Shown here one piece after another: positions 1 to 64,000 of a DNA stretch of 64,000 bases. Source of the stretch: Sabellastarte sp. h YS-2021 (taxonomy: Eukaryota; Annelida; Polychaeta; Sabellida; Sabellidae); contig OZ024934.1 in NCBI GenBank assembly GCA_964017235.1, forward strand, positions 60,399,365-60,463,364, read 5' to 3'. The notes beneath the pieces are model-generated. The model did not search any database. It had not been told where the DNA came from and was given only the letters and a program-made list of their open reading frames with translations. Within the stretch, counting starts at the first letter, position 1. Every line of letters begins with the position of its first letter. The translations under genes and the position numbers were made by a program.

Positions 1-625
1 TCCTGCAATGATAACTCTAAACCTATTTTCAAAGTATTTAAATGATTGATGATTGAATGTCCATTCTAAAATAATAATCCCAAAAGAGCATATCTGTTTC
101 TATATTTGTTGACAAATAAAATATTATTTTTAACTCAACTCATCATACTTTTCAATCTTCCTTCAAAGTATTTAAATGATTGATGATTCAATGTCCATTC
201 TAAAATTCATAATCCCAAAAGTGCATATCTGTTTCTATATTTGTTCACAAATAAAATATTATTTAAAAAAGAATTATTTATATTATTATTTTATTATATT
301 ATTTTTAGAATTTGCAAATTGTTTTCAGTTATTCATTTCCTCTATACCTGTATATGTGGTCCATATATATGCAACCTAAATATGTGACACAATCTCAGTT
401 CTGACTCCCCTTTGTGTTATATGTAATGAAGCCCACCACCTCCCACCCCCACCCCTCTCCCCTTCTCCACACCTCTCTCACTATTACACAAGATCTGCAA
501 CCCCATTGAGTTCTTTGTTTCTCATCTGATATCATTAAATACCTTTGTTTATTTAGTGTCACTCAATATAGCTGGAGGTCCCAGAGGTGGGTGGGGGGAA
601 TCCGGGTGGGGGATGTGGGTTGGGA

Positions 626-1042
626 CTTTAGTTTATTAGTTTATTATAGTGACATGTATTATGTTGACAAGGATTATACAAAAACTATTGAAGTAATACC
701 CAGCCCTATATGGGCTTATAAGTCACTTTAAATAGAGAGTTAATAACAAACAGAGCAAACATATTTTGAGGTAAGATACAGTAAATAAAGACAGCAATTC
801 AATACATAAAAATTAACAATATAATTTACTTTTTCTTTCTTGCCACAAATCAAAAATAAAATTAATAACCATATTGACATTCATATGAGTTAATACCCTT
901 GATAATTGATCTATTAATAATTCAGATTTATCTATATTTAAAATTTTGAAATATTTCATACGAATCAGCTCTAAAGCTGGACAAACACAAACAAAATGTA
1001 TCTCATCTTCTACATCTTTTTTACACAGTTTACATGTTCTCT
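626..1042 (-). mobile_element. 5'-truncated LINE 3' end
   Basis: On the minus strand this piece encodes only the last 70 or so residues of a non-LTR retrotransposon protein. A cysteine/histidine motif is visible (RTCKLC, then EDEIHF and CVCP), typical of the C-terminal zinc-finger region of LINE ORF2 proteins. After the stop comes a 3' UTR ending in short TAATAAACTAATAAACTAA-like repeats, as LINE tails often do. The related family A copy at 55.4-56.9 kb lacks this stretch: its GGGACT and CAAAGAGATGG flanks are almost adjacent. That makes this a clean insertion with 5' truncation. The clade is not identifiable from so little sequence. Confidence 0.65.
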
Positions 1043-1479
1043 CAAAGAGATGGAGTGCTACAGCATAAATGGTAAACAAACAATCTATATAAAAGGGGTA
1101 CTCAAATACAAAAAGAATTGAGAATTTTAAGTATGTGATTATCAACTGAAATGAGTTCATAACTGTAGGAGCTGTGTCAAAATTAACTGAGGCAAGTTGA
1201 ATAAAACTGGGCTAGTTGAGGGTTAAAAATCCCCTAGTTTTACTACATACGGATATAATTTCATTAATATTGGGACTTAAAGCTCACTTAAAGTGTCCAT
1301 TTTGTCTACTTGAATATGTTTAACCGGCGTTTAACCAGTTTCATTTTAAGAAGTTAAAAACTCAGCAAGCAGAGGTATAACACACAAAAATAAGTTCTTA
1401 AAAGACTAAGATAGCCATAACATTATTAATATTCAAAATTTAAATAGACAGGCATTTCCTTTTAAAAATTCAAAGATTT

Positions 1480-3345
1480 CAGCTCTATAACCCACATAGT
1501 TTGACAGTTACTGGGCTTTAAAGTGGCATAATGTCCATAAATTGGGTTTCTGTGGGCATTTTACAATTGTTAAAGAGACCTTAGCAATTAAACTACAGAT
1601 CTGAAACTTTTTGGGGGACATACATAACAAACAAAAATTATATATAATACAGTTTAAGACTTGTCACACTAAGCATTTCCAAATAACAGGGCAAAATACG
1701 GAAAAAATGTCAAAAAAGGCACTTGGGCGAGTGTCTATGGCCCTCATACACAGGTTAAATGTCTACTAAAAACCTTGATTTTCGCCATATGTAAAAAGGA
1801 CATAATAATGCATTCCCAGATGGGATTTCAGCTCCATCAATCACATAGTTTAACAGTCACAGGGCTTAAAGGTGGCAAAAAGTCCAAATATTGGGTCTCT
1901 GTGGGCCTTTTAGAGATCTCGATGTGGCTTTCAAATTAAAGCTTCAGACTTAAAATTTGTTACATACTAAGATTACACATAGAATATGTATCTAATAAAG
2001 TTTGAAACTTCTCAGACTTACCATTTCCAAGTTACAGAGCAAAATATGTGAAAAATGTCTTAAAAGGGTCACTCAGGTGGGTGTTTAAGGTCCTCATACA
2101 CAGGTTAAATGTCTACTTGAAGCCTTGATTTTTGGCACATGTAAAAAGAACATAATAATGTATTCCCAGATGAGATTTCAGCTCTATCAGTCACATAGTT
2201 TAACAGTCACAGGCCTTAAAATTGGCAAAAAGTCCAAATACTGGGTCTTTATGGGGCCTTCTAGAGACCTAAATGTGGCCTTCAAATTAAAGCCTCAGAC
2301 TTAAAATTTATCACATACTAAGATTACACATAGAATATGCATCTAATACAGTTTGAAACTTCTTAGACTTACCATTTCCAAGTTACAGGGAAAAATATGT
2401 GAAAAATGTCTAAAAATGGTCACTCGGGTGGGGATTTATGGTCCTCATACACAGGTTAAATGTCTTCTTAAAGCCTTAATTTTTGGCACATATATAAATA
2501 ACATACTAATATCTTCCCAGATAGGATTTGAGCTCTATCAGTCACATAGTTCGACAGTCACAGGGCTTAAAAGTAGCCAAAAGTCCAAATATTGGGTCTT
2601 TGGGAGCCTTTTAGAGACCTCAATTTGACCTTCAAAATTAAAGCTTCAGACTTAAAATCTGTTACATACTAAGATTACACACAGAATATATATCTAATAC
2701 AGTTTGAAACTTCTCAGACTTACCATTTCCAAGTTACAGGGAAAAAGATGTGAAAAATGTCTTATAAGGGTCACTCGGGTGGGTGTTTATGGTCCTGATA
2801 CACAGGTTAACTGTCTATTAAAGGCCTAAATGTTGGGGCACATATAAGAAAACACATAGATATATTCCCAGATGATATTTAACTTAGATGAGAGACATAG
2901 TTTGAAAGCTACAGTGCTTGAAAGTGGCAAAAAGTGCATAAATTGGGTCTCTGTGGGCACTTTTGAGACCTTAAGTCGACCCCTTTGGGTAAACCTACAG
3001 CCCTAAAATTTTCTACAGACAAGGATTACATATCAAAGTTATACCTAGCACAGTTTGAGACTCATCAGAATTACCACTTCCAAATTATAGGGCAAAATAT
3101 GTGAAAAGTATAGCAAAAAATCCCTAAGTGGGGGTATTTATGGGCCTCAAAGACAATTTTCTCCTCAACTTAAAGTCGTGATTTTCGGCACATGTACTAA
3201 GAACATATTAATGTGTTGTCAGGTAAAATTTCAGCCAGCTGAGCATCATAGTTTGTGACCTACAGGGCTCTAAGTGGCCAAAAGTCCAATTTCTGACCTT
3301 AAGGTGGCCATAAGTTCTTTTTTACTGGGAGTTTAAGGTCACCTT
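1480..3345. repeat. Tandem array A, ~350-bp monomers
   Basis: Five to six diverged monomers of about 345-354 bp. Landmarks recurring in each are TTTCAGCTCTATCA-CACATAGTTT, CAGGGCTTAAA, AAAAGTCCAAATATTGGGTCT and GGTTAAATGTCTACT. The first and last units are the most diverged, as expected for edge monomers. No conserved reading frame runs through it, so I take the ORFs here as chance. Confidence 0.8.
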
Positions 3346-3519
3346 AAAATAGGGATCTTCCTTTGGGCACCCTTAACATGTGTACCAAGTTTGAAAAAAA
3401 AATATTAATTTGTTTTTGAGTTATCGCGTCCACAAGGAAATTTCTACGGCGGCGGCGGCGGCGGCGGCAGCGCGACGGACCTGAATCCAATATATCCCCG
3501 ACTTTCGTCTGGGGATATA

Positions 3520-4185
3520 ATGATAATGCTAGTATCTTGAGGGATAAGCTTTCATTTCGAAACAACAACCACACTAAATGACAAACTTGATGCTGCTGGA
3601 GCTCTTCCCCAGAAATATCAACAAATACCAGTGCTTGTTGGAGGATAAATCAGTACCTGTATGGCAGAGATGATGCATTGTTTTGAGACCAAAAGAGTAT
3701 AAGTCGTATAGTGCATTTTGTTACTGTATAAGCTTACCTGGTGCAGCTTATGGTATTTAAGTGTTTAGGACAGAAGCCCCTCCATACATATCAGCTGTAC
3801 TCGTTTGACACTGGGGTAATTTTTATGGTACTTGCCATGCATATATTCATGCATTCAGCATTCCATTTGACAGAGAAGTGAGTTATTTTAAATACTCTTT
3901 GACCTCTCCACTTTGGACATAAAACACCTGTTGCTGTTTGAAAGGCTCTGATTTTTGGAAGAATTTCACATCAAAATGTTAAAGAGACAACAATTTTTCA
4001 TCTACTTTTGTGGTAAATATTTATTGTATCTTAAGTAAAATTTTGACCCATCTGTAAGGAATGTCCATGGACATTGTGCCTTGCATTTGCTATTGGTTAA
4101 AATATTACAAAAACTTAAGATGACTGATGTAGCCTGAAACATATTCAGCTCTCACAGAATAATATAAAGTCTGTTCAGAACTCAC
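3520..4185. other. Intronic or 3' unique sequence
   Basis: No gene, repeat array or RNA is recognised. It lies downstream of the last visible exon of the minus-strand gene. I checked the minus strand for a further exon. A good donor-like CAG|GTAAGC occurs near 3735, but the sequence upstream of it is closed in all frames after possible acceptors. Confidence 0.4.
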
Positions 4186-4326
4186 TGTGGAGAGGGACTT
4201 GTGCACCAACTTCCCATCCAGCACGAATGGCTCATACTTCTGGATGAGTTTGCCTGCATCAATCTTCCAGATGACAAACTTGTCAGGGTTACACATTTCC
4301 TTCTTCTCCATCACAAAGTTCCCTTT
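4186..4326 (-). CDS. Host gene exon 9 (DUF4211-like segment), internal
   Basis: This 141-nt exon is bounded on the minus strand by a TTGTTTCAG acceptor and an ACA|GTGAGT donor, and is phase 0 at both ends. It encodes 47 residues beginning KGNFVMEKKEM and continuing with IWKID and LIQKYEPF. The pattern (a Phe-Val strand, a Trp, then QKYEPF) looks like the DUF4211 region near the C terminus of PRR12/QSER1-type chromatin proteins; this family call comes from memory and not from an alignment. The phase agrees with the exon ending at 20492, but further exons could lie in the 16-kb intron between them. The downstream end of the gene is outside the window. Confidence 0.65.
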
Positions 4327-4474
4327 CTGAAACAAATTTAACACGCTACCTCTTCATCTTCTGACTACTAAACAAGTGCTTTCACAAAAAGCCGCCTTGC
4401 ACTCTATGATTACTAGTACTTTTATGATGGCTGTTTATCATGCTATTATGTGGTTGAAATATGTTACAGGCAAG
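4327..4474. other. Short unique intron segment
   Basis: Intron sequence between the exon acceptor and the C run. Nothing else is recognised. Confidence 0.4.

Positions 4475-4508
<34 letters not shown>
4475..4508. repeat. 34-base poly-C run
   Basis: An uninterrupted run of 34 cytosines sits just left of the family B array. The opposite strand is a G-run able to form G-quadruplexes. Exact length in an assembly is usually unreliable for such tracts. Confidence 0.9.
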
Positions 4509-4510
<2 letters not shown>

Positions 4511-4559
4511 AATAAATAAATTATGAAGCTGTAGGAATTATTAATTAGAGAATAGCTGA

Positions 4560-5893
4560 CAATGGATTTTATAGGTCAAGATAACTACAGCCAGGTCAAA
4601 GTTCAAATCAAGGTCACAAGGTCATGACGTTGCACACCTACACCCCCTAACCAATGTCCCTAGTAAGTATCAACTTCCTACACCTTACAGTTTCCAAGAA
4701 ATAGCCCGGACAAGATTTTATAGGTCAAGGGTCAAATCAAGGTCACACCATAATATTGCACACCTACACCTCCTTACCATTGTCCTCACCAAGTAACAAG
4801 TTCCTACACCTTACAGTTTCCGAGACATAGCCCGGACAAGATTTTATAGGCCAAGGTCACCATGGCAAAGGTCCAAGGTCAAATTAAGGTCACACCAAGA
4901 CGCTGCACAACTACACCCCCTAAAGAATGTCCCTAGCAAGTATCACCTTCCTACACCTTATGGCTTCCAAGATATAGCTCGGACAAGATTTGATAGGTCA
5001 AGGTCACTATGGCAAGGTCAAAGGTCAAATCAAGGTCACACCATGACATTGCACACCTACAGCCCCTAATCAATGTCCCTACTAAGTATAAACTTCCTAC
5101 ACTTTACGGTTGCAGAGATATAGACTGGACAAGATTTTCAAACTCAAGGTCACTGCGGCATGGTGAAAGGTTAAATCAAGGTCATATCATGACGTTGCAC
5201 ACCTACACCCCCTAACCAATGTCCCTACTAAATATCACCTTCCCACACCTTAGGGTTGCCGAGATATAGCCCCGGCAAGATTTTATAGGTCAAGGTCACT
5301 ACAGCAAGGTCAAAGGTCAAATCAAGGTCACACCATGGCATTGCACACCTACACCTCCTAACCATTGTCCTCACCAAGTAACAAGTTCCTACACCTTACA
5401 GTTTCTGAGACATAGCCCGGAAAAGATTTTATAGGTCAAAGTCACCATGTCAAGGTCATATCAAGGTCACACCATGACGCTGCACACCTACACCCCCTAA
5501 CCAATGTCCCTACCAAGCATCAACTTCCTACACCTTACAGTTGCTGAGATATAGCCCCGACAAGATTTTATAGGTCAAGGTCACTACGGCAAGGTCAAAG
5601 GTCAAATCAAGGTCACACCATGACGTTGCACACCTACACCCCCTAACTAATGTCCATACCAAAGTTAAGGTCACTGCGGCAAGGTCAAATCAAGGTCACA
5701 CTATAACGTTGCACACCAACACCCCCTAACCAATGTCCCTACCAAGTATCAACTCCCTACACCTTACAGTTTCTGAGATACAGCCCGGACAAACTTTTTC
5801 CTGCCACCCGCCTGCCTGACCGCGCGCCCATCCGAACACCACGGGTGAAAACAATACCCCAACAGCCCTTACTGGCTGTGGGGTAAACATTTT
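4560..5893. mobile_element. Family B array element, copy 1 (left end lost)
   Basis: About eight diverged monomers of roughly 146 bp carry the phrases AAGGTCAAAGGTCA, CCATGACGTTGCACACCTA, CCCCCTAACCAATGTCCCTA and CGAGATATAGCCCGGACAAG. The array ends in a CCGCC/CGCGCG-rich stretch and a hairpin at 5857-5883 (arms CAGCC/GGCTG inside CCCC/GGGG), followed by TAAA. Other copies start with a GCATCAGAGATGC hairpin and a GTACCCCACAGCC motif; this copy lacks both and instead begins near the poly-C run, so it is left-truncated. No protein is encoded. Confidence 0.7.
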
Positions 5894-7329
5894 ACAAAAT
5901 AGCTGACATTCAGTCCCAGCTCAAAGTGTAACCTGCGTGTTCCTTGATACTGTTGAATGAAAGACACTGACATTTTGAGAAAACAATTAAGGCCTGAATA
6001 ATAATTTTGTGAAAAACTTTGATTACACAGTTTGCCTATAAACTATACACATTCTTGTCAATGTAATTTTTTATCAGAATTTTTTTTCACTAATGGACTG
6101 TATTTTGAAGGGATGTCATTACTGCCACACCCTGTATACAGAATATTCACTTGCTTGGTTTCAACGTGCATTTAATATGTACCAGATATGACAGACCAAG
6201 TATTTACATGTCCTCTCAGTGTGCTGCTGTTATCATCAAACCCTGATTTTGTTGTCTTCATCATCCTAACACACTGTACTTCATGGTGTTAACATCATTC
6301 TCACATTAATTTTTTAACAACAAAATTTTGTCTTTTTTGGTCCCATTTCATTCAGGTATGTGGTAAGGATGGTTTGGTATCAAATATGTGTACATGGGGA
6401 GACCGCCAGTGCAAAACTGTTCTGATTCTGGCATTTCGCATTTTTGTACACTCCAATCAAACATGGATGTTTCCTGTTAACGAAATTGCAATAAAAGTCC
6501 ACAAATGCACAAAATATGGGTTAAAAGCATTTAATAGCTTCAGATTTCTGGTTTGCATAGAATAATTTAAGTTTTCCATCCATTATTTGTGGTGACAAAA
6601 GAGTCTGAGGTTATTAAGTGTTGTAACCAAAACATGGCAGTTCTGCTCAACGTTATTGCTATAAAAGTCTGTAAGTACACAAAAATATGGGATAAAAGAT
6701 ACTTTCTTCAGATTTGTGGTTTGTTACTAATATTTTACCTTGTCCTTCCATTATTTGTGTTGTAAGTGAAGTGGCGGCATTTAATTCCCATCATGGTATT
6801 TCAGTAAAATGCTTTTGATACCGTGACATGTGGCCTACCAACCCATCCTTAGTATGTAACTACTTTTAACTCAAAACTATTGGTTGGGAGCATTCTCATA
6901 ATTTATTATTTATCACAAAGTGCCCCTTACTTCTAACTGAAAGTTAAAAACATCTGTGAAAGATTTCAAGTTTGTCACTGGTACACTGGCCTCATTACAA
7001 TGTGTCACATTGTTTGGTTCCCACACATTTTTGCCCCGATGTAAGTAGCAGATTCCTTCCACTACACTGTAGTGTGAGGAGTCATGGTCACTGAAAAATT
7101 CATCTTGCTTATCACAAGATTTGGTATCAATTACAGAATATATCTAGAGCCCTCTAGTTGATTCATATATCACTTAAGGGCCACAGCTGAAAAGGCATAT
7201 GTAGTTCATTCCATGGGCAACCTGACTAAGGACGCATCTGTGGCCAGATACTGGATGTATCCACCGACAAAGGCCAACTAACATAGTTTAGAAGATAAAC
7301 AGCATTTTTCGTTAATAAGCAAGCTGAAA
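5894..7329. other. Unique intron sequence with a diverged duplication
   Basis: No gene is recognised. Two related segments of about 85-90 bp, at 6483-6570 and 6648-6740, share ATTGC(A/T)ATAAAAGTC, ACAAAATATGG and TTCAGATTTGTGGTTTG. This looks like an old, decayed local duplication of about 165 bp period. Otherwise it is AT-rich intron. Confidence 0.4.
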
Positions 7330-8442
7330 GCACTTTTAAGTTTGGCTACCCTTATTTGACCCTGTAGCAGGGGCCCAAGGTGAAGTCTGACCACATCAAA
7401 AGATTCGCAGCCCATGATTTCCTATAAGTCGTTTTCACATTGCAAACCTTTAGGACCAATAATAAGCAGGAGGGGCCAAGGTCAAATCTGACCACATGAA
7501 AAGATTTGCAGCCCATGACTTCCTATAAGTTGTTTTCATATTAATGAGTTATTTGAGAAGTACTGGCTATCTGCAATACTTCTAGAGATAATTCGCATTT
7601 ACTCATTTTGAGTAGGTGAATAATTAGCTACGGGTCTGAAACTTCACCAAGTGAAAACTCTCTCAAAAGTAGGCGAATGAGTTATTTGAGAAAAATTGGC
7701 TATCTATAATACTTTTAGAGATAATTCGAATTTACTCATTTTCAGTAGGTGAGTAATTACCTATGGGTCTGAAACTTCAAAAAGTAGGTGAATGAGTTAT
7801 TTAAGAAAAACTACCAAAAGTAGGTGAATGAGTTATTTAAGAAAAATTTGCTATCTGCAATACTTTTAGAGAAAATGCAGAATTACTCATTAGTAGGCAA
7901 GTAATTTAGCCATAGGCCTAATTTAGACCTAAAGCCTACCAGTAGAATACTGTGGTGCACCCTGTAATATACCTTGCAAACTTGAGAAGGCAAGCTATAA
8001 TATTTTTTTCGTTAGAGCGGTAATGGTGAAATCTCTCTACACACTGCGGTTATCCAGTGGATACAATGATTTACTCAACAGTGAGAACCTGAAAGTAGAT
8101 ATTGGTAAGCTATGCCATGACATAGAGGTCTGCAATTTCACTCTGTTATAGCTGACCAAAAATTATGTGAATAACATATTTAAACAAAATACTGTAAATG
8201 TAATAGTTTTCATGTTATAACTGATTTACTCAACAGTGATAACCTCAAAGTAGCTATTACTCAGCTATGCAATGAGCTACATGTCTGAATTTTTTTCTAT
8301 GTTATAGCTGACCCAAAATTAGGTGAACAACATATTTAAGCAAAATACTGTAAATGCAATAGTCTTCAAGTTACAACTGATTTACTCAATAGTGAGAACC
8401 TGAAAATAGCTATTGCTCAGCTATGCCATGAGCTATAAGTTT
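7330..8442. repeat. Composite C/E/D tandem repeats, left of the DIRS insertion
   Basis: Two family C monomers (7330-7550, GCCCAAGGTCAAATCTGACCACAT-like) are followed by several short units with AAAAGTAGGTGAATGAGTTATTT (about 7550-7920). Then come family D units (from about 7970) with TCAGCTATGCCATGAGCTA and CTGACCCAAAAGTAGG. The last D unit stops at the DIRS left end and resumes at 14647. The 7970 start (CTTGCAAACTTGAGAAGG) also begins the D block at about 44850. Confidence 0.7.
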
Positions 8443-8483
8443 GCAAATTTTAATTAGTAAATTAAATTTTTATTAGTTAATAC

Positions 8484-8655
8484 CTTACCTACCAGACGAT
8501 AGCTATAGCCCGGCGCCAGCCGGTCCCGCCAAACGAAAGAAAAAGACGTCCCGGGTTTCACCCCCGGCAGGACCGGCACACTACAATCCACTCGCCAGGT
8601 GGCCTAGTTCCTGCCTCACTCGCCAGAGGGACGTGACGTCATAGCATCTTTTTCG
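8484..8655. repeat. DIRS inverted terminal repeat, 3' copy
   Basis: It is the exact reverse complement of 14456-14627 over 172 bp. Outside it is a unique 3' terminal extension (8443-8483), which is repeated inverted inside the internal complementary region. It contains the palindrome TGACGTCA at 8634-8641. Confidence 0.92.
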
Positions 8656-8710
8656 TCCCTAAGATTGAATGATGAGTCTGGAAGCGGGGAAGGCCGGGTG
8701 GGAATTTCCC

Positions 8711-8808
8711 GTCTGGTAGGTAAGGTATTAACTAATAAAAATTTAATTTACTAATTAAAATTTGCAATTTCATTGCGTTAATACATCTTACCTACCAGAC
8801 GATAGCTA
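8711..8808. repeat. DIRS internal complementary region
   Basis: The left half (8711-8765) is the reverse complement of the element's 3' terminus (8441-8496). The right half (about 8767-8808) is the reverse complement of its 5' terminus (about 14606-14646). The two halves meet at TTTGCAATTTCATTGCG, giving a template that brackets the joined ends. In the DIRS replication model this region aligns the two termini so a closed circle can form before recombinase-mediated insertion. Confidence 0.9.
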
Positions 8809-9160
8809 GAATAACTACCCAGTGGAAGGAGGGCAGCCTTCTGAGGATTGGAGAGAACTCTTATATTATACCTAGGTGTGAGGTTCTAGTCCTTTGAGGA
8901 GACATGTTAGTCTCAAGGGTATCTAGACCTAACTGCCCCCCCCCCCCCCTTTTTGACTGCTCTGAGGGGAGGAAGAGAGCAAGAGTTCAAGTCCATGATT
9001 CCCACTGTTAACCTGGAAGAGTAGGGAATGTCCTATACCCAGAGAATTACTCTGCAGTAAAAAACTTTGAGAAGCCAAGGCATAGGCTAAAAGTGAGCCT
9101 GCACCTAAAACTAACTAGTATATACACTATATATAATTATATACAAAGAAGCTTAGGGGA
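8809..9160 (-). other. DIRS 3' non-coding region
   Basis: This lies between the recombinase stop codon and the internal complementary region. It contains a 14-base C run (8936-8949) on the plus strand. No further reading frame of note is seen. Confidence 0.6.
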
Positions 9161-12100
9161 CTAGTGGTGGATCTGCTGGGCCGCCACCACAGGACCCAAG
9201 TGAAAAAGCTCCTTATCTGCCCAGGCAACATCCTTAAGGTAAAACTGTGTAAAGGTGTTGTGGGACTTCCAGTGGCATGCTGCTAGAATCTGGTCCAGAG
9301 ATATGCCACCTTGAAAAGCTTTGGAGGCCGCAAAGGCCCTAACATCATGGGCCTTGACCTGATGTAAGGTCAAGGACTCTTGGTCAGAGAGATCATAACA
9401 CAACACTACTGTTTGTTTGATCCAGGATGAGATAGTGGCAGGAGAGATGTCCCTGTCAAAACCTTGTTTGAATGAGACAAAAACTAACTCCTTTCCCGTT
9501 CTTAGGTTTTGTGTTTTGTCCAGGTAGTAGCGAAGAGCCCGAACGGGGCAAAGGGATCTGTCTTCCTTTAAAGACTTATCCAGAGTGGGGGCTAAGGCCG
9601 GGATGACCACAGGGGCCACGCACTCTGGTCCCTCCTTTGCCAAGTGATTTTTCGCCAAGAAGCTTGGTGATGGGTAGAGGGAAACTTTGGACCAATCAGC
9701 TTGGTGTCTGATATTTTTGTTTAACCAAGCGTGTATCTCACTTCTGCGTTTTCCTGAAGCCAGGGCTAGGAGAAAAACAGTTTTGAAAGTAAGGTGTTTT
9801 AGAGAAGCCTTTCTGAGGGGTTCAAACGGTGCTTTTGTAAGCTGGTGTAAAACTAGGGAGAGGTTCCAAGCAGGAACCCCCCTGCGTCCTTTGGGTCTAT
9901 CCCTGTGAAAACTGTCTAACAGTCTAGTCAAATTGTCATCCTTGCCGACATTAATCGAGGTATTTCCCAGTTTGTCTGCAATGGCTGACCTGTAACCGTC
10001 AATAGTGCTGGGCTGGAGATTTTTCTCCTGGAAAAGGTGCAGGAGGAAATCTGCTATTTGTTTTATAGATGGGTTCCTGAAGTCCACCTGACTTGTTTGG
10101 CACCATCTGATAAAAACGGCCCACTTCGCTTCGTAGACTGTTCTGGTTGAACGTCTTTGAGGCGCCTCAATTCTTGACGCCACTGGGCTAGAGAACCCCT
10201 GCTCCTTGATTGTCTGGGCTCTAGGAGCCAGGCATGGAGATTTAGGTTTGTCAGATCCCTGTGACGTGCCTTGTTGAAAGGTTGGGTCACTAGATCTGGA
10301 TGGTGTGGAAGACATAGAGGAACCCTCGCAGACAGTTCCACTAGGTCCCAAAACCAAGGCATGTTGGGCCATCCCGGGGCAATCAGGATTGCTCTGCGAT
10401 ACCAGTGATCTGACAGCTTGCTGACCACCTTCCCCATCAGAGACACTGGGGGGAAGAGGTACATGTCCAGGTCCTCCCAGGACAATGTCAGAGCATCCAC
10501 TGACCAGGCCTTTGGGTCTGGAATTGGGGACACAAATTGAACTAGCTTGCAGTTGTACCTTGTTGCAAACATGTCCACTAGGGGAGAATGCCAGGTTTGA
10601 CAAAGGAGGTCGAAGGTCTCTTGATGGAGGGACCACTCCGTCTGAATGACCTGCTTTTGGCGAGACAATTTGTCTGCAATTACATTCAGACGGCCTGGAA
10701 TGTGTCTGGCCTTCAGTACTATTTGATTGAGGTTGCACCAACATAGGAGCCGCCAAAGAAGGGCACAGAGTGAGCCTGACCTCATACCTCCTTCCTTGTT
10801 GATGTATGCTACAACCGTAGTGTTGTCTGTGGCAATCAGGACGACCTTTCCTTGCACTAAATGTTGGAATCTTTTTAGTGCTAACAACACGGCTTTTAGT
10901 TCTAAGAAGTTTATGTGCAACTTGCTTTCGGGCACTGACCAAGTACCGCTTGCTGTGAAGTCGCCTAAGTGAGCACCCCAGCCTTCTTTTGAGGCGTCTG
11001 TAAAGATTTGAACTGCGTGTCGCAGGGGGTGTAAGGGCTGACCCTTTAGGACATTTTCCTCTTGGGTCCACCACTGCAGGTACTGGTGGAGAGACCTCGG
11101 AATTGGGATCTCCTTTTCCAGAGATTCTGGGACTCTCCAGTGCTTCTTGAGGTGCCACTGAATAGGTCTCATGTGCAGTCTGCCTAGGGGCACCTGTTTT
11201 TCTGTCGCAGTGAGAAGACCTATAAGAGACATGAAAGTTCTCACTCGGCAATATCTGGTCTGTAAAAGCACTGTTATCTTTTGTTGAAGGGCTTCCCAAC
11301 GGTTTTGAGTAGGCCTGACTACTCCGTTGAGTAGGTCGTACTGGTAGCCTACGAAGTCGAAGACTTGTTGGGGTTCCAGTTCTGACTTTTGCATGTTTAC
11401 CATCCAGCCCAACTCCTGGCAAAGGGCTAGGAGGGACTGGGTTCCCTGGTGGCAAGATTCTTTGGTAGGGGCTGGAATCAACCAGTCGTCTAGGTACTGG
11501 TGGATTCTTATACCCTGTGACTGAGCCATTAACTTGACCTCTTTGACCACACCCGTGAACTCCATGGGAGCTGTTGACAGGCCAAAGGGAAGTGCCCGAA
11601 ACTGGTACGACTGGTTCTGAAAGTGGAACCTGAGGAATTTTCGGGATGTGAAGTGAATTGGAATGTGAAAGTAGGCATCGCTGAAATCTAGCGATGTCAC
11701 CCACTCCTCTTGTTGTAGAGAGGTCCGGATTGTCTCTGGAGTCTCCATTTTGAATGTTTTTACGCATAAAAACTGATTTAGAGTACTGAGATCCAAGATC
11801 GGCCGCCACTTGTGGTTCGGCTTTGGGACAATGAACAGTCTGTTGAAAAAGGCTAGTGAGGTTTGAACCCTGACCCTCTCTACTGCCTTTTTCTCGATCA
11901 GAGCTTGTACAGCTTCTTGCAAGTGGGAGTCTCTGATGGGGTTTGCATAGCCACTTACTATCAGGGGATCCCTTACCAAGGGAGGTCTGACTTTGAAGGG
12001 GAGAACATAACCCTCCTTTAAAATGGACACTACTTTGGGGTTTGCACCTTTGTGAGCCCATATTTCCCAAAAACTCTGAAGACGTCCCCCCACTGGTTGG

Positions 12101-12259
12101 ACACTTGCAACATTGGGGACATTTGGAACATTTGGAGCAGAAACAAAGTGACCGACAAAAGAAGCACTTTTCACACACTTTATTTGACTTTTGATCTTTG
12201 ATTTTGGCCTTACGTCTTTCTTTTGTGACTGCCACCTTGTTACAGTAGGTACACGACAT
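9161..12259 (-). CDS. DIRS tyrosine recombinase frame (with Cys-rich N-terminus)
   Basis: The ATG-initiated frame is 1032 codons, and it is open back to the TGA that ends ORF1 at 12374-12376. The C-terminal third is a tyrosine recombinase. It has a core-binding segment (TVYEAKWAVFIRWC, then TIDGYRSAIADKLGN) and a catalytic domain with Arg at about 838-839 (SGKRRSEIH), HDVR at 971-974, His-Trp at 996-997 and the likely nucleophile Tyr1007 (QFYL). It would cut and rejoin the circular DNA intermediate at insertion. The N-terminus is packed with CxxC pairs (CEKCFFC, CSKCSKCPQCCKC), a probable zinc-binding module. The middle 600 or so codons lie over the RT gene in another frame. How it is expressed (readthrough, splicing or internal start) cannot be told from the sequence. 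Confidence 0.85.
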   Translation of the reverse strand: MSCTYCNKVAVTKERRKAKIKDQKSNKVCEKCFFCRSLCFCSKCSKCPQCCKCPTSGGTSSEFLGNMGSQRCKPQSSVHFKGGLCSPLQSQTSLGKGSPDSKWLCKPHQRLPLARSCTSSDREKGSREGQGSNLTSLFQQTVHCPKAEPQVAADLGSQYSKSVFMRKNIQNGDSRDNPDLSTTRGVGDIARFQRCLLSHSNSLHIPKIPQVPLSEPVVPVSGTSLWPVNSSHGVHGCGQRGQVNGSVTGYKNPPVPRRLVDSSPYQRILPPGNPVPPSPLPGVGLDGKHAKVRTGTPTSLRLRRLPVRPTQRSSQAYSKPLGSPSTKDNSAFTDQILPSENFHVSYRSSHCDRKTGAPRQTAHETYSVAPQEALESPRISGKGDPNSEVSPPVPAVVDPRGKCPKGSALTPPATRSSNLYRRLKRRLGCSLRRLHSKRYLVSARKQVAHKLLRTKSRVVSTKKIPTFSARKGRPDCHRQHYGCSIHQQGRRYEVRLTLCPSLAAPMLVQPQSNSTEGQTHSRPSECNCRQIVSPKAGHSDGVVPPSRDLRPPLSNLAFSPSGHVCNKVQLQASSICVPNSRPKGLVSGCSDIVLGGPGHVPLPPSVSDGEGGQQAVRSLVSQSNPDCPGMAQHALVLGPSGTVCEGSSMSSTPSRSSDPTFQQGTSQGSDKPKSPCLAPRAQTIKEQGFSSPVASRIEAPQRRSTRTVYEAKWAVFIRWCQTSQVDFRNPSIKQIADFLLHLFQEKNLQPSTIDGYRSAIADKLGNTSINVGKDDNLTRLLDSFHRDRPKGRRGVPAWNLSLVLHQLTKAPFEPLRKASLKHLTFKTVFLLALASGKRRSEIHAWLNKNIRHQADWSKVSLYPSPSFLAKNHLAKEGPECVAPVVIPALAPTLDKSLKEDRSLCPVRALRYYLDKTQNLRTGKELVFVSFKQGFDRDISPATISSWIKQTVVLCYDLSDQESLTLHQVKAHDVRAFAASKAFQGGISLDQILAACHWKSHNTFTQFYLKDVAWADKELFHLGPVVAAQQIHH

Positions 12260-12465
12260 ACAACATGATAAGAAACATTTGTTGGAACAGATACAAAAGA
12301 GTTTCTTGTTACGACACTTTTCACAGAACTGACTGGCCGGGCCACCGGCACCGGACTTGACTTGCAGTAATTGTCATTTATACTGTGTCTTCTCATGAGC
12401 CATCTTGGTACCACGTCCGGGCTGACCACCCCGGCCTCTGCCCCGGCCTCTATTGCGGGAACCAA
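10063..12465 (-). CDS. DIRS reverse transcriptase / RNase H
   Basis: The 800-codon frame overlaps ORF1 by 92 nt in the +1 frame. The reverse transcriptase spans about residues 160-400: motif A SLDFSDAYF with Asp260, a FGLSTAP turn, and the catalytic YLDD at 324-327. RNase H follows at about 485-600, with Asp490 (FTDAS), Glu522 (FLELKA), Asp547 (TDNTT), and the His/Asp pair near 588 and 598. The block PLVDMFATRYN...PDPKAWSVDAL after it is typical of DIRS/Ngaro proteins. No methyltransferase domain follows. The first 110 or so residues overlap the Cys-rich segment of the other frame and look non-coding in this frame, so the real start may be by frameshift from ORF1 or the Cys-rich frame. Confidence 0.9.
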   Translation of the reverse strand: MVPAIEAGAEAGVVSPDVVPRWLMRRHSINDNYCKSSPVPVARPVSSVKSVVTRNSFVSVPTNVSYHVVCRVPTVTRWQSQKKDVRPKSKIKSQIKCVKSASFVGHFVSAPNVPNVPNVASVQPVGGRLQSFWEIWAHKGANPKVVSILKEGYVLPFKVRPPLVRDPLIVSGYANPIRDSHLQEAVQALIEKKAVERVRVQTSLAFFNRLFIVPKPNHKWRPILDLSTLNQFLCVKTFKMETPETIRTSLQQEEWVTSLDFSDAYFHIPIHFTSRKFLRFHFQNQSYQFRALPFGLSTAPMEFTGVVKEVKLMAQSQGIRIHQYLDDWLIPAPTKESCHQGTQSLLALCQELGWMVNMQKSELEPQQVFDFVGYQYDLLNGVVRPTQNRWEALQQKITVLLQTRYCRVRTFMSLIGLLTATEKQVPLGRLHMRPIQWHLKKHWRVPESLEKEIPIPRSLHQYLQWWTQEENVLKGQPLHPLRHAVQIFTDASKEGWGAHLGDFTASGTWSVPESKLHINFLELKAVLLALKRFQHLVQGKVVLIATDNTTVVAYINKEGGMRSGSLCALLWRLLCWCNLNQIVLKARHIPGRLNVIADKLSRQKQVIQTEWSLHQETFDLLCQTWHSPLVDMFATRYNCKLVQFVSPIPDPKAWSVDALTLSWEDLDMYLFPPVSLMGKVVSKLSDHWYRRAILIAPGWPNMPWFWDLVELSARVPLCLPHHPDLVTQPFNKARHRDLTNLNLHAWLLEPRQSRSRGSLAQWRQELRRLKDVQPEQSTKRSGPFLSDGAKQVRWTSGTHL

Positions 12466-14377
12466 ACGCTTTCCAAGCTGGTAGTTCCTTTCCGGCTTGA
12501 GAAGTTGTTTTAGCAGTGTCTTGAGGTTTCCAACCAGTACTGTAGGGTTGGTATCTCTGTTTTCTGCCTCTACCGGCGAACCCCCCGCGGCCCGGGCCGG
12601 GCTGGGAAGTACGTCGGGAAGCTTCTAATTGGTTTATTTCATCCTCAGCTTTTCTAATAGCAGCATCTGGAAATAACCCATATCCATTCAGGGGGCAATT
12701 TCTCAAGGAGTTGAAAGTGTCTGGTTTAATCCCCGGTTTCACAGCTTCCAAGTATGAATCCCTACGGAGTAGGGTCAAATTCGCCATCTGCACAAATGTA
12801 AAGTCTGCCAAATGTTGTAGAGATTTACCCATGGCGAAACTGACATTCTGGTTAAATGAGGATAAATATAAAAGTTCATCCAATGCACCTTGAGCTTTGA
12901 CAGAGGACTTGCCTTTCTTAAGTTCACTTTGTAAAATATGCAATTGTTCTTGGAAGGCATCCTGTATTTTGGTAATACAGCGATTAAACCCCGCTGACTG
13001 GTTGCAAATATATGAAGACTCTTTTGCTGCTTTCTCCCACTTACGCATAGTGTCTTGTGATAGTGGGCGGGATGGAGGCTGAGGCGATGTAGAAGATATG
13101 GTTGAAATCCTGGGGAATGAACTATTGATCTTCGCCGCATCATTTGGCCAAGAATTCACCGATTTACCCGGCCTAGTTGGATCTGTAGGCTCCGCCGGGT
13201 GTATCCCATACCATCTGTTCTGGGATTTGGGGGGTCTGAGGAATTGGTCCACATGCAGGCCACCTGGATCACTAGATTTTGAAGGATATCCTTCTATCAG
13301 AACAAGGTTTAGAGTTTCTAGTTTTCGGCACAACCAATCTTCCGGTGGAAGATCCACAGAAATCTTTCCCACAGGCTGAGAACGGTGACCTGCCCAAGGA
13401 TTATCAGTGCGGGATTGCGGAGAAAACTCCAGGTCAGGAATGTGTGTCCATCCCATGAACGCGCGGACGCCTCTCACAGTCTCGCGGTAATTTTGATCTT
13501 CACTGAGGACCCGGTCCGGGTCTGAGGTTTCCAGGTCTGGGGATTCCTCTGCGTCAGATAACTCACCCTCTTCAAATGTTTCCTGAGGATTGACATCGCG
13601 GAAGGTGACCGGCCCGGAGCCGGAAGAAGGATGTTGAAATGCAGATTGAGAGGAAGCAGACATAGCAGCTGACGAAACAGTAGCCACCGGAGCAGGGTGT
13701 TTAAACATAGGTTCTGCTTCCGGGTAGAGGTTTTGAAGTGGAGATTGTCTGTCAGCAAAGGAAACATCCTGATCTCTAGGCTCATCCGGGCCAACAGCCG
13801 GGCCGGCTGGGCCGGAAGAAGCCGAAGTAGAGACAAAAAAGGGTGTCTGGGAAAGAGCACCTGCTGGAGCAGCATGAGAGATCAGTACTTTGACCAGAGA
13901 AAATGTTGGATTTTGTTGCACAGAAGGTGAGGAGCGATGTCCTAAAGTAATAAGTGCCTCAAGCCTGGCCATATGAGTGGCCCACTTTTCATCCAGTTCT
14001 TGAAGATCTTTCTTAAACTGAGGCACAGGAAGGGACAAATCCGGAGCAGAAGAAACAGAAACAGCAGGTTCTTGTTCTGGCTGGGTATCAAGTACTACCA
14101 CAGAAGACGGATCGACTAACACCTCCTTTGCTTTAGCCTTTTCCTTTCTGAGTTTATAGGTAGGAGTACTTAACTTGAGCACTTGCTCCGGGGTAAGGAC
14201 ACTGCAAAAGTCACACTGCAGATTTTGAACACAAGGGTCATCACCTTGTCCTTTCTCGCGACAACGCGCACACCTACTATGTTTGTCAAATGAAGCCATA
14301 ATATGGCCACACGCACCCTTTTTCTGTCCTGGAGATGCCATGATAGAAAAGTCAACTAATGGCAACAATTCCGACAC
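12374..14377 (-). CDS. DIRS ORF1, gag-like protein
   Basis: 667 codons from the first ATG; a second in-frame ATG (MASPGQKKG) lies 12 codons on and is an equally good start. Near the N-terminus is a Cys/His cluster (CGH, HSRCARC, DPC, CDFC) of the kind seen in DIRS gag proteins and probably zinc-binding. The middle is Ser/Pro-rich and acidic. Residues about 460-600 are predicted-helical in character and may be the capsid-like part. The C-terminus is RGG-rich (GRGGFAGRGRKQR, RGRGRGRGG), fitting RNA or single-strand DNA binding. It ends in a single TGA, after which the same frame stays open to 9161. Confidence 0.85.
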   Translation of the reverse strand: MSELLPLVDFSIMASPGQKKGACGHIMASFDKHSRCARCREKGQGDDPCVQNLQCDFCSVLTPEQVLKLSTPTYKLRKEKAKAKEVLVDPSSVVVLDTQPEQEPAVSVSSAPDLSLPVPQFKKDLQELDEKWATHMARLEALITLGHRSSPSVQQNPTFSLVKVLISHAAPAGALSQTPFFVSTSASSGPAGPAVGPDEPRDQDVSFADRQSPLQNLYPEAEPMFKHPAPVATVSSAAMSASSQSAFQHPSSGSGPVTFRDVNPQETFEEGELSDAEESPDLETSDPDRVLSEDQNYRETVRGVRAFMGWTHIPDLEFSPQSRTDNPWAGHRSQPVGKISVDLPPEDWLCRKLETLNLVLIEGYPSKSSDPGGLHVDQFLRPPKSQNRWYGIHPAEPTDPTRPGKSVNSWPNDAAKINSSFPRISTISSTSPQPPSRPLSQDTMRKWEKAAKESSYICNQSAGFNRCITKIQDAFQEQLHILQSELKKGKSSVKAQGALDELLYLSSFNQNVSFAMGKSLQHLADFTFVQMANLTLLRRDSYLEAVKPGIKPDTFNSLRNCPLNGYGLFPDAAIRKAEDEINQLEASRRTSQPGPGRGGFAGRGRKQRYQPYSTGWKPQDTAKTTSQAGKELPAWKAFGSRNRGRGRGRGGQPGRGTKMAHEKTQYK

Positions 14378-14455
14378 AAATTAAACAGATATAACACAAA
14401 TATAAAACTAAAAGGTTCACAGATAAAAATCCACAACTTTAAATATCGCGCCAAA

Positions 14456-14627
14456 CGAAAAAGATGCTATGACGTCACGTCCCTCTGGCGAGTGAGGCAG
14501 GAACTAGGCCACCTGGCGAGTGGATTGTAGTGTGCCGGTCCTGCCGGGGGTGAAACCCGGGACGTCTTTTTCTTTCGTTTGGCGGGACCGGCTGGCGCCG
14601 GGCTATAGCTATCGTCTGGTAGGTAAG
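14456..14627. repeat. DIRS inverted terminal repeat, 5' copy
   Basis: 172 bp identical in reverse complement to 8484-8655. It lies about 80 nt upstream of ORF1 and so should hold the promoter. The unique 5' terminal extension (14628-14646) is repeated in the internal complementary region. Confidence 0.92.
14470..14477. promoter_or_regulatory. CRE-like palindrome in the DIRS 5' repeat
   Basis: TGACGTCA is the full consensus cAMP-response element (CREB/ATF site). It is 93-100 nt upstream of the first ORF1 ATG, a typical promoter-proximal spacing. The same octamer is present in the 3' repeat at 8634-8641. Function is inferred. Confidence 0.5.
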
Positions 14628-14646
14628 ATGTATTAACGCAATGAAA

Positions 14647-15772
14647 CTGTAATTTCACGACGTTATAGCTGACCCAAAAGTAGGTGAACAACATATTTTA
14701 ACAAAATACTCCAAATGCACTATTTTTCAAGTTACAAATCATTTACTCAACAGTCAGTACCTGAAAATAGCTATTGCTGTGCCATGAGCTACAGGTCTGT
14801 AATTTCACTATGTTATAGCTGACCCAAAAGTAGCTGAATAACATATTTACACAAATTTCTGTAAATGCAATAGTTTTCCAATTACAACTGATTTACTCAA
14901 CAGTGTGAACTTCAAAGTAGCTATTACTCAGCTATGCAATGAGCCACAGGTCTGGAACTTCACTATGTTATAGCTGATCCCAAAATAGGTGAATAACATA
15001 TTGAAACAAAATACTCTAAATGTAATACTTTTGAAGTTATAAGTAATTTACTCAACAGTGATAACCTAAAAGTAGCTATTACTCAGCTATGCCATGAGCT
15101 ACAGGTCTGAAATTTTACTATGTTATAGCTGACCCAAAAGTAGCTGAATAACATATTTATACAAAATTGTGTAAATGCAATAGTTTTCAAGTTACAAGTG
15201 ATTTTACTCATGATTGAAGTTACTGAAAAGCCCAAAAGTAGCTATTACTCACTTAGCTATTGAAACAGACACCCAAGTTACTCACCATGTTGTAGCTATG
15301 AAAAAAGTATCTGAATAACATATTTTAACAAAATGCTCTAAATGCAACACTTTTCAAGTTATAAGTGATTTGGTGCATGATTTCATGAATTTTAATGCAT
15401 TTTAGACATTTTTGTCTACCACAGGCCTAATTTAGACATAAAGCCTACCAAAAAGATAGGGTGGCGAGTCCTCTAGCATACCAAGCCACCTGTCAAATAT
15501 GAAAGAAATCTGGAAAGAAATGTGGACTGTAGGTTGCTAACAAGCAATATTCCACATTTTAGACATTTTTGTCTACCACAGGCCTAATTTAGACATAAAG
15601 CCTACCAAAAAGATAGGGTGGCGAGTCCTCTACCATATCAAGCCACCTGCCAAATATGAAAGAAATCCGGAAAGAAATGTGGACTGTAGGTCGCTAACAA
15701 GAAATCTCTGCGGACGCGGACGACAACGATGATGAATCCATAGTATCCCCGCTTTGCGTCGGGGATACAATA
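14647..15772. repeat. Family D tandem repeats and right terminus, right of the DIRS insertion
   Basis: D monomers of about 155 bp resume here and run to about 15390. A two-copy repeat of about 140 bp follows (about 15395-15700, GACATTTTTGTCTACCACAGG and GATAGGGTGGCGAGTCCTC). The right end is a CGGACGCGGACGACAACG tract and a hairpin at about 15740-15763 with stem GTATCCCCG/CGGGGATAC. This terminus has the same design as the ends of families A and H. Confidence 0.7.
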
Positions 15773-15836
15773 AATCCTAAAATGGCACTCTCAAACTACT
15801 TATATTCTGTTTTTCATATTTAAAAAGTTGGCTAGT

Positions 15837-16045
15837 TTTTACTTTACCGGTACAAGATATGGGCAATAATATAATTCCACATTTTTAGCAATTCCATCCT
15901 TTTGTTTTTATTGTAATACACAAGAATACTATACATGGGGGTTGGGGCTTGCCCCCATTTATTACTTTGTTAATTTAATTTCATATTTCCTTGACAATTT
16001 CCTGCAATTATCAAATATGGCAGATCCCGTACCGGTAAAGTAAAA
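15837..16045. mobile_element. Short element with 17-bp perfect inverted repeats
   Basis: TTTTACTTTACCGGTAC at 15837-15853 is repeated exactly inverted at 16029-16045, about 210 bp end to end, with AT-rich contents and no ORF. This is MITE-like. I cannot name the superfamily, and no clear target duplication is visible. Confidence 0.55.
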
Positions 16046-16433
16046 TTGCCCCAAAAAGTTAATCACAAAATTAATTTACTGGATAATTGATTTGAATTAC
16101 TACAATAAAATCTGTAAATATCCAGTAACTATACAGGAAGAGGTCTACTTTTCACTCTTTACGCACAATGTGCTACAGCTGTGTGACATATCAAGTTGTT
16201 TATACAGTCTTCTCATTAAACTCTTTAAATATAATACCCATGTATAAACTTTTTTTTTAAATCATGTAAATTTTTAAAGTTTGAAGTGAGAACAGCTGTT
16301 GTCTTTTTTTTAGTAGAGGGTTATTAAAAGTTGTACAGCCCTCTGACCTGTTATAGCCCTTCCATAATGGTATTTCTAACATATTATATAAAGGAAGTTT
16401 TTATAAAACGACAAGTTTTTGCAGGTGCCAATT
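16046..16433. other. Unique intron sequence
   Basis: AT-rich intron. No gene or repeat is recognised. Confidence 0.4.
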
Positions 16434-19400
16434 CCAAAACAAGAGGAGAGTGCCCGTGAACGGGCACTGTGTCAGCTGACTGAATGTTTTTGATTTGTGA
16501 TGGTGATAATGAGAGGAATGCATAATTATCAGGGAAAGGGCTGTACAGAAATACAGTAAATGGTAACTGAACAGCATGTTCGAAAGATATTCCGAAGCTG
16601 ACAGAAGAAAAGGACAAAAAAGTTGTGCCCTGCAAATGGTATTATGAAATAAAGTAACAAGGTAATTGTTTAAGTGTAAAAAGTAGGTTAAAAATATTTA
16701 AAGAAATACTATAAATGCAATATCCTCGTTCGACCATGAAGAAGGGGTCCAAAGGTCAAATCTGACCATACCAAAAGATTCCCAGCCAAAGAATTTAGGA
16801 TGGTTTACCATCCCAAACCTCTCGGACCAATAATAAGTGAGTCATAGGCACTTTTTAAGTTTGGCTATCCTTGTTTGACCTTGACGGAGGGGTCCAAGGT
16901 CAAATCCGACCACACAAAAAAATTCCCAGCCCATGATTTCCTGTAGCTTGTTTACCATCCCAAACCTGTAGGACCAATAATAAGCGAGTTCTAAGCAATT
17001 GTAAGTTTGGCTATCCTCAATTGACCTTGAAGGAGGGGTCCCAGATCAAATCTGACCACACCAAAAGAATCCCAGCCCATGATTTCCTATATGTTGGTTT
17101 ACCATCCCAAACCTCCAAGACCAATAATACGCGAGTTATAAGCACTTTAAGTTTGGCTATCTTCGTTTGACTTGGAAGGAGGGGTCTAAGGTGAAATCCG
17201 ACCACACCAAAAGATTCCCAGCCCATGATTTTCTATAGGTTGGTTTTCCATTCCAAACCTCTAGGACCAATAATAAGCGAGTTATAAGCACTTTTAAGTT
17301 TGGCTATCCTCATTTGACCTTGAAGGAGGGGTCCAAGGTGAAATCCGACCACACCAAAAAATTCCCAGCTCATGATTTTCTATAGGTTGGTTTTCATTCC
17401 AAACCTCTAGGACCAATAATAAGCGAGTTATAAGCACTTTTATGTTTGGCTATCCTCATTTGACCTTGAAGGAGGGTTCCAAGGTCAAATCGGACTATAT
17501 TAACAGATTCCCAGCCCATGATTTCCTACAGGTTGGATACAATGATTTACTCAACAGTGAGAACCTGAAAGAAGCTATTGCTCAGCTATGCCATGACATA
17601 GAGGTCTGCAATTTCACTATGTTATAGCTGACCAAAACGTCTGTGAATAACATATTTAACAAAATACTCTAAATGTAATAGTTTTCAAGTTACAACTGAT
17701 TTACTCAAGAGTGAGAACCTCAAAGTAACTATTACTCAGCTATGCAATGAGCTACAAGTCTGAATTTTTGCTCTGTTATAGCTGACCTAAAAGTAGGTGA
17801 ACAACATATTTAAGCAAAATACTGTAAATGCAATAGTTTTCAAGTTACAACTGATTTACTCAATAGTGAGAACCTGAAAATAGCTATTGCTCCACTATGC
17901 CATGAGCTATAGGTCTGTAATTTCACTATGTTATAGCTAACCCAAAAGTAGGAGAACAATATATTTTAACAAAATACTCCAAATGCAATATTTTTCAAGT
18001 TATAGCCGATTTACTCAACAGTCAGTGCCTGAGAATAGCTATTGCTCAGTTGTGCCATGAGCTACAGGTCTGTAATTTCACTATGTTATAGCTGACCCAA
18101 AAGTAGCTGAATAACATATTTGCACAAATAAGGCAATAGTTTTCCAATTACAACTGATTTACTCAACAGTGAGAACTTCAAAGTAGCTATTACTCAGCTA
18201 TGCAATGAGCCACAGGTCTGGAACTTCACTATGTTATAGCTGACCCCAAAATAGGTGAATAACATATGAAACAAAATACTCTAAATGCAATAGTTTCCAA
18301 GTTATAAGTGATTTACTCAACAGTGATAACCTAAAAGTAGCTATTACTCAGCTATGCCATGAGCTACAGGTCTGAAATTTTACTATGTTATAGCTGACCC
18401 AAAAGTAGCTGAATAACATATTTATACTAAATTCTCTAAATGCAATAGTTTTCAAATTATAAGTGATTTACTCAACATTGAGAACTTCAAAGTAGCTATT
18501 ACTCAGCTATGCAATGAGTCACAGGTCTGGAACTTCACTATGTTATAGCTGACCCCAAAATAGGTGAATAACATATTGAAACAAAATACTCTAAATGCAA
18601 TAATTTCCAAGTTATAAGCGATTTACTCAACAGTGATAACCTCAAAGTAGCTATTACTCAGCTATGCCATGAGCTACAGGTCTGAAATTTTACTATGTTA
18701 TAGCTGACCCAAAAGTAGGTGAACAACATATTTAAGCAAAATACTGTTCATGCAATAGTTTTCAAGTTACAACTGATTTACTCAATAGTGATGACCTAAA
18801 AGTAGCTATTACTCAGCTATGCCATGAGCTACAGGTCTGAAATTTTACTATGTTATAGCTGACCCAAAAGTAGCTGAATAACATATTTATACTAAATTCT
18901 CTAAATGCAATAGTTTTGCAATTACAACTGATTTACTCAATAGTGAGAACCTCAAAGTAGTTATTACTCAGCTATGCAATGAGCTACAGGTCTGAAATTT
19001 TACTATGTTATAGCTGACCCAAAAGTAGGTGAACAACATATTTAAGCAAAATACTGTAAATGCAATAGTTTTGAAGTTACAACTGATTTACTCAATAGTG
19101 ATGACCTAAAAGTAGCTATTACTCAGCTATGCCATGAGCTACAGGTCTGAAATTTTACTATGTTATAGCTGACCCAAAAGTAGCTGAATAACATATTTAT
19201 ACGAAATTCTCTAAATGCAATAGTTTTCCAATTACAACTGATTTACTCAATAGTGAGAACTTCAAAGTAGCTATTACTCAGCTATGCCATGACCTACAGA
19301 TCTGAAATTTCACTATGTTATAGCTGGCCCAAAAGTAGCTGAATAACATATTTATACCAAATTCTCTAAATGCAATAGGTTTTAAGTTACAAGTGATTTA

Positions 19401-20411
19401 CTCAATAGTGAGAACTTCAAAGTAGCTATTACTCAGCTATGCAATGAGCCACAGATCTGAAACTTCACTATGTTATAGCTGATCCCAAAATAGGTGAATA
19501 ACATATTGAAACAAAATACTGTAAATGCAATAGTTTCCAAGTTATAAGCGATTTACTCAATAGTGATAACCTAAAAGTAGCTATTACTCAGCTATGCCAT
19601 GAGCTACAGGTCTGAAATTTTACTATGTTATAGCTGACCCAAAAGTAGCTGAATAACATATTTATACGAAATTCTCTAAATGCAATAGTTTTGAAGTTAT
19701 AAGCGATTTACTCAACAGTGATAACCTAAAAGTAGCTATTACTCAGCTATGCCATGAGCTACAGGTCTAAAATTTTACTATGTTATAGCTGACCCAAAAG
19801 TAGCTGAATAACATATTTATACGAAATTCTCTAAATGCAATAGTTTTTAAGTTACAAGTGATTTTACTCATGATGGAAGTTACTGAAAAGCCCAAAAGTA
19901 GCTATTACTGACTGAGACAGGCACCCAACTTACTCACCATATTGTAGCTATGAAAAAAGTAGCTGAATAACATATTTTAACAAAATGCTCTAAATGCAAC
20001 ACTTTTCAAGTTATAAATGATTTTGTGCATGATTTCATGAATTTTAATGCATTAAAAATTATTAAAAAAATTTATTTAAAAAAAAGTAAGACAGATCCAG
20101 GTCTCATACTCACACAAGAGAATCTACCTGTGGCCTAGTACATATATGCAAGATATGAGAGAAATCCCTGCAATAGTCACTGAGAAAATTGTGATTAAGT
20201 GTTGAAATTTTCACACTTTTGGTGGGGGTACCCCCCTTGTAATGTCTCTAGCAAACAGACGAACAGACAGATTTGCATGCCTTGAACAATTTTTCATCCT
20301 CGATAGATAAGGTATCTTTTAAAAAAAACAGCACGTATCTAGGCCTTGTAGTTTTGGAGGAGAAGTTGTTCACGCGGACGCGTACGCCCACGCCGCAGAG
20401 TGACGACATAA
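16434..20411. mobile_element. Family G array element, copy 1
   Basis: The left end is a perfect hairpin AGTGCCCGTGAACGGGCACT (about 16448-16467) followed by GTGTCAGCTGACTG. Inside are about six family C monomers (16725-17530, about 145 bp each) and then about 16 family D monomers (17530-20050, about 155 bp each). The right end has a CGCGGACGCGTACGCCC tract and stops at GACGACATAAAAA. The terminal hairpin present in copy 2 is missing here. It matches 34073-38070 almost base for base at an offset of 17638. No protein is encoded. Confidence 0.8.
17530..20050. repeat. Tandem array D, ~155-bp monomers, in G copy 1
   Basis: Each unit carries CAAGTTACAACTGATTTACTC, GTAGCTATTACTCAGCTATG, GAGCTACAGGTCTG, TATGTTATAGCTGACCC and AACATATTT. 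Units differ in small, recurring ways (gaataacatatttatac against gaacaacatatttaagc), which suggests partial homogenisation of a few subtypes. Confidence 0.85.
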
Positions 20412-20491
20412 AAAGGGCTAGTCTAAAGGGTCATGTGATGAGACTTTAACCAATAAAATTGTTTATCACTTGCATACTCCTTTCCACTCAC

Positions 20492-20776
20492 ACTATACTG
20501 ATGTGGGGAGTTGTCATCACTGTCACATTCCTCCATCACCACTGCCTTGCTCTTGATGGTACCCGTGCTGGTCCCGCTGACACTGGATGGGATGATGTCA
20601 GAACCACTGCCACCTAAGTGTTTGGGCCGCTTGCCACTCAATGATTCATCTTCAAAGTCTTCATCTTCAGAGTCCTTCCTGCGGCGGCGTACTGACTTGG
20701 GCGGCTTGGATTTAGTGAGTGATTGCTGCTTCCTGCGAATCTCTGGGTCCAAATCTTGACTGAACACATCCTGAGG
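20492..20776 (-). CDS. Host gene exon 8
   Basis: A 285-nt exon, phase 0 at both ends, with acceptor TATTTCCAG and a strong GTGAGT donor after AGT. It encodes PQDVFSQDLDPEIRRKQQ, then basic and acidic low-complexity stretches (KSVRRRRKDSEDEDFEDE) and a Ser-rich tail ending near SPHQYS. KRPK and RRRRK look like nuclear localisation signals. Mixed-charge, Ser-rich linkers like this are usual in chromatin proteins. No folded domain is recognised. Confidence 0.75.
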
Positions 20777-21234
20777 CTGGAAATACAGATGACAGAGAGC
20801 ATGTCACTGGGTAAGCCATGTCACGAACATCGGTGGGGTGTGAATACCATTTTTTTGCTCAGACAAAACTGAGGCATCAGCATTTAATAGGAGGGTATTC
20901 AAATATACAGGTTTAATGTTTTACAATTAAGAGATTTTATAATGAAAGCATTCCTGCACATGAATATTCAGAATCCTATCTAAAGGTACAATTTCTGTGG
21001 CACTCTCCAGGATTGAAACTTACTGTAAAATACAGAATCAAACAGTCTAACTGCTACACAATAGAGCTTAACCAGAGTAAATAATGGTAAAATTGTGAAT
21101 ATTTGAGACAATATTTTCTTAAATAATAGTTTATCTTGCATTAAAATGCAAGTGTAATGTATCTGGTTCATAAAGTATACCATCTCTAAAACTGACATCA
21201 AACCTTGTGCAAGTGAGATCAGGACTGGACATAC
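20777..21234. other. Intron between exons 7 and 8
   Basis: AT-rich, with no repeat or gene recognised. Confidence 0.5.
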
Positions 21235-21368
21235 CTTTTCCCCTGGCATCCAGACAGGATCCTTGTCCGAGTCATAATCCTTCTCCTCCTCAGACTCAAA
21301 GAAATCCCCAGCACTGGAGTAGTCGGACAGGTCCACATACACAGACTTCTTCTTTTTCTTCTTACCCT
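21235..21368 (-). CDS. Host gene exon 7, acidic block
   Basis: A 134-nt exon with acceptor TTTGCAG and donor GAAAAG|GTATGT; it enters in phase 1 and leaves in phase 0. It encodes a lysine run (GKKKKKS) followed by VYVDLSDYSSAGDFFESE and an acidic stretch ending DPVWMPGEK. The DLSDYSSAGDFF segment looks well conserved and structured compared with the rest of the protein. It directly follows the basic coiled segment of the previous exon. Confidence 0.75.
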
Positions 21369-21644
21369 CTGCAAATTATCACAAATGCAATGAAAAAATC
21401 TCTAGACTGTGATGTCCAGCTTTACTACGTCAGAAATTATTGAAGTTGGAAGAAATTGCTGAGTAAAACTGGTTATAAATAAAATTGTGAGAATATATCT
21501 GAACGGATCTCATTTTCAGATCTGCCAGTACAAGATAAAATTTAATACACAAGGAGAAGAGCTATTCATTATTGCAAAAATTCAGTTCTTGGTAAAATAA
21601 TTACAATGGGTTCAGGTTTATTTAAAGTAATATCATAACTATAA
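21369..21644. other. Intron segment
   Basis: AT-rich. Nothing is recognised before the nested elements that follow. Confidence 0.4.
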
Positions 21645-22455
21645 ACTAGATATTGCATCTCGACATAGTGTATCCCCGGATGGGACATGGTTGAAGCGTG
21701 ACATACAGAGTATTATGTTTTCAGTAATTTTGGGGAAGATTACAGATCACTGGCAACTTAAGAAAAACTAGACCTAGCGCATCGGAGAACCAATGCAAAT
21801 TGTATAAGAAAACTCACCAAAGCCAATCAACCATCGCTTAACCTTGAAGGAGGAGCCGAAGGTGAAATCTGACCACATCAAAAGAGTCTTAGCCCATGAT
21901 TTTATATAGGTTGGTGTGACACTGCAAACCTCTAGGAACAGGAACTAGATATTGCGTCTCGACACAGTGTATCCCCGTACAGGACATAGTTGAAGCATGG
22001 CATAGAGTATTATGTTTTCATGCTTTCAGTGTGAAAATATATCCAAAAAGACCAAAAATGGCCTCAGTGAGGTACTTTGGTGGTCTGTGGATGACCTTCA
22101 ATGAAGAGCTTCAAGGTCAAATTTCTGCATGCTTACAGGGGACATATATATGTATTATATATACCAGCCATAGGATGATCTAATTTTCTGCACATGAGAA
22201 CTGGGCCAAAATGTGAAAAAATGGCCAAAATCTGACCTTTAAGAGGCCACCAGTGACCTTGAAATTGAAGGTCAAGGTCACAAAACAATAGTGTTCATGG
22301 CATTGCCCATATATACCCACATACCAAATTCGAAAGGTCTAACTAAAATTTTTTAAGTTATCGCGTCCGAATTGAAATCTCTGCAGCGGCGGCAGCGGCA
22401 TGACCGTACTGAATCATAAGTATCCCCGACTTTCGTCCAGGGACACAATAATAAA
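21645..22455. mobile_element. Nested family H and C element ends
   Basis: A family H left end (AACTAGATATTGCATCTCGAC then GTATCCCCGG, about 21648-21765) is cut by a family C start (AACTAGACCTAGCGCATCGG with a GCATCGG-AGAA-CCAATGC hairpin, 21770) holding one C monomer. A second H left end follows at about 21948 (AACTAGATATTGCGTCTCGAC). The H copy then runs to a right end with a GCGGCGGCAGCGGC tract and a hairpin at about 22421-22446 (GTATCCCCGAC/GTCCAGGGAC). The second H copy, at about 510 bp with no tandem array, is the shortest apparently complete example of the design. Confidence 0.6.
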
Positions 22456-22547
22456 TTATTTAAATGCACTAAAAATAATCCTGTATTTTAAATACCCCCC
22501 AGAGCCCTGATAAAGTTATAACCAAAACTCGAGTATGCTGTCAATAC

Positions 22548-22671
22548 TTTTCTCAAGCCTTGCTTTTCTCTTCTCCTCCACCTTCTCCTTGGCCTTTCTG
22601 GATGACCGCTGTCTGGTCACAGGAGGAGGACTGTGGTCAGATGCTCCCTCCTCATCCGCTACATGCACAAC
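22548..22671 (-). CDS. Host gene exon 6, basic helical segment
   Basis: A 124-nt exon: acceptor CTATTCCAG, phase 0 in and phase 1 out. I chose the donor GAGAAAA|GTATTG because it is the only nearby GT that fits the phase of the next exon (joining A to AG as Lys). Two downstream GTs (GA|GTTTTG and TG|GTTATA) give phase 2. It encodes VVHVADEEGASDHSPPPVTR followed by a Lys/Arg/Glu-rich stretch (KAKEKVEEKRKARLEK) likely to form a charged helix. The donor is weak, so the exon end is the least certain of the set. Confidence 0.65.
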
Positions 22672-22714
22672 CTGGAATAGAGGAACAATTCCCAAAATAC
22701 ATATCACCACATGT

Positions 22715-23005
22715 AAGTGTGATCAAAATGCTTTCACAAGCCACAATGCAACTAACATATATACATCTCATCATCATGTTTTCACAAGTGAAAACACAAG
22801 TCACACCTCATTAAAATGTCTTCACAAATCACAATACAACTCACTTCCATCGAAGCACCTTCTCGAATCATGAAGCCAAATCAGATCTCATCACAATGTC
22901 TTCAACAACCCGACTAACATCTCATTAAAATACCTTCACAAATAATGATACAAGTTATATTTCGTGAAAATACCTTCACAAATTACAACACACATTTGAT
23001 CAGCC
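22715..23005. repeat. Degenerate minisatellite, ~40-60 bp units
   Basis: Repeated phrases such as CTCATTAAAAT, TTCACAAATCACAATACAACTCA and CCTTCACAAAT recur about six times upstream (gene sense) of exon 6. No coding potential is apparent. Confidence 0.5.
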
Positions 23006-23189
23006 AGAGAGCTTAAACTTGCACAGTATATCCTGCATAAAAAATAAAAAAATGTACTTATTTTGTTTAAAATCTCACTTTCTATTTTTAAAAAAAATTA
23101 TGAAAAAGGTAAAATAAAATTAGACCTTGGATGTATCTGTTGCTAAATGGCCATTAAACGACCATTACACAAAGAAAGTCTCGAAATTG

Positions 23190-25135
23190 TTCAATCTCAA
23201 ACAGTTTTCAAGAAAGATCAACATTTTCAATTTCTGCCAAAATTCAAGGTGGTGGCCAGAATTCAGAAAATTCAAAATTTTTCAGAGGCTTTCAATAAAC
23301 AGTCTGTACTGTGGAAGTTTAAGATGGTGGCCATCTTGTTTTCCGAAGTGGTGCCAATTTCAAAAGCAACCTAGCCTAGGTGGTGCCCTACCACCCTGTC
23401 AAGATTCAAATCAATCGGACAAAGTGTCTGAGTTATAGTCTGGAAACGGAATTTCAAGTGACAGCCATCTTTTTTTTTTCAAAATGGTGCCAATTTCGAA
23501 AGCAATCTAACTAATTTGGTTCCCTACCACCCTGTTAAGTTTTAGATTGATTGGCGAAAGTCCTGAAAACAAAATATTTACGGACAGACAGACGGACAAA
23601 TGGACGTCTGACACATCAAACAGGTGGGTTTTTTATATGCAACTCGCCCCAAAATGCTATTTTGCAGTGGAACACCATGTAAACACACAAAAATGTCTAA
23701 AAACTAATTTAGAGAGGTGTTCTATGTGTTTATTCTTTATTTTCAGGTATTTCAAATTTTTAAGCGGAGATCAGTTTTTGGCGGCCACATTTGTTTTTAT
23801 TTACAGAAGTTAAGCCCACTCACATATAGACTTAAGTCTAAACATAAGACTAAACCAAAGCTTAGAATTATCATCATTATCAGATCCACTAAGCCACACC
23901 ACAGACTTAGTTGAGCGTAAGACAAAAGTTTTCATTAAAGTTTTAACTCCTTTTGAAAAACCGTACCAGGGTTTCTAAAATTTGCCCAAAATGACTCTCT
24001 CTAATGGTGTTTCAAGATAAGCAACATTTTCCATTTCCGCCAAAATTCAAGATAGTGGTTGTAATTTTAAAAATTCAAAATTTTTCAGAGATATTAAAGT
24101 AGTAGGTACTGTTACCCTGGAGGTCCAAAATTTACTGAAAATTGTTACCTCCGCCAAGGAGGTTATGTTTTCACCTGGGTTTGTCCGTCTGTTTGTTTGT
24201 GAACAACATAACTCAAAAACTTATGGATGGATTTTGATAAGATTTTCAGGATATGTCCAAAATGATAAAAGGAAGAAATTATTAGATTTTGGGAGTGATT
24301 CGGATCACTGTCTGGATCTTCTGGATCCATGAAATTTAATGTTTAAAGAAAGATAGCTCAAAAAATTATGGAGGGATTTTGATGAAATTTTCAGGATATG
24401 GAGAAATTGGTAAAGGAAGAAGTGATTAGATTTTGGGAGTGATCCAGATCACCCTCTGGATCTTCTGGATCCCTGAATTCTTTAAAGGAAGACAATTCGA
24501 AAAGTTATGGACGGATTCCGATGAAGCACAGGAATTTTTTTATGGAGTAGACAGCGTTGGGGGACTGAGCTGCCTTGGCGGAGATCTGCGCTCTCTGAGT
24601 GCTCTTGTTCTATCTGTAATGGTTTTCAAGATAAATGATATTTCGATTTCTGTCAAAATTTAAGATATTGGAAATATTCCAAAAGTTTCAGAGATGCTAA
24701 AGAATTATATCTGGTCTAATCTGGGTGTCTAAAATTGGCCCAAGATCGTTCTAGCTCTTATGTTTTTGAGATAAGCAACATTTTCGATCTCTGCCAAAAT
24801 TCTCGATGGTGGCCAAAATTTTGAAAATTCAAAGTTTTTCACAGACTTTCAATAAATAGTCCTCAGTACTCCCAAATTTGATTTAATCATTTTATCTCTA
24901 ATGGTTTTTTGACAAAAACAACATTTTCGATTTCAACCAAAATTCATTATAAACTAATTGAAAAAAATTGAATGTTGTGAGTTGAATGTTGTGACTCTGT
25001 AAATTTATTTTCATTTTATCTCTAATGGTTTTTGACAAAAACAACATTTTCGATTTCAACCAAAATTCATTATAAACTAAGTGAAAAAATTCGGAGTTGA
25101 ATGTTGTGACTCTGTAAATTTATTTTCTTTTAGCA
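23190..25135. repeat. Degenerate tandem array (family I), with an insertion
   Basis: Diverged units share GATAA(G/A)CAACATTTTCGATTTC, CCAAAATTCAAGATGGTGGCC, AAAATTCAAAATTTTTCAGAG and TTTCAATAAA. The last two units (about 24890-25015 and 25016-25135) are a nearly exact direct repeat of about 118 bp. Phrases such as GGTCCAAAATTTGC and TCTCTAATGG link it to the F arrays and to 33104-33320. It is interrupted at 24146-24609. Confidence 0.6.
24146..24609. mobile_element. CCTCCGCCAAGGAGG element
   Basis: It starts with ACCTCCGCCAAGGAGGTTAT and ends with CTTGGCGGAGATCTGCGCTCTC near 24590. A short dispersed element with these ends (GGTTTGTCCGTCTGTTTGTT inside, CTGCCTTGGCGGAG at the end) is familiar from many marine invertebrate genomes. 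It contains a repeated internal segment (TTATGGA(T/G)GGATTTTGAT with AGGAAGA and GATCTTCTGGATCC). It lies inside array I: the flanks GAAAATTG and TTCTATCTGTAATGG match a continuous I unit, and TTGTT appears at both edges. Confidence 0.65.
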
Positions 25136-25517
25136 AGTGTATTCAATAAAACAGTGAAACACATTTATATGGTATTCCCAATCCGAAAAAATCCTCTATC
25201 CAAAAGCAAACAAATTATGGTGATTAGTAAGGCTGCAAGCGAGCCCGAAAATGCGCCTCGATTCCTTGTTTTGGAAGAACCGATTCGGACTCAGTTAATC
25301 GCTTGATTATCGCCTATAAGCTTCATCATATTTTGACATATTACACCTTATAAAATGATTAAAATACACACAATAGGAAAGAATGTTGATATTTCATGGA
25401 ATTTGGGAATAAAGAAGCATTTACAATGCAAAATACAGGAAACTTTAACCATCTTTATATTGTGAGATTTGAGGCGTCTTCGAAATATGTTACATTAAAA
25501 TGCTGTCTTATAAAATA
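25136..25517. other. Unique intron sequence
   Basis: AT-rich. Nothing is recognised. Confidence 0.4.
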
Positions 25518-27526
25518 GCATCAGAGATGCCCGTACCCCACAGCCTAGGGAAATATTTTCAACACCATGAGATACAGAAGCACTGTACCAGTACAAAGTT
25601 CAGGATACTTTCAGAGCACTGTCAGTTATATAAAGTTCCAAAAAATGTTTAAATGCAGAAATAATGTTTAAAAGAAAGATAATGCATGTAAAGATGGAGT
25701 ATTAAAACAAGTCAATTCAATAACAAGATGCCAGCATTAATCAGTAAACTAAAATTCAACATTCTTTATCTACATCTGCATGGCCGAATTATGGTTTAGA
25801 TGTTATGAATATTACCATGCATACAGAAGTGGTAATACATTTAATGAAAGCTTATGTGTGGTGTTGGAGCAAAATCTGTGGCTCACTTGATGAAATTCTA
25901 TCTCTTACAATGGGAAGTTATGAAAGTAAAATTCTTAATAAATTCTAATATGAATTAACAGTGCTTAATCTGCATCAAAAGACAGACCCAAAGGTGCAAC
26001 AAGATTTTAAAGGTCAAGGTCACTACGACAAGGTCAAAGGTCAAATTAAGGTCACACCATGATAATACACACCTGTGGCCCCTGACCAATGTCCCTACCA
26101 AGTATCAACTTCCTACACCTTACGGTTTCCGAGATATAGCCCGGACAAGATTTTATAGGTCAAGGTCACTACGGCAAGGTCAAAGGTCAAATCAAGGTCA
26201 GATCATGACGTTGCACAGCTACACCCCCTAACCAATGTCTCTACTAAGTATCAACTTCCTACACCTTACGGTTTCTGAGATATAGCCTGGACAAGATTTT
26301 ATAGGTCAAGGTCACTATAGCAAGGTCAAATCCTGATCAGACCATGACGTTGCACACCTACACCCCCTAACCAATGTCCCTGTCAAATATCAACTTCCTA
26401 CACCTTACAGTTTCCGAGATATAGCCCGGACAAGATTTTATAGGTCAAGGTCACTACGGCAAGGTCAAAGGTCAAATCAAGATCACACCATGACGTTGCA
26501 CAACTACACCCCCTAACCAATGTCCCTACCAAGTATCAACTTCCTACACCTTATGGTTTCTGAGATATAGCCCGGACAAGATTTTCAAACTTAAGGTCAC
26601 TACGACAAGGTCAAAGGTCAAATCAAGGTCACACCATGATGTTGCACAACTACACCCCATAACCAATATCCCTACCACGTATCAACTTCCTACACCTTAC
26701 AGTTTCCGAGATATAGCCCGGACAAGATTTTATAGGTCAAGGTCACTACGGCAAGGTCAAAGGTCAAATCAAGGTCAGACCATGACGTTGCACAACTACA
26801 CCCCCTAACCAATGTCCCTACCAAGTATCAACTTCCTACACCTTACGGTTTCTGAGATATAGCCCGGACAAGATTTTCAAACTCAAGGTCACTACGGCAA
26901 GGTCAAAGGTCAAATCAAGGTCAGACCATGACGTTGCACAACTACACCCCCTAACCAATGTCCCTACCATATATCAACTTCCTACACCTTACAGTTTCTG
27001 AGATATAGCCCGGACAAGATTTTATACGTCAAGGTCACTACGGCAAGGTCAAAGGTCAAATCAAGGTCACTCCATGACGTTGGACACCTACACCCCCTAA
27101 GCAATATCCCTACCAAGTATCAACTTCCTACACCTTACAGTTTCCGAGATATAGCCCGGATAAGATTTTATAGGCCAAGGTCACTACGGAAAGGTCAAAG
27201 GTCAAATAAAGGTCACACCATGACGTTGCACAACTACACCCCCTAACCAATGTCCCTACCAAGTATCAACTTCCTACACCTTACGGTTTCCGAGATATAG
27301 CCCGGACAAGATTTTCAAACTCAAGGTCAAAGGTCAAATCAAGGTCAGACCATGACGTTGCACACGTACACCCCCTAACCAATGTCCCTACCAAGTATCA
27401 ACTTCCTACACCTTATGGTTTCTGAGATACAGCCTGCACAAACTTTTTCCCGCCGTCCGCCCGCCCGCCCATCCGGACACCATAGGTGAAAACAATACCC
27501 TGACAGCCCTTAAGGGCTGTGGGGTA
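25518..27526. mobile_element. Family B array element, copy 2 (complete)
   Basis: The left hairpin GCATCAGAGATGC (25518-25530) is followed by GTACCCCACAGCC. A unique leader of about 450 bp includes GAAGTGGTAATACATTTAATG. About ten monomers of 146 bp follow (25985-27430), then a CCGCCGTCCGCCCGCCCGCC tract, and the right hairpin (27499-27525) ending GGGCTGTGGGGTAAAA, the inverse of the left motif. Each monomer carries AAGGTCAAAGGTCAAATCAA. No ORF spans it. It sits between exons 5 and 6 of the host gene. Confidence 0.8.
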
Positions 27527-27861
27527 AAAAGCACTATTACACACACATTTAATGTTTGCAAATGTTTAAAAATAAAAACTGAAAACGAAAACCGCTTATA
27601 TTGGAAGAATATATAAATATATTCATTAAATATAAAGAAAAATCAAATTTTGTAGCAGTTTTTGTGTCTATTTTTAGTTGTTTTTGAAGACCTGGTTCAC
27701 TTTCTTGACTTGAGTTTAGTCACTGAATCATTTTGTTTCCAAGTAACCAAAGAATCCTTGCAGCCCTAGTTATTATCCAATTACTGCATATTTTAATTTA
27801 GTCTGTTTAAATATGTGAAGCACTAATGTACAAATAAACATCCAATCACTACATTTCTCAC
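27527..27861. other. Unique intron sequence
   Basis: AT-rich. No repeat is recognised. It adjoins the donor of the large exon. Confidence 0.4.
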
Positions 27862-29992
27862 CTCAGCATAGTAATCCTCCATACTACCTCTTCTGCTGTG
27901 CTTTGACTTGAGTTTCTTGTGGTTCACTGAGTCAATGTTTTTGGATGTTTTAGGAGATTTTTGTGAGGATGTACCAGGTATTTTGATGTCAGACATCTTT
28001 ATTTTGAGTCTTAAGGGGCTTCTTTCTTCTTGTTTACTTGTTACAGGACTGGTTTGCAAGAAGGACTTGTAGCGTTTCTCTGTTTTCTCTTCACCCAGTT
28101 CAGATATCACCCCTTCAACAGTTTGATTAAGTTTTACAGATGAACTTCCTTGTGAAGAATCTTCATTATCTGAGAATGTCACAGGTTTTATTTTCATTTC
28201 GGAAGAAAGGGACTTTGATTCATTGGATAACTTTTCTAAAATAGGCGTCTGCTTTTTTGGCTTAGGCCTTGGAGGCTCAGGAATATACTTTGGTAACTCA
28301 GGCTTATGAGTGATTGAACTGTTTGTAACACTTGATAATGTCTCCTGTTTATTTCCTTGCAGAAAACTAAGAAAGGAACTTTGAAAGGAGGAATCTTTAC
28401 TGGCTAGTTTTGGTCTATGCTGAGTTTCTGAACTTTTATTACTGCTGGTTGCTAAGTGGCCAAATTCTTCATCCATCTCTGCTTCTTGCGGCTGACATTT
28501 GAGCTCTGCCTTTGTTTTCTGCTTGGGTCGCTTTGCTTCCACTGAGGACATCTCCAGCCCCGCATTGTCCTCTGCTGTGTTGCTTGCTATGTGAGACACC
28601 AGCTGGGTAGGGTCCTGTTTAAGTGGGGCCATCACATTGCCATCTTGCCCTTCCTCCATGTACTGACTGCGGTTCTCATTCATATTCATTAGGATTGACT
28701 CCTGTTCACTCTTTAGATCGGGTGAGGCCATCATTCCCAGCATGCCTTGGGCCACATTTACCTGCAGCATGGCCTCATCGCTATACTGGTTTACTCCGTA
28801 TGTATCCACCAGGGAGCTGTAGGCAGGCATGTTTATATCTGCCATCATGGGGTTTCCTGGATGAGTTTCACTTCCTGAGTGAAGCATTCCACTCATACTC
28901 TGCTGCATAGTAACTTCTGGCTGTGAAGTCATCTGCATACTGGGCACCTGTTTGGGCAGATGTTGACCGTCTGTAGACATCTGCAGACAGCCAGTCATCT
29001 GCTGCATACTTTCTTCCTCCTTTTTGGATTTCTTGCTTTTGCCAACACGTGTGCCCCCTCTGCCGCCACCCCGGCGGCCACCCCTCTTGGACTTTGTCGT
29101 AGAGTCTGCCTGTGCTCTGACTGGCCCTGATGGCACTTGTTGCACAGTGGAGGTTGGGCTTGCCACTGGTATTGGTGAATTGCTGTGCACTGGTGGTGAG
29201 GGGATCTTCATGGAGAGCATGGCGTTGTGATTGTGAGATGTGCTGACTTTGACTTGATTTTCAGCGTGAATGCTTTCAAGGTTGAGGGTGTTGTAGTTCA
29301 TTTGGTCAGTATTGTGTTGGGTGGCGGGACTGACTGCCTCGTAGTGGAGTGTTGCACTGGACACATGGGGATTCATGCTGTAAGCTGATGGAGCACTGCT
29401 CACAATGTATTGCCTGTTTGCCAAGGAGGGTGCATAGGAGGTGTACTTATGATGCGGGTCCTGGATGAGGCTGTTCGTCATCTGTGGGGAGTTGTGATGT
29501 GAGACATGGGGTGAGCTGAGGCCCATGTGTGGTGAGGAATCATGGGATTGGGGAGAGGGCTCGCTTGAGCTCATCATCCTGTGTAGCTGACTGGCTCCCC
29601 GAGACAAGCTCTCTTCTCCATATTTACTGCTCACATCGTGACTCCCATACTCCTGCTGAAGCAGCTTTCCCGTGTCTGGCTCCCTATAACTCTGAGTGCC
29701 TGCCTTCTGGATGAGATACCCCGGAATGTTATCTGAAGGCATGTCTGGGCACTTCTGGTGTACTGGCTCTTGGTACTTAGCCGTTGGCTCCTGGTATTTC
29801 TGAATGGGAGGTGTGGAGAACTTGGGAACTGGTTCCTGGTACTTGGAGGTGGAGCTGTAGGCTTCCGGATACTTCTGAGGTTGCGCTTGTGACTGGTGTG
29901 CTTTTGGAGGGACTGAGGGTTCCATTTGACGACGTAACAAGGCATCCATCAGCTGATCAGTTTCTGCACGATTCTTCATCTGTGAACCTGGC
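27862..29992 (-). CDS. Host gene exon 5, large low-complexity exon
   Basis: The 2131-nt exon is bounded by a TGTTTTCAG acceptor (phase 2) and GAG|GTGAGA donor (phase 0) and is open throughout its 710 codons. Early on are four imperfect KYQEP repeats. Then comes a Ser/His/Pro/Gln/Met-rich stretch like those of transcriptional cofactors. A basic patch (KRGGRRGGGRGG, then KSKKSKK) at about exon residues 297-320 could be AT-hook-like or an NLS. A Pro/Lys segment (IPEPPRPKPKKQTP) and a basic end (KLKSKHSRRGSMEDYYAE) follow. No enzymatic domain is recognised. Large disordered exons of this kind followed by a small conserved C-terminal region fit PRR12/QSER1-type proteins, but the assignment is tentative. 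Confidence 0.85.
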
Positions 29993-30504
29993 CTGAAAAC
30001 ATTACAGTATATTAATGTATTTTAAAGCATCACACTTGTTGGGAACTTTTATTTAATCAGACATCTCTGTTACAAAACGCAAGCAGTGTTTTTTGCAGGA
30101 ATTAGCACTGAATAAGACAACTCTTATTCATTCAAACTTCAATAAAAAAACTTAAGTTGTCAATAAACCAACTAAACGACAAATCTTTTTTCAAAGTGTT
30201 TCTGGTAATTTTTCAGTCAATTTAAAACACTGTGTAGCTAAATTGTATTTATTTTATCTTTTTCAAACTAAAACTTCAATGAATACCTCAATATTACACA
30301 AGAAACCAAGGGGGATTAAATTTTCAATCTCTAACTGTTTTTAACTGTCTCTAGTCAAGATTCAGATTTTTTGGTAACAAGGTGCAAGTCAAGCAAAAAG
30401 TTGTGGTCAATGCAAAAAAATTTATGAAAAAAAAATAATAATAAATAAAATGTCAAATATCTGTGACAATAAGAAAAATTAAGGAAAAAACAAGACCACT
30501 GTCG
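29993..30504. other. Unique intron sequence
   Basis: AT-rich. It contains no recognised gene or array. Confidence 0.4.
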
Positions 30505-33098
30505 CAGTATTTATCTCCCGCCAGGTATTAAGCAGAAATTAAGAAATACAGGTAGTTTCTGCACGATTGCACAGATGACCCAACTGAACCTTGAAGCAGG
30601 GGTCAGAGATCAAACTGTGACAATGCAAAAGGTTTGTAGGACATGATTTCCTACAGGTTGTTTTCACATTAGAAGTTCCAGACCAACTAGAATATCATCA
30701 GTTTGACGCAGTGCACCCCCATATGGGACATGGTATAATGTAACATACAGATAATTCAGTCATTCTGAAATGAGACAATTTTATTCTCCACCAAAATTCA
30801 AAATGGTGCCAAAATTTGGAAAATACAAGCATTCTGACGCATGCATTTATCTCCCGCTGTATAAATTAGACGTACTAAAGATAGTGGAATATAAATTTTC
30901 TTGTGAGATGGAGGCGCATGTAGAAGTGACAAGTTTAATGTTTGATTGCAATACTTTTAAAGACAAAAGGCATTTACTCATTTTAGTAGCCATTACTCTG
31001 TCATCCACAGAGCTACAGTTCTGTAACTTTATTATGCAGTAGATCAACCCAAAGTAGGTAAGGACGTATTTAGAAGAAATTGCCTATCTGTAACACTTTT
31101 AGAGATAAAAGACATTTATTTAGTTTAGTGGCTATTACTCTGCCATCCAAAGAGCTACAGTTCTGCAACTTCACTATGTGGTAGATCACACAAAAGTAGG
31201 TGAATGACTTATTTAGAAGAAACTGACTACCTGTAATACTTTTACAGATAAAAGACATTTACTCATTTTAGTAGCTATTACTCAGCTATCCAAAGAGCTA
31301 CAGTTCTGCAAGTTCACTGTGGTACATCACCCAAAAGTAGGTGAATGACTTATTTAGAAGAAATCGCCTACCTATAATACTTAGAGATAAAAGACATTTA
31401 CTCATTTTAGTAGCTATTACTCTGCCATCCATAGAGCTACAGTTCTGCTACTTCACTATGTGGTACATCACCCAAAAGTAGGTGAATGACTTATTTAGAA
31501 GAAACTGCCTACCTGTAATACTTTTAGCGATAAAAGACATTTACTCATTTAGTAGCTATTACTCAGCTATCCAAAGAGCTACAGTTCTGCAAGTTCACTA
31601 TGTGGTAGATCACCCAAAAGTAGGTGAATGACTTATTTAGAAGAAATTGCCTACCTGTAATACTTTTAGAGATAAAAGACACTTACTCACTTTAGTAGCT
31701 ATTACTCAGCTATCCAAAGAGCTACAGTTCTGCATCTTCACTATGTGGTAGATCACCCAAAAGTAGGTGAATGATTTATTTAGAAGAAATTACCTAGCTA
31801 TAATACTTTTAGAGATAAAAGACATTTACTCATTTTAGTAGCTATTACTCAGCTATCCAAAGAGCTACAGTTCTGCAACTTCACTATGTGGTACATCACC
31901 CAAAAGTAGGTGAATGATTTATTTAGAAAAAATTGCCTACTTGTAATACTTTTAGAGATAAAAGACATTTACTCATTTTAGTAGCTATTACTCAGCTATC
32001 CAAAGAGCTACAGTTCTGCAAGTTCACTATGTGGTACATCACCCAAAAGTAGGTGAATGACTTATTTAGAAGAAATTGCCTACCTATAATACTTTTAGCG
32101 ATAAAAGACATTTACTCATTTTAGTAGCTATTACTCAGCTATCCAAAGAGCTACAGTTCTGCAACTTCACTATGTGGTAAATCACCCAAAAGTAGGTGAA
32201 TGACTTATTTAGAAGAAATTGCTACCTATAATACTTTTAGAGATAAAAGACATTTACTCATTTTAGTAGCTATTACTCAGCTATCTAAAGAGCTACAGTT
32301 CTGCAACTTCACTATGTGGTACATCACCCAAAGTAGGTGAATGACTTATTTAGAAGAAATTGCCTACCTGTAATACTTTTAGAGATAAAAGACATTTACT
32401 CATTTAGTAGCTATTACTCAGCTAGCTACTACTCGCTTATGGCATGCAATAGAAACCCCAAACTATGTACCATCTTATACCTAAGGATAAAGTAGCTGAA
32501 CAATATATTTTAGGAAAATACTGTAACTGCAATAGTTTTGGAGTTACAATGGCTTTACTCAACAGTCAGAATTTCAAAGTAGCTATTACTCAGCTATCCA
32601 AGGTGCAACAGGTCTGAAACTTTACTATGTCATAGCTTACCAAAAAGTAGATGGACAACATATTTGAAAAGATTTCCCTAAGTTTAATACTTTTGAAGAT
32701 ATTTGACATTTACTTCTTCTGTTATTTAGCTACAAATGAGAAAATAGCCATTACTCACTTATGGCATGCAATAGAACCCCAAACTATGTACCATCTTATA
32801 GCTAAGGACAAAGTAGCTGAACAACATATTTCAAGAAAAAACTCTAACTGCAATACTTTTTGAGTTATGAGTCCTTTACTCAAAATAGATAAAATTGCTA
32901 TTACTCACTTATCTTTAGGCCTAAGTCCACAAAACCAAAAAAATTTTCAAGGGCATGAAAATTCATTAGGACAATTAATTTACAAAAAATCTGTAGCTGT
33001 AGCAGTTTTGGAGAAATCTGCGCGACACACTAACGCACGCACGCACAGGATGCATTTTATAATCTCCCTCCCGGGCTAAAGCCCGGCGGGAGATAATA
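30505..33098. mobile_element. Family E array element (possibly two nested starts)
   Basis: The left motif TTTATCTCCCGCC (about 30510) recurs as TTTATCTCCCGC at about 30845, and returns inverted at the right end as GGCGGGAGATAATAA (about 33082-33096). The right hairpin is CCCGGGCTAAAGCCCGG, just after a CGCGCGACACACTAACGCACGC tract. A family C monomer lies at about 30590-30680 and an H-like start (AACTAGAATATCATC) at 30687. About ten E monomers of about 142 bp fill 30940-32430, followed by diverged D-like units (32430-32920). No protein is encoded. Confidence 0.65.
30940..32430. repeat. Tandem array E, ~142-bp monomers
   Basis: About ten units carry CTTTTAGAGATAAAAGACATT, TACTCATTTTAGTAGC, TATTACTCAGCTATCCAAAG, GAGCTACAGTTCTGCAACTTC, ACCCAAAAGTAGGTGAATGA and TTATTTAGAAGAAATTGCC. 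The core order matches family D monomers, pointing to common ancestry. Confidence 0.85.
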
Positions 33099-34072
33099 AA
33101 AATTTTCATAGGTGTAATTTTACTAGGGTCTATAGTACCCAAAGGGTCCAAAATTTGCTTGAAATTGCTCTATCCCTAACAGTTTTCAAGACAATGAACT
33201 TTTGCCTTTTCCGGCAAAATTCAAAATGGCGGCTGCAATTTGATAAATAAAAATTTTGCTCAGAGACATTATATCCGGGGTCTATAGTACCACGGGGTCA
33301 AAATTTGCTAGAAATCACTCTATCAGTTACAACTGATTCACTCAACAGTGAGAACCTGAAAGTAGCTATTGCTCAGCTATGCCATGTGCTACAGGTCTGC
33401 AGTCTTACTGTGAAAACTGACCCAAAAGTAAGTGAATGACATATTTTAACAAAAACTCTAAATGCAATAGTTTTCAAGTTACAACTGATTTAATCAACAG
33501 TGAGAATCACAAAATAGCTTTTACTTAGCTATGCAATGAGCTACAGAGCTGCAATTTCACTATTTTATAACTGACCCAAAAGTAGGCGAATAACATATTT
33601 AAAGAAAATACACTAAATGCAATAGCTTTCAAGTTACAAATGATTAACTGAAGTGAGAATCTCAAAATAGCTATTGCTCAGCTATGCAATGAACTACAGG
33701 TCTGCAATCTTACTATGTTATAGCTGATCCAAAAAGAAGTGAAAGATACATTTAAACAAAATATTCTAAAGACAATACTTTTCAAATTACAAGTGAGAAT
33801 CTCAAGATAGCTTGCAATACTTTTCAAGTTACAAGTGAGAATCTCAAGATAGCTATTGCTCAGTTTATGCAATGAACTACAGGTCTGCACTTTTATTATG
33901 TTATAGCTGACCCAAAAGTAGGTGAATAACATATTTCAACAAAATACTCTAAATGCAATAGTTTTCCAGTTACAAGTGATTTACACTCAACTGTGACACA
34001 CTAACAGACACATGTACACATACACAGGATGGTTTCCTAATCTCCCTCCTGGGCTATGCCTGGCGAGAGATA
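33099..34072. repeat. F/I-like units, D array and a decayed E-type terminus
   Basis: Two short units with GGGTCTATAGTACC and TTCAAAATGGCGGC (33104-33320) lead into about four D monomers (33330-34000). The right end, CTCCCTCCTGGGCTATGCCTGG then CGAGAGATAC (34042-34070), is a diverged form of the family E right hairpin. It therefore looks like the right part of a second E-type element. Confidence 0.55.
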
Positions 34073-37000
34073 CAAAACAAGAGGAGAGTGCCCGTGAACG
34101 GGCACTGTGTCAGCTGACTGAATGTTTTTGATTTGTGATGGTGATAATGAGAGGAAAGCATAATTATCAGGGAAAGGGCTGTACAGAAATACAGTAAATG
34201 GTAACTGAACAGCATGTTCGAAAGATATTCCGAAGCTGACAGAAAAAAAGGACAAAAAAGTTGTGCCCTGCAAATGATATTATGAAATAAAGTAACAAGG
34301 TAATTGTTTAAGTGTAAAAAGTAGGTTAAAAATATTTAAAGAAATACTATAAATGCAATATCCTCGTTCGACCATGAAGAAGGGGTCCAAAGGTCAAATC
34401 TGACCATAGCAAAAGATTCCCAGCCAAAGAATTTAGGATGGTTTACCATCCCAAACCTCTCGGATCAATAATAAGTGAGTCATAGGCACTTTTTAAGTTT
34501 GGCTATCCTTGTTTGACCTTGACGGAGGGGTCCAAGGTCAAATCCGACCACACAAAAAAATTCCCAGCCCATGATTTCCTGTAGCTTGTTTACCATCCCA
34601 AACCTGTAGGACCAATAATAAGCGAGTTCTAAGCAATTGTAAGTTTGGCTATCCTCAATTGACCTTGAAGGAGGGGTCCCAGGTCAAATCTGACCACACC
34701 AAAAGAATCCCAGCCCATGATTTCCTATATGTTGGTTTACCATCCCAAACCTCCAAGACCAATAATACGCGAGTTATAAGCACTTTAAGTTTGGCTATCT
34801 TCGTTTGACCTGGAAGGAGGGGTCTAAGGTGAAATCTGATCACACCAAAAGATTCCCAGCCCATGATTTTCTATAGGTTGGTTTTCCATTCCAAACCTCT
34901 AGGACCAATAATAAGCGAGTTATAAGCACTTTTAAGTTTGGCTATCCTCATTTGACCTTGAAGGAGGGGTCCAAGGTGAAATCCGACCACACCAAAAAAT
35001 TCCCAGCTCATGATTTTCTATAGGTTGGTTTTCATTCCAAACCTCTAGGACCAATAATAAGCGAGTTATAAGCACTTTTATGTTTGGCTATCCTCATTTG
35101 ACCTTGAAGGAGGGTTCCAAGGTCAAATCGGACCATATTAACAGATTCCCAGCCCATGATTTCCTACAGGTTGGATACAATGATTTACTCAACAGTGAGA
35201 ACCTGAAAGAAGCTATTGCTCAGCTATGCCATGACATAGAGGTCTGCAATTTCACTATGTTATAGCTGACCAAAACGTCTGTGAATAACATATTTAACAA
35301 AATACTCTAAATGTAATAGTTTTCAAGTTACTACTGATTTACTCAACAGTGAGAACCTCAAAGTAACTATTACTCAGCTATGCAATGAGCTACATGTCTG
35401 AATTTTTGCTCTGTTATAGCTGACAGGTGAACAACATATTTAAGCAAAATACTGTAAATGCAATAGTTTTCAAGTTACAACTGATTTACTCAATAGTGAG
35501 AACCTGAAAATAGCTATTGCTCCGCTATGCCATGAGCTATAGGTCTGTAATTTCACTATGTTATAGCTAACCCAAAAGTAGGTGAACAATATATTTTAAC
35601 AAAATACTCCAAATGCAATATTTTTCAAGTTATAGCCAATTTACTCAACAGTCAGTGCCTGAGAATAGCTATTGCTCAGTTGTGCCATGAGCTACAGGTC
35701 TGTAATTTCACTATGTTATAGCTGACCCAAAAGTAGCTGAATAACATATTTGCACAAATTTCTGTAAAGGCAATAGTTTTCCAATTACAACTGATTTACT
35801 CAACAGTGAGAACTTCAAAGTAGCTATTACTCAGCTATGCAATGAGCCACAGGTCTGGAACTTCACTATGTTATAGCTGACCCCAAAATAGGTGAATAAC
35901 ATATTGCAACAAAATACTCTAAATGCAATAGTTTCCAAGTTATAAGTGATTTACTCAACAGTGATAACCTAAAAGTAGCTATTACTCAGCTATGCCATGA
36001 GCTACAGGTGTGAAATTTTACTATGTTATAGCTGACCCAAAAGTAGCTGAATAACATATTTATACTAAATTCTCTAAATGCAATAGTTTTCAAATTATAA
36101 GTGATTTGCTCAACATTGAGAACTTCAAAGTAGCTATTACTCAGCTATGCAATGAGTCACAGGTCTGGAACTTCACTATGTTATAGCTGACCCCAAAATA
36201 GGTGAATAACATATTGAAACAAAATACTCTAAATGCAATAATTTCCAAGTTATAAGCGATTTACTCAACAGTGATAACCTCAAAGTAGCTATTACTCAGC
36301 TATGCCATGAGCTACAGGTCTGAAATTTTACTATGTTATAGCTGACCCAAAAGTAGGTGAACAACATATTTAAGCAAAATACTGTACATGCAATAGTTTT
36401 CAAGTTACAACTGATTTACTCAATAGTGATGACCTAAAAGTAGCTATTACTCAGCTATGCCATGAGCTACAGGTCTGAAATTTTACTATGTTATAGCTGA
36501 CCCAAAAGTAGCTGAATAACATATTTATACTAAATTCTCTAAATGCAATAGTTTTGCAATTACAACTGATTTACTCAATAGTGAGAACCTCAAAGTAGTT
36601 ATTACTCAGCTATGCAATGAGCTACAGGTCTGAAATTTTACTATGTTATAGCTGACCCAAAAGTAGGTGAACAACATATTTAAGCAAAATACTGTAAATG
36701 CAATAGTTTTCAAGTTACAACTGATTTACTCAATAGTGATGACCTAAAAGTAGCTATTACCCAGCTATGCCATGAGCTACAGGTCTGAAATTTTACTATG
36801 TTATAGCTGACCCAAAAGTAGCTGAATAACATATTTATACGAAATACTCTAAATGCAATAGTTTTCTAATTACAACTGATTTACTCAACAGTGAGAACTT
36901 TAAAGTAGCTATTACTCAGCTATGCCATGACCTACAGATCTGAAATTTCACTATGTTATAGCTGGCCCAAAAGTAGCTGAATAACATATTTATACGAAAT

Positions 37001-38100
37001 TCTCTAAATGCAATAGGTTTTAAGTTACAAGTGATTTACTCAATAGTGAGAACTTCAAAGTAGCTATTACTCAGCTATGCAATGAGCCACAGATCTGAAA
37101 CTTCACTATGTTATAGCTGATCCCAAAATAGGTGAATAACATATTGAAACAAAATACTCTAAATGCAATAGTTTCCAAGTTATAAGCGATTTACTCAACA
37201 GTGATAACCTAAAAGTAGCTATTACTCAGCTATGCCATGAGCTACAGGTCTGAAATTTTACTATGTTATAGCTGACCCAAAAGTAGCTGAATAACATATT
37301 TATACGAAATTCTCTAAATGCAATAGTTTTCAAGTTATAAGCGATTTACTCAACAGTGATAACCTAAAAGTAGCTATTACTCAGCTATGCCATGAGCTAC
37401 AGGTCTGAAATTTTACTATGTTATAGCTGACCCAAAAGTAGCTGAATAACATATTTATACGAAATTCTCTAAATGCAATAGTTTTTAAGTTACAAGTGAT
37501 TTTACTCATGATGGAAGTTACTGAAAAGCCCAAAAGTAGCTATTACTCACTTAGCTATTGAGACAGGCACCCAACTTACTCACCATATTGTAGCTATGCA
37601 AAAAGTAGCTGAATAACATATTTTAACAAAATGCTCTAAATGCAACACTTTTCAAGTTATAAATGATTTTGTGCATGATTTCATGAATTTTAATGCATTA
37701 AAAATTATTAAAAAAATTTATTAAAAAAAAAGTAAGACAGATCCAGGTCTCATACTCACACAAGAGAATCTACCTGTGGCCTAGTACATATATGCAAGAT
37801 ATGAGAGAAATCCCTGCAATAGTCACTGAGAAAATTGTGATTAAGTGTTGAAATTTCACACTTTTGGTGGGGGTACCCCCCTTGTAATGTCTCTAGCAAA
37901 CAGACGAACAGACAGATTTGCATGCCTTGAACAATTTTTCATCCTCGATAGATAAGGTATCTTTTAAAAAAAACAGTACGTCTCTAGGCCTTGTAGTTTT
38001 GGAGGAGAAGTTGTTCACGCGGACGCGTACGCGGATGCGTACGCGTACGCCCACGCCGCAGAGTGACGACATAATGTCAGCTGACTGACAAGTCAGCTGA
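34073..38100. mobile_element. Family G array element, copy 2 (complete)
   Basis: It has the same left hairpin and GTGTCAGCTGACTG motif as copy 1, the same C block (about 34365-35165) and D block (35165-37690), and offset 17638 for most of its length. The CpG tract is longer here (CGCGGACGCGTACGCGGATG and on). The right end retains a hairpin, GTCAGCTGAC-tgacaa-GTCAGCTGAC (about 38075-38101), which repeats the left motif inverted. Copies 1 and 3 lack this hairpin. Confidence 0.8.
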
Positions 38101-38196
38101 CATAAAAAACCAAAAAAAAAACCCAACTATTTTCACTAGAACCTGCTACCCTGTCATAGCATGTTATTCAGTTTTACATAGAAATCATAGCTTTAC

Positions 38197-38379
38197 CTAG
38201 ATGGTCCACTGTGGGCAGGAGGGGGGTCACTTGGTCTGACTCCGTAGTCCTGAAACAGTGCACTCCATTTAGACACATCTGAGTGACCCATGGCTAGGGA
38301 GGGCACACTGGACGTGTCCCGCACTAGTGTGTCGACCTCAACATGGGATCTCTCTTTGATATTGGAGAATGGAGGTAAT
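38197..38379 (-). CDS. Host gene exon 4
   Basis: The 183-nt exon has no internal ATG start and is found from its splice sites: acceptor TGTTTATAG and donor TCTAG|GTAAAG. It enters in phase 2 and leaves in phase 2, completing Arg codons at both joins. It encodes LPPFSNIKERSHVEVDTLVR, then a segment with VSKWSALFQDYGVRPSDPPP. The WSALFQDYG part looks like a short ordered motif. The reading frame and both phases agree with the neighbouring exons, which is strong support. Confidence 0.8.
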
Positions 38380-38836
38380 CTATAAACAGGATGCCAAAAA
38401 AAAAAAAAAAAATGTTAACTTTGAATATCAAAGATGGCATGCTCAAAACTAAAACTTGAGAAAAGTATAATTAGTGAAATATAGTGAAATTAGTGAAATA
38501 ACACAGTTCTCTTTATCACCTTGGATATGAGACATGAGACAGCACATATGTAAATAGCCTACCAATCAGTTCAGCACCACAATGAATATTACAGAAGATT
38601 GATACTATATTTTTACCCAAACCTTTATTCCTATATATAGTAGTGGTGGCATCGTTTACAGAAATCAAAACCGGTTACTGGGGCTTTGAACGAAATCCGG
38701 TATTTCGTATATGCTTGTTACTGGCAGTGATTATTTCTCATGGGGCGTACATGAACCAGAACTTGCAGCTGGAAATGGCTTTCACGAGATTTTAAAACAT
38801 GTAAACATGACTTTTGCTCAATATAAAGTAAAAATA
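38380..38836. other. Unique intron sequence
   Basis: AT-rich with a short poly-A tract near 38395-38412. No gene is recognised. Confidence 0.4.
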
Positions 38837-40030
38837 GCATCAGAGATGCCCGTACCCCACAGCCTAGGGAAATATTTTTAACACCATGAGATACAGAAGT
38901 ACTATATCAGTACAAAGTTCAGGATACTTTCAGAGCACTGTCAGTTATATAAAGGTCCAAACAATGTTTAAATAGAGAAAATAATGTCTAAGAGAAAGAT
39001 AATGCATGTACTCTATCTACATCTGGCATGGCCGAATTATGGTTTAGATGTTTTGAATATTACCATGCATACAGAAGTGGTAATACATTTAATGAATGCT
39101 TAAGTGTGGTGTTGGAACAAAATCTGTGGCTCGCTTGATGAAATACCATCTGTTACAATGGGAAGTTGTGAAAGTAAAATTCTTAATGAATTCTAATATG
39201 ACTATAACAGTGCTTAATCTGCATCAAAAGACAGACCCAAAGGTGCAACAAGATTTTAAAGATCAAGGTCACTACGACAAGGTCAAATCAAGGTAACACC
39301 ATGATGCTGCACACCTACAACTCCTAACCAATGTCCCTACCAAGCATCAACTTCCTACACCTTACGGTTTCCAAGATATAGCCCGGACAGGATTTTATAC
39401 GTCAAGGTCACTACAGCAAGGTCAAAGGTCAAATCAAGGTCAGACCATGACATTGCACACCTACACCCCCTAACCAATGTCCATAGTAAGTATCAACTAC
39501 CAACACCTTATGGTTTCCAAGATATACCCCGGACAAGATTTTATAGGTCAAGGTCACTACGGCAAGGTCAAAGGTCAAATCAAGGTCAGACCATGACGTT
39601 GCACACCCACACCCCCTAACCAATGTCCCTACCAAGTATCAACTTCCTACAACTTACAGTTTCCGAGATATAGCCCGGACAAGATTTTATAGGTCAACGT
39701 CACTACAACAAGGTCAAAGGTCAAATCAAGGTCACACCAAGATGTTGCACACCTACACCCCCTAACCAATGTCCCTACCAAGTATCAACTCCTTACGGTT
39801 TCCGAGATATAGCCCGGACAAGATTTTATAGGTCAAGGTCACTATGGCAAGGTCAAAGGTCAGACTATGACGTTGCACACCTACACATCCTAACCAATGT
39901 CCCTACCAAGTATTAACTTCCTACACCTTACGGTTTCTGAGATACAGCCCGGACAAACTTTTTCCCGCCGCCCATCCGGACACCATTGGTGAAAACAATA
40001 CCCCGACAGCCCTCAAGGGCTGTGGGGTAA
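38837..40030. mobile_element. Family B array element, copy 3 (complete, short array)
   Basis: The left hairpin GCATCAGAGATGC (38837-38849), motif GTACCCCACAGCC and leader closely match copy 2. The array has only about five 146-bp units (39230-39960). The right end has a short CCCGCCGCCC tract and a hairpin at about 40001-40028 ending GGGCTGTGGGGTAAA. A difference of about five monomers from copy 2 shows array-length change within one family. Confidence 0.8.
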
Positions 40031-40233
40031 AAATGTGACATATTTAAGAAAATATGTATGTTTTTTGTTGTTTTGATGAAGTGTCAGCCATTAGAAAGCC
40101 TAAAATAATAACGTTTTCAAAAACCGGTTCCCAAATATTCTTTGCAGATTTCGTTTTTTTCTACCAAAACGAAATAAAATACTGCATACCGGAAAATCGT
40201 TAACAACACTAATATATAGATCTACTTCATCAA
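40031..40233. other. Unique intron sequence
   Basis: AT-rich. Nothing is recognised. Confidence 0.35.
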
Positions 40234-42714
40234 TTAACTAGACCTACGCATTGGAGAACTGATGCAAATTTTTATCCACCGGAAAGACAACTCACCAAAG
40301 CCAGTGAACCAGTTTGACCTTGAAGGAGGGGCCAAAGGTCAAATCTAACAACATTAGAAGATTCCCTGTCCAAGATTTCCCGTGAGTTGGTTTCACATTG
40401 CAAACCTCTAGGATCAATAATAAGCAAGTTATAAGCACATTCAGGTTTGGCTGTCCTCATTTGATGTTGAAGGAGGGGCTCAAGGTCAAATCTGACCACA
40501 TCAAAAGATTCCCAGCCCATGATTTCCTATAAGTTGGTTTCACATTGCAAACCTCTAGGACCAATAATAAGCAAGTTATAAGCACTTTTAAGTTTGGCTA
40601 TCCTGATTTGATCTTGAAGGAGGGGCCCAAGGTCAAATCTGATGACATCAAAAGATTCCCTTGAACGAGGGGCCCAAGGTCAGATCTGAACACAACAAAA
40701 GATTCCCAGCCCATGATTTCCTAAGAAAAAGTTTCACATTGCAAACGTCTAGGACCAATAATAAATGAGTTATAAGTACTTTCAAGCTTGGCTAGCCTCA
40801 TTTGACCTTGAAGGAGGGGCCCAAGGTCAAATCTGACCACATCAAAAGATTCCTAGCCCATGATTTTCTATTAGTTGCTTTCACATTACAAACCTGTACG
40901 ACCAATAATAAGAGAGTTATAAACACTTTTACCTTTGGCTATCCTTGTTTGACCTTGAAGGAAAGGCCCAAGGTCAAATCTGACCACACCAAAAGATTCC
41001 CAGCCCATGATTTCCTATAGGTTGGTTTCACAATGCAAACCTCTAGGACCAATAATAAGCAAGTTATAAGCACTTTTAACTTTGGCAATCCTTGTTTGAC
41101 CTTGAAGGAGGGGCCAAAGGTCAAGTCGGATCACACCAGAAGATTCCCAGTCCATGATTTCCTATAGGTTGGTTTGCCATCCCAAACCTGTAGGACCAAT
41201 AATAAGTGAGTTATAAGTACTTTTAAGTTTGGCTATAGATCCTCGTTTGACCTCGAAAGAGGGGCCAAAGGTCAAATCTGACCACACCAAAAGATTCCCA
41301 GCCCATGATTTCCTATAGGTTGGTTTACCATCCCAAACCTCTAGGACCAATAAGAAGCGAGTTATAAGCACTTTTAAGTTTGGCTATAGATCCTCGTTTG
41401 ACCTAGAAAGAGGGGCCAAAGGTCAAATCTGACCACACCAAAAGATTCCCAGCCCATGATTTCCTATAGGTTGGTTTACCATCCCAAACCTCTAGGACCA
41501 ATAAGAAGCGAGTTATAAGCACTTTTAAGTTTGGCTATAGATCCTCGTTTGACCTAGAAAGAGGGGCCAAAGGTCAAATCTGACCACACCAAAAGATTCC
41601 CAGCCCATGATTTCCTATACTTTGGTTTACCATCCCAAACCTCTAGGACCAATAAGAAGCGAGTTATAAGCACTTTTAACTTTGGCTATCCTCGTTTGAC
41701 CTCGAAAGAGGGGCCAAAGGTCAAATCTGACCACACCAAAAGATTCCCAGCCCATGATTTCCTATAGGTTGGTTTACCATCCCAAACCTCTAGGACCAAT
41801 AATAAGCGAGTTATAAGCACTTTTAACTTTGGCTATCCTCGTTTGACCTCGAAAGAGGGGCCAAAGGTCAAATCTGACCACACCAAAAGATTCCCAGCCC
41901 ATGATTTCCTATAGGTTGGTTTACCATGCCAAACCTCTAGGACCAATAATAGGTGAGTTATAAGCACTTTTAAGTTTGGCTATAGATCCTCGTTTGACCT
42001 CGAAAGAGGGGCCAAAGGTCAAATCTGACCACACCAAAAGATTCCCAGCCCATGATTTCCTATAGGTTGGTTTACCATCCCAAACCTCTAGGACCAATAA
42101 TAAGCGAGTTATAAGCACTTTTAACTTTGGCTATCCTTGTTTGACCTCGAAAGAGGGGCCAAAGGTCAAATCTGACCACACCAAAAGATTCCCAGCCCAT
42201 GATTTCCTATAGGTTGGTTTACCATGCCAAACCTCTAGGACCAATAATAGGTGAGTTATAAGCACTTTTCAGTTTGGCTATCCTCGTTTGACCTTGAAGG
42301 AGGGGCCCAAGGTTAAATCTGACCACACCAAAAGATTCCCAGCCCATGATTTCCTATAGGTTGGTTTACCATCCCAAACCTCTAGGACCAATAATAAGTG
42401 AGTTATAAGCACTTTTAGGTTTGGCTATCCTCGTTTGACCTCGAAGGAGGGGCCCAAGGTCAAATCTGACAATATCAGAAGATCTGCAGCACATGATTTC
42501 CTATAGCTTGGCTTCACATTGCAAACCTTTAGGACCAATAATAAGGGTGATATAGGCACTTTTAAAGTCCACTATGTGGGTTACTTTGGCACTCCGTGGA
42601 TGACCTTGAATTAAGAGCTTCAAGATCAAATGTCTACAAGGTTGTAGAGGACATGTATATCTGTTGTACATATCACCTATGAAGAGATTCAACCTTCTAC
42701 CTATGAGAATCAGC
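40234..42714. mobile_element. Family C array element (right end truncated)
   Basis: It starts with AACTAGACCTACGCATTGG and a hairpin GCATTGG-AGAA-CTGATGC. Read on the other strand this is hairpin, short spacer, CTAG, TT, which is the shape of a Helitron 3' end. About 15 monomers of 147-151 bp fill 40300-42560 (GGTCAAATCTGACCACACC, GATTCCCAGCCCATGATTTC, CAAACCTCTAGGACCAATAA). The tail (42560-42714) matches 22050-22210 of the H element but stops before any right hairpin, at the start of G copy 3. One monomer subtype has an extra ATAGATCC. Confidence 0.7.
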
Positions 42715-42715
42715 C

Positions 42716-45700
42716 AGTAGAACAAGATGAGAGTGCCCGTAAACGGGCACTGTGTCAGCTGACTGAGTGTTGTTGATTTGTGAAGGTAATAATGAGAGGA
42801 AAGCATAATTATCAGGGAAAGTGCTGTACAGAAGTACAGTAAATGGTAATTGAACAGCATGTTCAAAAGAAACTAGAAATAGGACGCCCTGTTGCTTGTA
42901 GCTGCGACATATGAATAGAAACAGGATAGCATAGAAGAACACACATTATCATGTGTAATGTCCACCCTATCAACCTTTTGCAAAAATTGTACAGTAATCT
43001 TACAAGGCCCTGTTTCATCTGTAAAATATATCAATGATGCTTAAATATTTATTAGTATACATGTAAATTATTTCAGCTTCACGCCTTTTTGCATTGGTTG
43101 GGTAGAAAATTTTGACGAAATCGCTCTATCTTGCTTGGTTAAGGAGATAGAAGCGAATTTCCGTTTTTCAATTTTTGGCAAAAATTCAAAATGGCTGCCA
43201 TATGTGGGAAGAGGAATATTTTTTGAAAACTGCCAAGGGTACACTGGTCAGATACCCTGTGGGTTCATTGAAATCGCTCTATCTCGCATGGTTAAGGAGA
43301 CAGAAGCAAACTTGCGTTTTTTCATTTTGAGGCAAAAACTGAAAAATTCAAAATGGCCGCCACTTTTGAGGAGAGTAAAATATTTTGAAAATTGCCAATA
43401 GTACATTGATTAGATACCCTGTGGGTTGAAAATTTCTACGAAACAAGATGACTGCCAAAAGTGGCGAAAATTGAAATGTTTCAAATTCACATAGAATACT
43501 CCTCTACTACCATATAGGTTAAAAATTCAGTCGAAATCGCTCTATCTCTTACAGTTTCCGAGATATGAACATTTTTGGGTTTTCCCGCAAAAATCCAAGA
43601 TGGCCGCCAAAAGTGGCGAAAAAATTTAAATTTTTCAATTTTGTATAGGATACTTTGCTATCACCCTACGGGTCAAAAATTCTGTTAAAATCACTCTATC
43701 TCTTGCGGTTTCCGAGATATTAACATTTTCAGTTTTCCGCAAAAATCCAAGATGGCCACCAAAAGTGGCGAAATTGAAATTTTTCAACTTCACATAGAAT
43801 ACTCTCTCCATACCCTGTGGGTCAAAAATTCTGTCGAAATCGCTCTATCTCTTACGGTTTCCGAGATATTAACATTTTTTATTTTTCCGCAAAAATTCAA
43901 GATGGCCGCAAAAGTGGCGAAAATTGAAATTTTTCAATTGCACATAGAATACTCTACCACTACCATGCGAGTCAAAATTTCTGTGGAAATGGCTTTATCT
44001 CTTACGGTTTCCGAGATATTAACATTTTTTTGTTTTTCTGCAAAAATTCAAGATGGCCGCCAAAAGTGGCGAAAATTGAAATTTTTCAATTTTGTATAGA
44101 ATACTTTCCTACTACCCTACGGGTCAAAAATTCTGTCCAAATCGCTCTATCTCTTACGGTTTCTGTCCCCAGGGGGGTGGACATAATTCTGAAGCTGACA
44201 GAAGAAAGGACAAAAAAGTTGTGCCCTGCAAATGGTATTATGAAGGAAAGTAACAAGGTAACTGTTTAAGTGCAAAAAGTAGGTTAAAACATATTTAAAG
44301 AAATATTGCAAATGCAGTATCCTCGTACGACCTTGAAGAAGGGGTCCAAGGTCAAATCCAACCACACAAAAACATTCCCAGCCCATGATTTCCTATAGGT
44401 TGGTTTACCATCCCAAACCTCTAGGACCAATAATAAGCGAGTTATAAGCACTTTTAAGTTTGGCTAGCCTCGTTTGACATTGAAGGAGGGGTCAAAGGTC
44501 AAATCTGACCACACCAAAAGATTCCCAGCCCATGATTTCCTACAGGTTGGTTTACCATCCCAAACCTCTAGGACCAACAATAAGGGAGATATAAGCACTT
44601 TTCATGACTGACAAAGAAACACCTGTGGCGGCCATCTTGGTTTTCAAAATAAGGCCAAAAATATTCCCAGTCAAGATTTTATAATGAGGAACATATTCTG
44701 CGAATTTGAGATCTCTACCTATAATACCCTTTGCTCTAGAGGGCCAACAAAAGTCCTTGTTTAAAGTCGAATAAACATCCCTGGCGACCATCTTGTTTTT
44801 CAAAATGAGGCCAAAAATATTCTCAGGCAACATTTTATGGTTATTAATATATCCTGCAAACTTGAGAAGGCTAGCTATAATATTTTTTTCATTAGAGCGG
44901 TAATGGTGAAATCTCTCTACACACTGCAGCTATCCAGTCGATACAATGATTTACTCAATAGTGAGAACCTGAAAGTATCTATTGCTCAGCTATGCCATGA
45001 CATAGAGGTCTGCTATTTCACTATGTTATAACTGACCAAAAATTATGTGAATAACATAAACAAAATACTCTAAATACTGTAATAGTTTTCAAGTTACAAC
45101 TGATTTACTCTACAGTTATAACCTCAAAGTAGCTATTACTCAGCTATGCAATGAGCTACAAGTCTGAATTTTTACTATATTATAGCTGACCCAAAAGTAG
45201 GTGAACAACATATTTAAGCAAAATTACAACTGATTTACTCAATAGTGAGAACCTGAAAATAGCTATTACTCAGCTATGCCATGAGCTATAGGTCTGTAAT
45301 TTCACTATGTTATAGCTGACCCAAAAGTAGGTGAACAACATATTTTAACAAAATACTCCAAATGCAATATTTTTCAAGTTACAACTGATTTACTCAACAT
45401 ACAGTACCTGAAAATAGCTATTGCTCAGTTGTGCCATGAGCTACAGGTCTGTAATTTCACTATGTTATAGCTGACCCAAAAGTAGCTGAATAACATATTT
45501 ACACAAATTTCTGTAAATGCAATAGTTTTCAAGTTATAAGTGATTTACTCAACAGTGATAACCTAAAAGTAGCTATTACTCAGCTATGCCATGAGCTACG
45601 GGTCTGAAATTTTACTATGTTATAGCTGACCCAAAAGTAGCTGAATAACATATTTATACGAAATTCTCTAAATGCAATAGTTTTCAAGTGACAAGTGATT

Positions 45701-46245
45701 TTACTCATGATGGAAGTTACTGAAAAGCCCAAAAGTAGCTATTACTCACTTAGCTATTGAGACAGACACCCAAGTTACTCACCATGTTGTAGCTATGAAA
45801 AAAGTAGCTGAATAACATATTTTAACAAAATGCTCTAAATGCAACACTTTTCAAGTTATAAGTGATTTAGTGCATGATTTCATGAATTTTAATGCATTAA
45901 AAATTATTAAAAAAATTTATTAAAAAAAAAGACAGATCCAGGTCTCATACTCACACAAGAGAATCTACCTCTGGCCTAGTACATATATGCAAGATATGAG
46001 AGAAATCCCTGCAATAGTCACTGAGAAAATTGTGATAAAGTGTTGAAATTTTCACACTTTTGGTGGGGGTACATCCCTTGTAATGTGTCTAGCAAACAGA
46101 CGAACAGACAGATTTGCATGCCTTGAACAATTTTTCATCCTCGATAGATAAGGTATCTTTTAAAAAAACAGCATGTCTCTAGGCCTTGTAGTTTTGGAGG
46201 AGAAGTTGTTCACGCGTACGCCCACGCCGCAGAGTGACGACATAA
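42716..46245. mobile_element. Family G element, copy 3, split by an F element
   Basis: The G left end (hairpin AGTGCCCGTAAACGGGCACT and GTGTCAGCTGACTG) runs to 42870. It is interrupted by an F element and resumes at 44187 with CTGAAGCTGACAGAAGAAAGG. It then holds two C units, two units of about 175 bp with GGCGGCCATCTTGGTTTTCA (44600-44850), and D units (44930-45860). It ends with a short CACGCGTACGCCCACGCC tract at 46245 with no terminal hairpin. Confidence 0.7.
42871..44186. mobile_element. Family F element, copy 1 (short, diverged)
   Basis: It starts AACTAGAAATAGGACGCCCTG. An ACACAT-TATC-ATGTGT hairpin and the motif AATGTCCACCC (about 42956) follow. The array (43080-44160) has diverged units of about 120-170 bp with AAGATGGCCGCCAAAAGTGG and TCGCTCTATCTCTTACGG. 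The right end is AGGGGGGTGGACATAATT, the inverse of the left motif. The element interrupts G copy 3, so its limits can be read against the empty site in G copies 1 and 2. Confidence 0.75.
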
Positions 46246-46657
46246 AAATGTAGATAATTTTCAAAGAAATGCCTGCGGTGGCCATCTTGTTTTTCAGAAT
46301 AAGACTAATTTCAGTCCCACAGAAGCTTACCCCCCCATTAAAGATATCCTGTAAATTTGGCGGCATAGCGAACGCTAAACCAAAGTATTTAGTGTGTCCA
46401 TTCGTATATATGAAATCTCTATGCAACTTGTCATACTACTAAAATTAGCAGTAAAATACTTTGGCATCACCTTACAAAGCTTAAGTTAACACCTTTTCAT
46501 GATACAGACATGTATGTCAGACACTATTGCAACACTAGCAATTGTTTTTTAAAGATTAAAGCTTCAATTCTGTTCTATTTCATTATCATGAAACAAAGTG
46601 TGCATCACCATTACAGATGATCGACAAAGAAAATCCCTTTGTTAATTGGGGACCTAC
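46246..46657. other. Intron sequence with one repeat unit
   Basis: About 46255-46345 is a unit related to 44630-44830 (GCGGTGGCCATCTTGTTTTTCA). The rest is unique AT-rich intron. Confidence 0.4.
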
Positions 46658-46817
46658 CTTGGTGTTGTAGTTCCTGGTGGATTGGTGAGGTTCGAGGAAG
46701 GCTGGGCTGAGGGCATGCTAACCTGGGCAGTCCTCATCAGGGAAGGGTCACTCAGCATCTGACTCCCAGCCATACCATGGCCCACAGGAAATGATGGAGT
46801 CAATCCTGTTTGTATCG
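46658..46817 (-). CDS. Host gene exon 3
   Basis: A 160-nt exon with acceptor TTTACCTAG and donor CCAAG|GTAGGT. It enters in phase 1 (joining G to CG as Ala) and leaves in phase 2. It encodes a Met/Ser/Pro-rich stretch starting IQTGLTPSFPVGHGMAG and ending NPPGTTTP, with no recognised domain. The amino acid make-up matches the neighbouring low-complexity exons. Confidence 0.75.
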
Positions 46818-46909
46818 CTAGGTAAAGAAAGACCAGTTGCAGTTTCATCAAATACTAAAAGCTAGCTATAGCAGAATATATTTTTGACAGAAAAGTAACT
46901 TAATATTAT

Positions 46910-49900
46910 AACTAGAAATCGGCCGCCCTGTTGATAGTAGATGCGAATAGAAACAGGATAGCATAGAAGAACACACATTATCATGTGTAATGTCCACCCA
47001 TGAACCTTTTGCCCAAATTGTACAGTAGTCTTACAAGACCCTGTTTCATTTGTAAAATATATCAATGATGCTTAAATATTTGTTAGTGTAGATGTAAATT
47101 ATTTCAGCTTCATGCCTTTTTGCATTGGTTGGGTTGAAAATTTTGACGAAATCACTCTATCTGGCATGGTTAAGAAGATAGAAGCAAATTCCTGTTTTTC
47201 TATTTTTGGCAAAAATTTGAAAATTCGAAATGGCCGCCATTTTTGGGAAAAGGAAATTTTTTTGAAAATTGCCAAGAGTACATTTTCTAGATACCCTATG
47301 GGTCGAAAATTTCAACGAAATAACTCTATTTGGCACGGTTAAGGCCAGTTTGTGTTTTTCCATTTTGGGCAAAAATTCGAAAATTCAAAATGGCTGCCAT
47401 TTTTGGGGAGGGGAAAATTTTTTGAAAATTGCAAAGATTACATTCCTTAGATACCCCGTGGGTTGAAAATTTCGACGAAATCGCTCTATCTCGCATGGTT
47501 AAGGAGATAGAAGCAAATTTGTGTTTTGCCATTTTTGACAAAAATTTGAAAATTCAAAATGGCCGCCATTTTAGGGGACGGGAAATTTTTTTTTAAATTG
47601 CCAAGAATACAATGCTGAAATACCTGTGGGTCGAAAATTTTGACGAAATCGCTCTATCTCGCACGGTTAAGGAGATAGAAGCAAATTTGTGTTTTGCCAT
47701 TTTTGGCAAAAATTCGAAAATTCAAAATGGCCGCCATTTTTGGGGAGGGGAAAATTTTTTGGAAAATTGCAAAGATTGCATTCCTTAGATACCCTGTGGG
47801 TCGAAAATTTCGACGAAATCGCTCTATCTCGCACGGTTAAGGAGATAGAAGCAAATTTGTGTTTTGCCATTTTTGGGAAAAATTCGAAAATTCAAAATGG
47901 CCGCCATTTTTGGGGAGGGGAAAATTTTTGGAAAATTGCAAAGATTGCATTCCTTAGATACCCTGTGGGTCGAAAATTTCGACGAAATCACTCTATCTCG
48001 CACGGTTAAGGAGATAGAAGCAAATTAGTGTTTTGCCATTTTTGGCAAAAATTCGAAAATTCAAAATGGCCGCCATTTTTGGGGAGGGGAAAATTTTTTA
48101 AAAATTACCAAGAGTACAATGCTCAGATACCCTGTGGGTCGAAAATTTTGACGAAATCACTCTATCTGGCACGGTTAAGGAGATAGAAGGAAATTTGTGT
48201 TTTGCCATTTTTGGCAAAAATTCGAAAATTCAAAATGGCCGCCATTTTGGGGGAGGGGAAAATTTTTGGAAAATTGCAAAGATTGCATTCCTTAGATACC
48301 CTGTGGGTCGAAAATTTCGACGAAATCGCTCTATCTCGCACGGTTAAGGAGATAGAAGGAAATTTGTGTTTTGCCATTTTTGGCAAAAATTCGAAAATTC
48401 AAAATGGCCGCCATTTTTGGGGAGGGGAAAATTTTTGGAAAATTGCAAAGATTACATTCCTTAGATACCCTGTGGGTCGAAAATTTCGACGAAATCGCTT
48501 TATCTCGCACGGTTAAGGAGATAGAAGCAAATTAGTGTTTTGCCATTTTTGGCAAAAATTCGAAAATTCAAAATGGCCGCCATTTTGGGGGAGGGGAAAA
48601 TTTTTGGAAAATTGCAAAGATTGCATTCCTTAGATACCCTGTGGGTCGAAAATTTCGACGAAATCGCTCTATCTCGCACGGTTAAGGAGATAGAAGGAAA
48701 TTTGTGTTTTGCCATTTTTGGCAAAAATTCGAAAATTCAAAATGGCCGCCATTTTTGGGGAGGGGAAAATTTTTGGAAAATTGCAAAGATTACATTCCTT
48801 AGATACCCTGTGGGTCGAAAATTTCGACGAAATCGCTCTATCTCGCACGGTTAAGGAGATAGAAGCAAATTAGTGTTTTGCCATTTTTGGCAAAAATTCG
48901 AAAATTCAAAATGGCCGCCATTTTTGGGGAGGGGAAAATTTTTGGAAAAATTACCAAGAGCACAATGCTCAGATACCCTGTGGGTCGAAAATTTTGACGA
49001 AATCGCTCTATCTGGCACGGTTAAGGAGATAGAAGCAAATTGGTGTTTTGCCATTTTTGGCAAAAATTCGAAAATTCAAAATGGCCGCCATTTTTGGGGA
49101 GGGGAAAATTTTTTGAAAATTGCAAAGATTACATTCCTTAGATACCCTGTGGGTCGAAAATTTCGACGAAATCGCTCTATCTCGCACGGTTAAGGAGATA
49201 GAAGCAAATTAGTGTTTTGCCATTTTTGGCAAAAATTCGAAAATTCAAAATGGCCGCCATTTTTGGGGAGGGGAAAATTTTTTAAAAATTACCAAGAGTA
49301 CAATGCTCAGATACCCAGTGGGTCGAAAATTTTGACGAAATCGCTCTATCTGGCACGGTTAAGGAGATAGAAGCAAATTGGTGTTTTGCCATTTTTGGCA
49401 AAAATTCGAAAATTCAAAATGGCCGCCATTTTTGGGGAGGGGAAAATTTTTTGAAAATTGCAAAGATTGCATTCCTTAGATACCCTGTGGGTCGAAAATT
49501 TCGACGAAATCGCTCTATCTCGCACGGTTAAGGAGATAGAAGCAAATTTGTGTTTTGCCATTTTTGGCAAAAATTCGAAAATTCAAAATGGCCGCCATTT
49601 TTGGGGAGGGGAAAATTTTTTGAAAATTGCAAATATTACATTCCTTAGATACCCTGTGGGTCGAAAATTTCGACGAAATCGCTCTATCTCGCACGGTTAA
49701 GGAGATAGAAGCAAATTAGTGTTTTGCCATTTTTGGCAAAAATTCGAAAATTCAAAATGGCCGCCATTTTTGGGGAGGGGAAAATTTTGTTAAAATTACC
49801 AAGAGCACAATGCTCAGATACCCTGTGGGTCGAAAATTTTGACGAAATCGCTCTATCTGGCACGGTTATGGAGATAGAAGCAAATTTGTGTTTTGCCATT

Positions 49901-52329
49901 TTTGGCAAAAATTCGAAAATTCAAAATGGCCGCCATTTTTGGGGAGGGGAAAATTTTGTTAAAATTACCAAGAGCACAATGCTCAGATACCCTGTGGGTC
50001 GAAAATTTTGACGAAATCGCTCTATCTGGCACGGTTAAGGAGATAGAAGCAAATTTGTGTTTTGCCATTTTTGGCAAAAATTCGAAAATTCAAAATGGCC
50101 GCCATTTTTGGGGAGGGGAAAATTTTTTGAAAATTGCAAAGATTGCATTCCTTAGATACCCTGTGGGTCGAAAATTTCGACGAAATCACTCTATCTCGCA
50201 CGGTTAAGGAGATAGAAGCAAATTAGTGTTTTGCCATTTTTGGCAAAAATTCGAAAATTCAAAATGGCCGCCATTTTTGGGGAGGGGAAAATTTTTTAAA
50301 AATTACCAAGAGTACAATGCTCAGATACCCTGTGGGTCGAAAATTTTGACGAAATCACTCTATCTGGCACGGTTAAGGAGATAGAAGGAAATTTGTGTTT
50401 TGCCATTTTTGGCAAAAATTCGAAAATTCAAAATGGCCGCCATTTTGGGGGAGGGGAAAATTTTTGGAAAATTGCAAAGATTACATTCCTTAGATACCCT
50501 GTGGGTCGAAAATTTCGACGAAATCGCTCTATCTCGCACGGTTAAGGAGATAGAAGCAAATTAGTGTTTTGCCATTTTTGGCAAAAATTCGAAAATTCAA
50601 AATGGCCGCCATTTTTGGGGAGGGGAAAATTTTTGGAAAAATTACCAAGAGCACAATGCTCAGATACCCTGTGGGTCGAAAATTTCGACGAAATCGCTCT
50701 ATCTGGCACGGTTAAGGAGATAGAAGCAAATTAGTGTTTTGCCATTTTTGGCAAAAATTCGAAAATTCAAAATGGCCGCCATTTTTGGGGAGGGGAAAAT
50801 TTTTGGAAAAATTACCAAGAGCACAATGCTCAGATACCCTGTGGGTCGAAAATTTTGACGAAATCGCTCTATCTCGCACGGTTAAGGAGATAGAAGCAAA
50901 TTGGTGTTTTGCCATTTTTGGCAAAAATTCGAAAATTCAAAATGGCCGCCATTTTTGGGGAGGGGAAAATTTTTTGAAAATTGCAAAGATTGCATTCCTT
51001 AGATACCCTGTGGGTCGAAAATTTCGACGAAATCGCTCTATCTCGCACGGTTAAGGAGATAGAAGCAAATTAGTGTTTTGCCATTTTTGGCAAAAATTCG
51101 AAAATTCAAAATGGCCGCCATTTTTGGGGAGGGGAAAATTTTTTGAAAATTGCAAATATTACATTCCTTAGATACCCTGTGGGTCGAAAATTTCGACGAA
51201 ATCGCTCTATCTCGCACGGTTAAGGAGATAGAAGCAAATTAGTGTTTTGCCATTTTTGGCAAAAATTCGAAAATTCAAAATGGCCGCCATTTTTGGGGAG
51301 GGGAAAATTTTTTAAAAATTACCAAGAGTACAATGCTCCGATACCCAGTGGGTCGAAAATTTTGACGAAATCGCTCTATCTGGCACGGTTAAGGAGATAG
51401 AAGCAAATTTGTGTTTTGCCATTTTTGGCGAAAATTCAAAATGGCCGCCATTTTTGGGGAGGGGAAAATTTTTGGAAAATTGCAAAGATTGCATTCCTTA
51501 GATACCCTGTGGGTCGAAAATTTCGACGAAATCACTCTATCTCGCACGGTTAAGGAGATAGAAGCAAATTAGTGTTTTGCCATTTTTGGCAAAAATTCGA
51601 AAATTCAAAATGGCCGCCATTTTTGGGGAGGGGAAAATTTTTGGAAAATTGTAGATTGCATTTCTTAAATACCCTGTGGGTCGAAAATTTCGACGAAATC
51701 GCTCTATCTCACACGGTTAAGGAGATAGAAGCAAATTTGTGTTTTGCCATTTTTGGCAAAAATTCGAAAATTCAAAATGGCCGCCATTTTTGGGGAGGGG
51801 AAAATTTTTTGAAAATTGCAAATATTATATTCCTTAGATACCCTGTGGGTCGAAAATTTCGACGAAATCGCTCTATCTCTTACGGTTTCTGAGATATTAG
51901 CAAATTACTCAAAAGTAGTACTGAAAATACACAATGAAGTACCTAAATGGCTATTACTCATGTACTGACAAAGCTATCAGTCCCAAATGCAATACCAAGC
52001 GAGCTATGGACATAACAATCTTGTATTCAAAATTGTAGTAAAATATCTTTAATTATTTTGGCTTAAATGCACGGAAACCAATGGGTACTGAAAATAGCTG
52101 TACTTAAGTATTACTCAGTAAGCAAAAGAGGTACAACAGCCAAAAGCAATCCCAAGCAAGCTACTGACCCAATAAGCCTGCATACCAAATTTGGTGACAA
52201 TAGCTCTAATACTTTTCCTTTAAATGAGCGGAAACCATGCGTGACGCCGGACATCGGACGCCGGACGCCGGACATCGGACGGCGAAAAAAGCAAAAATAA
52301 TATATCCACCCCCCAGGGGGGTGGACATA
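46910..52329. mobile_element. Family F array element, copy 2 (complete, long array)
   Basis: The left end is AACTAGAAATCGGCCGCCCTG, then the ACACAT-TATC-ATGTGT hairpin and AATGTCCACCC (about 46990-46998). About 29 monomers of about 169 bp run from 47110 to 51890. A short non-repeated part is followed by a GACGCCGGACATCGGACGCC tract and a right hairpin (about 52302-52322, CCACCCCCC/GGGGGGTGG) ending GTGGACATAATTA, which inverts the left motif. It lies in the intron between exons 2 and 3. Many short ORFs occur on both strands only because the monomer is largely free of stops. Confidence 0.8.
47110..51890. repeat. Tandem array F, ~169-bp monomers, two subtypes
   Basis: All units share CAAAATGGCCGCCATTTTTG, GGGGAGGGGAAAATTTTT, GATACCCTGTGGGTCGAAAA and GGTTAAGGAGATAGAAG. 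Subtype alpha has GCAAAGATT.CATTCCTTAG with TTTCGACGAA and CTCGCACGG. Subtype beta has ACCAAGAG.ACAATGCTCAG with TTTTGACGAA and CTGGCACGG. A few units are chimeras. The first three and the last units are diverged. Confidence 0.9.
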
Positions 52330-52629
52330 ATTATGTGCGAGTCAAAATTCAGTTACATACAAGAGTTACTGATGGAAAGGGGATGCTGGAAAAAAGCTAT
52401 TTCTTACAGTATACAAGTCAAACACTGGCTTAAATACTCACAACACTCAAGAAGTATTACATCTAGATTGTTTAGATTTGCACATGATTTACATAAAAAA
52501 GTAGATGAAGAACTTATTGAGTGAATTTGGTCAAGCCATATTATATACCATATTATATCATACATATGCCCTGGGGGATGCATTTTTTAAAATAGGGAGA
52601 GCTACTTTTACATGTAAAAAAAATCAGTG
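52330..52629. other. Unassigned sequence right of F copy 2
   Basis: An open stretch of about 65 codons on the plus strand ends at 52524 (ending KKVDEELIE). It has no start context, splice signals or family that I recognise. I do not call it a gene. Confidence 0.3.
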
Positions 52630-52752
52630 TCTGGTGGCAATGGGCAATAAATACTCGGAAAAACTTTTTCCCGCCGCAGGCCCACCCACCCATCCATCCG
52701 GACACCATGGGTGAAAACAATACCCCGACAGACCTTAAGGGCTGTGGGGTAA
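52630..52752. mobile_element. Family B right terminus, solo fragment
   Basis: It begins at about CGGAAAAACTTTTTCCCGCC, continues with a CCCACCCACCCATCCATCC tract and GGACACCATGGGTGAAAAC, and ends in the B hairpin (about 52723-52750; one arm has GACC for GCCC). No monomers remain. It lies only 110 bp from the first coding exon. Confidence 0.65.
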
Positions 52753-52861
52753 CAATGAAATAACAAATACACAAATTCTCCTCTTTTCTTGATTTGTAAC
52801 AAAAGAGAGTTGAAATGTACTGGGAAGTGATTATTTAATATCATCATGCATTTGTACCTAC

Positions 52862-52975
52862 CTGCTTGTTCCAACAAACTCATTCCTGATGTAGAGTTGC
52901 TGGGATGTTGAGACAGGCTGTACATTTGGTTCCATAAATTGGCATAATTTGGATCCATCTTGGCAAAGATGTAAC
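52862..52975 (-). CDS. Host gene exon 2 with the likely start codon
   Basis: A 114-nt exon with acceptor ATTTTCAG and donor GCAG|GTAGGT, leaving in phase 1. The first ATG, at 52958, sits in a near-ideal start context (GCCAAGATGG) and gives MDPNYANLWNQMYSLSQ. The frame is also open upstream to the acceptor, so an earlier start in another exon is possible. The opening Met-Asp-x-Asn-Tyr resembles the start of vertebrate PRR12, weak evidence that this is the true N-terminus. The first 17 nt of the exon would then be 5' UTR. Confidence 0.7.
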
Positions 52976-54475
52976 CTGAAAATAGTCCAAAATAATTCAA
53001 GGATAAAAAAAAAATTAATTGCTTCCAATTTACACTATACGGGACGGTTTAAAGATTGTTGCAGCTTGTTATTAGTGAAAAATTTCACTCCAACCTATAA
53101 GAATCACTGCTATACTTTTATTTCCCATAGAATTGCCGATATTGACACATAGTACCAGGATTTCAATATCAAAATAACATACACCATGCAGAAAACCTGG
53201 TAATTTTACTGCTTGAACAAATATTTATTGTATAAAATCTTTAAAAGGCACAATTTCAACTGAAACAAAACAAGGTTAAGTCTGGCGCCATCTTTGTTTA
53301 CGTTGTCAGTGACCTTTTTCCTGTTTCATGGAAGAGATACAAAACCCGTCGGCTAGTATACAGGAAAGCATACAACACTTGTTTAATACATGTACCTTTT
53401 ATTTATTTTTTATTTTCTATGGCAGAAATGTACTTTTGGTGGATAAATAGCATATTTTAATTATTTCTTAACTTAAAATGTACAACTTTTGACAAAACTT
53501 CTAATATCGCCCACGCCTCATGGTAACAGTTCCAATATTGAAATATCGATCGATACAGCACCCTTAACTTTTGTTCAATATCGATCCTCTCTATGGCAGT
53601 CGATCCCTACAGTAAAATGCACCAAAAAATGTCAAAAATAACATTATAAGGGGCTGTTATGTAGATATAATAGGCAAAACAGGGTTGCAGATAGTTGCAT
53701 GTAAGTGTGTTTATTAGTGGTGGATTACTATACAATTAAGTTAGAGTTACATTAAACCATCAAAATTTATTGGCAGCATTGGCAGTATATTTGTTAGATA
53801 ATTGAATTTGGATCACTTCTTCTGTTTTTGCTATCACTGCTTTCATTGCTTTGATATTGTTTATATCTAAAAATTTAAAATACACAGTGACAGCAATACA
53901 CATTGATACTATGTAGATGACCGCAGTATTTTGTAATCTAAAAGTTATGAAGCTGTAAAATTTATTCATTAATCTATTTCTTAATTAAAGAATACAGCTG
54001 CCAATAGAGATAACAAATTTAAATGTTTATATAATAATCAGCTTTCAGCATTCCATTTGTTTCATGATAGAAGAAATATATCTCAAATATGGCAGCAGCC
54101 AACATTCTAGTAGAAACCAAGGTTAAAAGTCGCACAAATTTCATAACATGATGTTGCACACCTAAACCCTTCAAAAATCATACTACGACAAGGTCACACC
54201 ATGACACTGCACACCTATACCCAAAACCAAAGCTAAAACCACAACTTTATTTGTTATTATGTGGCAGAAATGCTGAATGTAGCATATTTTATACACACGT
54301 TTCTTTTCTTGGGCGATAATACGATAAGACAGTAAACCAGAAACCTATTTATCCATCGAAAGACAGTGATCCAGTTACGTTTTGTTTCCTTCTAACAAAA
54401 ACCGGTTTCATCACATATTTTATTATATTTATATATCAAATGTACCCAGATTTTCACCAAATTTCCGCTTTCGGA
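52976..54475. other. First intron (part), mostly unique
   Basis: AT-rich. A decayed piece of a family B monomer lies at about 54130-54220 (GATGTTGCACACCTA, GACAAGGTCACACCATGACAC). No gene is recognised. Confidence 0.4.
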
Positions 54476-54600
54476 AACCGGTGTACCACGAAATCCTCCC
54501 CCCCCCGGAAATGTCCTAGGATATCCTCCCCCGGGGGGTAAATTTCCCCGGGGGGATGAGAGGATTTTCAGGGGGGGAGGATTTCCTTTTACACCAGTTC
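54476..54600. repeat. Foldback C/G-rich repeat
   Basis: The arms at 54476-54505 and 54571-54600 are imperfect inverted repeats (ACCGGTGTACCACGAAATCC against the complement of GGATTTCCTTTTACACCAG). They enclose C and G runs that are themselves palindromic (CCTCCCCCGGGGGG, CCCCGGGGGG). The whole piece could fold into one long hairpin. Confidence 0.5.
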
Positions 54601-54620
54601 TAAAATTCGCATTCAACCAG

Positions 54621-54820
54621 AACACTAAGTAGGTGTTGGAAATTTGCACCAGACCAGTGGATCGAGGAGGCAAATAAATGGTCGGGCTGGGAAAATTTGT
54701 CTCCACATGGACCAGGAGTCCTGCATCTTTTTGGTATCCACTCAAAACAGTCAAAACAACCACTGACCAAAGAAATTAGTCTATTATCTCAAGCGACAAC
54801 ACATTTCTTCACAGAAATAG
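54621..54820 (+). CDS. Possible plus-strand exon, unknown
   Basis: A 200-nt stretch is open in one frame between an ATTCAACCAG acceptor-like site and a perfect AG|GTGAGA donor. It encodes 66 residues, including WKFAPDQWIEEANKWSGWEN, then SPHGPGVLHLFGIHS and an end at HFFTEIG. Four Trp in the first third and mixed polar residues look more protein-like than the surrounding DNA. I do not recognise the family. It lies antisense inside the first intron of the host gene. It might be an exon of another gene, a captured exon, or chance. Confidence 0.3.
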
Positions 54821-55412
54821 GTGAGAAAGACACGAAAGTGAGTTTATTTTATTTGATGCATCTGGCTCTATCAATCTTTCCTGATATTTTAATGATATAT
54901 ATGTTGTACGTACTGTGGTTCTATGTTATCTTTAATTCATTTACGATCAGAAAAAAAGTGATTTTCTGGAATAAAATGGACGTAAGTTCTGTCACTTTAT
55001 TAAGAAGTTTCACAACTTGCAGTTAGGTTTCATAGATGATAATTAACATGTAAACTTCTAAACTGTGACAAACTGAACATAATGGTGAAAAAAATTATAA
55101 AAATTGGACAAGAAGTAAGGAAGTTATGGCTACTTCAGGGTGTCAAGTTAAAAGTGGGTCTCAGAAAATAGGAAAATAGAATTTCTGAAGTCAAAAAATA
55201 GGAATAAAATAGGAATATTACTGAAAAAATATAATCTTATAATCATCTTGATCCACTACATTTACCTTTATTTATACTTATTTATAACTAGATTGGGCCA
55301 ACACTCACGCCACAGGTTTTGATCGGGAATTTTTTATTTAATCCATTTGTTGTATGCCATAAATATTGGGAAAAGTTATATGAACTTCAGCACATCAATC
55401 TACTAAGTTTAT
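54821..55412. other. Unique sequence left of family A copy 2
   Basis: No gene is seen. AACTAGATTGGGCC at about 55287 resembles the AACTAG starts of other elements but has no convincing hairpin after it. Confidence 0.35.
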
Positions 55413-56908
55413 ATCTTCCCAAGGAAGATGGTGTATCCCCAGACGTCGAATACATAACTCAACAGATCATATTTTCAATCTTCCTGCAATGATAACTCTG
55501 AACCTATTTTCAAAGTATTTAAATGATTGATGATTGAATGTCCATTCTAAATTAATAATCTCAAAAGAGCATATCTGTTTCTATATTTGTTGACAAATAA
55601 AATATTATTTTTAACTCAACTCATCATACTTTTCAATCTTCCTGCAAAGGGTAACTCTGAACCTATTTTCAAAGTATTTAAATGATTGATGATTGAATGT
55701 CCATTCTAAATTCATAATTCCAAAAGCATATCTCTGTTTCTATATTTGTTCACAAATAAAATATTATTTAAAAATCATATATTATTTATATTATTATTTT
55801 ATTATATTATTTTTAGAATTTGCATTGTTTTTCAGTTATTCATTTCCTCAATTCCTATATATGTGGTCCATATATATGCAACCTAAATATGTGACACAAT
55901 TTCAGTTCTGACTCCCTTTGTCTTAGATAATTAGATAATGAAGCAAACACCACCTCCCACCCCCACCCCACCTCTCTCCCCTTCTCCACACCTCTCTCAC
56001 TATTACAGAAGATCTGTATACCTTTGTTTATTTAGTGTCACTCAATAGCTGGAGGTCCCAGAGGTGGGTGGGGGATGGGGGGGTGGGACTACAAAGAGAT
56101 GGAGTGCTGCAGTACAAATGGTAAACAAACACTTATAATATAAAAGGGGTAATCAAATACAAAAAGCTCAGTTAATCTTATCACTAAAATAAAATCAAAT
56201 ATATAAATAAGGAATGTCTATTAAAGGCCTAAATTTTGGAGTACATACAAGAAAAACATATTGATATATTCTCAGATGATATTTCACTTAGATGAGAGAC
56301 ATAGTTTGAAAGCTACAGTGCTTGAAGATGGCAAAAAGTCCATAAATTGGGTCTCTGTGGGCAATTTTGAGATCTTAAGTCGGCCTAACAGGTAAACCTA
56401 CAGCCTTTAAATTTTTCACAGACAAGGATTACATATAAGAGTTACATCTAGTGCAGTTTGAGACTCATCAGAATTACCACTTCCAAATTATAGGGCAAAA
56501 TAAGTTAAAAATATAGGAAAAAAGTCCTAAGTGGGGTCTTTATGGGCCTCAAAGACAATTTTCTCCTCAACTTAAAGTCTTGATTTTCGGCACATGTACT
56601 AAGAATATATTAATATGTTCTCAGGTAAAATTTTAGGCAGATACGCCTCATAGTTTGTGACCTAGAGGGCTCTAAGTGGCCAAAAGTGCAATTTCTGACC
56701 TTAAGGTGGCCATAAGTTCTTTATTATTGGGAGTTTAAGGTCACCTTTAAATAGGGATCTTCCTTTGGGCATCCTTAACATGTGTACCAAGTTTGAAAAA
56801 AAATATTAATCCGTTTTTGAGTTATCGCGTACACAAGGAAATTTCTACGGCGGCAGCAGCGCGACGAACCTGAATCCAATATATCCCCGACTTTTGTCTG
56901 GGGATATA
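55413..56908. mobile_element. Family A array element, copy 2 (short array)
   Basis: The left hairpin ATCTTCCCAAGGAAGAT (55413-55429) is followed by GTATCCCCAGACG (55433-55445). The leader (55488-56090) matches 1-625. Only about two diverged monomers remain (56200-56800). The right end has a short CGGCGGCAGCAGCGCGACG tract and a hairpin at 56880-56908 with GTCTGGGGATATAATAA, inverting the left motif. It lacks the LINE found in copy 1 and gives the uninterrupted leader for comparison. Confidence 0.75.
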
Positions 56909-57529
56909 ATAATGGAAAAATATAGTCCAAATAATACATCAGTTGAACATCATACTTATGGACTTGCAGCATGAAAATTTTATAAAAACACATTCCATTG
57001 AACTACATGTATACATGTTACTCAGTTCAAAATTATAACTACATTGCACTGACTCAACGCCAACATATCTCCTGACAGCCCATCTCTCACGCTACAGGCA
57101 TTTATTGGGTATTTTTGTAGCACCCATTTTGTGAGATATAAAAGGGAAAAGACTGACAGTAAAAATGCTATTTGTCCCAGTACACAGGTCAAGTTCTGGT
57201 TTAAATGGTAGTAGGCATTGTAGGAACTGTATGTGAAATTTCCCAGATATTTGCAAACCCATAGAAAATACCCAGGTTGGGACAAAAATCCCCAAACTAA
57301 AACCCTCAATAAAATACCATTTACAAAATGTTATATTGTCTTTTTATTTATTAATTGCAGTATTAAGTTAGTATTACAGCTAAAGAGCTTAGATTTGCGC
57401 AAGATTTAAAGTAAAGGTAGAAGGATAACTCAGTTGATGTTAGTTTATAAGTAATGAGCAAGAGAAGATAAAAATAAGAAAAATTTTATTTTAATAAATA
57501 ATTAATCACTTCCCATTATCACCTGATCT

Positions 57530-57990
57530 TAATATTGACTGGGATTAGGCAGAGGTAGAGCTATGTTACATAGTTTCTGAGAAAAAAGTGGTCCAAAAAG
57601 TATAAACTGGGTCCCTGTGGTAATTTTAGAAACTTTAATGTGATTTTAAAATTAAACCTGCAGAGTACAAACTCCCCACAGATAAAGATCACATGAACAA
57701 GTTATACCTACTTTAGCTTGAGGAAGAATATTTTAATGTATTCCCAGATAAAAATCTGAGCCCATACGCCACAGTTTCTGACCTAGAGGGCATTAAGTGT
57801 CGCCAAAAAGTAAATTTCTGACCTTAAGGTTTCCATAATTTTTTAATTATTGGGAGTTTAAGGTCAATTACAATAAGGTTCCTCTCTTGACCCAAAAACG
57901 TGTACGCCAGGTTTGAATGAAATCCATGGAACTGTTTTCGAGATTACATGCACACAAGTCAAATGGATGTACTGTCATCTGGGAATATTA
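57530..57990. repeat. Decayed family A-like monomer(s)
   Basis: Phrases such as GGGTCCCTGTGGTAATTTTAG, TAAGTGTCGCCAAAAAG, TTTCTGACCTTAAGG and TTGGGAGTTTAAGGTCA recall family A units, but no hairpin terminus is kept (the end at 57960 has only ACATGCACACAAG). 56909-57529 next to it is unique sequence. Confidence 0.45.
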
Positions 57991-58680
57991 TAATAGTTAA
58001 ATAGCCATGCAGTATATGGAAATTACACACTAAATTACAATTTTGGTGGGCCTGTAGTATTATTTTACTTTAAGTTTCTAAATTAAGTATAAAACATATG
58101 GAATAGCTTAGATCATATTTTCCAGAAGCCTTAACGCAAAGTTATTAGACTAAACTTTTTGTGCCATGCACCAGTCAAAATCATATATGATATTGTAAAA
58201 CTTATACTTCCTCATGATGGTACAAAATTAGTCATTTTGCATGTGATCAACAAAAAATAGTGTGTTAAAATACATTATCATCACCAAAAATAGGAAAAAA
58301 TAGGAATTATCCTTGAAAATAGGAATAAATAGGAATTAGTCAAAAAATAGGAAAAAGTAGGAACTTGACGCCCTGCTACTTAAGCATACATTAAACATAA
58401 AAATGAAGTATAACAATCGCATATGTTCCTGATGATCGCCCATTTAAAACCACATTGGTTACCACTGAGGGCTTCAGTAGCTAGTATTTCTATTATCGTG
58501 CACTCAAAACGTCTTCCTCGGTTTCGTTTTTTTTTGTCGCTGACATTTCAAATGGGATCAATGTAGATGCTAAAACGCGGCCAAGTCAGGCAGAAAATAT
58601 GAGGATTAACTGCATTAGATTATCGAAATATTTCATGTCAATGTAAAGTTTCTTTCAGAATCCGCCCAAGTTTGTAACAA
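57991..58680. other. Unique sequence
   Basis: AT-rich. Nothing is recognised apart from short A-rich phrases (AAAAATAGGAA repeats at 58285-58370, also at about 55165-55215). Confidence 0.35.
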
Positions 58681-59115
58681 AATATATCCGAGTTTGTTAT
58701 AGATGCGGTCGAGTTGGTCGGGGCCGAGGTGTTCAGTTTCCATCATTCCCAACGAATAAACTGTCAAATAAACGGTACCGTACTGTACCTAGACCGAGTT
58801 TTCTGTCCCAAAATATGCCTTTTTAAAACTGATGGATGGCATTTTGGGACGGACTTCCTCGCCACACAAAACACTTCAATATCTGAAAATTACTGTCACT
58901 GTGGTGAACTTTGAGAGTTCTCGCAGAAAACGTCTACATAGCCACTGACAGCCGATACTTAAATGGTGAAGGTCGGCGGAAAAAGAGGTTCATCGATAGT
59001 TGTGTAGTTCACAAGCAAGGACGAAGTTCAGAAGTGATGGAAGAGACAATATACATATAGTTGTGTCATCTATTATCGACGGTCGTCCATTATCGACGGC
59101 CGCGCATTAATATAT
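58681..59115 (-). promoter_or_regulatory. CpG-rich candidate promoter / non-coding first exon
   Basis: CpG dinucleotides are far denser here than in the unique sequence on either side (for example GCGGTCGAGTTGGTCGGGGC, GGTCGGCGG, ATCGACGGCCGCGC). On the minus strand a consensus-like donor TCTAG|GTACAG ends at 58789, which could splice to the acceptor at 52975. A short upstream ORF of 17 codons starting ATGCCATCC would end with the TAG at that exon edge. Promoter role and exon are inferred from composition and position only. Confidence 0.35.
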
Positions 59116-59396
59116 TGTAGTTCTGTGCAGGTGCTCTTCATCTCCGTAAAAATTAAATAAATAACAGTATTACTCTTTATTTACAATATATCACATGGCT
59201 TTTAATGCAAATATTTTTTTGAGTTTGATAAAATAAAGTTTCTTAATGCATGATGCAGTAAAATCCCGATTTTGTTAAGTGAAATATTATATCAATTTTT
59301 AAAGTAAAATAAAATACGGTTGTCATTGGCAATGCTCATGAATTCCCGTGACTACTGCAAATTTTATCCTCATAAAATGAAACTAGATGAATGCTT

Positions 59397-59578
59397 TTGC
59401 TAACAAAAGCGAAGCGTCCCTGAGAGTTTAAAATGCCTTAAGGTATATAAGTGCCAAATATGGTTTGAAACCTTCAAATAATAAGGGAGATATTCAAGGG
59501 AGACCATAATGCGGAGGCGGCGAGGAAACTGAGGCGAAAACAAATAAGCACCCTTTCAGGGACGCTTAATTATAAGGT
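59397..59578. mobile_element. Short hairpin-ended element
   Basis: GCTAACAAAAGCGAAGCGTCCCT-like sequence at the left (AAGCGTCCCTGAGAG, about 59409) returns inverted at the right as CTTTCAGGGACGCTTAATTA (about 59556-59575). In between is about 140 bp with GCGGAGGCGGCGAGG near the right end. It shows the same scheme (left motif, CpG-rich tract, inverted right motif) as the array families but has no array. Confidence 0.5.
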
Positions 59579-59835
59579 ATATTTAAAAGACAAAAGGATT
59601 TATAATATTTGTTTTACAAAACACTACACATACATTTTTATTAAATTGACTTTAATGTAATCCATTGTCAATGACAGCATGCGTTTGTTCAGCAGCAAAT
59701 ATAAGAAAAATATGCCATAAAATATTTTTATATTTGGAGGTTATAAAATAAATTAACCATACACATGATCATTAACATAAAAAACATGTGCTTTGTGTGG
59801 ACACAAAATGGAAGCAACAGCCTTCAAAGTGAACT
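59579..59835. other. Sequence 3' of the LINE fragment
   Basis: AT-rich. It may include the LINE 3' UTR. No terminal repeat is identified. Confidence 0.3.
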
Positions 59836-61018
59836 TTAAAAATTAGAGTTGAAAAGGTGGGTTTTGAGGTGTTTCCTGAAAGATGCGACAGAGGGACTGT
59901 TTCTTATTTGGAAGGGGAGAGAGTTCCAAAGAACTGGGGCATAGTGACTAAAAGAATTTGAGAAGTGTTTAATTGATTTATGAACTCTACGGTCAAAAGT
60001 GGGGGTATGAAGGAACTTGGGTTTAGGTGTACTTCGTCTAGTATTTCTAAAGGAAGTGTAGGGGTGGATTAGTTCTCTTAGGTAAACAGGCTGACCTTGG
60101 TTGAGGATTTTGTATGTAATGAGGCCTATTTTGAATTGTACCCTATACCTAACTGGAAGCCCAATGGAGTTTTTTCAGTTGAGGGGTGATGTGAGAAAAT
60201 TTTGAGGAATGGGTGACAACCCTGCAGAGTGAGTTTTGCACTAGTTGCAATCTTCTTAGCTCAAAGTCTGTGAGTGATAGAAACAGGGAATTGCAGTAGT
60301 CCAATCTGCTGCTGACCAAGGCATTGGCTAGATGTACTGATGTTTTAAGGTCTAGAAGGGGGCGTATTCTGTAGAGGTCTCTTGCATGAGCTCTAGTAGA
60401 CTTTATGACCTGTGACACATGGTCGGAGAAAGTGAAATTGGAGTCAATCACCACTCTGAGGTTCTTGACACTTTGTGCTGGTGAGACCTGATTACCAAGA
60501 ATATTGATTGGAAAGTGAGGAAGGAGTTGTTTACGGTTGTTTTTCGAACCTATCAAAATGAACTCGGTTTTATCAGGGTTGAGTTTTAATTTATTTGTGA
60601 ACATGAAGTTTTGGATGTCGTTTAGGCAATTTTTTAGTTTTTGTACAGAGTGAGAAAAATTTGCTGGAGAGAGTGAAATGTATAGCTGAGTGTCATCGGC
60701 GTAGAAATGGTAATTGATGCTACTGTGAGATTGAATGATGGAGCTGATTGGGTTGGTGTAAAGGGAAAAAAGAATTGAACCAAGGACGGAGCCCTGCGGG
60801 ACCCCATGCTGAAGGGTAACAGGATTTGAGAGTGTGCTGCCTACCTTGACCGAGTGTGTCCTTCCCGACAGGTATGATTTGAACCAGCCGAGTGCCAGTT
60901 CACTGATTCCATAGTAACCATTAAGTCTGTCCAGGAGAATAGTGTGATCAATGGTATTGAAAGCAGACTTGTAATCTATTACAGCCAATCTATTACTATT
61001 ACATTTGAAAATATTCAA
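59836..61018 (-). pseudogene. LINE reverse transcriptase fragment, frameshifted
   Basis: The 5'-truncated copy begins inside the RT domain (VIDYKSAFNTIDHTILLDRL, WFKSYLSGRT) and has GVPQGSVLGSILF and the catalytic YADD. It then continues through the thumb and C-terminal region (CNSLFLSLTDFELRRLQLVQ). One extra base near 60158-60163 shifts the frame at LHW; the other frame carries on with PVRYRVQ and ends NSNF at a stop at 59836-59838. The sequence style is that of the CR1/L2/Rex1 group of non-LTR elements. It is dead: no endonuclease, a frameshift, and a truncated start against a TATTACTATTAC tract. Confidence 0.8.
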
Positions 61019-61115
61019 TCTATTACTATTACTATTTAAAATTTTAAATCCATTACTATTACTATTACATTGGCATCTATTCTATTACTTTCTATTACAT
61101 TCTATTACAATTTGG
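61010..61115. repeat. ATTACT-type simple repeat
   Basis: Interrupted runs of CTATTACTATTAC abut the 5' truncation point of the LINE. Confidence 0.7.
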
Positions 61116-61522
61116 CGCAAACTTGAAAGGTAATTTTAACACAGAAATAAAACTGACATGATAATTTATACATCTAATTTTATTGAAAATGCTACAGCTT
61201 ATGCCACACAAGGATAAAATATCTCAAATATATCACTTGGTACATTTACAATTAAATAAATAGATCCCGTATTTATTTTATTTAAGAATGACTTGACTAC
61301 TTTGAAAATTTATGAGAATTCTATACAAAGCCACTTAAGTGCTGTAAATTTTGTAATGAGAGGTATATTTCTGTCAAATTCTGTGAAAAGCTTTTTAAAT
61401 GCTGAAAAATATGTTATTATCAGTAAATATTATCTGGGGAATATACACTGTTATCAAACAATTCTCATATTTATTCACTTTATGATGAGTTGCAAGATTT
61501 GAAAAACTCTTATTATTATGAG
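61116..61522. other. Unique sequence
   Basis: AT-rich. Nothing is recognised. Confidence 0.35.
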
Positions 61523-64000
61523 AACTAGAAATCGGCCGCCCTGTTGATAGTAGATGCGAATAGAAACAGGATAGCATAGAAGAACACACATTATCATGTG
61601 TAATGTCCACCCATGAACCTTTTGCCCAAATTGTACAGTAGTCTTACAAGACCCTGTTTCATTTGTAAAATATATCAATGATGCTTAAATATTTGTTAGT
61701 GTAGATGTAAATTATTTCAGCTTCATGCCTTTTTGCATTGGTTGGGTTGAAAATTTTGACGAAATCACTCTATCTGGCACGGTTAAGAAGATAGAAGCAA
61801 ATTCCTGTTTTTCTATTTTTGGCAAAAATTTAAAAATTCAAAATGGCCGCCATTTTTGGGAAAAGGAAATTTTTTTGAAAATTGCCAAGAGTACATTTTT
61901 TAGATACCCTATGGGTCGAAAATTTCAACGAAATAACTCTATTTTGCACGGTTAAGGCCAGTTTGTGTTTTTCCATTTTGGGCAAAAATTCGAAAATTCA
62001 AAATGGCTGCCATTTTTGGGGAGGGGAAAATTTTTTGAAAATTGCAAAGATTACATTCCTTAGATACCCTGTGGGTTGAAAATTTCGACGAAATCGCTCT
62101 ATCTTGCATGGTTAAGGAGATAGAAGCAAATTTGTGTTTTGCCATTTTTGACAAAAATTTGAAAATTCAAAATGGCCGCCATTTTAGGGGACGGGAAATT
62201 TTTTTTTAAATTGCCAAGAATACAATGCTGAAATACCTGTGGGTCGAAAATTTTGACGAAATCGCTCTATCTCGCACGGTTAAGGAGATAGAAGCAAATT
62301 TGTGTTTTGCCATTTTTGGCAAAAATTCGAAAATTCAAAATGGCCGCCATTTTTGGGGAGGGGAAAATTTTTGGAAAATTGCAAAGATTGCATTCCTTAG
62401 ATACCCTGTGGGTCGAAAATTTCGACGAAATCGCTCTATCTCGCACGGTTAAGGAGATAGAAGGAAATTTGTGTTTTGCCATTTTTGGCAAAAATTCGAA
62501 AATTCAAAATGGCCGCCATTTTTGGGGAGGGGAAAATTTTTTAAAAATTACCAAGAGTACAATGCTCAGATACCCTGTGGGTCGAAAATTTTGACGAAAT
62601 CGCTCTATCTGGCACGGTTAAGGAGATAGAAGGAAATTTGTGTTTTGCCATTTTTGGCAAAAATTCGAAAATTCAAAATGGCCGCCATTTTTGGGGAGGG
62701 GAAAATTTTTGGAAAATTGCAAAGATTGCATTCCTTAGATACCCTGTGGGTCGAAAATTTCGACGAAATCACTCTATCTCGCACGGTTAAGGAGATAGAA
62801 GCAAATTTGTGTTTTGCCATTTTTGGCAAAAATTCGAAATGGCCGCCATTTTTGGGGAGGGGAAAATTTTTTAAAAATTACCAAGAGTACAATGCTCAGA
62901 TACCCTGTGGGTCCAAAATTTTGACGAAATCGCTCTATCTGGCACGGTTAAGGAGATAGAAGCAAATTTGTGTTTTGCCATTTTTGGCAAAAATTCGAAA
63001 ATTCAAAATGGCCGCCATTTTTGGGGAGGGGAAAATTTTTGGAAAATTGCAAAGATTGCATTCCTTAGATACCCTGTGGGTCGAAAATTTCGACGAAATC
63101 ACTCTATCTCGCACGGTTAAGGAGATAGAAGCAAATTTGTGTTTTGCCATTTTTGGCAAAAATTCGAAAATTCAAAATGGCCGCCATTTTTGGGGAGGGG
63201 AAAATTTTTTGAAAATTGCAAAGATTGCATTCCTTAGATAACCTGTGGGTCGAATATTTCGACGAAATCACTCTATTTCGCACGGTTAAGGAGATAGAAG
63301 CAAATTAGTGTTTTGCCATTTTTGGCAAAAATTCGAAAATTCAAAATGGCCGCCATTTTTGGGGAGGGGAAAATTTTTTAAAAATTACCAAGAGTACAAT
63401 GCTCAGATACCCTGTGGGTCGAAAATTTTGACGAAATCGCTCTATCTCGCACGGTTAAGGAGATGGAAGCAGATTGGTGTTTTGCCATTTTTGGCAAAAA
63501 TTCGAAAATTCAAAATGGCCGCCATTTTTGGGGAGGGGAAATTTTTTTTAAAATTACCAAGAGCACAATGCTCAGATACCCTGTGGGTCGAAAATTTTGA
63601 CGAAATCGCTCTATCTCGCACGGTTAAGGAGATAGAAGGAAATTTGTGTTTTGCCATTTTTGGCAAAAATTCGAAAATTCAAAATGGCCGCCATTTTTGG
63701 GGAGGGGAAAATTTTTGGAAAATTGCCAAGAGCACAATGCTCAGATACCCTGTGGGTCGAAAATTTCGACGAAATCGCTCTATCTCGCACGGTTAAGGAG
63801 ATAGAAGCAAATTAGTGTTTTGCCATTTTTGGCAAAAATTCGAAAATTCAAAATGGCCGCCATTTTTGGGGAGGGGAAAATTTTGTAAAAATTACCAAGA
63901 GCACAATGATCAGATACCCTGTGGGTCGAAAATTTTGACGAAATCGCTCTATCTGGCACGGTTAAGGAGATAGATAAAATTCGAAAATTCAAAATGGCCG
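61523..64000. mobile_element. Family F array element, copy 3 (runs off window)
   Basis: Its left 550 bp (AACTAGAAATCGGCCGCCCTG, the ACACAT-TATC-ATGTGT hairpin, AATGTCCACCC, and the first diverged monomers) is nearly identical to copy 2 at 46910-47460. About 13 monomers of about 169 bp, of both subtypes, follow to the window edge. The right end is not in view. The last visible unit has a deletion (GAGATAGATAAAATTCGAAA). Confidence 0.8.

Follow-up and report, generated by a model that had tools for sequence, protein, structure and literature searches.

Neighbouring HINE copies in the genome of the polychaete Sabellastarte sp. (1.786 Gb in 647 contigs), even those of different families, are mostly co-oriented across stretches of tens to hundreds of kilobases, after which the orientation flips; this is well supported for parts of two chromosomes. 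HINE clustering is already known (PMC4067079), and previous papers on orientation (PMC5148889) and on adjacent copies (PMC2267711) have nested or neighbouring pairs as their subject; statements on cited work refer here to the excerpts of it that were available. In the open-licence PMC literature searched, orientation domains of Helitron/Helentron elements were the subject of no title or abstract, and to judge from these searches the regional polarity is undescribed. The analysis centred on a 64,000-nucleotide stretch (C8:60399365-60463364, hereafter the window; positions without a contig name are window coordinates, extended in both directions), whose families A, B, E, F and G and 15.7-kb element are HINEs, i.e., new families of a known kind.

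Orientation domains on C8

When the window was compared with itself, 1082 matches were on the plus strand versus 5 on the minus strand, and none of these five was HINE-to-HINE. A window-derived library was then applied to the 264 kb around the window. To the left of 78.9 kb, 39 of 40 clusters had the window orientation (the single exception, at -89 kb, showed no end match), and to the right all 19 had the opposite one. Counted in base pairs by orientation, HINE sequence amounted to 72,084 versus 1,712 on the left and 48,998 versus 0 on the right. All exact ends left of the flip were on the minus strand (22/22 five-prime and 21/21 three-prime ends, 43/43 together), and all ends right of it were on the plus strand (12/12 and 9/9, 21/21 together). 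Ends were mapped with window-derived seeds in these 264 kb of C8, in 50 kb of C1 and in eight 3-kb loci; the seeds contain the end bases, and the ends quoted are therefore those of seed-like copies. Four F matches in C8 and one in C1, which represented the second arm of the same hairpin, were dropped from the end counts, as were short-G matches inside a counted long G end. The left-hand 5' sites at -93458 and -77618, short-G ends with long-form remains ahead of them, contribute one count each to the 22.

The flip is located at about 78.9 kb, between two B pieces that abut in opposite orientation. A promoter or CpG island at this position was considered and then dropped as evidence, as the adjacent CpG-richer bins contain a G end (80724) and the terminal repeat of a retroelement (79571-79766). 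Target composition was rejected as a cause: outside HINEs, the left domain has 1829 occurrences of AAAA and 1681 of TTTT.

Orientation domains on C1

For C1, the first 100 exact places each of B, F and G were used. Among the matches listed, pairs within 50 kb had the same rather than opposite orientation in ratios of 47:13 (B-F), 42:14 (B-G) and 80:9 (F-G), and for each combination 0 of 99 cyclic shifts gave a value as high. Agreement among these listed matches was strongest below about 100 kb and faded across 200-400 kb. A two-state model of B+F+G (n=187, below 12.45 Mb, among the matches listed) yielded a mean domain of 143 kb, a minority of 6.5% and a log-likelihood gain of 30.6, and 20 shuffles of this set gained at most 3.0. 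The corresponding model of F+G (n=188, below 26 Mb, among the matches listed) had a mean domain of 147 kb, a 1.4% minority and a gain of 35.6. Seven runs of at least six elements, with families mixed, spanned 75 to 516 kb among the matches listed. One of them (1.43-1.69 Mb) includes B copies at a regular spacing of ~15 kb (1.43-1.52 Mb) and may involve local duplications among these copies. In 50 kb of C1 chosen inside a one-way run, 11/11 clusters had the same orientation.

Over the whole genome, the two strands were equally common for all three motifs: the B motif had 7347 forward and 7425 reverse matches (5 + 6 for the control pattern read backwards), the F 3' motif 4347 + 4253 (control 0) and the G 3' motif 4060 + 4077 (control 0). 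Their abundance is far above chance.

Orientation of other repeats

A SINE with 10,306 exact 36-mer matches in the genome was rejected as a neutral control because it proved to be weakly co-oriented with the HINEs. Its orientation was that of the nearest HINE in a ratio of 17:2 within 25 kb and 22:7 within 50 kb, with 4-6 of 99 shifts as high, and 6 of the 7 copies on C8 (-77082, -37254, -26317, -925, 70489, 72822 and 163538) match the HINE domain. Taken alone, the SINE formed no clear domains (two-state gain 1.3). C8 repeats remaining after masking gave same-domain pairs of 59:17 and 49:1 and cross-domain pairs of 30:79, and were also rejected as a control, since most of the 26 listed groups were HINE modules absent from the library. 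Non-HINE repeats are mixed in orientation, not random in every case: at least six groups of the C8 stretch (11, 17, 19, 21, 24 and 25) have copies against the domain, and several retroelement copies, including DIRS-like ones, agree with the C8 domains. Given the weak co-orientation of the SINE and these agreeing retroelement copies, the cause of the polarity may not be specific to rolling-circle elements.

Element families in the window

On the minus strand, the order of parts is TT, subTIR, complementary IR, microsatellite, satellite-like array, 3' subTIR, palindrome and T-rich flank. The preliminary description had listed these parts correctly and read them in the reverse direction, and its "right hairpin with the inverted motif" is the 5' end. 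The motifs that it quoted are present in the window at the positions given, and the focal B element contains all the parts it named. The shared modular design holds for six end types (A, B, E, F, G and the 15.7-kb terminus), whereas a further family, H, was not recognised. SubTIRs of 11-15 bp near both ends and the complementary 5' IR are present in A, B, E, F and G of the window, and so is the palindrome beside the 3' subTIR, with the termini of A and F located further out. In the 15.7-kb element the subTIR scheme was seen at the 5' end, and its 3' end was not found. Scanning the window de novo for the TT/IR/3'-partner scheme was abandoned as too noisy owing to low-complexity arrays (99 minus and 88 plus candidates; 17-35 in 6 randomised sequences), and one exact-pattern scan each of viral contigs and of genome contigs gave no match.

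All window elements are on the minus strand. The focal B element (25516..27527) has its 5' end at 27527 (TTACCCCACAGCC) and its 3' end at 25516 (GATGCTA|T), and its empty site is known. End matches and an empty site are also available for a second B element (38835..40030), and B is further represented by a copy without the 3' part (4558..5886, 5' end at 5886), which adjoins a run of 34 C at 4475-4508, and by a 5' fragment (52655..52752, 5' end at 52752). One A element (1..3520, 5' end at 3520) runs on past the window start, and the other (55296..56909, 5' end at 56909) has an approximate 3' limit. The 15.7-kb element consists of an inner part (7313..8452, 3' limit approximate) and a 5' part (14647..15770, 5' end TTGTATCCCCG) whose array is related to G. 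It is interrupted at 8453-14646 by a DIRS/Ngaro-like retroelement with minus-strand frames (9161-12624 and 12374-14380) and inverted terminal repeats (8459-8656 / 14455-14655, 96.5%). Two G elements, at 16440..20411 and 42723..46245, have the short 5' end TTATGTCGTC, and a third, at 34078..38105, has the long one (TTATGTCAGCTGAC). Nested in the second of these is an F element (42873..44186), for which other G copies provide the empty site. Additional F elements occupy 46912..52330, with a 28-copy array of 169 bp, and 61525..64000, extending to 65554 in adjoining DNA. An E element (30491..33096) is followed by an E-like piece (33097..34075) that ends with TTGTATCTCTCGCC at 34075 and has an approximate other limit. 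Finally, 40290..42600 is a 147-bp array such as occurs in G, for which ends were looked for and not found. Outside the HINEs, a self-complementary stretch (72% over about 130 bp) was seen at 54476-54599.

Exact ends and empty sites

The families had been described as having unrelated ends. This was too strong, because five of the six share TT[A/G]TNTC at the 5' end, i.e., A (TTATATCCCC), the 15.7-kb terminus (TTGTATCCCC), E (TTATCTCCCG), F (TTATGTCCAC) and G (TTATGTCAGC), but B does differ, its 5' end (TTACCCCACA) lacking the heptamer. The exact 5' ends are TTATATCCCCAGACG in A, TTGTATCCCCG in the 15.7-kb element, TTATCTCCCGCC in E, TTATGTCCACC in F, TTATGTCAGCTGAC in G and TTACCCCACAGCC in B. 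They are preceded by A in 6/9 A matches and 6/7 kept F matches, and by TTT in 8/11 B and 6/7 long-G matches. The G copies at 20411 and 46245 start at the internal TTATGTCGTC, a second TTATGTC located 31 bp inside the long form (compare 38105), as though cleavage at this heptamer had moved inward by one step.

At the other side, the 3' end was CTAG|TT in 6/6 F matches, about 70 bp beyond the hairpin, CTTG|TT in 8/8 G matches, GCTA|T in 13/17 B matches and CTTG in 5/5 E matches, three of the latter with common sequence beyond. All A matches (6/6) extend beyond the hairpin. The earlier equation of hairpin and terminus thus fails on the 3' side of A and F; this corrects the anatomy and not the class. 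CT[A/T]G before a T is common to the 3' ends of F, G, the Rep-bearing element described below and part of E. A monomer of ~155 bp occurs in both G and the 15.7-kb element, and E has it at about 68% identity, which means that arrays cross end types. The common end cores suggest few cleavage specificities combined with variable hairpins, and they sharpen the question of whether one Rep serves many end types.

Four empty sites, two of F and two of B, were available from insertions into repeats with uninterrupted copies, and they had no target-site duplication beyond T runs. In one repeat F is inserted between A and T without duplication (GAA^TTTTGTA), and its site in G is GGAA^TATCTTT, with one base altered adjacent to the insert. 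The two B sites are T4 runs in which element T's are inseparable from target T's, leaving the exact B limits ambiguous. A cut-and-paste element with terminal inverted repeats would also have inverted motifs close to both ends, as seen here. However, the two F sites lack a duplication (in B the T run conceals a few bases), the ends are asymmetric and a PF14214-bearing element has a like design, making such a transposon scarcely credible. Assignment to canonical Helitrons (5' TC, 3' CTRR, A^T target) was rejected, since the 5' ends start with TT and only F has both CTAG and A^T. The HINE/Helentron reading initially proposed was upheld by the fit of the architecture to published definitions, by the four empty sites and by the two copies of the Rep-bearing element with a like end design.

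A Rep-bearing relative

Searching the genome for Helitron_like_N (PF14214) gave 24 matches (36/36 candidates scored). Fifteen of these had E values below 1e-17, and the open frames that contain the matches reach 2245 aa. The ends of a Rep-bearing element were partly read from two copies, C3:168674076 and C2:137362922. After its 5' hairpin GGCGGGTTGCGTGTAACCAACCCGCC come a GTCC/GTCT microsatellite and then tandem repeats (about 165-185 bp), and the complement GCGCAACCCGCC precedes the 3' end GACCCTCTTG|T, beyond which the two copies diverge. DUF6570 is located upstream of PF14214 in the same frame. The element has the same end design with another end sequence, and a 1.4-kb derivative with its ends is present at 123521-124910. 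The 5' hairpin occurs twice (C3:168665501-168668000), each time with tandem repeats behind it, and does so in both of the copies read. The Rep-bearing copies of this genome that were examined yielded no autonomous partner with matching ends for any of the families A, B, E, F and G.

The Rep-bearing family has 6 places on C1 below 28.1 Mb. Five have a B, F or G neighbour within 50 kb, with four matching the nearest one in orientation and one opposing it; for the sixth, the nearest is 60 kb off and opposed.

Host genes around the flip

Pfam analysis of 20 ORFs of the region identified Fibrinogen_C in one and a LINE endonuclease in another, leaving 18 without a match. Host exons were therefore placed by a small codon score, for which nine stretches of this region served as the training set, and weak exons are tentative. 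Left of the flip, minus-strand exons were detected from 53 kb to about 4 kb, with weaker ones as far as -11 kb, and on its right side plus-strand exons were detected at 139.8-162 kb; elements near detected exons are thus mostly sense. The exons at 4108-53048 (minus strand, at least eight candidates, the tested ones without a Pfam match) belong to a host gene. We presume that it resembles PRR12/QSER1.

The left domain also contains a plus-strand fibrinogen-domain gene (Fibrinogen_C, E 7.5e-44), with exons between -33.4 and -23.6 kb that were joined into one gene by our own grouping. The domain crosses this gene and reaches -99.8 kb, and in about 60 kb of it beyond the gene no host exon was detected by the codon score. 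Among the fibrinogen-domain exons are a HINE (-31968 to -31056) that belongs to the Rep-bearing family and a SINE (-26317), both antisense to the gene and concordant with the domain.

Possible causes of the polarity

Little is known about the way in which Helitron-type elements enter their targets in animals. Strong regional orientation across end types implies either a directional host process on one strand that guides insertion or very strong strand-specific selection. We propose that a Rep nuclease would nick a 5' site starting with TT (TT[A/G]TNTC in five of six families) and a 3' site CT[A/T]G before T (for B, GCTA before T), and that the sense strand would be peeled off and, still single-stranded, pasted at A^T or into T runs with no target-site duplication. 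Hairpins could be free to vary in sequence because the cut-site core and hairpin shape would matter more. Since one strand is pasted, the exposed target strand would fix the orientation. If this strand is mainly the lagging-strand template at replication forks, orientation would record fork direction over roughly 100-500 kb and would flip at initiation or termination zones. Our confidence in this reading as a whole, i.e., Rep-nicked HINEs inserted as single strands mainly into the lagging-strand template with an orientation equal to fork direction, is evenly divided. For fork direction as the likeliest cause of the polarity, the scales are likewise about level.

Replication, transcription and selection each predict domains. 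With transcription, the sense strand would be pasted into the non-template strand of R-loops or transcription bubbles, elements would be sense and flips would be gene boundaries. Consistent with this, elements at 4-53 kb are sense among minus-strand exons, those right of the flip lie among plus-strand exons, and agreement is strongest below about 100 kb; moreover, Helraiser favours promoters and bodies of expressed genes (PMC4778049). However, the left domain passes the plus-strand fibrinogen-domain gene and the stretch without detected host exons, and the HINE and SINE among the fibrinogen-domain exons are antisense, which counts for replication over genes. The same applies to the mixed-family runs of up to 516 kb among the matches listed for C1, and the 1.4% minority of F+G over 26 Mb of C1, again among the matches listed, would leave small room for unbiased intergenic copies. 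As few host genes could be placed and the argument concerns essentially one gene, transcription is disfavoured weakly, and we regard it as rather unlikely. As an origin or a promoter, the flip is a candidate site only.

Purifying selection could act on random insertions if one orientation were purged from introns, for example because of splice or poly-A signals relative to the gene, and such selection on the sense/antisense bias of intronic retroelements is well known. It appears improbable here because the bias is near-complete across families with different ends and arrays and also holds where exons went undetected. Domains might even have arisen with no directional process, by local hopping, segmental duplication or loss of inverted array pairs, and near-identical copies in the window (two G at 98%, two F at 95.8%) and the regularly spaced B copies at C1 1.43-1.52 Mb point in this direction. 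Nevertheless, families with different ends agree, the counted ends have differing flanks and opposite B pieces abut at 78.9 kb, and a purely local origin is therefore highly improbable.

If fork direction is indeed the cause, a map of it in the germ line could be obtained from sequence alone, and eukaryotic rolling-circle transposition would be tied to the fork-coupled HUH elements of bacteria. That insertion at forks is strand-specific as in bacterial IS608, and that the fixed copies, numbering in the tens of thousands, amount to a germ-line map of fork direction and initiation zones, is a possibility to which we give slightly less than an even chance.

Comparison with known systems

Both the modular design and the end diversity are already documented in PMC4067079 and PMC7492417. 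The diversity noted in the preliminary description is real and, as published for oyster, not new: PMC7492417 reports 11 Cg_HINE elements in one genome, with ends and arrays related or unrelated. Pacific oyster Cg_HINE elements resemble the families described here in part order, the presence of several families, related or unrelated ends and arrays, T-rich targets, lack of target-site duplication and an array in single orientation within the element. As far as text comparison allows, their end and monomer sequences are different. In addition, the available text reports that oyster HINEs integrate in both orientations, with no link to autonomous elements, and does not report domains. Members of the Helentron/HINE/DINE-1 group (PMC4067079) share with our families subTIRs, IR, palindrome, microsatellite or tandem repeats, as well as T-rich insertion and variable T's at ends, whereas in F the 3' subTIR and palindrome are further inside.

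Helraiser insertions have CTAG or CTTG before T and A^T targets (PMC4778049). Canonical Helitrons of this type are similar to the window families in the A^T target of F, the 3' CTAG/CTTG before T and the absence of target-site duplication; however, the window families start with TT and not TC at the 5' end and have inverted subTIRs.

IS608 and ISDra2 target the lagging-strand template for insertion, with an orientation that follows replication (PMC5371812). These IS200/IS605 elements are bacterial and, as elements, non-homologous to HINEs, for which the fork direction is inferred; the likeness, if the replication reading is right, is that orientation tracks a regional direction, and it does not imply membership. 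By analogy, if the flip at 78.9 kb were an origin, the sense strand of the elements on both sides would be the lagging-strand template, as in IS608/ISDra2.
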